Positions 1 to 40,875 of a stretch of 40,875 nt of DNA are shown one piece after another. The position numbers and the translations under genes were made by a program. The notes beneath the pieces were generated by a model. That model saw only the letters and a program-made list of their open reading frames with translations, was not told the DNA's origin and made no database searches. Numbering within the stretch: position 1 is the first letter of the stretch; each line of letters begins with the position of its first letter. This stretch comes from Clostridiaceae bacterium (GTDB lineage Bacteria > Bacillota > Clostridia > Peptostreptococcales > Natronincolaceae), in NCBI GenBank assembly GCA_020832135.1, contig JAFIFG010000051.1, positions 1 to 40,875 of the forward strand. The letters are read 5' to 3'.

Positions 1-2
1 GT

Positions 3-107
3 AACATCGTATTTGCCATCCTTCGTGATAAAAAAGAATTCCAAATTATCACACCGGAGCAACACCAAAAAAATTACTTAAAAGCGAGATGCGACTTCGC
101 TGCATAG
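3..107 (+). CDS. C-terminal end of an unidentified protein, possibly a transposase
   Basis: An open frame enters from the left edge and stops at 105-107, giving about 34 residues that begin NIVFAILRDKKEFQI and contain ITPEQH. A short motif of the type '(A/G)ILRDKKPFxIITPEEH' is, as I remember it, common at the C-terminus of IS110/IS116-type transposases, so this may be the tail of an insertion sequence. The piece is too short to be sure. No inverted repeat is visible after the stop, which would also fit IS110 elements, since they lack them. Confidence 0.35.
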   Translation, partial: NIVFAILRDKKEFQIITPEQHQKNYLKARCDFAA

Positions 108-224
108 TGTAATTCCACATTTGAAATTTCTGTTTTTTGAAAACCTTTCAAAAGGCTTCTTAAGGTTACCCTTTTTAAGTTCATCTAAAAAAACAAATAT
201 TTTTTAATTAGTTATTGACAATTC

Positions 225-1958
225 TTAGCTGGACTGTATAAAGTTAATAAACTTATTACCCATTGATCCCCTCAAATTTCTATTAAGTAAAACCACAAGC
301 ATTTGTTTTGCCCTTGTCATAGCTACATAATTTATGCTACTAATCCAATCATTCTCCAATTCCTCTAATCCAATTAAGATAATTATTTTATTTTCTAGAC
401 CTTTATAAGCTTGTACACTGCAATAAGATACCCTATTATAATCTAATAAACCTACATTCTCATAAGTTATTTTTATAGGAATATGATCTATTTCTAATTT
501 TTTTATTATCCTATCCTCAAGACTGTTTTCTGGATAAAGAATAGTAATATCACCATAAGATAATCCATTAGATTGTAAGTTTGTAATTGTGTTTTTTAAT
601 AATTCAATTTGTTCTCTATCATCAACGTAATAGAGATATTCAACAGGCTCACCTTCCTGTACTCTTGTTTTTTCTACAGCATATCCAGAAACTAAAGAGG
701 CTGCATCAACAATGGGTTTTGTATTTCTACAGTTAAAATCAAGGTAATATTCAGCTGCCCCAAAGCCTTTTAATTTACCTACTAATGCCTCATCAAAGTT
801 ATTATACATTTGGGCTTGATTACTAGGATCATAAAAGATTGTCCAGTGTCCACATGCTAATCCACCTTTTAAAATATAATCAAGGGCTATAAAATATCTT
901 TCATATAAAAAATCTTGCCCCTCATCAATAATTAAATAATTATACTCCTCATTTACTTCATGAATAGCTTTAATGAAATAATTAGGATATACTTGTCGGT
1001 ATAATTTATCTAATGGCATATCTTTGCTTGAGACTTTAAACTCTTGATACCAAATTGATCTTTTGATTACATTTAGAAAATACTTATGTAAAGATTCCAC
1101 CTCTATTGTATTTTTTACCTCTTCCTTCGCTAAAAGGGAGTTCAGCTTTGCAGCTAAAATTTTATTAAAACAAAGGAGTAAAACCTTTTTTCCTGTGGCC
1201 GCCAACCTTCTGGCCTTCTCAATAGCTAACAGTGTTTTGCCAGTCCCTGCAGTACCTCTAAAAAACATCCTATCATTAAACTCCATTTGATCTAATGCTC
1301 TATATTGATCTTTAGTAAATCTTATACTTAGCTCTTCTCTTTCATCCAACTTAAAGTTTAGTGGCTTAATAATTTCAAAATCTCCCCTTAGATAATCCAC
1401 TATCTTTTGAATCTCAGAATTAGATAATATGTTTTTTTGTGGACATTTCATTTCCCAAAACTTTACTAATCTTTCTACATATAAAGAAAATGAATATAAT
1501 CTATCGCTACGATTATAAATAATCTCATTACTCCATTCAATGGATGAAATGTTGAATTCAATATCAGGAAATAATACCCCATATCCAAAAAGAATGTTGC
1601 TAAAAAATTCAGGAAATTTTACAGATAAACTTTGCTTCAATGAAAAATGTGCATCTGCTATTTGTCTAAATGGACCTTCTGTTTTCTTTGTTATTTGACC
1701 ATATTTATCAGAGAAATACCATAGACCATCCTTTCTCTTTACATTTCCTCCCTTGACTTCAAGACACAGTACTCCTTTAGGACCTACCATAAGAAAATCG
1801 ATTTCACCCTGTATTTTATATGTATGTTCCGCCAACCCTAGGGAATGGATACAAGTCCATTCCTTAAGTTGGAGATCATTTTGTATTAGTGTATATATCC
1901 TTTTTTCTGCATTACTCTTTACATCGCGGTGTATATAAGGTGGTATCATTTTAGCCAC
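225..1958 (-). CDS. NERD nuclease-domain fused to UvrD-like SF1 helicase
   Basis: The 577-residue protein starts with a NERD (nuclease-related) domain: GEID at residues 51-54 and LEVKGG at 66-71 give the conserved acidic/lysine pattern of the endonuclease-like fold. A superfamily 1 helicase core follows, with Walker A GTAGTGKT (235-242), Walker B IIDEGQDF (343-350), a CRNT motif, and the C-terminal motifs VQAYKGLE and YVAMTRAKQ typical of UvrD/Rep-like enzymes. It should be an ATP-driven DNA translocase coupled to a nuclease-like domain. The GTG start is preceded by GGAGG. The gene begins 14 bp after the DrmE-like gene, so the two are probably co-transcribed. NERD-helicase fusions occur in defence loci. 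A defence role here is inferred from context; nothing in the sequence proves cleavage. Confidence 0.8.
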   Translation of the reverse strand: MAKMIPPYIHRDVKSNAEKRIYTLIQNDLQLKEWTCIHSLGLAEHTYKIQGEIDFLMVGPKGVLCLEVKGGNVKRKDGLWYFSDKYGQITKKTEGPFRQIADAHFSLKQSLSVKFPEFFSNILFGYGVLFPDIEFNISSIEWSNEIIYNRSDRLYSFSLYVERLVKFWEMKCPQKNILSNSEIQKIVDYLRGDFEIIKPLNFKLDEREELSIRFTKDQYRALDQMEFNDRMFFRGTAGTGKTLLAIEKARRLAATGKKVLLLCFNKILAAKLNSLLAKEEVKNTIEVESLHKYFLNVIKRSIWYQEFKVSSKDMPLDKLYRQVYPNYFIKAIHEVNEEYNYLIIDEGQDFLYERYFIALDYILKGGLACGHWTIFYDPSNQAQMYNNFDEALVGKLKGFGAAEYYLDFNCRNTKPIVDAASLVSGYAVEKTRVQEGEPVEYLYYVDDREQIELLKNTITNLQSNGLSYGDITILYPENSLEDRIIKKLEIDHIPIKITYENVGLLDYNRVSYCSVQAYKGLENKIIILIGLEELENDWISSINYVAMTRAKQMLVVLLNRNLRGSMGNKFINFIQSS

Positions 1959-1972
1959 GACTTTCCACCCTC

Positions 1973-4558
1973 CTACAAATTATCTTTTTCAATAATTCTA
2001 TTAATTTTTATAGCAGGTACCTTCACTAAATCTTTGTAAACATTTTTAACAATAACAGTTTGTGCATACTCAGATAAATCTTTTTCTAAATCCTTAAGAA
2101 GCAGATCTTGTTCTTCTTTAATATCTGTCAATGAATGGGTAATCTTAAATGCCAGCAATCTACCTATGCGAATATGAATACTTTTCAATTCCCTACTGGC
2201 AATATCAACTTCTTGTAAATTATTAATTAATTCTTCATCCTTGGTTAAGCGAGAAATACTCTCCAGTGCATTTCCACTCGGACATATACAATCTTCACTG
2301 TTCAGCCACCATCTAATAGTTTCTATTCCTCTTTCACATCCGATGTTCTTCAGTCTAACTTGCAACTCTTCAAAATTAAACTGATTCTCATCCATATATT
2401 TTATTAGTGCTTTTCTCCACAAGTTTGCTGTTTTTACCTTTTTACCAATATCAGTATTGGCTTCTTTAAGATGAGCCATTATCTTTTCAAATATATCTTC
2501 CTTTGAATTTTTTACAAATACTACTTCATCTCCTACCTCTAACTCTGCTGCTTTTTTTATTTTCATTGCCTTTTTTTCATAATCTACACACCTACATCTA
2601 TATCCTTCTGATAAAAATCCAATATAATCATCTTCAAACTCTATAGGGATTGCTTCCTGCACCCGTGTTTGTTCTCCTAAATATTGGTTCTCTGTATTAA
2701 TAATTCCACTATTGATAAAGTAGGATATATCATCAAAATTTCTTATAAAGAGAGAATCTTCTAGTTTTACCTCTTCTACCTTTTCATCTGCTAATATAGT
2801 ACCTTCCTCTTCCAGCAGTTGATTTTTTCTGTTAAGATAAGTGGACTGGTTTTTTTCAAAGTAATTAAAAAATTTCTCTTCTTCATTATAAAAAACCATA
2901 ACTTGTTTTTTTACCCCGGGCTTTAACAATGTTTTTACATGTTTTGCTCCATACATACCTGTAAATAAAGCCATTTGAAAGTTTTGTTCTGTCTTCATAA
3001 ATTCTGATAAGGTAATTATTTTAATTGGGTTATGCACATTCCACTCTCTCATTCGTTCCATCAAGATTGTTTTGTATCGACCGCCATTCGTTACAATAAC
3101 ATCCTTTTTCCTCATATTTCTCACTATATCAATAAATATTTCTTCTTTGGGGTGTCTCTTATCATGTTGTTCTCTAAGTTTCTTTACTATTTCAATAATT
3201 TCATCTGTTTTTTCAAAAATAAATTTATCTGTTGAGGAATACATATATACTCGCATTTCCTGTAAAAAAGTATCTGCATCTTGAATTTCATTGTGAAGGT
3301 TATTATCCTGTAAAAATGCTAACGGTACAGGCAAAAGCCTTAATTGTAAAATTATTTTGTAAACTCTTTTTATAAAAGCACTTTTATAATCATTTTCAAA
3401 ATCAGCCTTATCTACTTCGTCAAGAAGTTTATACAATGCCTTTATATTTTCTTCCACTTTATCGGAGACAATCTTTATTTCCTTGTCAGATTCTTTAAAA
3501 TATCTCAGGCTCTTCAAAGCATCAGTAAGATAGTTGTCTCCTAGAGAATCTTTTGCATTATTTTCATTTTCTGTATCGTACTTCCTCATATATTCTTTAT
3601 CATAAACATTTACCGCCAAACCTAAGGATGCCAAATTATCAAGATCTTGATTTTCATATCTATGTAAGTCATCTATTACTATAATATTTTTTAACTGTTC
3701 TTTTTCTATAAGACTATCGAGGACAGCTAAATTACCTGATGTTTTATTCATTCCGTGGATTAATAATGCTTTAATTTCCGGTCTTTTTTCTATTAAATCA
3801 TGAGCTGTATTAAGGGATGAAGTAAACAGAATTTTAGGATCTCTTTGAAGGTCATCAGGTCCTATCCTTTCAAATAATTCATTTGATGAGGAAAAATATG
3901 CTGAAGGGAAAATAAAACTAATAGGAATATCTTCTACATTAATATTAATATACCTATCCATTATATCTTTTTTGCTCATTACTATAAGAATCTCCGACTT
4001 GGAGAAATTAGGAATATCTCCTTCATCTAATTCAAAGATTTCCGAAAAAATTTCTCTTGTTTTACTTATTTTCTTATTAGGCTTATATTTATAATTATTT
4101 AATTCTATAGCTTGCCCATCATACCTATTAATTTTCCATGCCTCTTCAACAGACAGGTATATATTTAGATCCCTAAATTTAATCATAAGCTTTTCATTAT
4201 TTTTGACATAAGCTGAATCTATTTTCTGTATACCTATGTATTCTCCAAGACAGCCATTTACTTTTACTTTATCACCTTTTTTTAATATGCTAGTGACATC
4301 TAGTGCAGCACTCTCCATGTCACTTTTTAAAAGATAAAATGGAAGTGTTGATATCAGCATCATGGACAAAATAAAACTGGTAGGATGAAGAATAACATGG
4401 TGTTTATCGTGATTTATTTCAAATGCTTTAATTAATTTCTCTAGTATATTTATGTCAATAGGTCCATATGAGTAGCTAGTTTTTTCATAATTTAACGTTA
4501 ACTTTTGCAAAAAATCCAAGTCTTCACTTAGTATTTCCTCAGCACTTATAGCTTTCAT
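1973..4558 (-). CDS. Large protein resembling DISARM DrmE
   Basis: About 861 residues from the preferred ATG; a GTG 12 bp upstream is also possible. The N-terminal third has a KOW-like stretch (KGDKVKVNGCLGEYIG). The middle has an alpha/beta region with IIVIDDLHRYEN, similar to a Walker B strand, but I see no clear Walker A, so ATPase activity is doubtful. The C-terminal part has the pattern LWRKALIKY followed by ETIRWWL. I associate that pattern with the DrmE component of DISARM anti-phage systems, but this is from memory and not confirmed. It sits directly upstream of the NERD-helicase. The other DISARM genes (drmA, drmB, drmC) are not in the window, so if it is DrmE-like it works in a different, smaller system. 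Function is otherwise unknown. Confidence 0.5.
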   Translation of the reverse strand: MKAISAEEILSEDLDFLQKLTLNYEKTSYSYGPIDINILEKLIKAFEINHDKHHVILHPTSFILSMMLISTLPFYLLKSDMESAALDVTSILKKGDKVKVNGCLGEYIGIQKIDSAYVKNNEKLMIKFRDLNIYLSVEEAWKINRYDGQAIELNNYKYKPNKKISKTREIFSEIFELDEGDIPNFSKSEILIVMSKKDIMDRYININVEDIPISFIFPSAYFSSSNELFERIGPDDLQRDPKILFTSSLNTAHDLIEKRPEIKALLIHGMNKTSGNLAVLDSLIEKEQLKNIIVIDDLHRYENQDLDNLASLGLAVNVYDKEYMRKYDTENENNAKDSLGDNYLTDALKSLRYFKESDKEIKIVSDKVEENIKALYKLLDEVDKADFENDYKSAFIKRVYKIILQLRLLPVPLAFLQDNNLHNEIQDADTFLQEMRVYMYSSTDKFIFEKTDEIIEIVKKLREQHDKRHPKEEIFIDIVRNMRKKDVIVTNGGRYKTILMERMREWNVHNPIKIITLSEFMKTEQNFQMALFTGMYGAKHVKTLLKPGVKKQVMVFYNEEEKFFNYFEKNQSTYLNRKNQLLEEEGTILADEKVEEVKLEDSLFIRNFDDISYFINSGIINTENQYLGEQTRVQEAIPIEFEDDYIGFLSEGYRCRCVDYEKKAMKIKKAAELEVGDEVVFVKNSKEDIFEKIMAHLKEANTDIGKKVKTANLWRKALIKYMDENQFNFEELQVRLKNIGCERGIETIRWWLNSEDCICPSGNALESISRLTKDEELINNLQEVDIASRELKSIHIRIGRLLAFKITHSLTDIKEEQDLLLKDLEKDLSEYAQTVIVKNVYKDLVKVPAIKINRIIEKDNL

Positions 4559-4659
4559 TTTAATCACCACTTTCCTAAATTGACATTGCTAAACTTATTT
4601 AATTATATATTTCTAGTTCAACTTATCTTTTCCTTCAATTTTTACTTTTTTTCTATTGT

Positions 4660-4695
4660 ATTCCAAAATTAGCTTTAATAGTTTAAATTTGGAAT
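4660..4695. promoter_or_regulatory. Inverted repeat upstream of the DrmE-like gene
   Basis: ATTCCAAA at 4660-4667 and TTTGGAAT at 4688-4695 form a perfect 8-bp inverted repeat in the 250-bp AT-rich leader of the DrmE-like/NERD-helicase unit. It could be a regulator-binding site. No clear -35/-10 pair was identified with it. Confidence 0.3.
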
Positions 4696-4803
4696 AATAC
4701 CCTTACTTAATATCAGATTATTTTTCCATTAAATTAACATCTATATTTAATTAGATAACCTCTTATTATAAACTGTTGTTGAGTAAACAAATCAAACTCT
4801 TTC

Positions 4804-4845
4804 TAAAAAAATAATCTACCTTCAATTGGTAGATTATTTTTTTAG
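4804..4845. terminator. Intrinsic terminator after the restriction endonuclease gene
   Basis: AATAATCTACC and GGTAGATTATT form a perfect 11-bp stem with a 7-nt loop. The stem is flanked by A and T runs, so it can end transcription on either strand. It lies directly after the stop of the EcoRII-like gene (minus strand) and separates the restriction-modification pair from the DrmE-like/NERD-helicase pair. Confidence 0.9.
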
Positions 4846-6009
4846 CTATGTATTTTTTGCTTTAACCATTTGGATAAAATATTCTAATGAAAAGATTCTT
4901 TCCTTAAACTCCTTTGGGAAACTACTAATATAATCTTTTGGTACTACTAAAGTAACTTTATGGCTATACATCTCGGCTAATTGGTTTTTTGATATTCCCT
5001 GTTGTAAAGTAAAAAGATGTTTTTCTTCTATTCTATCTGCTTCATTTAATATTTGTCGCCACCGGTCTTTACAGGTTGTCTTGGCTCCCAAAAAAGTCAG
5101 TCCACTACTTTCAAAGCTGAGATCATGGTAAGCCTCTTCACTTGGGAAAATAAAGTCCGGTTTTTTATTCCCTTCTGTTTTGGCTTGTGCAGTATAGGAA
5201 AGGGTATAGTGTGTAAACATAGCTGCTAAATGATGCTCTAAAGATCTACCTGCCCTGCTTTTTCTTCTGTTTAATAATGTATTGGCACATCGAATTAATT
5301 CATCTACTGTTTCAAATGGTTTTGCAATTCGATCACGATATCTATCATTTTCTATAGCTCTAAATAGTTGATACTCGATGTCTAACCACTGAATTAAAGC
5401 TTTATCTGCACTATTTAATATTTTTCCCTTTTTGATTTTAATATATATTTCTCTAGATGCCTTAGCTATTTCATAGGTAGCAGGAAAATCTGTTTCTAAC
5501 CGTGAAACATATTGAAGGAACAATTCCTCTAATGAAATCTTTACATCAGCTGACTTATCTGTTTTAATCAGTGCATTTGTATCACTAGGAGACATGCCAA
5601 AGGCAGCTAAAAAACCCTCGATTTCCTCGTCAGAACTAATAATAAAAGCTAAGTAATCCTCTTTATTAACCTTTACCAAAACAAACAAGTCCCCCATATA
5701 TTTATCCTTTAAAAAAGGAAATCCTCTTCCAAAACGAGTTATACGGTATTCACTTCTAGTTCCTTTTCCATACCAAATAAATCTACTTTCAGTTTCAAAG
5801 TCATCCTGCCATTTGATTTTTACAAAACTATCCTTATTTTCTCCCTTATGGCCAGCGACATCAAATAAAATTCTATAGGCACTTTTAGGTATATATATAC
5901 CTGATTGATGTGCACCCGTAGCTCCTACATCATTTGCTGCAATGAACTTGCAAAAAGCTAGAGGATGCTCTTGACAGGCACTAATTGCCTTTTCTAAAAT
6001 TTCCGACAT
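4846..6009 (-). CDS. EcoRII-type restriction endonuclease
   Basis: 387 residues from the ATG preceded by GGGGTG. The N-terminal half (about 1-170) fits the EcoRII-N DNA-binding effector domain (GATGAHQSGIYIPK, GRGFPFLK). The C-terminal half is the EcoRII catalytic domain: KKPDFIFP, then LGAKTTCKDRW, then LNE. The spacing of the aspartate in PDF, the two lysines in AKTTCK and the glutamate of LNE (25, 4 and 9 residues apart) equals the catalytic D299/K324/K328/E337 set of EcoRII as I recall it, so the active site looks intact. EcoRII is a type IIE enzyme that cuts at CCWGG and needs two sites; the specificity here is inferred from the family only. The gene follows the methyltransferase by 23 bp and should be in its operon. 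Confidence 0.9.
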   Translation of the reverse strand: MSEILEKAISACQEHPLAFCKFIAANDVGATGAHQSGIYIPKSAYRILFDVAGHKGENKDSFVKIKWQDDFETESRFIWYGKGTRSEYRITRFGRGFPFLKDKYMGDLFVLVKVNKEDYLAFIISSDEEIEGFLAAFGMSPSDTNALIKTDKSADVKISLEELFLQYVSRLETDFPATYEIAKASREIYIKIKKGKILNSADKALIQWLDIEYQLFRAIENDRYRDRIAKPFETVDELIRCANTLLNRRKSRAGRSLEHHLAAMFTHYTLSYTAQAKTEGNKKPDFIFPSEEAYHDLSFESSGLTFLGAKTTCKDRWRQILNEADRIEEKHLFTLQQGISKNQLAEMYSHKVTLVVPKDYISSFPKEFKERIFSLEYFIQMVKAKNT

Positions 6010-6032
6010 CAAATCACCCCTGATGAAGTTAT

Positions 6033-7187
6033 TTATGCACTTTGTTCCTTTTCAATCCTTTGTTCCTTTTGTTCCATTGCAATAAGCATTTGTTTCGCAA
6101 TATCTGTTATTAGTGGCACAACAACTGAATTGCCGAATTGCTTATAGGCTTGGGTATTAGATACTACAATTTTAAAAGTATCAGGAAATCCTTGTAATCT
6201 AGCACATTCTCTAGGAGTTAGTTTTCTGGGATTTTTATTTTCTTGTGGAATTAATATCTCTGATCCATCCTTATAGTATCTTGCACTTAAGGTTCGGCTA
6301 GTACCATCTAAAGGTGCTAAACCATAGCCAAATCCATTTCCCTTAGCTTGATGTTTTTCTTTATATCTTTTTAAATAATCCCATTGTCTATCAGTTAAAG
6401 TATACTTTTGATCTACTATATCTTCAAGTATGTCCTTCATAACATGGTTAGCTGGAGGCAATTCGGGAAACTCAAATTTTTCTTCTTTCCCATAAACCAA
6501 CTGATCCATTCCAACAATATAAATCCGTTCTCGGTGTTGTGGTACATAGTGTTTACCATTGATCACTTTAAAGTAAATTTTATAGCCTAAGCTTTCTAAT
6601 GTTTCTTGTATGACTTTAAAGGTTCTTTTCTTATCATGGGTAGTTAAATTTTTTACATTTTCCAATAAAAATGCTTTGGGCCTTTTATGTTTTAGTATAC
6701 GAACAATATCAAAGAAAAGTGTTCCCTGGGTCTTATCTAGAAACCCATGTTCCCTACCTAGGCTATTTTTCTTTGAAACCCCCGCAATTGAGAAGGGTTG
6801 ACATGGAAATCCCGCCACCAAAATGTCATGATCAGGTATTTCTTTTTCATTAATTTTTGTAATATCTCCTTCAGGAAGGTCCCCAAAATTTTCATAATAG
6901 GTCTGCTGAGAAAATTTGTCCCACTCTGAGGAAAAAACACACTCTCCACCATTCTCCTCAAAGCCAAGTCTCATGCCCCCTATCCCTGCAAATAAATCAA
7001 TAAAAGTAAAGTTAGCCTCCTTGGCTTTACTCTTCTTAAGCCATTCATATACAGAGATTTGTTCCTTAAATTTATCATTCAATGCCTCTATCACATATTC
7101 CTGCATAGTCTTCTCTTCTTGTGTCGCCTTAGTTCGTAGCTGTTGATGCATCTTATCAGGCAGTTTAATATGTATTTGTTTTGTCAT
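6033..7187 (-). CDS. DNA (cytosine-5) methyltransferase with N-terminal ribbon-helix-helix domain
   Basis: 384 residues. Catalytic motifs of a C5 methyltransferase are all visible: motif [11 protein letters not shown] (about 62-71, SAM binding), motif [10 protein letters not shown] with nucleophile Cys129, motif VI ENV (176-178), motif VIII QHRER (217-221), motif [13 protein letters not shown] and motif X QFGNS near the C-terminus. It should modify the same site as the neighbouring EcoRII-like nuclease and protect the host. Residues 1-40 ([19 protein letters not shown]) look like a CopG/Arc ribbon-helix-helix DNA-binding domain, where other autoregulating methyltransferases (M.EcoRII, M.SsoII) carry a helix-turn-helix. 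With two operator-like repeats over its own -10 region, this strongly suggests the enzyme represses its own operon. Confidence 0.93.
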
Positions 7188-7211
7188 TTCGCAACACCTC
7201 TGGTAAATTTT

Positions 7212-7248
7212 ATATACCTATCATATACCAATATAGAAACAGAGTCAA
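7212..7248 (-). promoter_or_regulatory. Promoter and probable RHH operator of the restriction-modification operon
   Basis: On the minus strand a -35 TTGACT (7243-7248) is followed after 17 bp by -10 TATGAT (7220-7225), 32 bp upstream of the methyltransferase ATG. Two direct copies of GGTATAT (complement at 7212-7218 and 7223-7229) sit exactly 11 bp apart, one helical turn. One overlaps the -10 box and one lies just after it. Tandem half-sites at this spacing are typical of ribbon-helix-helix repressors, and such a domain is fused to the gene's product. Confidence 0.75.
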
Positions 7249-7639
7249 GAAAAAACAGAACATATATTCGAGTTTTAATGAATTTATATTTCAAATCTTA
7301 TAATTCAAGGGTTTATAATTACAAATGGTTTATTCTTAAGAGTTATGAATTGTCTTTCTAAATCCAAATTGTTTTACATATGGTAAATATAGCTATTCTT
7401 TCTTATCACCGAAAAAACTTTGCTATTGTTACTATATTGAAGTTTAAAGCAGCTCACTGTTTCTATTGCTAACTAATAATTAAATTCTAATTCATAAACA
7501 AGTTATTTAGGAATCGAAAAATAATATTTAGCTACTACTTTTAAAATTCACAAGAATATAATTTACATAATTTCTATATTTACATGTTTTCATGCACTAT
7601 AAACTTTTTTCATGTCTAATCTATTTTGAATTAGTGAGT
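7249..7639. other. AT-rich gap without recognisable gene
   Basis: This stretch between the methyltransferase promoter and the ornate RNA candidate is very AT-rich. I see no gene with a ribosome site. It may hold the 3' boundary of the RNA transcript coming from the right, but no canonical hairpin-plus-T terminator stands out. Confidence 0.5.
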
Positions 7640-8450
7640 CAGGGTCCGCAACCTTTTAAAGCATCTATAGAAGCAGTACTCACAGGCTGATCCTTTAAAA
7701 GATTGCCCTCAAGGGTTCAATGCTACCGTTCCCTCCATAAACTTTTCCCATGAAGGCCTACTTACAGCAATGGAAAAGATTATTCCAGTCACCGGGTCTA
7801 TCTCTATAGTCCATCTCCACAGACTCCCTCCCCATCCAGCAAAAAACAAAAGCAGAGGCAGACTGTTCCGATTACAGGTCCACCTCTAGGGTCTTCTCCC
7901 CCAACTACCGTTCCATAGTAATAGGATTTCAGTTGGTCGATCTCAAAAGCTAATCCTATCCCTATTCCACTTTCCCTAAATGTACATAATTTCAGGAATA
8001 GTTGCTCCTATGGGGCATTCCCTCCGGAGTCAGCAACTACCGTTACACTTGCCTGAAATCGACATTTAGTGAATAGTTGGGGGATACCGGGGTCTAGCTT
8101 TAGGGTTCTTTGCTAGGTCTATCTCTAAAGCTATATAAAAAATCCCTAGGTCATCAGGAGAGGAAAAACCCCTCACCTGCCTCTCGGGTCAATTTAACAG
8201 TGATACTTTTAAGAATTTTTCTAGTAGTTCTCTGAAGCCTGTCACCCATTATTTCATCCTCCACCGCAGACTTCCCCAACTAAGGTCCACCTCTACAGAG
8301 GGAAGACTGCTTTCAAAACTACTACTTGTTGATCATTACCATCAGCAAGAGAAGCACCCCACTTCCCTTGCACCTATAGGGTCCTGCAATGCTATTACCT
8401 AACGTTCATAGATTGCTGGCTTTATGGTCTCGGTAGCGACATTGTCACGA
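7640..8450 (-). ncRNA. Candidate giant ornate non-coding RNA (ROOL/GOLLD-like)
   Basis: About 0.8 kb with no plausible gene, clearly richer in GC than its flanks and packed with long-range complementarity. Perfect or near-perfect stems: 7648-7661/7693-7706 (14 bp), 7897-7907/8074-8084 (11 bp), 7921-7928/7952-7959, nested 7976-7983/8062-8069 and 7989-7996/8052-8059, 7999-8006/8032-8039, 8096-8103/8125-8132, 8155-8163/8171-8179 and 8266-8276/8300-8310. Two stems (7648/7693 and 7732-7738/7750-7756) have G-U pairs if read on the minus strand but A-C mismatches on the plus strand, which favours minus transcription. Six copies of GAGRUNGACC (one ends in ACU) and three of AACGGUAG recur in loops and linkers. 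Size, complexity and prophage setting resemble the GOLLD and ROOL RNA classes; the exact class cannot be assigned by eye. Confidence 0.75.
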
Positions 8451-8577
8451 TACTGTATTAATACAATCTCATTTAACTCTTTCTTCACTTTTCAAGCCAC
8501 AGCTCTAAATAATATGAATCATTTTAAATTAATTTCAATTATCTTTGAAAAAAGTTTAATGTCCCTAATCAATTTTA

Positions 8578-11500
8578 TTACAGTAACTCTGTTGCTAGCC
8601 CTTTGGAAGATTTAGGTCGAGCCCATTTGTAATATCCAGTATTTTTTTCATCTGGGTAAAAATCATGTATCCAGTTCTTCTCTTTAAATATTGTTAATAA
8701 CCTTTCATTTGTTGTATTAACCTTAAATTTCGGTCTGCCACTCCCCAATATTTTGAGATATTGTACTAATCCTAATACCTCTAGATATTCTTTACAGGAA
8801 TCCTTATCCATTTCAGGCAAAGAGATTATTAATAGTTCTATTTTTTTATCTTTATTTAAAGTATCCGAAGCTAATAAATTTCTAAATAGTTTATTGGAAA
8901 GCTTTAAAGCATCAGTAATAATTCCCTCTACATATTGCACTGCTAAGTCATTTATTATTTGTTGAGTAGAATAATCCCATCTTTCATAGGAAACAAAAAG
9001 ATACGGGAGATCATCTTGATTAAGATTATTTTCCAAAATGTGCTTATTAACAACGATGGAATACCCTTTATCCAAAATGGATAGAGGCTTGTCAGCAAAC
9101 TCAAGTAATTGAATTTTAATTTCATCGTCTACTGTCCACAAAAGAATTTCCATCATTTCATCAAAATTGAAAGTTTCAGTTGTAATAACTTCATTAACAT
9201 ACTCGTGTAGGTTTTTTTCTATATAATATAAAACTTGATCTGGATATTCTTTCCTTATAAATTGCAATGTTCCTAGATTCATCTTTATGATTTTTATGTC
9301 TATAATAATTCTAAGTTTTTCATCTGTTATGCCTGAGATATCAAATGAATCGCAGTGAAAATTTAAAGAATCTACAATTGATTTATATTTATGACTTGAT
9401 AATTCGTTACAAGCAATGGCTTCATCAAACAAATTTTCCGCTAATTCTTCTCCAAAAGAATTTTTAATATTAGAAAAGTCTAATTCTTTCTCCCCACTAT
9501 TTATAAATGAAATAAGTGTATTATCTAATTTTTTACTATGTCCAAAATATATGAATATATTGTTATCTGAATATTCCACCAGGTCATTATCAAGCAATTG
9601 TGCCCACAATGAATTATCCTTAATCTCACTTAGCGATGTTATTGGTGTTTGCAGTGAATTAATATATGTGCTTTTCTGTTCAATGGATATATCGGGATTA
9701 TTAAGAAGCAATATAACAATTTTCTCATCATCATTAATAGTTCCATTACAATTCGTTAAAACAATGTCAAGATAATTACTGATATTATTGTTCACATATT
9801 TAGCTAATGACGATTCTGGATGTGCCTTAATCAAAGTATAATTCTTATGCCGAATATTTACCTCACTTTCTATTTGATAAACTTGACACAGCATTAGAGA
9901 TAGATTATCATAGTTTATTTCATAAAGAGAATTATCGTATACTGCTTCGAATAATTCTTTATCTGCTACATCATAATCAATTGTTATAAATGATACTTTC
10001 AGCAGATCGAAACCATAAATTAGCTTATCTATCTTTGGGCTCTCTATCGCTAGATAATCACTACTATTAGAAATGTAATCAGCTAAACAATTATCTGTGT
10101 TAACAGCCTGAATACTATCTTCATCTGAATAATATAAGGTGTACATCGAATAAAGCCTTTTCTGTCTTTCAGAAAGAGTACCTTTTTCCATCATAGCGAG
10201 GAATAGCTCCGGCCACTGCAAGTTAAGATTCTCTATATAAGAGGACAGTGCTCTTCTCGTATTAAAATATGCACCTACAAATTTATAGTTCTTTGTTTCT
10301 TTAAGTTGGTTTAAAAATCTGTTCAGAAACTGCAAATTATCCTGTTCCTTTAGAAGATGCTCTAGTAAATCAAAATTTAAAATTTCTTCCTGGTCGAAAT
10401 TCACTAACTGGAGTCTATAAACAACCTTTTTGGGATCTTTGAGCTGGTATATCCATTCTTTAGCTTTCTTATCTGTTATACTACGTAAAAAAGTCTTATC
10501 TATTCGACTGAGGCTATTCTCATAAAAATACGTCATATAATCTGTATATGTTTCATCAATATGACCTTCACGTATGAGATACTTAAGCAAATCAAAATAA
10601 TCACTGCCCTTGATTTCATTAAAGTCGGTTTCGATCCCAATTTCATTTATACTGGCTACCTTGAATATCTTATCAATATTCTTTCGAGTAATGATTTCTT
10701 TTAGCTGTTTGCTTTGCATAAGAACGATTTCATTTTCAATTTGTGCTAAGTCAGATTCTAAGTCTGGGAGTCTACGATTTAATACATTATCAATAGCTTT
10801 TTTTCGTTCCGTATATTCGACATCATACTGTTTCGACAATTTTTCTTGTTGTTGCTGGTATTGCCAACCTTTAGGTATTTTTGAACGTTTATCCATGTAT
10901 ACAGCATCTAGTTCTTGAATAGAAATAAGATGCTCATTTCTAGCTACTCCAATTTCCTCCCGCTTAAGGACTGCCTGTTCTTTAAGCGACTCTATTTCTT
11001 CAGCAATAAATTCATCTTTTTTGTTAAAGATTGTGAAAACCATTCCTCTATTAAGCTGTAAATCAGTAAAATCCCTTGGAAATAAGTTTTTATACGTTAT
11101 CATTGCCAGCATTTTATTGCAGTCCAACCCTGTTGTATTAAGCCTGTTGTAGTAAATTGTAAATTCATTGTATATATTTTTTAATATGCGCATGTCATCA
11201 ATGTATAGAGAAAGCCCTTGTAAAAAACTTTCATCGAACAGTTTAAAAATCCCACCTTCTTTAAAGTGTGAAATGAATTGATCATAAGAGTTTGAACTAT
11301 CAACCACAGGAACAATGGGTACAATATAATCAAAAAATTTCGTTCTATCTTTGGATATAAAAATATCATCACGGACAAGATAAAAAAATCTTAATGGGGG
11401 CTTTCGTTTTTCCTTATGCTGTATATTTACTAGTGTATTTACTTCACGAAGTCTCTCAAATACTTGATTAGCATTAAAACGATCTATATCCTCAAAAACA

Positions 11501-12267
11501 ATAACATTAGCCTCAGTATTTTCAAAGAGATATAAAACTTCATTAAGATATTTATCGAAATATGAATCCTCACATTCTTCAAAAACCTCTATTTCATTAC
11601 CGTGCAAGCTAATTTTTTTAAATACATTTTTATTTTTTTGTGCTCTCACTAAAGTATAGATAAATATACCAAATATAGTGATACAAAGCAATCCACTTAC
11701 CAGAAGAGAATTAAGGTGTGTTGATGATAATAATAGTATTTTTAACCAATTGTCATATAAAGAGTGTACATATCCAACCCAATTTTCAAACATGGTGACG
11801 TGTAGAATAGAAATAAGAAACAACACAGTAAACAATGTACTTATTATAATATTTTTAGGTTTAACTATTTTCTTGACTTTAAAATTAGTTTGAGGAATTT
11901 TATCAGGATGAATCTGATGTATTAGTTGATTTAATATTTTCCCTTCTAATACAGATTCTTTCTTTTGATTAGGAGGCTTAAGTGAATTCAGTCCTTCATC
12001 TTTTAATACAGATTCTTTTATTTCAGTCTCTTCATTCTGATTGAGAGACTGAAAATGTGCTAGCGATATATGTAAAAATCGTATTTCTTTATGTTTATTC
12101 TTATATGATTCCAAAACACTACTCTTGCCAGCACCATATGCTCCTGATATTGCAACATTTTCAATGTCATCATTGTAAAAAATAAAATCTAATGCATCTT
12201 CATATATTTTGAGATCTATGTTGCCGTTAGGAGTTAATTTTTGGAATTTATACTTGTTTTCTTTCAT
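8578..12267 (-). CDS. YobI-type membrane P-loop NTPase
   Basis: About 1229 residues from the second ATG, chosen because AAGGA is at proper distance; an ATG 9 bp upstream is also possible. Near the N-terminus there is Walker A GAYGAGKSS (about 42-50). Two hydrophobic membrane segments follow (about 140-165 and 185-210, e.g. STLFTVLFLISILHV and LLCITIFGIFIYTLV), then Walker B VIVFEDIDRFN (about 255). After that come a coiled-coil region (about 430-530) and a long leucine-rich C-terminal half without known motifs. This architecture matches the YobI-like P-loop NTPase family named after B. subtilis YobI, a KAP-like group found in mobile elements and suspected of anti-phage roles. Activity and target are unknown. 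It stands alone, with a DUF7662 gene upstream in the same direction. Confidence 0.8.
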   Translation of the reverse strand: MKENKYKFQKLTPNGNIDLKIYEDALDFIFYNDDIENVAISGAYGAGKSSVLESYKNKHKEIRFLHISLAHFQSLNQNEETEIKESVLKDEGLNSLKPPNQKKESVLEGKILNQLIHQIHPDKIPQTNFKVKKIVKPKNIIISTLFTVLFLISILHVTMFENWVGYVHSLYDNWLKILLLSSTHLNSLLVSGLLCITIFGIFIYTLVRAQKNKNVFKKISLHGNEIEVFEECEDSYFDKYLNEVLYLFENTEANVIVFEDIDRFNANQVFERLREVNTLVNIQHKEKRKPPLRFFYLVRDDIFISKDRTKFFDYIVPIVPVVDSSNSYDQFISHFKEGGIFKLFDESFLQGLSLYIDDMRILKNIYNEFTIYYNRLNTTGLDCNKMLAMITYKNLFPRDFTDLQLNRGMVFTIFNKKDEFIAEEIESLKEQAVLKREEIGVARNEHLISIQELDAVYMDKRSKIPKGWQYQQQQEKLSKQYDVEYTERKKAIDNVLNRRLPDLESDLAQIENEIVLMQSKQLKEIITRKNIDKIFKVASINEIGIETDFNEIKGSDYFDLLKYLIREGHIDETYTDYMTYFYENSLSRIDKTFLRSITDKKAKEWIYQLKDPKKVVYRLQLVNFDQEEILNFDLLEHLLKEQDNLQFLNRFLNQLKETKNYKFVGAYFNTRRALSSYIENLNLQWPELFLAMMEKGTLSERQKRLYSMYTLYYSDEDSIQAVNTDNCLADYISNSSDYLAIESPKIDKLIYGFDLLKVSFITIDYDVADKELFEAVYDNSLYEINYDNLSLMLCQVYQIESEVNIRHKNYTLIKAHPESSLAKYVNNNISNYLDIVLTNCNGTINDDEKIVILLLNNPDISIEQKSTYINSLQTPITSLSEIKDNSLWAQLLDNDLVEYSDNNIFIYFGHSKKLDNTLISFINSGEKELDFSNIKNSFGEELAENLFDEAIACNELSSHKYKSIVDSLNFHCDSFDISGITDEKLRIIIDIKIIKMNLGTLQFIRKEYPDQVLYYIEKNLHEYVNEVITTETFNFDEMMEILLWTVDDEIKIQLLEFADKPLSILDKGYSIVVNKHILENNLNQDDLPYLFVSYERWDYSTQQIINDLAVQYVEGIITDALKLSNKLFRNLLASDTLNKDKKIELLIISLPEMDKDSCKEYLEVLGLVQYLKILGSGRPKFKVNTTNERLLTIFKEKNWIHDFYPDEKNTGYYKWARPKSSKGLATELL

Positions 12268-12359
12268 TATAACCATTCCTTTTTATGATTACGAACCATC
12301 TATTCAATATTGCACTAAAATTAGGCATTCCCATCTTGTTTTTAGTTTTATTTAAATTT

Positions 12360-12617
12360 TTACCGTTTTACAAAAGTAATTTTTTTATCTTTATATGTGT
12401 CAGTTACATAATCTGTTTCATATCCTGCATCTATCCAAGCTATTGCTTGTGAATGAGTATAATCATTAGCCCACCATACTTCAGCATGAACAGAAGCTGA
12501 CTTAGGTAATGTATTTCCTATAATATGTTCAATCTCTTTAAATGACAGTGTAACAATAGGTATAGTTGTACTTTGCAAATACCTTTTCAATCCAATGTAT
12601 TTATCACCTTTTGGCAT
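12360..12617 (-). CDS. Small DUF7662-like protein
   Basis: 85 residues. It has the conserved pattern I know from DUF7662: a short N-terminal YLQS region, VTLSFKEIEHIIGNTLPKSA, then AEVWWANDYTHSQAIAWIDAGY and a C-terminal ITFVKR. No catalytic residues are evident. The tryptophan/histidine-rich core suggests a small ligand- or nucleic-acid-binding fold. The ATG follows GGAGGT at good spacing. It lies 80-90 bp upstream of the YobI-type gene on the same strand and may share its transcript. Such proteins often occur next to defence or mobile genes, but no function is known to me. Confidence 0.7.
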   Translation of the reverse strand: MPKGDKYIGLKRYLQSTTIPIVTLSFKEIEHIIGNTLPKSASVHAEVWWANDYTHSQAIAWIDAGYETDYVTDTYKDKKITFVKR

Positions 12618-12856
12618 TTATAGTACCTCCTTTTAATTTCCCATAATTACTTTAGTGTTGATTTAAAACTATTTAGTCTATTGTGTTTCTACTAATAATT
12701 ATCAGCTTCCCATTATAAAAATAAAATATAAATGTCTAATTCTTTCTATGATAACATCATTCTACAAATATTTACCAATCCCTTCTGATAACTACTAAAT
12801 ATTACAAAATATATCTACACTTAATTCACATCACAAATATTAAAATATTAAAATTA

Positions 12857-12891
12857 AAAAGTTTTAAGCCACTCCTAGACTTAAAACTTTT
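12857..12891 (-). terminator. Terminator of the element 1 early operon
   Basis: AAAAGTTTTAAG (12857-12868) and CTTAAAACTTTT (12880-12891) form a perfect 12-bp stem with an 11-nt loop. On the minus strand it is followed by TTTTTAATTTTAATATT. It lies 32 bp after the last gene of the early operon and separates it from the cargo genes. The rest of 12618-12922 is AT-rich and holds no recognisable gene. Confidence 0.88.
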
Positions 12892-12922
12892 CTAGATTAT
12901 CCCACTTCTGAACAACTATATT

Positions 12923-13171
12923 TTAAACCCTACTCAACCTCTTCACCCTCCTACAAACCCCACTACTACTCAACCCAAATTTCCCAGCCAACTCCTCATA
13001 GGTCCACCCCTCCCCATGAAGTCGCTTCATCTCTAATGCCTCCACCCTCTGCTTTTCCTTTAGAGTCAACTCAATCAATCCGTACTTATCTAAGATTAAA
13101 TCCGGCAGCACTTCCTCTGGGGAAAGAATAACCTCTAATAAAGCTATATAGTTAAGCTTAAAATCCTCCAT
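12923..13171 (-). CDS. Small phage-type helix-turn-helix protein
   Basis: 82 residues. The C-terminal half (LHGEGWTYEELAGKFGLSSSGVCRRVKRL) is a helix-turn-helix like sigma-70 region 4 or small phage sigma-like regulators. The N-terminal half is a short helical region. The gene begins 1 bp after the VRR-NUC stop codon and uses a GAGGT ribosome site inside that gene, so the two are translationally linked. In complete phages such a protein at the end of the early operon often controls late genes, but no late genes follow here. Confidence 0.65.
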   Translation of the reverse strand: MEDFKLNYIALLEVILSPEEVLPDLILDKYGLIELTLKEKQRVEALEMKRLHGEGWTYEELAGKFGLSSSGVCRRVKRLSRV

Positions 13172-13172
13172 A

Positions 13173-13484
13173 TTAAAAGTACCTCATTCGATCAGATAAA
13201 TTGCCCAAAATCCCCCTTACATCTTCTACAGAGTACACCACCTCTGCTATAGCACCCGCTGCAGTAATATCCTTTAATACCTTTTCCTGTAGCTTTGTAG
13301 GTTTCTTACCTGGTACTTTTATTTCTAAAGCTATAAATTGACCTCTGTAGCAAAGAATAATATCTGGAATACCTGCCACTTGGTACATCCCTCCATGGGT
13401 TTTGAAGAACCATGTATCAGACTGTTGCTTTAAATAATCGGTGATTTTCTTTTGTATTGTTTTTTCCGTCACCTTTTTTGTCAT
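13173..13484 (-). CDS. VRR-NUC domain nuclease
   Basis: 103 residues, the typical length of the stand-alone phage VRR-NUC proteins. Visible signature: TWFFKTHGGMYQVAGIPDII, with the PD of the PD-(D/E)xK fold, then ALEIKVPGKKPTKLQ with the E-x-K and the glutamine. These form a metal-dependent nuclease active site. In phages the protein is part of the replication/recombination module. The gene sits in the early operon between a small unknown protein and the HTH protein. The key residues appear intact. Confidence 0.88.
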   Translation of the reverse strand: MTKKVTEKTIQKKITDYLKQQSDTWFFKTHGGMYQVAGIPDIILCYRGQFIALEIKVPGKKPTKLQEKVLKDITAAGAIAEVVYSVEDVRGILGNLSDRMRYF

Positions 13485-13533
13485 CTATTGCACCTCCCCC
13501 TTCCTAATTCCCTAATCCCCTACTTCCTGATAC

Positions 13534-13701
13534 TTAAGATACTCTGTTCTTTTCCCCTACCTCTGTTTCTTCCTCTTCACCTTTCATTTCATTAAGTTTA
13601 TAATCCTTCCCAATCCCCATGGCTCTTAAAGCCTTATCAGGAGTATAATTTCTCACAATAGCTAAATATAAAGCTAAGTAATTTTCCATCAATAGATCCA
13701 T
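13534..13701 (-). CDS. Small hypothetical protein
   Basis: A 55-residue frame starting MDLLMENYLALYLAI and ending EEEETEVGEKNRVS, preceded by GGGGGAAT at ribosome-site distance. It contains NYTPDKALRAMGIG, a short helix-turn-like segment, and an acidic tail. It lies 26 bp after the upstream coiled-coil gene in the same operon. The family is not recognised; operon position and a good ribosome site support it being real. Confidence 0.6.
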   Translation of the reverse strand: MDLLMENYLALYLAIVRNYTPDKALRAMGIGKDYKLNEMKGEEEETEVGEKNRVS

Positions 13702-13727
13702 CTCTATTCCCCCTTGTTTTCCTACCC

Positions 13728-14192
13728 CTACGGAGTAAATTCTTTTGTTTCTTGGAATCCCAGTTGTTGAAAATCTTCATCTATTTGCATCTCTTTTTCT
13801 TTCTCTATTTTCCCTTTATAGTTTTGATAAAGGCTTTCTAATAGTGTATCCTGCACTAATTTTGCCTTCTCTAAATGCTCCCTCTCCTTGGTTTGGAAGT
13901 AATCATATACACTAGCTGTTATTTCATCTATAAATTCTTCTATGATATTGCTACCTTCGCCCATCAACTTTTCATAAAGATACTGAATAGCTGTTTTATT
14001 TAGAGCAAATAAGTTTAAAATCATAGCCTCCTCTTCCGTCATGGATTCCTGCTTTATCTCCTGCCTAAGATCTTTGATCTCCTGTTCCAGCTGAATAATG
14101 GCATCCTTCCACCTTAATTTCTCCTGTGTTGTAAGGCTATCTGCCTTTTCTTTTCGCTTTAAAAGTTGCTGAAGTTTTTCTTTCTTATCCAT
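13728..14192 (-). CDS. Coiled-coil protein of the early operon, unknown function
   Basis: 154 residues from the ATG that follows GGAGG by 5 bp; a TTG four codons upstream overlaps that ribosome site and is less likely. The protein is almost entirely charged helix, with a strong coiled coil in residues 1-50 (KEKLQQLLKRKEKADSL, QLEQEIKDLRQEIKQ). No enzymatic motif is seen. It lies after the origin-like repeats and before the VRR-NUC gene, so a role in replication or recombination is possible but unproven. Confidence 0.6.
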   Translation of the reverse strand: MDKKEKLQQLLKRKEKADSLTTQEKLRWKDAIIQLEQEIKDLRQEIKQESMTEEEAMILNLFALNKTAIQYLYEKLMGEGSNIIEEFIDEITASVYDYFQTKEREHLEKAKLVQDTLLESLYQNYKGKIEKEKEMQIDEDFQQLGFQETKEFTP

Positions 14193-14280
14193 TCTCTCCT
14201 CCAATTCTCTTTAGATACCCCTACAACGGGGCAACCTCCAACAGTCTACAACCATTGAAATTACTGAATTGTTTATATCT

Positions 14281-14456
14281 GTTACCCGTTACCTCTAGTT
14301 TTAGAAAATACTCATCTATTATTTTTGTTATGTTGGTAGTGGATGGACTTTACATTCCTTATATATACTATATATAAGGGTAACTATGGTAATAGTGGTA
14401 ATAGGGTAGATAAGCCCTTGTAAATACTATGCTTTTTTGTTACCACTGAGGTTACA
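14281..14456. repeat. Iteron-like block with long AT palindrome: candidate replication origin of element 1
   Basis: The 275-bp gap directly after the primase-helicase gene holds a perfect palindrome at 14357-14379 (two 11-bp arms, left arm CCTTATATATA, one central C). Around it are repeated GTTACC/GGTAAC-type words: GTTACC at 14281-14286, 14288-14293 and 14439-14444, GGTAAC at 14379-14384, GGTAATA at 14388-14394 and 14397-14403, and GGTTAC at 14450-14455. Clustered short repeats beside an AT-rich unwinding segment and a replication gene are what phage and plasmid origins look like. The assignment is inference. Confidence 0.5.
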
Positions 14457-14479
14457 CTTTAAAATAAAGGGGTGACTGT

Positions 14480-17173
14480 TTAAAAAGGTGGTGTTTCCTC
14501 TATTTCCTCCATTTTTGAAAGGTTAAAGCTAATCATCCTACAGGCCTTACCTTCTATTTTCTTTACAACTGATCGTCGTTTTTTGCCGTTCTTTTCATAA
14601 GTAATATCAATATAACTTCTATCTTCAAAGCCCTGCATGATTTTTCTAAAGGAAAAACCTTGTTTATCTAAGGCCTCCTGCAGGATCTGTGGAAAGACAT
14701 AAAATCGATTATCATCAATAACACCGTAGCTTTCCCGTTTTGGATTTCCCCTAAATTGCTCTATATTAGAAAGCAGCCAACCCTTTACAAATTCATAAGC
14801 CCTCTCCACTATATCTGCCTCCATTACATCCTCTAAACTGCTTAAAATTTCATTGCCCATTGCTATGGAGTTATTTTCTTCTTGGAATAGCCAATTACTA
14901 ATCAATTCTTCTGCCAATACCACCACCGCTACAGAGGATACATGACTGGCTATTTTTTTATGATTTTCATTAGACTGCATCAATGTCTCCTGTATTGCCT
15001 TATGCCATTGCTGTAGTTGGTGGGGCTTTAATTTTTCCATCAACTTCTCTATAAAAAAAGGTCCTGCCATACCATAGTTCATAACAGAGTTGCTATGCAT
15101 CCTACTGGCCTCTCCTTCCTCTTCAAAAGGACTGCCGTAAATTTCTAAGGCTCTAGTATGCACCCCTGTTTGGGATCCCATGGTGGTTAATGGTTCTTCC
15201 CCTGTTGTTAAAACAATGCTTCTCCATGACTTCTGATTTTGAAGACCTCCTGTTTTCGTGCCCCTTACTTTGCTATAACCCATGGAAAGCATATAGACTA
15301 AGGTTGCAATATACTCCTGCTTTCCCCCAGCTACTTGTCTTTCATCGATTCCTAAAGGTAAATCATTGAAGAAACTGGCTAATCTCTCTAAACCTACATT
15401 AGTAGCATTAAAACTAGTCATCAGCTCTTCAGGATTTCCCCATACACTTAAAGCTGCCTTTAGGGCTGCTGTTTTACCGCCCCTTGAGTCTCCCCAATTA
15501 TGAACAAAGAAGATTCTATGGTTTAATAGTTTTAAAAGTGGTGCTGCAAAGCTACTGGCTAAAATAAAGCGAAAGATGGTGTTTTGTCTTAAGGGTTTCA
15601 TCATATTTATCCAATTCTGTAATTTACCTTTTTTACTATAGGCCTCCACCCATCGCCTTTCACTATGCTCCACATCCAATACAAGTTGCCCTTCTCTTCC
15701 CGGGAGAAAATTATCTCCATGCCATCCTAATTGATTCACAGACTCTAACGTTTCAATGATGTCAATATTCTCTGCCTCTAGCTTCTCTAGAAACCTCACT
15801 AAAAACTTAGCATTTTCAGAAGTGACGGTGACACCAACATCTGCCAACTTAATAATAGTTCTAGCTTGAAAAATGGTGCTTCTTTGTTCTCTTACACAAT
15901 GCCACTTTTTATCCCTTAAGAAGGCGATCTCCACCTTTTCTTCCTCCATCCCTAAGGTCTTTAGTCTTCTAGCAATTAAGATGGGAGTCTTACAAACTAA
16001 GTAAGGTAGTCCAGTTTTAGGATGAATCATCTCAATACCACCCTCCGTCACTCGCCATCCTGCCGGTTGTCTTAGTCTTACTGGAGCATTGGGAATGAGG
16101 TTTTCTTCCTCCTCTTGTAGATTTGTAAGAATGATTTCCTCTGTACCCTCCATTACCCTTTGCCACTTTTTCAGGAAGGTAGAAGGATCTTTAATGTGGA
16201 GGTCTGATGGGTCCTTTTCTCCTTGAGATTTACATTGAATTTTATACACTTTTCCTTTGAAATGATTGTCCTCTAGGGTTTTACATATCTTATTTAAAAA
16301 AGTATCTCCTCCAGCATCTCCTTCATAGTGGATATAAATGTCTAGTCCCTCCAACTTCTCCACCCAATCTTTATGAAAGGTGGTGGCTCCTGGGACACCT
16401 AAGATCTCTTCTATTCCATAGCTCCATAGGGTATGACAATCACTTTCACCCTCTACTAAAAGTACTTTTCTAGCCCTCCTAGCCTTTTCTAACTGCCATA
16501 AACCATAAAGGCATACTTTGCTACCTCTAGCCCATGAAAACCGTGTAGGGTTGTCCTTGTGGTATCGCTGGCGATTAGATAAGACCTTGCCTTCTTCGTC
16601 TTTATAGGGGATGGTAATACCGGTTTTACCGTCTCTTATGCCTAAGAATCTTATGAAAGCCTCTGATAGTTTCTTTTCCTTGCAGTAGTCTTTTACGGTA
16701 TATTTAGGAGCCTTTTTCTTGTCAGAAGTTTTGGTTCTTGTATTTTCTACATCCTTCCTGTCCCTGCTGTTATGCCTTTGGTTATGACTATTTTGTATAT
16801 CCTTAGTGTTGCTGGATTTGCTGATGGCATTATGGCTCTCTTTATTGTTTGTTGTATTGGGAAATCTCTCTTTATGACTATGTATATCTTCTCTATTATC
16901 ATGCTTCTCGTCATAGAGGCCTGCTTCTTTAAGTAACAGCTTATAAGCCTCTTTATTACTAATCCCTTCCACCTTAGCCATAAAGGTAATGGCATTCCCC
17001 TTTTCCCCACATGCTAGGCAATTATAGACTCCAGTTTTAATATTGGCACCGAAACTTGGCTTTGTGTCATCATGGAAGGGGCATAGCCCCACCAGATTAT
17101 CTCCGCTGATCTTTCCTTTTTTTATATATCCTTCATAGAGTTTTTTATAATCTACTTTTTCCTCTAGATTCAT
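14480..17173 (-). CDS. Primase-helicase fusion (CHC2 zinc finger, Toprim, DUF927)
   Basis: 897 residues. Residues 31-55 hold the CHC2 zinc-binding primase finger (CPFHDDTKPSFG, then CLACG; ligands C31, H34, C52, C55). A hydrophilic linker runs from about 90 to 155. A Toprim domain follows (VLLVEGESDCHTLW, EGESD at 241-245; later YEGDAGG gives the second acidic motif). The C-terminal half is a DUF927-type superfamily III-like helicase, with HNWGDSRGGKTAA as Walker A and PLGIDERQVAGG near Walker B. One protein would thus prime and unwind DNA for replication of the element. The gene is the longest of the early operon and is followed by the origin-like repeats. All key residues I looked for are present. 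Confidence 0.88.
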   Translation of the reverse strand: MNLEEKVDYKKLYEGYIKKGKISGDNLVGLCPFHDDTKPSFGANIKTGVYNCLACGEKGNAITFMAKVEGISNKEAYKLLLKEAGLYDEKHDNREDIHSHKERFPNTTNNKESHNAISKSSNTKDIQNSHNQRHNSRDRKDVENTRTKTSDKKKAPKYTVKDYCKEKKLSEAFIRFLGIRDGKTGITIPYKDEEGKVLSNRQRYHKDNPTRFSWARGSKVCLYGLWQLEKARRARKVLLVEGESDCHTLWSYGIEEILGVPGATTFHKDWVEKLEGLDIYIHYEGDAGGDTFLNKICKTLEDNHFKGKVYKIQCKSQGEKDPSDLHIKDPSTFLKKWQRVMEGTEEIILTNLQEEEENLIPNAPVRLRQPAGWRVTEGGIEMIHPKTGLPYLVCKTPILIARRLKTLGMEEEKVEIAFLRDKKWHCVREQRSTIFQARTIIKLADVGVTVTSENAKFLVRFLEKLEAENIDIIETLESVNQLGWHGDNFLPGREGQLVLDVEHSERRWVEAYSKKGKLQNWINMMKPLRQNTIFRFILASSFAAPLLKLLNHRIFFVHNWGDSRGGKTAALKAALSVWGNPEELMTSFNATNVGLERLASFFNDLPLGIDERQVAGGKQEYIATLVYMLSMGYSKVRGTKTGGLQNQKSWRSIVLTTGEEPLTTMGSQTGVHTRALEIYGSPFEEEGEASRMHSNSVMNYGMAGPFFIEKLMEKLKPHQLQQWHKAIQETLMQSNENHKKIASHVSSVAVVVLAEELISNWLFQEENNSIAMGNEILSSLEDVMEADIVERAYEFVKGWLLSNIEQFRGNPKRESYGVIDDNRFYVFPQILQEALDKQGFSFRKIMQGFEDRSYIDITYEKNGKKRRSVVKKIEGKACRMISFNLSKMEEIEETPPF

Positions 17174-17233
17174 CTTCTATCTTTGCCCCCTTCATTACTT
17201 CTTACATAAGAGGACCTATAGGCCCTCTCCTAC

Positions 17234-17977
17234 TTAAAATGGTGTATCTTCTTCCTTTTCCTCACTCTCTACTATGTAATCATCCAGCACCTCCACCTGT
17301 CTTGTAGTCCCTTTAATCCCTCTAGAAAATTCCGTCATCTGTTCCACCACTTCTGGCTTCAACACTTCCTCTAAAGTGAATTGTGCTTGACTATAAGTGA
17401 TGCCACTATTACTTTGTACCTTCTTTAAAGTAATTTTCGTGACTACTCCATAGGATCTGTGACCTTTAGTGATGATTCGTTTTGCCATGTAATTACTGAA
17501 GTTTTTAATACTAGTAGGTGGTAAAGTTAATAAAATAGGTAGCACTTCCCCACTTCTAAGAAGATAAATCCTATGCATATTTTTACAGGCCTTCCCCTTT
17601 CCATCTTCATCACTTCCAAATTGATTAAGGGAACATGTTTTACAATCTCCTCCTGGGCTACCTTCTCCTCTTTTTCCATCCATACTGCTGCAGTCAGGAG
17701 GGGTATTTCCTCCGTTATATCTCTCCTGCCAGTAGCCATTGACAGGGTGATGATCCACTATGACACCTATTAGTTCCTGCAATAGCTGCGGCTGGTCTAC
17801 ATCCTCCCACGGCACTTCAAAGGCTAGGCCTCCACCGGAGGGAATTTTTGCTCTATCAAATAAAATCTCCAACCCCTCCATTTCCTCCGCCATTGCCTCT
17901 TTTACTTCCTCCTGTACCAATGGAACTTGAAACCCTGTTTTATTTACAGTCTTTTTTGCCACTGATTTTTTCCCCAT
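17234..17977 (-). CDS. Probable single-stranded DNA-binding protein
   Basis: 247 residues. A cysteine cluster in the middle (DCSSM, CKTCSLNQFG, CKNMHRIYLL) could bind zinc. The C-terminus is acidic and ends in phenylalanine (ESEEKEEDTPF), like the DDDIPF tip of SSB proteins that recruits partners. Beta-rich segments between these fit an OB-type fold. It sits immediately upstream of the primase-helicase gene in the early operon, where phages often encode an SSB or gp2.5-like protein. I have no family name for it, so the assignment rests on the tail and the context. The ATG lies next to the stop of the preceding small gene. Confidence 0.55.
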   Translation of the reverse strand: MGKKSVAKKTVNKTGFQVPLVQEEVKEAMAEEMEGLEILFDRAKIPSGGGLAFEVPWEDVDQPQLLQELIGVIVDHHPVNGYWQERYNGGNTPPDCSSMDGKRGEGSPGGDCKTCSLNQFGSDEDGKGKACKNMHRIYLLRSGEVLPILLTLPPTSIKNFSNYMAKRIITKGHRSYGVVTKITLKKVQSNSGITYSQAQFTLEEVLKPEVVEQMTEFSRGIKGTTRQVEVLDDYIVESEEKEEDTPF

Positions 17978-18133
17978 TTATATCTCCTCCTCTTCTTGAA
18001 AATACATATACAGCTTGTCCTCTTCTTTTCTATACTGGATTTCATTTAGATAAAACTCTGGATTTTCTGAATCGTAGAGTCTATGTTCTTTACCATAATC
18101 CTTTAAAATCTCCAACAACTTTCCTATCTTCAT
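17978..18133 (-). CDS. Small acidic hypothetical protein
   Basis: A 51-residue frame (starts MKIGKLLEILKDYGKEHRLY, ends YMYFQEEEEI) preceded by GGGGGAT. Its stop codon directly abuts the ATG of the SSB-like gene, the usual sign of coupled translation. The gap to the upstream gene is 14 bp. The family is not recognised. The tight packing in the operon is the main support. Confidence 0.65.
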   Translation of the reverse strand: MKIGKLLEILKDYGKEHRLYDSENPEFYLNEIQYRKEEDKLYMYFQEEEEI

Positions 18134-18147
18134 CTGTACATCCCCCT

Positions 18148-18555
18148 CTATTTTCCCTTCCGCATCCCTACAGAAGTTTTTTCATAGGTACTCACTAATC
18201 CCTCTAGCCAAGATGGTAGTTCTTCCTCATTCTCCTCCACTTGCTCCCTAACAAAGGCTGCTAAGCTATTTGCATTCACCGTCTCATAAACTAAATCGCC
18301 ATAGCCTTCCCGCTTTAAGGTAGAGAATAAATCTTCCTTCTTATAAGGTATGACACTGGCATAAAGCTTGGTGTTTAAGTAAAAGATCAGCCCAGCTCTA
18401 TTAAAGCTCTGCATTTCCTCCTCTATCATTAACTGAGACAATGCTGCCTCCATGATGTCTATTTCATCCTTCACCTTCTTCCCCATTTCATCCACCTGCT
18501 TTTTTAAGTCCTTTAGCGCCTTTAATCTATCTGCCAAATCAAACATTTCCATCAT
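18148..18555 (-). CDS. Phage early coiled-coil protein, unknown function
   Basis: 135 residues, ATG preceded by AAAGGAGG. The first 50 residues form a heptad coiled coil (LADRLKALKDLKKQVDEMGKK). The rest contains FNRAGLIFYLNTKLYASVIP and GDLVYETVNANSLAAFV. This type of short protein regularly accompanies the SNF2 helicase and SSB genes in clostridial and bacillus phages; I know it without a solid name. It overlaps the 3' end of the SNF2 gene by 17 bp. A Gam-like nuclease-inhibitor role was considered but not supported. Confidence 0.7.
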   Translation of the reverse strand: MMEMFDLADRLKALKDLKKQVDEMGKKVKDEIDIMEAALSQLMIEEEMQSFNRAGLIFYLNTKLYASVIPYKKEDLFSTLKREGYGDLVYETVNANSLAAFVREQVEENEEELPSWLEGLVSTYEKTSVGMRKGK

Positions 18556-20234
18556 CTGTATTTCCTCCTTTAAAATAGTCCCTCCAATTGTCCACGACTT
18601 CCTTCGCTATATTTTCCTTCCTCTCCAATGCTGCTAGAATTTTCTCATCCACCGTCTTTGGAGCTATTAAATGAATATAAGTACAAGTGTTTTTCTGACC
18701 AATCCTATGGATCCTGGCCTTTGCTTGGGAGTAGTTGGCATAGTTGAAATCCAAGCTGTAGAATACTGCTGTGTCTGCTGCATGAAGGGTAATGCCTAAG
18801 CCTGCCGTTTGTATTTGGGCAAGAAAGACTTTGCAATTTTCCTCCTGCTGAAACCGTTCTATAGCTTCGCCCCTATCCTTTACTTCTCCAGTGATGTGAC
18901 GATACTCTAGCCTCATCTTCTCCAGCATCTGTTGTATAGCTTTAATCTCCGGTAGAAACCGTGCAAAGATCACCAACTTCTTTCCAGATGCCGCTATATC
19001 CTCAAGGATTTCCTGTAGGGCCTTCAACTTTGCCATAGAGATTTCCCCAGTTTTTCCTTCATCTGTATGAAGATGCCCTCCCGTAATTTGGCTAAGTCTC
19101 AGTAGCTTAGTTAAAACATTCTGTGCTGTAACTTCTCCATTTTCCAAGGCTACATAGCTATCCTTTAGAATGTTTTTATAGACCTTCTCTGCCTTGGTTT
19201 CTAAAGGACAATACCTTATTTCATCCACCACCTCCGGTAAATCTAAGGCTTCTTCCTTTGTTACTCTCAAGGCGATGGAATGAGCCTTCCTAATCAACTC
19301 CTCCATATTCCTATAGCCAATCACCTGATACTTTCCGTAGCCTCCCATAATGGCATGTTTTGCCTTGAAACTATAGTAGCTTGTGCCAAAGATACTTTTG
19401 TCTAAGAATCGATATTGACTCCAAAGATCCAGCGGTGCATTTTGTACCGGAGTGCCGGAAAGAATCAATTTGTATTTTCCTATATCCCCTAATTTATGTA
19501 ATGCCTTTGATTGCTTAGCTGTAGGGGATTTGATCCTTTGGCTTTCATCGGCTATAATCATCTCCGGTTGCCACTCAATCAGTTCTTCTAGAATTCGCCA
19601 TGTGGCTTCATAATTAATCACTGCTATGTGTAGAGCTTCCTTATTCTTGAAACTATTTAACTGTTGGATGCGATTTTTACTACTTCCTTCCAGTACTTTT
19701 ACTTCATAATCAAAGACTGCATACTCCTTTAGCTCCTTTGGCCATACCGATACTACAGAAGTTGGAGCTACAATCAATACCCTCCTTGCCTTCTTTTCTA
19801 GATAAATCCTTCCCATAATAGCCATTGCAGTTAAGGTTTTACTCAACCACAACCCATTTCAAATAGAAGGCCAAATCCTTCCCTATAGGTTGTCATATCA
19901 TCACCCCCATGATCTGTAGGGCTATGTTATAACCCTTGATTTGATGTTGAAAAGGTATTGCCTTGATGGGCATTGGTGCTAAGGACTCCACCTTTGTTGA
20001 CAACCGTTCACCTTCCGTCTTTCTTCTTAATTGTTGCTGCTCTTTATAAAACTCCTTGATATCCCCTTCTAGCTTCGCCACTGGTTTTAACATTTCTATA
20101 CTCTCCAATGTTGCAGGAACGGTCCAAACCTTTCTATCGGGATGCCACCTTCTGCCGGGGATTTCTTTAATTAAATTCTTGTAGAGATAACTATCAGTAA
20201 GTTCAATCCTATCTTCCTGTAATACTGCCCTCAA
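18539..20234 (-). pseudogene. SNF2-family DEAD/DEAH helicase gene broken by frameshifts at the Walker A region
   Basis: The N-terminal piece (20234-19893, TTG start after AAGGAGG) ends early at LQIMGVMI. The remaining 430 residues resume in another frame at about 19850 (LSKTLTAMAIMG) and hold the other SNF2 motifs: IIADESQ, LSGTPVQN, and the helicase C-terminal QTAGLGITL and QAKARIHRIGQ. Between them, 19900-19850 reads GFGLLFEMGCG in the third frame. One extra G in the G-run at 19909-19913 and one extra T near 19850 would restore a single 560-residue protein with a Walker A-like EMGCG..KT. As written the ATP-binding loop is split, so the gene is either inactivated or affected by homopolymer sequencing errors. 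In phages this translocase belongs to the replication module. Confidence 0.8.
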
Positions 20235-20295
20235 TAATTTTCCTCCTTTGAATATTTTTTGAAAATTCAGCTATTTTGTAACTGTCTTTTCATTC

Positions 20296-20514
20296 CTATA
20301 AAACTTGATTTTCCTCTGCCCATCTAATAAAGGCTTGTTTAGGGATAATAATTCTTTTTCCTGTTAGTTCCCTATCCATTTTGGGGAAGCCTTTGCTATG
20401 TATTAGTTCTAAAGCTTTTGGAAGAGATATTTGCAATATATCTGCTAGATCAGATGCCTTTAGAAACAACGGTAATTCTTCTACACTTTTATAAATTTTC
20501 TTTGCAAGTGCCAA
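20296..20514 (-). CDS. Excisionase-like small helix-turn-helix protein
   Basis: 72-75 residues. The TTG at 20514 sits at proper distance from AAGGGGG; the GTG at 20523 overlaps it. The body fits the MerR-like/HTH_17 excisionase fold: ASDLADILQISLPKALELIHSKGFP, then GKRIIIPKQAFIRWAEE. Such proteins bind DNA near attachment sites or act as small regulators. It lies between the Cro-like gene and the SNF2 gene and is a candidate Xis partner for Int1. Confidence 0.7.
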   Translation of the reverse strand: MALAKKIYKSVEELPLFLKASDLADILQISLPKALELIHSKGFPKMDRELTGKRIIIPKQAFIRWAEENQVL

Positions 20515-20592
20515 TTTTTCCACCCCCTTTAACCATTGGCATAGTCAATACTAGTTCTGTATATGGAGTTTTATTTGATGAATTTCTTTGGC

Positions 20593-20784
20593 TCAATTCA
20601 TCTTAAAAACCTTCTCCACCTTTTCTCCTAAGGCTTGAGAAAGCTTCTGCATCACTTCAAAGCTTGGATTGTTTCTTTTCCCCTTAGCTAGTAAATGAAT
20701 ATAAGCTGATGTTAAGCCAGATGCTTTAGCGAGATCTCCATAACTCATAGCTTTTTTAGCCCTTATACTATCAATACGATTCAT
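20593..20784 (-). CDS. Cro-like XRE-family repressor
   Basis: 63 residues, a single Cro/C1-type helix-turn-helix (AKKAMSYGDLAKASGLTSAYIHLLAKGKRNNPSFEVMQKLSQALG). It is transcribed divergently from the CI-like repressor across a 215-bp region with repeated operator-like words. It is the first gene of the leftward early operon, the position of Cro in temperate phages. The ATG follows a GGGGGG-rich ribosome site. Confidence 0.85.
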   Translation of the reverse strand: MNRIDSIRAKKAMSYGDLAKASGLTSAYIHLLAKGKRNNPSFEVMQKLSQALGEKVEKVFKMN

Positions 20785-20802
20785 TTTCCCACCCCCCTTG
20801 TT

Positions 20803-20985
20803 AAACTATGTGTTTATATTAACATGAACTATGTGTTTGTATAAATAAGGATTTAAACTGATAGTTTGTGTTTTCTCAGAGTTATAGCCTAAACATCTAT
20901 CTATTTCTTTTTATTGCATTAAATTTCTAAATATTTCATTGATTTTTATTAACCATCAGTTTATAATATAATAAACAGTTAGTTT
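20803..20985. promoter_or_regulatory. Divergent operator/promoter region of the lysogeny switch
   Basis: Operator-like 12-13-bp words recur between the Cro-like and CI-like genes. AACTATGTGTTT occurs twice (20804-20815 and 20827-20838, 23 bp apart). The palindrome AAACTGATAGTTT is at 20855-20867, AACCATCAGTTT at 20951-20962 and AAACAGTTAGTTT at 20973-20985. On the plus strand TTGATT (20939-20944), 17 bp, TATAAT (20962-20967) is a near-consensus promoter for the repressor gene. Two operators flank its -10 box, which fits autoregulation. The two AACTATGTGTTT copies lie where the leftward early promoter should be. Confidence 0.7.
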
Positions 20986-20999
20986 AAGGAGGTATTCTT

Positions 21000-21530
21000 T
21001 TGCTAGGTAGCAATGTAAAAAGAATCATGGAATTAAGGGGAATTTCAGCTAAGGATTTGGCCATGAAGCTAGATATTTCGCCAACTTATTTAAGTTATGT
21101 TATGAATGACAAACGAAAACCAAGTTTTGATATGTTGGAGAAATTAGCAGAAGCTTTGAATGTTTCCTTAGCAGATTTAGTAAGAGAAGAAAAAATTGCA
21201 AAACTAGATAAGAAGCTTTTTAGCCAAAAGGAAGGCTTTGATCATTTTGTAAAACAGCAGTTGTTGTTATTAGGTTATGAAGTAGTTTATAAACCAGAGG
21301 ATAATTATCTATATTTAGTGGGTCAGGAAGGAACTTTTGAAATTTCTATGAATCAGCTGGAGGACCTCACAAATAACATAAAGTCCTATCTAAATTTTAA
21401 AGTTCATGAACTAATGACTGCATCTAAAAAAATTAATATCAAACCAAAATATGAACTAAGGGCTGCCCACAACGACGATGTTTCAGAAGAGGAAAGGCAA
21501 TTGATGGAGCAGGACCTTGACGATTTATAA
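21000..21530 (+). CDS. CI-like XRE-family transcriptional repressor
   Basis: 176 residues from a TTG start preceded by AAGGAGGT. Residues 5-60 are an XRE helix-turn-helix (MELRGISAKDLAMKLDISPTYLSYVMNDKRKPSFDMLEKLAEALN). The C-terminal part is acidic and helical, with no LexA-type peptidase motif. It therefore probably responds to the ImmA-type protease encoded next rather than by self-cleavage. It is first in the order repressor, ImmA, integrase, all on the plus strand with gaps of 18 and 12 bp, as in ICEBs1-like and other Firmicute elements. Confidence 0.85.
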   Translation: MLGSNVKRIMELRGISAKDLAMKLDISPTYLSYVMNDKRKPSFDMLEKLAEALNVSLADLVREEKIAKLDKKLFSQKEGFDHFVKQQLLLLGYEVVYKPEDNYLYLVGQEGTFEISMNQLEDLTNNIKSYLNFKVHELMTASKKINIKPKYELRAAHNDDVSEEERQLMEQDLDDL

Positions 21531-21548
21531 AATGTTGAGGTGATTTAT

Positions 21549-22013
21549 TTGAATGTATATGAACTGTTACTTCTAGAGTCAGAGGAGAATTCCGTTATTG
21601 TAGTGGAGAAATATTTCAAATCTAAAGCTAAAGGATTATGTAAAAACAATAAGATTGGTATAAGTAAGAAGCTAGTTACAACAATAGAAAAAAGTTGTAT
21701 TCTAGCTGAGGAGCTGGGTCATTACCATACAACCACAGGGAATATATTAGATCAGTCTAAGATAGAAAATAGAAAGCAGGAATTAAAGGCTCGAAGATGG
21801 GCTGTTAAAAAGCTTATTCGTGTAGAGCAATTTATAGATGCTTTTGAAGCAGGTGTTACAAACCGATATGAACTAGCAGAATTCCTTGATGTTACAGAGG
21901 AATTTATCGATACTGCTATAGAACATTTTCAAAGGGTTTATGGACATTCTTATACAATAGGAGCCTACACTATTTATTTTAGCCCTTTGTGTGTATATAA
22001 AAGTTTTGAGTAA
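21549..22013 (+). CDS. ImmA/IrrE-family metallopeptidase
   Basis: 154 residues from a TTG that lies 7 bp after GAGGTGA; the GTG at 21540 is part of that ribosome site. The signature ILAEELGHYHTTTGNI has the (H/E)ExxH-like zinc-binding pattern, here AEELGHYH, usual for ImmA proteins of this type. The C-terminal part has helices (RYELAEFLDVTEEFIDTAIEHF). ImmA proteases cleave the partner repressor to trigger excision and induction; the partner here should be the CI-like protein just upstream. The sequence appears complete. Confidence 0.85.
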   Translation: MNVYELLLLESEENSVIVVEKYFKSKAKGLCKNNKIGISKKLVTTIEKSCILAEELGHYHTTTGNILDQSKIENRKQELKARRWAVKKLIRVEQFIDAFEAGVTNRYELAEFLDVTEEFIDTAIEHFQRVYGHSYTIGAYTIYFSPLCVYKSFE

Positions 22014-22025
22014 AGGAGGAATAGC

Positions 22026-23291
22026 ATGGCCAGTAAAAGAGGTCAAGGGGAAGGAAATATAAGAAAAAGAAAGGATGGTAAATGGGAGGCGAGATATACC
22101 ATAGGTAAAGATGAAAATGGCAAACAAATTAGAAAGAGTATTTATGGGAAAAGTAGACAAGAAGTATCCCAAAGATTAACCAAAGTACTGAATGAAATTA
22201 ATTCTGGCATCTTTGTGGAACCTACTAAAATAACCCTTAATATTTGGCTTTCTACATGGTTAAAGGAATATAAAAAACCTTCTATAAAGCCTAAAACCTA
22301 TGATAGTTATGTACATACCATTGATTATTTCATTCGACCAGTCATAGGTCATATCGTATTAAAGGACTTAAGGCCGGATCATATTCAGACTATGTTAAAT
22401 GCATTAAAAGATAGAATGCCAGTAAGGTCAGAGCAAGCAGTAGCAAAGCTTGAAGAAGAGCTAAGGGGTACAAATACCCCTACAGTTAAAAAGGCTATTA
22501 AAGAGGAAATTCAAAAGCATAAACTAAACAAAGTTTCTTCTAGAACTGTAGAATATGTTTACATTATTTTAAATGGTGCCCTCAAGCAGGCCCTTAAAAA
22601 TAACCTTGTGGTAAGAAATTCTTGTGAAGCTGTAAGTCTTCCTAAGGCTAAGGATAAAAAGGAAATCAAAGTTCTCACTACAGAAGAACAAAGGAAATTT
22701 ATTGAGACTATTAAAGGACATAGATTAGAAGCAGCTTTCTTGCTTAACATTTCTACTGGAGTGCGAGTGGGAGAATTATTGGGTCTTACTTGGAATAACG
22801 TTAACTTTAACGAAGGGACTATTAAAATAATCCAAACTGTAGGAAGAGTAAAAAACCAAGAAACAGGGAGGTCTTCTTTACAATTTGATACACCTAAAAC
22901 GGAAAAGAGTAAAAGAGTTATACCCCTACTTCCTCAAGTAATAACTGCTTTAGAAAAGCATAAAACTTTACAACAGGAGCACATGACTACCATTGGAGAA
23001 GGTTATGCACCCTATAATTTAGTATTCTGTACAGAGTTGGGGAACCCTATAGATCCTAAAAATTATGATAGAAGTTTTAAAGGAATTTTGAAAAATGCTG
23101 AAATGGATGACATTAATCTACATGCCCTAAGACATACATTTGCTACTAGAGGCTTGGAAAATGGTATAGAAATGAAAGTAATGCAGGAATTACTAGGACA
23201 TTCTAGTATGCTACTGACGGCTGATATATATAGCCATGTGCTACCAGATCATAAAAGAAAAGCTATGGATAAGTTAAAGAATATCTTTTAA
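22026..23291 (+). CDS. Tyrosine-type site-specific integrase (Int1)
   Basis: 421 residues, ATG after AAAGGAGG. It has an N-terminal AP2-like arm-binding domain (RGQGEGNIRKRKDGKWEARYT), a SAM-like core-binding domain (about 60-130) and a catalytic domain with Arg in TGVRVGELLGL, HALRHTFATR and LLGHSSMLLTADIYSHV (His and the tyrosine nucleophile). It should insert element 1 into the 3' part of tRNA-Arg: the tRNA fragment lies 90 bp after its stop. It is clearly related to Int2 but has an extra, highly charged segment of some 35 residues between the core-binding and catalytic domains (SEQAVAKLEEELRG to EEIQKHKLNK). Confidence 0.95.
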   Translation: MASKRGQGEGNIRKRKDGKWEARYTIGKDENGKQIRKSIYGKSRQEVSQRLTKVLNEINSGIFVEPTKITLNIWLSTWLKEYKKPSIKPKTYDSYVHTIDYFIRPVIGHIVLKDLRPDHIQTMLNALKDRMPVRSEQAVAKLEEELRGTNTPTVKKAIKEEIQKHKLNKVSSRTVEYVYIILNGALKQALKNNLVVRNSCEAVSLPKAKDKKEIKVLTTEEQRKFIETIKGHRLEAAFLLNISTGVRVGELLGLTWNNVNFNEGTIKIIQTVGRVKNQETGRSSLQFDTPKTEKSKRVIPLLPQVITALEKHKTLQQEHMTTIGEGYAPYNLVFCTELGNPIDPKNYDRSFKGILKNAEMDDINLHALRHTFATRGLENGIEMKVMQELLGHSSMLLTADIYSHVLPDHKRKAMDKLKNIF

Positions 23292-23333
23292 CTTTATATT
23301 TTTTTACTTTTCAAGGGGTAAAGTAGGGGTATA

Positions 23334-23425
23334 AACTAAAAAACACCTACAAGATAAAATCCTGTAAGTGTTGTAATAACTGGTGCGCCCAGAGAGATTC
23401 GAACTCCCGACCTTCTGATTCGTAG
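23334..23425. repeat. Attachment-site repeat with tRNA-Arg 3' fragment (left copy)
   Basis: 92 bp that match 40688-40779 with only two differences. The right half (23381-23425) is the last 45 nt of tRNA-Arg(ACG) on the minus strand, from the anticodon loop to CCA. The left half carries the tRNA terminator hairpin with a T-run on the minus strand. Beyond 23425 the tRNA homology ends abruptly, so this is a split half-gene and not a functional tRNA. It is the attachment site shared by the right end of element 1 and the left end of element 2. Confidence 0.95.
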
Positions 23426-23541
23426 ATATAAACCACCTACCTCTTATAGTTTTATTACTCTTTACGATGTAGCTTTTATAAGTATTTAAGCATAGTCTTA
23501 TCTCTTAATATACCATATCTTATTATATTTTTTTATTGTCT

Positions 23542-23560
23542 TAGTAGTAAGGTAGTAGTA
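23542..23560. repeat. Integrase arm-type site, left end of element 2
   Basis: TAGTAGTAAGGTAGTAGTA occurs here and, identically and in the same orientation, at 40668-40686. A further AGTAGTAGTA follows at 23563-23572. In the excised circle the copies would flank the attachment core, as arm-binding sites of lambda-type integrases do. The rest of 23427-23789 is AT-rich and holds no recognisable gene. Confidence 0.75.
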
Positions 23561-23789
23561 TAAGTAGTAGTATTCTTTTAAGGTCTTAAGAAAAAAGAAA
23601 ATATAATACATTAAATCTCCTATTCCACCAAATGCATAAATAAATTTTAGTATTTATAGGTTTTTGCAACAATTTTAATTTTGCTGTATTATTAGTGGAA
23701 TATTTACTTAAATATTATTCTGTATTTATCAATCAAATTAATATTTATTATTTACTAAGAACTTTAAATTGCTTCTATAAATTTAAATT

Positions 23790-24716
23790 TTACTCAGGTT
23801 GTCCATTTTTCCATTTTCCTGAATATTTCACATTACCATTTTCTTCATATAAAGTTCCTTTTCCGTGATACTGTCCCCTATTAAACCTCCCTTTATATTT
23901 AATTGTATTTGAGTCTGTATAATAGTATAATTTTCCTTTTCCATGATATTCAGATTTTGAAAACCTTCCTTCATATACTAATATGTCATTTACAAATTGT
24001 TTTCCTTTTCCCTCAAATTCATTCTTTTTAAACTTTCCTGTATATAGAATTTGATTATTTAATAATGGCAATTTTGCTATTATTAAATAATCCCTGTTTT
24101 CATTTTTAAGCTGATCTTTAAAGCTTTCTATTTCTTCTTTATTATTTTCATAGTACTGATTTATGTTATTTGAAGCTGAAAGTAATAATGTTTCACTAAA
24201 ATCTAGACCTTCTCGTAGAGCATAATAATTTCCTTTGCCTTCATACTTACCATTTTTAAAATATCCCTCATATTTTATATATCTAACTCCTATACTTTCT
24301 AATTCTCGATATTCATAATATAAATCTGTCTCCTCAGTAGGTTTAGCATATTCAATCCCATATCCATGCATAATTCCCTTCTTGAAATTCCCAGCATATT
24401 CTATGCTGTAAAAATTATTCGGAAGAGAATAATTTAGTTTTAACAATACTCCAATTCCATGTGGCTTATTTTTTTTTAGTTTTCCTATATATGCATATTC
24501 TGTTTGTTCCATTGAGAGTGTATAATAAGGTGTTTTAAATAAGGGTCTTTCCCTTCTAATAAAGTGAATATCCTCTTCTTTTAGTGCTTCTATTTTTGAT
24601 TCAACTTTAACTCTTTGTCTAAACTTAATCTCGTACGTATCACCTTCAGTATTTCCAAAAGAGCATCCACTGAATACTATCATACCTAACATAAAATATA
24701 GTACCAATCTTTTCAT
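23790..24716 (-). CDS. MORN-repeat lipoprotein
   Basis: 308 residues from the ATG that follows GGAGG; an upstream in-frame start would spoil the signal peptide. It begins with a lipoprotein signal (MKRLVLYFMLGMIVFSGC, lipobox FSGC), so it should be anchored outside the membrane. The mature part contains at least seven MORN-type repeats (GKLKKNKPHGIGVL, GNFKKGIMHGYG, GYFKNGKYEGKGNY, GKFKKNEFEGKGKQ, GRFSKSEYHGKGKL, GRFNRGQYHGKGTLY, GKWKNGQPE). MORN repeats are beta-hairpins used for protein or lipid contacts; no enzymatic part is visible. It follows the SLH-protein gene by 76 bp in the same direction, which suggests a shared envelope role. Confidence 0.85.
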   Translation of the reverse strand: MKRLVLYFMLGMIVFSGCSFGNTEGDTYEIKFRQRVKVESKIEALKEEDIHFIRRERPLFKTPYYTLSMEQTEYAYIGKLKKNKPHGIGVLLKLNYSLPNNFYSIEYAGNFKKGIMHGYGIEYAKPTEETDLYYEYRELESIGVRYIKYEGYFKNGKYEGKGNYYALREGLDFSETLLLSASNNINQYYENNKEEIESFKDQLKNENRDYLIIAKLPLLNNQILYTGKFKKNEFEGKGKQFVNDILVYEGRFSKSEYHGKGKLYYYTDSNTIKYKGRFNRGQYHGKGTLYEENGNVKYSGKWKNGQPE

Positions 24717-24792
24717 AATTAACTTGCCTCCAAAATTTTTAAAATCATAAGGCAAGATATAACCTTATATCCTGCCTCTGCTAAATTCTTTT

Positions 24793-26487
24793 CTAATTAT
24801 TTTTTTGAATCACTCTTATTGCTTGATTATTTCTATCATAAAATATAAATTCATCATCATTATTTATAAATAGTTTTGAAATATTAAATGTTAACCCATC
24901 TAAAATTTCTATATCATTAGGAGTTAGTATTAATGTACTATCTCCTTCTGTGCTAAGTCTATAGATAGAGTTTGAACTTGCATAATAAAGGCTTTCTTTA
25001 TACGTGGTAATATCATTTGCAGGGAAAAAGTTTGGATGATCAGATTCTATCTCTTCGAACATTCCTGTTGCAAAGTTATACTTGCTAAATTCTTTACCTT
25101 CAACTATAAAGAAATCATTATTTATCTCAAATAAACTCCCCTTTATTACATCACCTAAATGAAATCTTCTTATCCTATTATCTTGTATCTTAAGTCCAAT
25201 ACGTACCCAACCTGTTGAACCTGACCGCATTCCTATAATTATTCCACCGTCCTCTACTACCAAAACACTTTCTACTTGGCTACTATTAAAACTAGGCATG
25301 TATTCTTTTGTTTCTGATTTGCTAAAAATTTTAACTACTTCAATAGAATCATTGAAAACTTCATATATTGCTAATTGTTCAGATTGCCTATATTTCCCTA
25401 CAAGATAAACTTTATCTCTATATTTATCATAAACTAATTTAGGTGCAAAAGACAACTGTGCCGAAAAGCCACTCTCCTTTATTACCTTCCCTTCTTTTAA
25501 TGGCAGGTCTTCACTAAAATTAACTAAAACCTGTGGAGATCCATTTTGTTTATTATATACTTTTATCTCTTTTTCATCTAAATAATACACTGTATGCGAT
25601 TTATCAACAACCAGTCTACCTTCTGAATGTATATAGGTTACATTCCCAATATCTAAGATTGTATCTACATTATAGCCTTCCATTATTTGTGGATTTTTCT
25701 TATATCCATCTTCCTTCTCTTTTTGGACTTGCCGATTTATCTCCTCCGCCTTATATGTTTCTTTAATATCAGTTATATCAGTAAATTTAGTGACATTTCC
25801 ATATTGATATGCTCTCCATAATAAGGTGGCAGCTTCTGCTCTTGTTACTGGATTTTGTGGTTTAAACGTTTCATCTCCATATCCTGATATTAATCCATTC
25901 TCAACAGCAATCGCTACATAACTTCTTGCTGAATTAGATATACCATCAAAGTCTTTAAACATAGCTCGTATTATGCTTTCATCTGCTAGTTTTGTATCAT
26001 AGCCCTTTAGCTTAACTAAAGCTACAGCTACATCTTCTCTAAGTGTTGGGCTATCAGGTTTGAAAAACAATTGTCCTGATTGATTTCTATAGCCTGTTAA
26101 ATAGTTTTTAGAAACTTCTACAAAAGGAAGGTGCCAGTCCGTAAGCTTTACATCTTCAAAACTAGATTTTTCTCCTCTTTCTACTGTAAGCCCAGCAGCA
26201 CTTACCATAACTTTAGCAAACTCTGCTCTTGAAACAACGTTTTCAGGTCTAAACCTTCCATCTGGATAACCTTGTAAAACTCCTCGTTCCTCCATTTCAG
26301 CAATATACATAAAAGCCCAATAGTCTTGAGGTACATCACTAAATTTCTGTAAATATTCTTTACTCGGCTTATTTTCATATTCTAATCCATATTCAACTGC
26401 ACTAGCAAATGATGTTATTGTTACAGACATCACCAAAATTATCGCTACCATCAACACATATATAGTTTTTCGCTTAAAGTTTAACAT
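24793..26487 (-). CDS. Secreted S-layer-homology (SLH) protein with a probable beta-propeller
   Basis: 564 residues with an N-terminal signal peptide (TIYVLMVAIILVMSVTITSFASA). Three SLH domains follow: FSDVPQDYWAFMYIAEMEERG with GYPDGRFRPENVVSRAEFAK, FEDVKLTDWHLPFVEVSK, and ISGYGDETFKPQNPVTRAEAA (about residues 45-230). SLH triplets bind pyruvylated cell-wall polymer, so the protein is surface-anchored. The C-terminal 330 residues are beta-rich with repeats such as ILDIGNVTYIHSEGRLVVD and YKESLYYASSNSIYRLS, suggesting a propeller; no enzyme motif is seen. ATG after GGAGG. Such cargo is unusual on an integrative element and could alter the cell surface. Confidence 0.88.
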   Translation of the reverse strand: MLNFKRKTIYVLMVAIILVMSVTITSFASAVEYGLEYENKPSKEYLQKFSDVPQDYWAFMYIAEMEERGVLQGYPDGRFRPENVVSRAEFAKVMVSAAGLTVERGEKSSFEDVKLTDWHLPFVEVSKNYLTGYRNQSGQLFFKPDSPTLREDVAVALVKLKGYDTKLADESIIRAMFKDFDGISNSARSYVAIAVENGLISGYGDETFKPQNPVTRAEAATLLWRAYQYGNVTKFTDITDIKETYKAEEINRQVQKEKEDGYKKNPQIMEGYNVDTILDIGNVTYIHSEGRLVVDKSHTVYYLDEKEIKVYNKQNGSPQVLVNFSEDLPLKEGKVIKESGFSAQLSFAPKLVYDKYRDKVYLVGKYRQSEQLAIYEVFNDSIEVVKIFSKSETKEYMPSFNSSQVESVLVVEDGGIIIGMRSGSTGWVRIGLKIQDNRIRRFHLGDVIKGSLFEINNDFFIVEGKEFSKYNFATGMFEEIESDHPNFFPANDITTYKESLYYASSNSIYRLSTEGDSTLILTPNDIEILDGLTFNISKLFINNDDEFIFYDRNNQAIRVIQKNN

Positions 26488-26669
26488 CTGTTTTCCTCCA
26501 ACCCTTCATAAGTTCTTTAAATTTTTTTATATACACCTTAAAACCAATACTATTTTCTTTAAATTTTTTAAAATATTACCCGCCTAAAATTTAAAATTTT
26601 ATAAAGTTTTCACTTTAATACAATCACACTATTTTAAAATATAAATGGTTAGTAATGATTACAATTGTA

Positions 26670-27863
26670 TTAAAAAATTTCTAAAGACTCCATTGCCCTT
26701 AAAGCCTCTTGATTAATCCTCTCTCTTTCTGCATCAGTGATACTATTAGTCATATCATCAAAGTAAAAATTCTTTATCCTAAAAGTATAAACAACTCCAT
26801 CTTTTTCAGCAATTATCTCTTCAACTGTACTAGCTTCACCCACAGAATAATGGTACACAGCATGTGAAGCTCCTGGAATATAGATATCTAGTAATTCCAT
26901 TGAGAAATATTCAAACCAAACATATTCATCTATATATTGGTCAAAAGTTTCTTCCATCATATAACTCGCATAAACCCTAACATCAAGAATATCTTGCATA
27001 TTATAGAGTACCGCTCCATCTCCACTATGACTTTCCTGTACTTCTCCCCAGATTTTTGGAACATCAACACTATATCCAAATCTGCTGTTAGTATAATTAA
27101 TAGTATTTGTAGAGCTTTGAGTGACTTCAACTGTATTCTGTTGACTTATATTCCCTTGAATATTCGAATGTTTTTTTTCATATTCTTGGTGTAAGTACTC
27201 AAAAAAAACCATTGCTTGCAATTGATTACGAGGTATATCATTATAAGTAACAGTATGAAATTCATATCGCGAACCATCTTCATCCTCAGAAACTTTCTTG
27301 TACTGTATAGCTACCTCAACCGGAATATCATGATATAAAATATCACCTTTGATTGTTACATATGTATTACCATCTTCCGCTGGATCATAAAGTTCGTAAG
27401 TAGGAGAAGAAACTCCAGCTTCTATTAAATCTCCTAATTTAATTCCCGAATCCATTACCATTTCTTTAATAGCTTTGGTTTCTACTGGATTTCTAAAGAA
27501 TCCAACCTCTATCCCCATGACTATTATAAATATTAAAGCCATAACTATTCCAAATACTATTCTTTTAAAAGATTTACCGGAATTATTTTTTTTATCTACG
27601 TGTATTTCTTCTATATTGCTTTCATTTTCAGAATTGCAAGCCACCTCTTCACCTTTGCCACTTTCTTGTTGAATCCTCTCGTCATTAATCCTTATCTTAG
27701 AGTATACACTCTCTCTTCGCTCCTTCTGTTCATTTATTATTTTATTGATTATATCTTCTTCATTTTGATAATTTCCCTCTAAATTATGATTTGCTTCTTC
27801 CCCACAATTACCACAGAACTTATCTCCTGTTTTGATGCTCTCTCCACATTCTATACAATACAT
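26670..27863 (-). CDS. Zinc-ribbon membrane protein with extracytoplasmic domain
   Basis: 397 residues. The N-terminus is a double CxxC zinc ribbon (MYCIECGESIKTGDKFCGNCG). A charged linker and a single membrane segment follow (IVFGIVMALIFIIVMGIEVGFF, about 106-127). The outer part has a domain with VTIKGDILYHDIPVEVAIQYK and a C-terminal region with YSVDVPKIWGEV and an invariant-looking YHYSVGEAS, resembling stress- or sensor-type envelope domains. The zinc ribbon would be cytoplasmic. Function unknown. ATG after AAAGGAGC. It lies 70 bp after another zinc-ribbon membrane protein gene and probably shares its transcript. Confidence 0.75.
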   Translation of the reverse strand: MYCIECGESIKTGDKFCGNCGEEANHNLEGNYQNEEDIINKIINEQKERRESVYSKIRINDERIQQESGKGEEVACNSENESNIEEIHVDKKNNSGKSFKRIVFGIVMALIFIIVMGIEVGFFRNPVETKAIKEMVMDSGIKLGDLIEAGVSSPTYELYDPAEDGNTYVTIKGDILYHDIPVEVAIQYKKVSEDEDGSRYEFHTVTYNDIPRNQLQAMVFFEYLHQEYEKKHSNIQGNISQQNTVEVTQSSTNTINYTNSRFGYSVDVPKIWGEVQESHSGDGAVLYNMQDILDVRVYASYMMEETFDQYIDEYVWFEYFSMELLDIYIPGASHAVYHYSVGEASTVEEIIAEKDGVVYTFRIKNFYFDDMTNSITDAERERINQEALRAMESLEIF

Positions 27864-27932
27864 TTATTTGCTCCTTTCAATTTATTTAAGTATTCCCTTC
27901 TAATAAATACCATAACTATCATAAGACTCACA

Positions 27933-28616
27933 TCAAACTCTTAAGTCTTTGCCACAGCTAAAACAGAAATTACCGTTAGCTATATTTCTCTTGCCACAGC
28001 TTGTACAAAAATTTTGAGTGACTTTTTTTATACTTTGTATATTCTCAGAAGTTATTTTATTTAATTCACTTGTATTGTTAACCTTCACATAAGTATTCTT
28101 ATCATCCTTTACACTATCTGTATTTTCTCTTTTTATAAGAATTGTATCATCTTGATTCGTTGTAGAATTTGTATCAATATTTGCCGGTATCGTTTCACAT
28201 GCCAAAATATCATTTTTATGTTCTAATCTATTTAGTGCTGATAAGCATGCTTCTTTATTTTTTTTCTTTTGATTTTTGTAAACTACAACATCTAAAATTA
28301 TGCACAGTATAAACAGCAAGGGCTCCACTAATAAAGAAACAGTAATAAAAATCGTTATCCAAAACCACCAAGTTGAACTATGTTTTACATTAACCTGAAT
28401 TTCTGCTTCATTATCATTTTTTGTTACTTGTATGCTTCCTTTAAGTTTTACTACAGGACTAATTAACTTTTTAGTTTTTGATTGGCATTCAAATATGTTA
28501 AGATCTGTTTTTTTAAATTTATCCACTTTTTTAGATAAAGCTGTAAAAAATATTTCTTTAATATCTTCTTCTGTGGTATTTTCTTCTATTTTCATATGCT
28601 TGGTTAAAGTTATCAT
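27933..28616 (-). CDS. Membrane protein with C-terminal zinc ribbon
   Basis: 227 residues, ATG after AGAGGAGG. The N-terminal 85 residues are a mixed alpha/beta domain. A membrane hairpin follows (WWFWITIFITVSLLVEPLLFILCIILDVVVY, about 82-112). A polar linker leads to a C-terminal double CxxC zinc ribbon (NFCTSCGKRNIANGNFCFSCG). Both ends would be cytoplasmic. No family name is certain. It mirrors the neighbouring zinc-ribbon protein, in which the ribbon is N-terminal, and the two may interact. Confidence 0.7.
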   Translation of the reverse strand: MITLTKHMKIEENTTEEDIKEIFFTALSKKVDKFKKTDLNIFECQSKTKKLISPVVKLKGSIQVTKNDNEAEIQVNVKHSSTWWFWITIFITVSLLVEPLLFILCIILDVVVYKNQKKKNKEACLSALNRLEHKNDILACETIPANIDTNSTTNQDDTILIKRENTDSVKDDKNTYVKVNNTSELNKITSENIQSIKKVTQNFCTSCGKRNIANGNFCFSCGKDLRV

Positions 28617-28698
28617 TTACTTATTCCTCCTCTACTTAGTTAATATCTTATTTACACAATACTATTTGAAGGCTTTATCTATAAATAAAAATTGATTA

Positions 28699-28830
28699 TT
28701 ATTCTATACATATCCTACCATAAACTTGAAATCTTCCTCCTGTTAAAGCTACAAATGTTCTCTTTAAACCATTTGAATTATAAAAAGTTAGTAGTTCCCT
28801 TCCATCTTCCTTTACTACTCTAAAATACAC
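28699..28830 (-). CDS. Possible short gene or gene remnant
   Basis: An open frame of 43 residues (GTG start, VYFRVVKEDGRELLTFYNSN, ends GGRFQVYGRICIE). The composition is protein-like, but there is no convincing ribosome site and an in-frame stop lies just upstream. It may be the C-terminal remnant of a longer gene. Confidence 0.25.
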   Translation of the reverse strand: MYFRVVKEDGRELLTFYNSNGLKRTFVALTGGRFQVYGRICIE

Positions 28831-28861
28831 TTCTTTTATTTACTCTTTTGGAAATGTTTTT

Positions 28862-29092
28862 TTAATCTTTATAGAATAAAATTAATATTCTCATATCCTC
28901 TATCAATTCTATATTTACCTTTGTACAGTATTTCTGAAAACATAGAGAACCTAGTGCATAGTGATTAAATCTTCTATTTTCCTTAAGCTCAAAATGTAAA
29001 TCAGCGTAGTCTTCAATACCTTGTATATCTATATCCCCATAATGAGTATACGCCCATCTTCTAATTAACTCGTTCTTAATCCTTCTTTCCAT
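28862..29092 (-). CDS. Small hypothetical protein
   Basis: 76 residues beginning MERRIKNELIRRWAYTHYGD and ending LIEDMRILILFYKD, with a helical, charged composition. The ribosome site is weak. The family is not recognised. The frame is well formed but could also be a remnant, because the surrounding region is sparse in genes. Confidence 0.45.
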   Translation of the reverse strand: MERRIKNELIRRWAYTHYGDIDIQGIEDYADLHFELKENRRFNHYALGSLCFQKYCTKVNIELIEDMRILILFYKD

Positions 29093-29660
29093 ACTACTAC
29101 TTATTTCATCACAGCGAATAAATAAAAATATACCTAGTAGATATAAAAGTACTCCTTTTCATATTTACGAGCATTTCTTTCACTCATAGCTCCATTTGAA
29201 AAAACATTAACTTCAGTAACACTTCGGCATTCTTTTCATTTTTCCTTTGTTGAAAATCCACTAATGCTGTCGATTGTTAATCTTTTTTGGATTTTATTAT
29301 ATTTTAATGAGAAATAATATGAACCCTAATAATAAGGTGGCATATTTAGTAATTTCATTTTGGATTAATTGTACAGAGATGCTAGCCTCTGGTTTCTGCA
29401 TCCCTATTTAATTTAAAATATATCTAATAAAGATTCTAAATGTATTTTCTATCGCTTCTCTTAATCCATTCCTTTTTCTTCTCTATCAATATACTAATAT
29501 TTCTTACTCTAAATTGGATATATATTTAGAGGGCATAGTCCTTATGGCTGCTTAAGTTCTATGCTTTAGCTTCACATACCTACAAAAGTTATTTTGAATT
29601 TTTACAATTATATATTATATCCTTGCATAGCTATTATTTTAAGGAAAGGAGCTTTAACAA
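29093..29660. other. Gene-poor stretch before radC-like gene
   Basis: About 570 bp, AT-rich, with only short frames lacking ribosome sites. It separates the minus-strand envelope cluster from the plus-strand RadC gene, so it should contain the divergent start region of the latter. No clear promoter pair was identified. Confidence 0.5.
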
Positions 29661-30116
29661 ATGAAAAAAGAACGTAGTAAAAGAATTAATATTGTAAGCC
29701 TTAAGATGTGTAAAGAACAAAGTATTCTTTATTCACCTAGAAAGATTGCTTCTCCTGAGGACAGCCTTAATCTTTTAAGACAATTTCTAGAGAATAAAGA
29801 TCGAGAAGCCTTTATTGTTATTTGCTTAGATACTAAAAATCAGCCTTCTTGTATTCATGTGTGTAGTATTGGTACATTGAATTCTAGCCTTGTTCACCCT
29901 AGGGAGATATTTAAAACTGCTATTTTATCTAATGCTGCCTCAATTATTGTTGCTCACAATCATCCCTCTGGTGATCCCACCCCTTCTAGCGAAGATGTCT
30001 CTATTACTAGAAGATTGAAAGAGGCTGGTTCTTTATTGGGAATTCAACTATTAGATCATATCATCATCGGCGAAAAGACTAGATATGTTAGTTTTAAAGA
30101 AAAGAGTCTTATATAA
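29661..30116 (+). CDS. RadC-like JAB-domain protein
   Basis: 151 residues, ATG after AAAGGAG. The body is the RadC/JAB (DUF2466-type) metalloprotein domain, with the signature AHNHPSGDPTPSSEDVSITRRL (the HxH-PSG-x7-D metal site) and LLDHIIIGEKTRYVSF near the end. The short form without the N-terminal helix-hairpin-helix is typical of mobile elements, where these proteins are thought to act in DNA processing or anti-defence. The biochemical role is not settled. It leads a two-gene plus-strand unit ending at the terminator at 30536. Confidence 0.9.
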   Translation: MKKERSKRINIVSLKMCKEQSILYSPRKIASPEDSLNLLRQFLENKDREAFIVICLDTKNQPSCIHVCSIGTLNSSLVHPREIFKTAILSNAASIIVAHNHPSGDPTPSSEDVSITRRLKEAGSLLGIQLLDHIIIGEKTRYVSFKEKSLI

Positions 30117-30156
30117 CATTTTATTTTGAAGGTAAAAAAAAGGAGGGATTTAATTT

Positions 30157-30375
30157 ATGAGTACAATGTCAAAAAAAGAAGCTATAGCCAAGGGTCTACC
30201 TACTTACAATGAAGGATGTCATAAGCTTATAGATGTAAGTGATAATAGTACACTAATTCTTCAACTTCCTAATAGTGTTTATGTAACAATAGCATCAATA
30301 GGAGTTAAAGGCAAAGACTGGGCTGGGCTTGTCTTGATATCAAAGTTCAAAGCAAAGCAAAAAATCAAAGGATGA
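30157..30375 (+). CDS. Small hypothetical protein downstream of radC-like gene
   Basis: 72 residues, ATG after AAAAGGAGGG. It includes STLILQLPNSVYVTIASIGVKG, a beta-rich core, and a basic C-terminus (KFKAKQKIKG). No family is recognised. The good ribosome site and the 40-bp gap to the RadC gene support co-expression. Confidence 0.6.
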   Translation: MSTMSKKEAIAKGLPTYNEGCHKLIDVSDNSTLILQLPNSVYVTIASIGVKGKDWAGLVLISKFKAKQKIKG

Positions 30376-30535
30376 TAGGCTTTACAGGAAATAACAGCGA
30401 TATTATAGAACATAAAGTATATTCCCTTGATATAAATAACTATTCATCCTAGTTGCTGTACTCCTTAATGACAAATTACTTTTAAAAGTTTTTATTGTGA
30501 AAAATTTAAACCTATTAATTTTATTACTTTTCTAT

Positions 30536-30568
30536 GTCCCTATTTAAGGGACTTATTTTTTATTTTTT
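30536..30568 (+). terminator. Terminator of the radC-like unit
   Basis: GTCCCT and AGGGAC form a 6-bp stem (30536-30552) followed by TTATTTTTTATTTTTT. It lies about 160 bp after the small gene that follows the RadC gene. The intervening sequence has no gene. Confidence 0.7.
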
Positions 30569-30718
30569 ATACATCAAGGGACTTTTTATTGTAGTTTTCA
30601 TAATCATATGAATTTCTTTATAATGCTTTTTCAGTTGAGTTAATTGCTCATGTTTTCTTCTAATCTTATCTAAAATTACTTAAACATTATATTAATTTGA
30701 AATAAGGAGAGGATTACA

Positions 30719-30910
30719 ATGTTTGAAGAATATGATGAAATTATTACTGTAGATGAATTAATGGAGATATTAATGATTGGGAAAAATACTGCTTATCAAT
30801 TACTTAATTCAGGGGAAATTAATTCTTTTAAAATTGGAAGAGTTCATAAGATCCCCAAAATTGCTGTAGAGGAATATATTTTAAATCAATTTAAAAATAG
30901 GAAAAAATAA
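30719..30910 (+). CDS. Excisionase-like helix-turn-helix protein
   Basis: 63 residues, ATG after AAGGAGAGG. It fits the HTH_17/Tn916 Xis-like fold: ITVDELMEILMIGKNTAYQLLNSGEINSFKIGRVHKIPKIAVEEYI. It would bind DNA as a small architectural protein. It is far from Int2, which has its own Xis-like gene, so this copy may regulate transcription or be a second directionality factor. Confidence 0.75.
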   Translation: MFEEYDEIITVDELMEILMIGKNTAYQLLNSGEINSFKIGRVHKIPKIAVEEYILNQFKNRKK

Positions 30911-30940
30911 TGAGAGAGGGCGTGATAAGCCCTCTCCTAT
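30911..30940. terminator. Bidirectional terminator
   Basis: GAGAGGGC and GCCCTCTC form an 8-bp GC-rich stem right after the Xis-like stop. On the minus strand it is followed by ATTATTTTTTCC, so it also serves the small convergent gene at 30942-31085. Confidence 0.8.
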
Positions 30941-30941
30941 C

Positions 30942-31085
30942 TTATTTATATTTGTTAGGTAGTCTATCCCTTAATTCTTTAAATGAAACTCCTGAATCAT
31001 TACTAACTAGTCTTACTGCATCTGTGGTACTTTCTCCTGTTAAAATTAATTCTATTATTTTTAATATGAGTAATATTATATACAC
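30942..31085 (-). CDS. Very small hypothetical protein
   Basis: 47 residues from a GTG preceded by AGGAGGAAAT at 7 bp. It begins VYIILLILKIIELILTGEST and continues with DAVRLVSNDSGVSFKELRDRLP, a helix-turn-helix-like tail. It ends just before the bidirectional terminator. I know similar short proteins from clostridial mobile DNA but have no name for them. Confidence 0.5.
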   Translation of the reverse strand: MYIILLILKIIELILTGESTTDAVRLVSNDSGVSFKELRDRLPNKYK

Positions 31086-31560
31086 TTCATTTCCTCCTCA
31101 TAATATTTAGTATCTTAAATAGTCATTTAACATCTTAGCTAGCAATTGCAGTTATTTTTTTCTTAAACTTATCTATTCTTCTAGATCAAATAAACCCAAA
31201 GAAGTAACTATTTCATTACTTCCTTGGATTATTGTCCTACAATTAAATTATCCATTTTTTATTTCACTCCTAGCATACATATATTATTTTTTATACGATA
31301 AGCCTTACTTTCCTAAAGGTTCTAAGTGCATAGATCAAGTCATTAAAGCTCTCCTTCAGATTTATTCTAGTGTCTATCTTTGAGAAGAGATTTACCATTG
31401 TGAATGCTACTGAATTTCTTTACTACATGATATTGAACTTTTTTACCATCTGCAATTTACTATGGTATTGGAACTCCCTTTTCAAGGTCTTTATTATTTC
31501 TTCATTCAGTTTTCTACACATGTTATCAATCTTCCTTTCACTTTGTATTTTGACTACATT
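31086..31560. other. Gene-poor stretch with one possible micro-ORF
   Basis: The only frame worth noting is on the minus strand at 31521-31423 (32 residues, MCRKLNEEIIKTLKREF...), with GAAAGGAAG 9 bp before its ATG. It lies just after the 198-residue gene and may be a real small gene or a remnant. Otherwise AT-rich with nothing recognisable. Confidence 0.3.
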
Positions 31561-32148
31561 CTAAAAGTCTTTATATGCTGCCATTAACATATCCCCATTG
31601 TTATAATTACATATGTCTTCAAACTCTAAGCCTAAAAATTCTACATGTGGATCAGTGATGCTCATTAATTCTGCTACAGCGTCTTCCCTAGATATTCCAT
31701 CTAGCCACATATTAGCTAATTGTTCTTTATCGAAGAATTTTTCTACATAATAAGTCTCTTCCACTAATTCTAAAAGGATATCCCTCATATACTCATCAAT
31801 ATCCTGTCCCTTCACTGTTAATAGGTAATCTTCTGTTTCAACATATCCTTTAAGCTCTATTTCCTCAAAGTAACCACGAGCCTCTTCTATAGTGACAGGT
31901 TCTCCGTGTTCCCTCATCCAAAGGTAAAGAGCTATTACATAGTGGTCTTCCTCCAAAAGTTCTATTACCTCTTCTAATTTTAACCTTTGGACATAGTTTT
32001 CTTTAGGCAAGTTACATAGTAGTTGCTTTAGCTTTTCTGTTGTTTCGCATGAAATATTTTTATACTTTTTTATCAGCCCTTGTAGCTCTTTATTAAAAAA
32101 CTCCTGTAATATGTCTTCTAATGGTAAAGTCAAATTAATGTGCATCAT
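31561..32148 (-). CDS. Hypothetical acidic protein
   Basis: 195 residues from the ATG spaced 9 bp after AAAGGAG; an ATG 9 bp earlier abuts that site. It is acidic and helical, with segments LEEVIELLEEDHYVIALYLWMREHGEPVT and YVEKFFDKEQLANMWLDGISREDAVAELM. No known domain or active site is recognised. A long inverted repeat lies just upstream. Confidence 0.6.
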   Translation of the reverse strand: MMHINLTLPLEDILQEFFNKELQGLIKKYKNISCETTEKLKQLLCNLPKENYVQRLKLEEVIELLEEDHYVIALYLWMREHGEPVTIEEARGYFEEIELKGYVETEDYLLTVKGQDIDEYMRDILLELVEETYYVEKFFDKEQLANMWLDGISREDAVAELMSITDPHVEFLGLEFEDICNYNNGDMLMAAYKDF

Positions 32149-32180
32149 GTCAATCATCTCCTTTTATTTTTCAATATAGA

Positions 32181-32216
32181 AACCCCCTTAAGAATTTTTA
32201 TATTCTTAAGGGGGTT
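32181..32216 (-). terminator. Strong inverted repeat, probable terminator
   Basis: AACCCCCTTAAGAAT (32181-32195) and ATTCTTAAGGGGGTT (32202-32216) form a perfect 15-bp stem with a 6-nt loop. On the minus strand TTTCTATATT follows. It lies after the frameshifted DNA-binding gene and would end its transcript or attenuate the next gene. Confidence 0.7.
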
Positions 32217-32259
32217 ATCATCTGGCTTTGATTCATAAACTTTCTTGGTCTTCAGTTTT

Positions 32260-32756
32260 TTATTTATAAAATCCATACTTCTTAAGGGAATCTTTCAGCA
32301 TCCAATTAACAGCTCTAGTAATTGAAGTGATCCATTCTTCTCTTTTTAAGGTTTGTAATGTTTTATATACCTGTTCATCTACATAAGTAGTAATTCTCAC
32401 AGGCTTTGGTTTATTCTGGCGATTTCTCAAAAAAGGTGGTACAATCTTTTGTCGTGCAGGTGTTTCTTCAGAACCTTGTTCTCTAGGTTTTACAAGTTTG
32501 GGTGGTGTTATTTTGTTTCTTCTAGGGGCACCCTTCCCTCGGATCTCTTCTTTGTTTTCTCCTTCCGCTAGAAGCTTGCCTGTGTTTTTTGAGCTTGTGT
32601 CTTTGCGGCTTCCAAAGTGGGCTTCACTTCCTCTTGCCGAGTTGCTTTTTTTATCCCCTCTTTTTCCGCTACCTTTCCATTGATAGTTTGATTTAAAGCA
32701 TCATCTACTTCTGTCTTATTAATAGTATTTTTTCTCACAAAGTTAATCTTTGGCAT
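32260..32756 (-). pseudogene. Frameshifted small DNA-binding (ribbon-helix-helix-like) protein gene
   Basis: From ATG 32756 the frame reads MPKINFVRKNTINKTEVDDA and stops at 32568 after 62 residues. Downstream, in the -1 frame, an open stretch without a start continues to 32260 and ends in a folded-looking domain (PKPVRITTYVDEQVYKTLQT, then SITRAVNWMLKDSL). That domain resembles the ribbon-helix-helix proteins that partner plasmid partition or relaxase systems. Adding one A to the A6 run (T6 at 32585-32590 on the plus strand) joins the halves into a 166-residue protein with a charged linker. Either the gene is broken, the run contains a sequencing error, or frameshifting makes the long form. 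Confidence 0.65.
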
Positions 32757-32891
32757 CAGTTCCACTCCCAACGTTTATATTTTAGTATACATATACATCT
32801 TTATCGGTGTAGATAAAGGCGTAGATGTATATATTTATAAATTTGTTCGTTTTTTAGGAGGGAAATTTACCATTTAATCAACCATATTTAC

Positions 32892-33098
32892 CTATTCTAC
32901 CTTAAAAATATGTATATATAAAAAATACTCATCTTCAACAGGGTACAATCTAACTAAAACCTCATAATTTATAAGTTTTTCTATAAATTCTATGTGATTA
33001 TCATAGCCCTCCCCACCACACCTTTTAATTACTTCATTTATATTTCCATATTTATCTATCAAATCATCAATCGTTGCTGCTATACTTTTATCTAGCAT
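32892..33098 (-). CDS. Small hypothetical protein
   Basis: 68 residues: a helical N-terminal half (AATIDDLIDKYGNINEVIKRC) followed by LINYEVLVRLYPVEDEYFLYIHIFKVE, which is beta-rich. The ribosome site is weak (AGAAAGAAG). The family is not recognised. The frame is compact, with protein-like composition. Confidence 0.45.
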   Translation of the reverse strand: MLDKSIAATIDDLIDKYGNINEVIKRCGGEGYDNHIEFIEKLINYEVLVRLYPVEDEYFLYIHIFKVE

Positions 33099-33156
33099 TA
33101 CTTCTTTCTCTTTATTTATTTTTTCTACTTTTATATTACACTACTTTGATATAGCT

Positions 33157-33615
33157 TTATTTGACTTTATGAACTTTTGCTAGATTAACAGCTTCTGTAA
33201 AAGTTTCTATATCTTTAGAGCTGTCACTAATTTGTATGTAGGTTTTAGTATTATGTTTTGTTTTAATTTCAATTTTCTTTCCATAAGCACTGAAAAGAAA
33301 TAGAGCAGTTATTAAAAACAATAAGAAGTTCCCTAAAGCCACAATTCCAAATAAAGCAGCAAATACACAATCCCAAAAATCCCATGTGCTTTCAACAGAA
33401 ATACACTCAACATCATCTATGGGTATAGTATGTTGCCTATGTTTTCCCTTAAAAAATCCAAACCATTTCTTTTTTTCTACAATGCATAATACATTATTTT
33501 CAATAGTTGCCTCTGTTAATATTTTTACATAACTTCCATAGCTAAAATCTTTTGCTTTTTCAAAAATGAACTTTTGATGTGTGTTTTCTACAATTTCATT
33601 GTTGACTACTTCCAT
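33157..33615 (-). CDS. Small membrane protein, possibly PH-like
   Basis: 152 residues from the ATG after GAGGAG; an earlier in-frame start lacks a ribosome site. An N-terminal beta-rich segment (FIFEKAKDFSYGSYVKIL, IPIDDVECISVESTW) is followed by a membrane hairpin (FAALFGIVALGNFLLFLITALFLFSAYG, about 97-124). A short cytoplasmic tail with IEIKTKHNTKTYIQIS completes it. The pattern resembles bacterial PH-like membrane proteins, but I am not sure. Confidence 0.55.
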   Translation of the reverse strand: MEVVNNEIVENTHQKFIFEKAKDFSYGSYVKILTEATIENNVLCIVEKKKWFGFFKGKHRQHTIPIDDVECISVESTWDFWDCVFAALFGIVALGNFLLFLITALFLFSAYGKKIEIKTKHNTKTYIQISDSSKDIETFTEAVNLAKVHKVK

Positions 33616-33671
33616 TAAATCAACTCCTCTCATCACTTAATACTTCTTATAATTTTAATTACTATTGCTTT

Positions 33672-33836
33672 TTAAAATATAGAGTAAGCCTGTATGATCA
33701 GCACATAGCATACAAGAAAACAAAATCCATATAATGTAAGCATTCCTTTGAATCCTAAGTAATAGATTTTAAAAACCTTGTTTATTCCAACAAACATAAG
33801 TGCTGGTAATCCAAACATTAATATTAAGCCAAACAT
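33672..33836 (-). CDS. Small hydrophobic membrane protein
   Basis: 54 residues from an ATG preceded by GAGGAGG. Two hydrophobic stretches (MFGLILMFGLPALMFVGI and GFCFLVCYVLIIQAYSIF) flank a short basic loop, so it should be a two-pass membrane peptide. The strong ribosome site and its place between the Mor-like gene and the PH-like membrane gene support it. Function unknown. Confidence 0.6.
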   Translation of the reverse strand: MFGLILMFGLPALMFVGINKVFKIYYLGFKGMLTLYGFCFLVCYVLIIQAYSIF

Positions 33837-33862
33837 TCCTTATCCTCCTCTCCCGTTAAATT

Positions 33863-34123
33863 TTATTTAGAATTTTCACTTAACATAACCCTAATCCACC
33901 TTTCAGAATAGTCATATTTTAAAGCTAGCTGCTTTAAATTACTACCATCGTACTCCCTTTTAATCTGCTGAATCACATAGTCCTTGTTTAAAAATCTTGT
34001 TGGAAAGTTTACCTGTAGACCTTTGAAATTTTCATAAAACCTTTTTGCTATATCAATCCCAAACTCTTCTGCTATTTCTTTGTAAACATTATTTAGGTGA
34101 TTAAAATCATTCTTTAACTTCAT
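33863..34123 (-). CDS. Mor transcription activator family protein
   Basis: 86-88 residues; the second ATG has proper spacing to GGGGAG. It fits the Mor/C family of phage Mu: YKEIAEEFGIDIAKRFYENFKGLQVNFPTRFL, then YDGSNLKQLALKYDYSERWIRVML, the helix-turn-helix. Such short Mor-like proteins are common in Firmicute mobile elements and probably activate element genes. Its targets are unknown here. Confidence 0.85.
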   Translation of the reverse strand: MKLKNDFNHLNNVYKEIAEEFGIDIAKRFYENFKGLQVNFPTRFLNKDYVIQQIKREYDGSNLKQLALKYDYSERWIRVMLSENSK

Positions 34124-34481
34124 ATACATCTCCCCTATGCCTTTCTACTAACTACCATATTATAGAATTTATAATGAATTATCATCTGTAGAGTTCAATG
34201 AATTTTTCATTGTTTTTTTTTAGCAAACACCTCTTGCTATTGGATTAGGGAATAAAATTAGAGAACCCATCTAATGATGAAGAGTTCTCCTTTAGTAACT
34301 TTCTTTATGGCCATTTTATTAATTGCATATATATAATATATAACTACTATTTTTTACTTTCTCATTTTTAATAATTGATAACTAATTTCCTATTGGTAGT
34401 CCCTATGTGTTTTATCTTATTTTTTATATTTTCTGTCCAACTACCTGTGAACATTGTAAATTGATTTCTTTTAAATCACTA

Positions 34482-34516
34482 TAAAGCCAGAGTCCAATGC
34501 AAGGACTCTGGCTTTA
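34482..34516. repeat. Perfect 14-bp inverted repeat
   Basis: TAAAGCCAGAGTCC (34482-34495) and its complement at 34503-34516 are separated by 7 nt. No T-run follows on either strand, so it is not a standard terminator. It may be a protein-binding site or part of an origin. Confidence 0.75.
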
Positions 34517-34877
34517 ATCTATACATCTTTATATTATAGTCTATTAGCTATTAATATGTGTTTTAAATTTTTTTGCTGTAAGTAGGTGTAAGAAAAACTT
34601 CAATAGTTTAATTATATATCATAATTTTGGTATCTGATTAATAGATTACCTGCTCGATGCAGGATCATAGGAACATAAACATACACTTTATTTATGCAAG
34701 GTGATATACCCTTTACCATAATAAATTTGGACTTTAGTATTCCTCTTTATATTAGTTGAACCTTTGAAAAATTATATTTTTGCATCATACCTAATACTAT
34801 TAACTTATTTTTATAGTCTAACTTTTTATCCAACACTTTTTCTATAAAAATAAACTCTATCTGTTTATTTTTTCTAG

Positions 34878-34913
34878 GGGGCAATAATAAGTATTGCCCC
34901 TTATTATTGCCCC
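34878..34913. repeat. Overlapping, mutually exclusive inverted repeats
   Basis: One arm, GGGGCAATAATAA (34878-34890), can pair fully with 34901-34913 (13 bp). Its first nine bases can instead pair with TATTGCCCC at 34892-34900. The two hairpins exclude each other. No T-run follows the minus-strand end, so simple termination is unlikely. Confidence 0.8.
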
Positions 34914-34996
34914 TATAGTTTATTCATAAAGCGTTCTTACTAACCCTATGTTGTTATATTTATATAACAAGTCCCTTTGCCCCTATGATATAATAA

Positions 34997-36952
34997 CTAA
35001 TTACTACTAATAACTTTATTCATTTTATCTTTGTAGATCATTAAGTATCTACTTCTCTTCTTTGTCTTATCAGGATTACACTTTATAGTTCTTTTTACTG
35101 TCTCTTTTCCATTACTCCTATCTATTTCTGTTTTAATGACCCCTAGTCTATCTAATTCTTTATGTAATGCTTTTTTATTGATAGGAAATTCAATATTTTG
35201 ATTCTTCCAAAATCTCATAACTTGGCTAAATGCGGTATCTGGATAAATATATAACCATTCTTCATCATAAAATCCAATAATACTCTTATTATCACTCATG
35301 TTGCCACCTATCTTATTTAACCTGCATCTCCCTGTGCCTATTAACTCATTTAAAGCTTGTAAATACATGATACCTGGATCTTCATTAATCATAGCTTTAT
35401 CATGATTTTTTATTGTTTTAATAATACTTTCAGTCCAAGATTTAATGATTTCTATATCATCACCTTTATTTATAACGCCTAAGTTTACTCCATATTCTAC
35501 ATATATCTCTACAGTAATAATCAGTATTGCTAAGGCTTCTGTTAATCTGTTATGTCTAAATTCTTGTATATATTTATCTCTGATAAAGCTAAATCGATTT
35601 TGTATGTGTTCTTTAATATATTGATAATTTTCAGATAGCCATTGTATAAAATAGTACATATGAGTAGAAAAAAACAAAGGCTTTTTTTGTAATTTAGTTA
35701 ATAGTGGAAATTCCACTTTTCCTCTTTCAATTTCAAGACCTATATATCTTGAAATTGTTGACTCTCCTCCTATTGCATATTCCGCCGTAATAACAGCCAT
35801 TCCTCTAGGCGGAAATTCTCTCTGCTGTTTCATGGTATTTGTCATTCTTGATTTAGATATATTATCCCCATATATACGCAAAACATATCTAGCTAAACTC
35901 TCCATGTGCTTTTTCTCAGCAGTGCAATCAGTAGGGTGAAGATCATCGATAAGCAAGGTACAGTCTTTTTGTTCAAACGCTTTGTTCTCAATAGCTGCTT
36001 TAGTATCTTTAAAGCTAGCTGAAATATAGTCTTTACTTCTATTAAAAATATTAAAGAAAATTTTAGAAATTGAAGTTTTTGCTGAGCCTGTAGTTCCATA
36101 TACCCAAAGGAGAAAACTAGGTGTAATACCAGCATCAATGAATATACTTCTCATTATCGATAAATGAGCGTACATGAGCATTGGTATGGTAATTTCAAAA
36201 TCTTTATATACCTTAATCATACTTGTTGACTTTCTAAATGCCTCTTTCGGATCTATCGTATTATCCACTTCTATTTCTTTACCTTCTTGTGCATACAATT
36301 TAAAAGAATTTACTCCTATAGCTCCCTTGGAATGTAGATAAACATGCTTCCCATCAATTTTTCTCCATCCTACATGATTATATTTTATTTCTTCCTGCGC
36401 ATTTTGTATTTGCTTTGATAAAAATATTTCTATATATCTATCTGCATTACTTACTATGCATGCATATGCTCTATGATTAGTGACTTCTTTTATCCAGTTT
36501 TTTTGATTTAATTTCTCAATGCTTATAGTTTTGTCAATTACTTGTGTGTTTTCTAGTATGATCTTAATTGCTAACTCTGTATTTGAATTAACTCCATCAT
36601 CGACCTTTATCACTTTTAATACCTGTATTATAAAATTTGATAACACTTTTCTCTCCTGCTCTTCGGTATACAACACTAATCCTTCATTTTCTGCAATAAT
36701 CCTGCTTCCATCGATCTCTACTGGAACAATTTTGTCTATTTCTATATTACTTATCCTTTGTTGTATATTTACTGATGTTATATTGTTGTAATTGGAATCC
36801 AAATTTGAGTTATCTTTCTCTTTTTTAGTACATACGATTGGGTCAACTATCACTGGAAATATCTCAATTGGGTCAACTATCACTGGACATGTCTCAATTG
36901 GATTAATATAATGTTGTATGATTTCTCCTTCTTTATCTTTCATATTATTCAC
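34997..36952 (-). CDS. DUF927-type ATPase, probable replication helicase of element 2
   Basis: 651 residues from a GTG 5 bp after AGGAGG; an ATG three codons on is possible. It contains the DUF927 / superfamily III-like ATPase: LLWVYGTTGSAKTSISKIFF (Walker A GTTGSAKTS, near residue 300), CTLLIDDLHP (Walker B) and ESTISRYIGLEIERG. Unlike the element 1 enzyme it has no CHC2 or Toprim primase part. It would act as an ATP-driven helicase in element replication, with priming by the host or another protein. The N-terminus has a duplicated VIVDPIE segment from a 30-bp DNA repeat. Inverted repeats follow its 3' end. Confidence 0.75.
   Translation of the reverse strand: MNNMKDKEGEIIQHYINPIETCPVIVDPIEIFPVIVDPIVCTKKEKDNSNLDSNYNNITSVNIQQRISNIEIDKIVPVEIDGSRIIAENEGLVLYTEEQERKVLSNFIIQVLKVIKVDDGVNSNTELAIKIILENTQVIDKTISIEKLNQKNWIKEVTNHRAYACIVSNADRYIEIFLSKQIQNAQEEIKYNHVGWRKIDGKHVYLHSKGAIGVNSFKLYAQEGKEIEVDNTIDPKEAFRKSTSMIKVYKDFEITIPMLMYAHLSIMRSIFIDAGITPSFLLWVYGTTGSAKTSISKIFFNIFNRSKDYISASFKDTKAAIENKAFEQKDCTLLIDDLHPTDCTAEKKHMESLARYVLRIYGDNISKSRMTNTMKQQREFPPRGMAVITAEYAIGGESTISRYIGLEIERGKVEFPLLTKLQKKPLFFSTHMYYFIQWLSENYQYIKEHIQNRFSFIRDKYIQEFRHNRLTEALAILIITVEIYVEYGVNLGVINKGDDIEIIKSWTESIIKTIKNHDKAMINEDPGIMYLQALNELIGTGRCRLNKIGGNMSDNKSIIGFYDEEWLYIYPDTAFSQVMRFWKNQNIEFPINKKALHKELDRLGVIKTEIDRSNGKETVKRTIKCNPDKTKKRSRYLMIYKDKMNKVISSN
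36837..36896. repeat. Tandem 30-bp repeat inside the DUF927 gene
   Basis: Two in-frame copies of a 30-bp unit (36837-36866 and 36867-36896, two differences), beginning ATTGGGTCAACTATCACTGG, with a short partial third copy after. They encode the duplicated VIVDPI motif near the N-terminus. The unit keeps the reading frame, so copy number could vary without breaking the gene. Confidence 0.85.
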
Positions 36953-37845
36953 AATATCCTCCTAACTTTAAAATTACTTCTCATAGATTAGTTGGCTCTC
37001 CCTCAATATGCTTTAGAGCATTTCCTATGGATGTAAATCTAAGTATATTTAAATTTGTGTAGTTCAATACTAACTACTTCCCTCCTTCCAATCTTTTGCT
37101 TTTATTTCCCTCATCTCTTTTATGTAAAAGTATACCGAGTTTCGATATTAAAGTCTATGGATTTCAACAACATACAAGAAGAGATATTTATACCTATATT
37201 TTTCTTCATTGAATCTATCTAACTTCACTTATGACTTTATAAATATTACTAAAAATATGACTCATGATATCAAATCCCTTTACCTTTACCATTTATTTCA
37301 TCTTAATTAATTTACACTTATTAATCATTTGCATTTATATCGTGGAAGGCTTTTTATATCGAGAAAAGATAAAAATCTATAAAGGGGATATACTTTTTCA
37401 TAATTCACTTAATCCCTTTGTTATAACACCTATATATATAATCTATTCTATGTGGGCATAGGGGCTAGAAGCTATAAACCTCTCCATACGCTACTGTAAT
37501 TTAAGAATTGTAAAAAGTTATGTGGAAAGTTTTGTGGACGTACCTTAAGATTCTTCATATATGATTCCGTAACATTATGTATTCCTATATTACTGTACTT
37601 ATTTCTCTAAATTTAAGAGGATACAAAAAAGCCATACTCCATCTTATTAAAAACAATTTTTACTTTTAAGTAGTTGCAAATTGTAAATGTATTTTAGATC
37701 TAGAACCAATATTTCATCTTGGACTCTAGAAATTTCGTACCACAAAATGAATTCTTACCCGCGGATATTAATTTTTACTACCTATTCTTTAGTAGACTTT
37801 CACTTGAAAATCTCTCTTATGACAAACAACCCCAAAAATAATTCA
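36953..37845. other. Long gene-poor region
   Basis: About 0.9 kb upstream of the DUF927 gene. Short frames exist but lack ribosome sites. A possible minus-strand promoter is TAGACT (complement of 37152-37157), 17 bp, TATACT (complement of 37129-37134), about 180 bp before the gene. Otherwise I see nothing specific. Confidence 0.4.
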
Positions 37846-37876
37846 AGAGCTTCTATAGAGAAGCTCTCAGGTTTTT
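37846..37876. terminator. Terminator between DUF6076 gene and the gap
   Basis: AGAGCTTC and GAAGCTCT form an 8-bp stem with a 6-nt loop. Plus-strand GTTTTT and minus-strand TTGAATTATTTTT follow, so it can work in both directions. It lies 15-45 bp after the stop of the DUF6076-like gene. Confidence 0.75.
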
Positions 37877-37890
37877 ACTATAATAACATT

Positions 37891-38904
37891 TTATCTTTTT
37901 TGCATTAGATCTTTTAAAGTTATGCTTATCTCATTCTTAAAAGCTACTTCTAAGTCTTTCTTTTCTTCTTCACTTTTTAAAGACTCAAATATATCCATAT
38001 ATTCTTCCTTCAATTTAGAGTATTTTTCAGTCCAATTTCCAAATGCTTCTTCATACATTTTTTTTGTTGTTTCACTTAGATTTTTACGTTTCTTTGCTAC
38101 ATTTAATTCTCTATTTCTGGCACTATATACTTTCTTATAAGTATTTAAAATTGGGTGATTATTTACCTTTCTAGCATATCCCACATCACTACACGTTTTG
38201 TTTTTCTCAAATATCCTGCTACAGTATTTATCTGAGAGTCTTGAAGGAATAAATAGCTTTTTACAATTCTTACAAATTTTTACTGTGACATTATACTCAA
38301 TCATCTTTAAAAATAATATTTCACATGCCTCTTCAATATTATAAACTTCATATTCTTCATAAATATTAATATCAATTTTTTCAATCAATTCCATAAGTCT
38401 ACTGTCATCGCTATCATAAAGCTCGTTCTGAAGATCAGCAAAAGATCCTATTGTAGGTGTATATTTTTCGTTTTCATCTTCTAACAAAGAGGTTATATAA
38501 TAAGAATAGTGCACATTAGATTTGTAAATTAAAGCCTCATTTATCTCCCAATAATTTTTTTCTTTAATTTTATAATACATCAATCTTTTATATCTATCTA
38601 ATTTATGTAGTTTTTCATTTGATATATCTAATACATTATGTAGTTTTCTTTTGTATATTCGTTGTAATTCTTTCATAAACTCCATATGAACTTTATTTAT
38701 ACTATTAATTATTTCTTCTCCCTCCTTTTTTAAAAAAATTTCTAATAATATAGAATTTTTCTCTCCCTCTTTATCTATATCAACCTCTACAAAGTTAATA
38801 AGGTTTTCTCCAATAATTTTACTTTTAACTTCATATTCACCATCAGAAACTTTTATATTCTCGATTTTTCTTTCTTTATCAAATGTGATTATTAAAGATT
38901 CCAT
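37891..38904 (-). CDS. DUF6076-like protein with zinc-binding cysteines
   Basis: 337 residues, ATG after GGGGAGG. A helical N-terminal two thirds leads to a cysteine motif CKNCKKLFIPSRLSDKYCSR with a fourth cysteine soon after (KTCSDVG). This is the zinc-binding signature I know from DUF6076-type proteins. A charged coiled-coil C-terminus follows (YSKLKEEYMDIFESLKSEEEKKDLEVA). The motif resembles the CGNR zinc-finger pattern of some transcription factors, so DNA binding is possible. It is monocistronic, next to the Xis-Int2 module but divergent from it. Confidence 0.65.
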   Translation of the reverse strand: MESLIITFDKERKIENIKVSDGEYEVKSKIIGENLINFVEVDIDKEGEKNSILLEIFLKKEGEEIINSINKVHMEFMKELQRIYKRKLHNVLDISNEKLHKLDRYKRLMYYKIKEKNYWEINEALIYKSNVHYSYYITSLLEDENEKYTPTIGSFADLQNELYDSDDSRLMELIEKIDINIYEEYEVYNIEEACEILFLKMIEYNVTVKICKNCKKLFIPSRLSDKYCSRIFEKNKTCSDVGYARKVNNHPILNTYKKVYSARNRELNVAKKRKNLSETTKKMYEEAFGNWTEKYSKLKEEYMDIFESLKSEEEKKDLEVAFKNEISITLKDLMQKR

Positions 38905-39114
38905 ACTTTCCTCCCCTTAGAATTAATAGACATATTAATATTACTTATTTTAAATATTAGATATATCTATCGGTTTATTCAATATATCTATTTACAATTA
39001 TAGGTTATTAGATATAATTAAGTCAATGAAATTCAACAAGCGTATAGTGCAAGTGAAAATTTCTTGCATTTAGATTATATATTATAATTAAGCATTAACA
39101 AGGAGGAGATTTTC

Positions 39115-39300
39115 ATGAAAAACCAAAAACTAGTGTACAGAGTTTCAGATTTATGTGATTTGCTTGACATAGGCAAAAACAGTGCTTATAGACTAGTGCA
39201 TAGCGAGGATTTTCCTAAGATTATTGTAGGAAAAAAAATACTAATACCAAAAAAAGCTTTTGAAGAATGGTTAGATAATAATAGCAGTATCATCGTTTAG
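39115..39300 (+). CDS. Excisionase (Tn916 Xis-like)
   Basis: 61 residues, ATG after AAGGAGGAG. HTH_17 fold: VYRVSDLCDLLDIGKNSAYRLVHSEDFPKIIVGKKILIPKKAFEEWLDNN. It directly precedes Int2 (68 bp), the usual xis-int order of Tn916-like modules. It should bend DNA at the attachment site and favour excision of element 2. Confidence 0.85.
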   Translation: MKNQKLVYRVSDLCDLLDIGKNSAYRLVHSEDFPKIIVGKKILIPKKAFEEWLDNNSSIIV

Positions 39301-39368
39301 AAGTATTGGGCTCATATCAAATGTAGGTATGAGTCTCAATTATTACAATGAAGGGAGATGATTTTATA

Positions 39369-40565
39369 ATGACAAAAAGAAAAAGAGGTCAAGGGGAAGG
39401 ATCTATCTATAAGCGTAAAGATGGAAGGTGGGCTTCTGTTATTACAGTAGGTAAAAATCCTGACGGCTCTCAGAAACGCAGATTTTTTTATGGAAAAACT
39501 CGACAAGAAGTAGCTGATAAACTCAACAAAGCTCTCTCTAATATGAAAACTGGGGATTATGTAGAGCCTAATAAGTTAACTATATCTGACTGGCTAGATA
39601 CTTGGTTATGGGATTATAAAAGCACTAGTTTAAAGCCTAAGACAATAGAAAGTTATAATTGGATTATTCATCATTGTATTAAACCTATTATGGGAACTTT
39701 AGTCCTTCAAAGTGTCCGTCCAGACAATATCCAGTCTATGATTAACACCTTATCCAAACAGGGACTTTCAGCAAGAACTGTTAAATATAGTCATACTATT
39801 TTACATGCTGCCTTTGAACAAGCAGTCAAAAATTCTCTGCTAAATAAAAACCCATCTAAGCACTGTATATTACCCAAAAAAGAAGTAAAAGAAATAAAAG
39901 TATTAACAATTAATGAACAAGAAAAATTTATGCAATCTATAGAAGATCATAGATTAAAAGCTGCCTTTTTTGTATTGTTATTCACAGGCTGTCGTATAGG
40001 TGAGTTATTAGCTCTTACATGGAAAAACGTTAATTATGATGCAGGAACTATTAAGATTACTCAAACCCTCCAAAGGGTTAATCTCTTTGATAAAGGCTCT
40101 GACACAAAAACAAAATTAATATTTGTTCCACCTAAAACAGAAAAAGGAAATAGAACTATTCCTCTATTAGAAAGTATCACGTCTTTATTAAAATCCCATG
40201 AAGAAAAGCAATTGCAAGAGCAAAACTTAGCTGAAGAAATATATGAATACAATGATCTTGTTTTTGCTACCGAGCTTGGAAAACCAATTGATCCTAAAAA
40301 TTTTACTAGAACCTTCAAAAGTCTATTAAGAAAAGCTGATCTTGATGAGAGTACTAAGATTCATAGCCTTAGACATACATTTGCTACTAGGGGATTAGAA
40401 AATGGCATAGAATTAAAGGTAATGCAGGAAATTCTAGGTCATTCTAGTATTAGTATTACAGGTGATATCTACTCTCATGTTTTACCTGATAAAAAGAGAG
40501 AGTCTATTAATAGACTTAGCAATTTATTTAATATTTCCTCCAGTGATAAAGAAGACAAAAATTAA
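39369..40565 (+). CDS. Tyrosine-type site-specific integrase (Int2)
   Basis: 398 residues from the ATG after GGGAGATG; an ATG 21 bp upstream overlaps that site. It has an N-terminal AP2-like arm-binding domain (KRGQGEGSIYKRKDGRWASVIT), a core-binding domain and a catalytic domain with Arg in TGCRIGELLALTW, HSLRHTFATR and ILGHSSISITGDIYSHV (tyrosine nucleophile). It ends about 120 bp before the second attachment repeat and should insert element 2 into tRNA-Arg. It is a clear relative of Int1 without the charged insertion. A terminator follows. Confidence 0.95.
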   Translation: MTKRKRGQGEGSIYKRKDGRWASVITVGKNPDGSQKRRFFYGKTRQEVADKLNKALSNMKTGDYVEPNKLTISDWLDTWLWDYKSTSLKPKTIESYNWIIHHCIKPIMGTLVLQSVRPDNIQSMINTLSKQGLSARTVKYSHTILHAAFEQAVKNSLLNKNPSKHCILPKKEVKEIKVLTINEQEKFMQSIEDHRLKAAFFVLLFTGCRIGELLALTWKNVNYDAGTIKITQTLQRVNLFDKGSDTKTKLIFVPPKTEKGNRTIPLLESITSLLKSHEEKQLQEQNLAEEIYEYNDLVFATELGKPIDPKNFTRTFKSLLRKADLDESTKIHSLRHTFATRGLENGIELKVMQEILGHSSISITGDIYSHVLPDKKRESINRLSNLFNISSSDKEDKN

Positions 40566-40569
40566 ACAT

Positions 40570-40610
40570 AGGGGCGCTGTATTAACAGCTCCCCTAAATT
40601 ATTTTTTATA
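40570..40610 (+). terminator. Terminator after Int2
   Basis: AGGGGCGCTGT and ACAGCTCCCCT pair in 10 of 11 positions around ATTA, followed by AAATTATTTTTT on the plus strand. Confidence 0.85.
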
Positions 40611-40667
40611 AATAATTTTAGATTTATTATAGTAACTCTAAACAGACTTATAACTAATTTGTTTGGA

Positions 40668-40686
40668 TAGTAGTAAGGTAGTAGTA
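40668..40686. repeat. Integrase arm-type site, right end of element 2
   Basis: Identical 19-bp copy of the repeat at 23542-23560, here directly next to the attachment repeat on its element side. Element 1 has a different but similarly built word (AGGGGTAAAGTAGGGGTA near 23315-23332) in the matching place. Confidence 0.75.
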
Positions 40687-40687
40687 C

Positions 40688-40779
40688 AACTAAAAAACAC
40701 CTACAAGATAAAACCCTGTAAGTGTTGTAATCACTGGTGCGCCCAGAGAGATTCGAACTCCCGACCTTCTGATTCGTAG
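40688..40779. repeat. Attachment-site repeat (right copy), overlapping tRNA-Arg
   Basis: Second 92-bp copy. Its 40735-40779 part is the 3' section of the intact tRNA-Arg, so the element restores the tRNA and its terminator on insertion. The region of identity sets the limits of strand exchange. Confidence 0.95.
40691..40726 (-). terminator. Terminator of tRNA-Arg
   Basis: On the minus strand AACACTTACAG and CTTGTAGGTGTT pair (with G-U) just after the tRNA CCA end, followed by TTTTTT. The same hairpin is copied in the left attachment repeat. Confidence 0.75.
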
Positions 40780-40812
40780 TCAGACACTCTATCCAGCTGA
40801 GCTATAGGCGCA
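40735..40812 (-). tRNA. tRNA-Arg (anticodon ACG)
   Basis: Complete cloverleaf on the minus strand: acceptor TGCGCCT pairs with GGGCGCA, the D arm follows, the anticodon stem TCTGA/TCAGA encloses CTACGAA (anticodon ACG), the T arm has GTTCGAATC, and CCA is encoded. It is the integration target of both elements and remains intact. Confidence 0.97.
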
Positions 40813-40820
40813 TTTGTTTT

Positions 40821-40875
40821 TGGAGGCGGCACCCAGATTTGAACTGGGGAATAAAGGTTTTGCAGACCTCTGCCT
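40821..40875 (-). tRNA. tRNA-Cys (anticodon GCA), cut by the window edge
   Basis: The 3' part of a tRNA on the minus strand: an anticodon loop with CTGCAAA (anticodon GCA), T arm with GTTCAAATC and an encoded CCA. The 5' part lies beyond the right edge. It lies 8 bp upstream of tRNA-Arg, so both are probably one transcript. Confidence 0.9.

Follow-up and report, generated by a model that had tools for sequence, protein, structure and literature searches.

The region between positions 7640 and 8450 of the window (the whole 40,875-nucleotide stretch of DNA analysed here) almost certainly encodes a real structured RNA, judging from its homologues, and these show it to be one member of a multicopy family of large noncoding RNAs that combine a core domain with repeated hairpin modules. 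The window is the 40.9-kb contig C55 and is part of the 4.0-Mb draft genome G000. Comparison of the copies shows that base pairing is under selection in the core, in the H module and in the motif-A hairpin. The class of RNA is absent from Rfam 15 and from the literature covered; its kind, the large structured noncoding RNA, is already known.

A first, sequence-only reading had described an 0.8-kb gene-free island of higher GC, and this description is borne out by base composition, ORF list and stop counts. In 300-base windows, GC is 0.44-0.46 across 7700-8449 and falls to 0.23 and 0.29 in the flanks (7250-7549 and 8450-8749, respectively). No ORF of at least 80 amino acids is listed inside 7640-8450, and the 841 nt of the region hold 10-26 stops in each of the six frames. 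Homologues sharing a conserved reading frame, which that reading had named as grounds against a noncoding RNA, were not found: in six frames of 17 core homologues, a single frame of a single homologue is free of stops. A protein-coding reading is ruled out, since no frame is conserved across the core homologues. The RNA and two promoter-like sites are placed as follows:

7640-8430 (approximate limits; the 5′ end may reach about 8500), minus strand: giant structured noncoding RNA of the RNA-A type, from blastn homology to copies in its own and related genomes and a cross-locus conservation profile.
8509-8538, minus strand: promoter-like site TTGAAA-18-TATTAT, 5′ of the RNA, a consensus match only (10 of 12).
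7220-7248, minus strand: promoter-like site 3′ of the RNA, ahead of the methylase gene, a consensus match only (10 of 12).

The site at 8538-8509 fits an RNA start near 8500. Across loci, RNA lengths range from ~0.8 kb in the window to ~2 kb on contigs C32 and C130; these are estimates from cross-locus conservation. No terminator-like site was found on the sense strand in seven regions scanned, and the opposite strand held one in six.

The RNA appears to be read on the minus strand, as the sequence-only reading had proposed from G-U pairs in two stems. G-U cells outnumber A-C cells by 38 to 8 in the core alignment and by 9 to 3 in motif A, which supports this direction; the H module, with 8 of each, is neutral. 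Folding energy is undecisive (z of -2.8 on the minus and -4.1 on the plus strand, 20 shuffles each) and was dropped as strand evidence, the score being stronger on the plus strand. In the 5′ to 3′ direction of the RNA, the structural elements are:

8379-8424, minus strand: motif-A hairpin with loop UAUGAACGUUAGGUAAUA and a stem bulged by one nucleotide on its 3′ side, one of a set of 30 hairpin copies.
8345-8371, minus strand: hairpin GCAAGGGAAG/CUUCUCUUGC, present and almost invariant in all eight copies of alignment A7.
8266-8310, minus strand: stem GCAGUCUUCCC/GGGAAGUCUGC around a GAGGUGGACC word, in the eight A7 copies, with a single compensatory change.
7897-8084, minus strand: core domain with a long-range closing helix (7897-7907/8074-8084), nested helices and a second long hairpin, from a 17-copy alignment and covariance model R1.
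7807-7881, minus strand: H-module hairpin 1 (CAGUCUGCCUC...GAGGGAGUCUG with mismatches), scoring 55 bits with covariance model R2, of whose 28 building rows it is itself one.
7725-7798, minus strand: H-module hairpin 2 (UAAUCUUUUCC...GGGAAAAGUUUA with a conserved U.U mismatch), scoring 69 bits with R2 and also a row of that model.
7648-7706, minus strand: 3′-terminal stem GCAAUCUUUUAAAGGAU...AUGCUUUAAAAGGUUGC, with arms at 7690-7706 and 7648-7664.

Stems similar by eye to the last of these are found near the 3′ end of L049, L050, L053, L042 and L056a. R2 also matches the stem at 8266-8310, weakly (18.9 bits). The 11-bp long-range helix singled out in the sequence-only reading is present: TCCCCCAACTA at 8074-8084 pairs with TAGTTGGGGGA at 7897-7907, and in the ten of 11 pairs that were scored 93.5% of cells are paired, with both sides changed in three pairs. 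The loop words noticed there recur much as claimed, AACGGTAG in three exact copies and the GAG[AG]TNGACC type in five exact copies plus one with a single mismatch, for which a count of six is fair. Over 2000 mononucleotide shuffles the averages for the two words were 0.017 and 0.004.

Covariation was scored against 500 shuffles and against slid controls, in place of R-scape. Shuffles ignore relatedness, so that their counts are not probabilities; the slid controls keep relatedness and agree with them. The core alignment (A2, 187 nt) consists of 17 copies collected by DNA similarity only, leaving out the truncated or odd cores L045, L046, L048b, L051b and L056b, as well as L100 and L104, which were found later. 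Its 49 pairs have 93.5% standard cells, and 16 of them are changed on both sides, compared with 6.6 in shuffles. The covariation score is 0.192 versus 0.118 for shuffles, none of the 500 reaching it, and 0.05-0.09 when slid. The second long hairpin of the core varies greatly among copies, reading AUAGGAU/AUCCUAU in one set and GACAGAAC/GUUCUGUC in another, the pairing being kept.

The H module (75 nt) is made of 3 bp, a mismatch and 7 bp, with GACUGGAA and UGGAGGGAGCGG on either side; among 28 copies the mismatch is U.U in 23, U.G in four and G.G in one. Its covariation score is 0.622 versus 0.254 shuffled (reached by 0 of 500; slid, 0.08-0.22). Of 54 raw matches, the alignment (A4) retains the 28 whose loop distance is ~42-46 nt; the regex used to collect them constrained the outer six stem positions and left the inner five pairs free; the 3′ partner of L100 +195 was corrected by hand. 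Dropped were L050 +366 and L051b +239 (loops of 55-56), L040 +575 (46, mostly paired), L051a -598 (58, unpaired) and eight matches with loops of 125-137 nt, seven of them well paired and L055 +991 poorly so; the remaining drops were mostly wrong partners or motif-A sites. In the outer helix (A4 columns 7-13 and 68-74) tandem G.A/A.G appears by eye to be swapped for Watson-Crick pairs, an impression not borne out column by column.

The motif-A hairpin (46 nt, loop UAUGGACGUAGGUAAUA) is 91% paired over 30 copies, with both sides changed in all seven pairs and a covariation score of 0.800 versus 0.258 shuffled (0 of 500 reach it; slid, at most 0.16). Its stem is an unbiased test because the copies in alignment A6 were chosen by loop only and all 30 regex matches were kept. 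Some statistics do not rise above shuffles: further pair types (reached by 210 of 500 for the core and 373 of 500 for the H module) and pairs changed on both sides (126 of 500 for the H module, 189 of 500 for motif A). For the stems of the 5′ domain (8266-8371) 36 of 500 shuffles reach the score, and covariation is uninformative there because the stems are nearly invariant in the eight rows of A7. L056b, a ninth copy omitted from A7, is without the 5′ arm of the hairpin at 8345-8371, and the region is absent in L051a. Covariation among homologues, the evidence that the sequence-only reading had looked to, is thus strong in the core, the H module and motif A. Chance or a folding artefact is ruled out by the homologues and their covariation. 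The RNA has what is generally expected of a large structured noncoding RNA, a secondary structure backed by covariation and no conserved frame.

Within its own genome, the minus-strand 841 nt are matched by blastn in long copies on C79 (88% identity) and C40 (86%) and in many partial ones, the shorter pieces being 73-94% identical to the window copy. The same query has clear copies in six genomes of the family. Natronincola peptidivorans and one Alkaliphilus MAG also have homologous loci, and cores at additional loci were confirmed with a profile built from the 187-nt core. All copies draw on one small set of elements, combined as mosaics. R1 found copies in eight of 20 family genomes, which are Natronincola/Alkaliphilus-like, with at least 25 copies in that search (E<=1e-8, sense strand). 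R2 gave 64 matches in 20 family genomes, often several per RNA; at E<=0.01, ten of the 20 have at least one match, weak in G006, G016 and G018. A third, partial RNA copy lies in the N. peptidivorans locus L056 (G012, C18:53000-72999) at 15747-15899, on the same strand and 2.2 kb upstream of RNA-A, so that this island holds three.

Beyond the family, searches were made on sampled genomes with stricter filters. R1 matched ten of 393 genomes of the order; outside the family, G033 is a clear match (E=1e-19) and G203 a marginal one (E=9e-4). R2 at E<=1e-4 matched seven of the 393, all of the RNA's own family. No new genome was added by R1 in the class (two of 391 matched) or the phylum (one of 398), the matches being known family members. 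The G033 copy (L101, C1:107-212) is a core at a contig end, in another family of the order. Relatives of two genes, DUF1659 and DUF2922, from a cassette that adjoins other copies lie 1.2-2.8 kb from it on the opposite strand, and the RNA and cassette were likely transferred together. Phage and plasmid collections gave only short blastn matches (E >=0.8). Pattern scans of viral contigs found one contig only, the G010 element again by match score and spacing: the IMG/VR record G393 (L108/L109) presents the element of G010 contig C11 as a viral contig with two RNA cores and, by correspondence with L048, both the cassette and a GmrSD gene.

Copies so numerous could be those of a recombination platform or a non-autonomous mobile element, the spread of a repeat rather than an RNA product accounting for them. 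Many copies per genome, module order and number that vary, variable cargo alongside and inverted pairs able to recombine would all agree with such an origin, which we nevertheless consider distinctly unlikely. The compensatory changes and the core G-U excess act at the RNA level, the long copies of the window's genome are 86-88% identical with no near-identical long copy seen, and A-type copies from different genera group together.

Rfam models were run on both strands of the window region with cmscan, as the sequence-only reading had proposed, and none matched at gathering thresholds; up to E=10 there were two chance matches, and GOLLD, ROOL and OLE were unmatched. Up to E=5, none of these three matched L050 or L055, which are longer copies, and models of group II introns and HEARO did not match the window copy or other copies. 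Of the two outcomes that reading had offered, a new member of these classes finds no support at lax thresholds; a new class is supported by the missing Rfam match together with covarying homologues. GOLLD is often found near tRNA islands. The only tRNA genes in the window, at 40735-40875, are ~32 kb from the RNA, and none was found in 23 other copy-bearing loci (3.7-20 kb). A divergent GOLLD, ROOL or OLE would share the size, complexity and phage-like context of GOLLD and ROOL, yet with no match to E=10 (window copy) or E=5 (L050, L055) and no tRNA in the 23 other loci, it is a very remote prospect. Because the Rfam models are unmatched and there is no tRNA nearby, the RNA is not filed with GOLLD, ROOL or OLE and at most works like them.

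According to PMC12286853, GOLLD and ROOL are prophage RNAs that form RNA-only multimers or cages by cryo-EM, GOLLD expression is raised during phage lysis, and the functions of GOLLD, ROOL and OLE, the ornate bacterial RNAs nearest in size to the new one, are poorly understood. The new RNA resembles GOLLD, as portrayed there, in being very large, with many helices, carried by phage-derived DNA and obscure in its cellular role; unlike GOLLD, it is unmatched by Rfam, has repeated similar hairpin modules and occurs as two types of copy, A and B, around defence genes and away from tRNA genes. ROOL, in the same paper (PMC12286853), is likewise large, prophage-borne and without a known protein partner; the new RNA differs in being unmatched by Rfam, longer, modular and not near a tRNA island. 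OLE is also a large RNA of Bacillota, many of whose hosts are extremophilic or anaerobic, in contrast to which the new RNA is unmatched by Rfam, has many copies per genome and lies in phage-like or defence-gene surroundings. No paper describing the RNA was among the matches listed on GOLLD/ROOL/OLE, Alkaliphilus, Natronincola, DUF2922/DUF1659, or noncoding RNAs of defence islands or prophages, which were mostly non-subscription and text-only. Alkaliphilus is not mentioned in the main text of PMC11109978 and PMC8632094.

The neighbourhood of the RNA in the window is as follows:

12923-19852, minus strand: phage-like module for early replication, 5′ of the RNA, with DUF927 primase, SNF2 helicase, DUF7307, VRR-type endonuclease and a small HTH protein (Pfam and PHROGs).
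8578-12276, minus strand: YobI-like P-loop NTPase (Tmn in PADLOC), 5′ neighbour of the RNA (Pfam PF20693, E=2e-124; PADLOC Tmn, E=4e-73).
4846-7187, minus strand: EcoRII-type restriction-modification pair, 3′ neighbours of the RNA, namely a C5 methylase at 6033-7187 (PF00145, E=5e-102) and EcoRII at 4846-6012 (PF09019, E=1e-62).
225-4570, minus strand: further defence cargo, a DrmE-like gene at 1973-4570 and a NERD-helicase gene at 225-1958 (Pfam and PADLOC).

The small HTH protein has a sigma-r4 match below the Pfam cut-off. Of the 38 window ORFs, 27 were scanned, and none of these matched a terminase, portal, capsid or tail family. An integrase gene lies beside a tRNA-Arg gene at the contig end (39348-40875), and a second integrase occurs with a repressor and an IrrE-like gene at 21000-23291; the two integrase regions are probably two elements in tandem.

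Copies occur in two contexts. RNA-A, the type of the window, has phage-like replication genes on one side and defence genes on the other; the primase, VRR-type endonuclease and small HTH protein are found, in part or whole, upstream of A in the window, L047, L049 and L056. RNA-B lies before a cassette whose order, 3′ of the RNA, is an opposite-strand LexA-type DNA-binding protein, M15 endopeptidase, a protein without Pfam match, DUF1659, DUF2922 and two short proteins. It is found at 5826-8270 of L056 and, with gene order identical or almost so, in L048, L050, L051, L100 and L104. The M15 endopeptidase belongs to the endolysin family phrog_894 and the two last short proteins have predicted membrane segments; the cassette may be one for lysis. 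Within 10 kb of a core lie six of 20 DUF2922 genes, against 0.25 expected. DUF2922 genes are also present in six family genomes without an R1 match, and no RNA was found by blastn around the genes of the four examined (L138, L139, L140 and L142). A GGDEF-WYL gene pair borders the island at 2690-4322 of L056 (Pfam), 5397-7041 of L050 and 837-2530 of L039 (blastp relatives), and its presence in three genomes suggests a fixed chromosomal place of insertion.

The labels A and B were set from context before a tree of 20 cores was built (midpoint root, without L051b, L048b and the shortest cores). Eight A copies and the unlabelled L054 form one clade with support of 0.67, and B copies fall outside it except L050, which together with the unlabelled L044 branches with A (support 1.0). 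The cores of A and B are thereby shown to be mostly separate on the tree, and B may not be one lineage. Both types are present in six of the eight RNA-bearing genomes; the B copy of G019 is outside the tree, its best blastn matches being B cores. The A and B copies of G000 and G010 occupy separate contigs. Four genomes each have one copy of either type, A and B, converging across the cargo:

G012: 57695 (plus strand) and 66418 (minus strand), 8.7 kb apart.
G019: 3155394 (plus strand) and 3164655 (minus strand), 9.3 kb apart.
G003: 885517 (plus strand) and 907081 (minus strand), 21.6 kb apart.
G005: 261696 (plus strand) and 285520 (minus strand), 23.8 kb apart.

A second pair in G003, 75 kb apart, diverges: L055 at 1859316 (minus strand) groups with B, L054 at 1934654 (plus strand) with A.

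Gene direction bears on whether the RNA acts in cis, as the 5′ part of a defence operon transcript that either governs read-through (processive antitermination) or makes cargo expression conditional. The nearest 3′ gene of at least 100 amino acids is indeed co-directional in all eight A copies and in 18 of 26 copies overall, and in L047 the RNA, by its estimated end, nearly abuts the next ORF. However, the 5′ genes of A copies are co-directional too (6 of 7), so that direction may merely follow the island. Among B copies the nearest 3′ gene is co-directional in only five of nine and the 5′ gene is opposite in eight of eight, and an opposite-strand LexA-like gene precedes the cassette in most. 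In the window, L049 and L051, sense promoter-like sites separate RNA-A from the first gene, and in L047 such sites occur at the 3′ part of the RNA; they are consensus matches whose total counts exceed shuffles by 1-2 sd. The downstream genes vary from copy to copy. A leader of this sort is, on balance, unlikely.

The sequence-only reading rightly placed the RNA amid defence cargo, for Tmn, the EcoRII pair, the DrmE-like gene and the NERD-helicase flank it in the window and defence genes adjoin other copies as well. By Pfam and PADLOC, with some ORFs unscanned, defence genes lie within ~5 kb of at least 13 of the 27 core copies examined. These include the window (Tmn and EcoRII restriction-modification), L038 (Abi_2), L039 (HKD and Snf2), L042 (a PbeA/type IV-kind helicase), L043 (Gabija GajA and GajB), L047 and L051a (C5 methylases), L049, L053 and L105 (type I restriction-modification), L056b (PLD nuclease and methylase), L056a (N6/N4 methylase) and L048b (GmrSD). 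Scanned neighbours that are not defence genes are GerA in L040, an SBF transporter in L054, a transposase in L055 and a hydrogenase in L057. The association was also examined independently of chosen neighbours, with all PF00145 and PF02384 methylase genes (E<=1e-10) of the eight RNA-bearing genomes and 25 copies (R1 E<=1e-8, sense strand; weaker ones omitted), split matches of three methylase genes being merged by hand. Six of 35 methylase genes lie within 5 kb of a copy, against 0.25 expected, and ten of 35 within 10 kb, against 0.44; methylase genes are not independent, pairs sharing an operon, which makes the computed P values too small, and the excess is still large.

Such neighbours could point to an RNA partner of one defence effector, comparable to type III toxin-antitoxin, Abi-linked or RT-linked RNAs. 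The repeated hairpins would suit it, as would Abi_2 directly downstream in L038. The best PADLOC model for the window's NERD-helicase (225-1958) is the reverse-transcriptase-associated one; no reverse transcriptase, such as a DRT or retron would encode beside its RNA, precedes the contig end, which comes 225 bases past the helicase gene, and none was matched among the 27 of 38 window ORFs (>=80 aa) scanned. A type III toxin-antitoxin RNA would consist of tandem repeats immediately upstream of a ToxN-type endoRNase gene; hairpins do repeat here, and no ToxN match was found among the neighbours scanned, a subset of all. C5 methylases (window, L047, L051a) and type I restriction-modification (L049, L053, L105) recur, yet no single effector is beside most copies, and partnership with one effector is accordingly given little credence, less than the repeat-spread origin.

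The host element is most simply read as a degenerate prophage or satellite, a phage-derived island in which virion genes would have been replaced by defence cargo. The RNAs may be made as independent transcripts, perhaps upon induction, and the RNA would then be a trans-acting multivalent scaffold on which hairpin modules, several and alike, present one docking surface many times over. The docking partner could be other molecules of the same RNA, giving a particle or cage as in GOLLD and ROOL, or one protein, and the island would retain A as well as B since each is a needed part. By analogy, a multivalent scaffold of the GOLLD/ROOL sort, produced by a phage-derived island, is our tentative first choice, at somewhat less than even chances, and it is ranked first because selection at the RNA level, repeated modules, the lack of a fixed protein neighbour and a phage-derived home resemble GOLLD and ROOL.

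A more specific proposal is a system of two RNAs, in which A and B, convergently transcribed from the ends of the island, would join through their hairpin modules into one large RNA particle serving the island. Such a particle might hold or deliver island products, or sequester a host or phage protein. This proposal is doubtful, a shade more so than the leader, and was marked down in view of the doubt whether B is a single lineage and of the diverging A/B-like pair in G003. Defence hotspots of P4/P2-type satellites carry variable defence cargo at a fixed place in a phage-like element. The islands described here are alike in that respect; they differ in having a giant RNA on each side of the cargo, here in four genomes. 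To our knowledge no P4/P2-type hotspot has a giant RNA on both sides of its cargo, and we know of no counterpart for convergent related RNAs around defence cargo combined with modular hairpin repeats.

If the two-RNA system were true, it would represent a defence or satellite element with RNA, not protein, as its conserved hallmark. The new family gives handles for study in its repeated modules, its two context types in repeatable places and its association with defence genes, and one named strain, Natronincola peptidivorans DSM 18979, falls within its narrow host range. The reason for giant RNAs in phage-derived DNA becomes testable in a second, apparently unrelated system. A giant RNA that is often beside anti-virus defence genes in a small related group of bacteria hints at a new job for giant RNAs.
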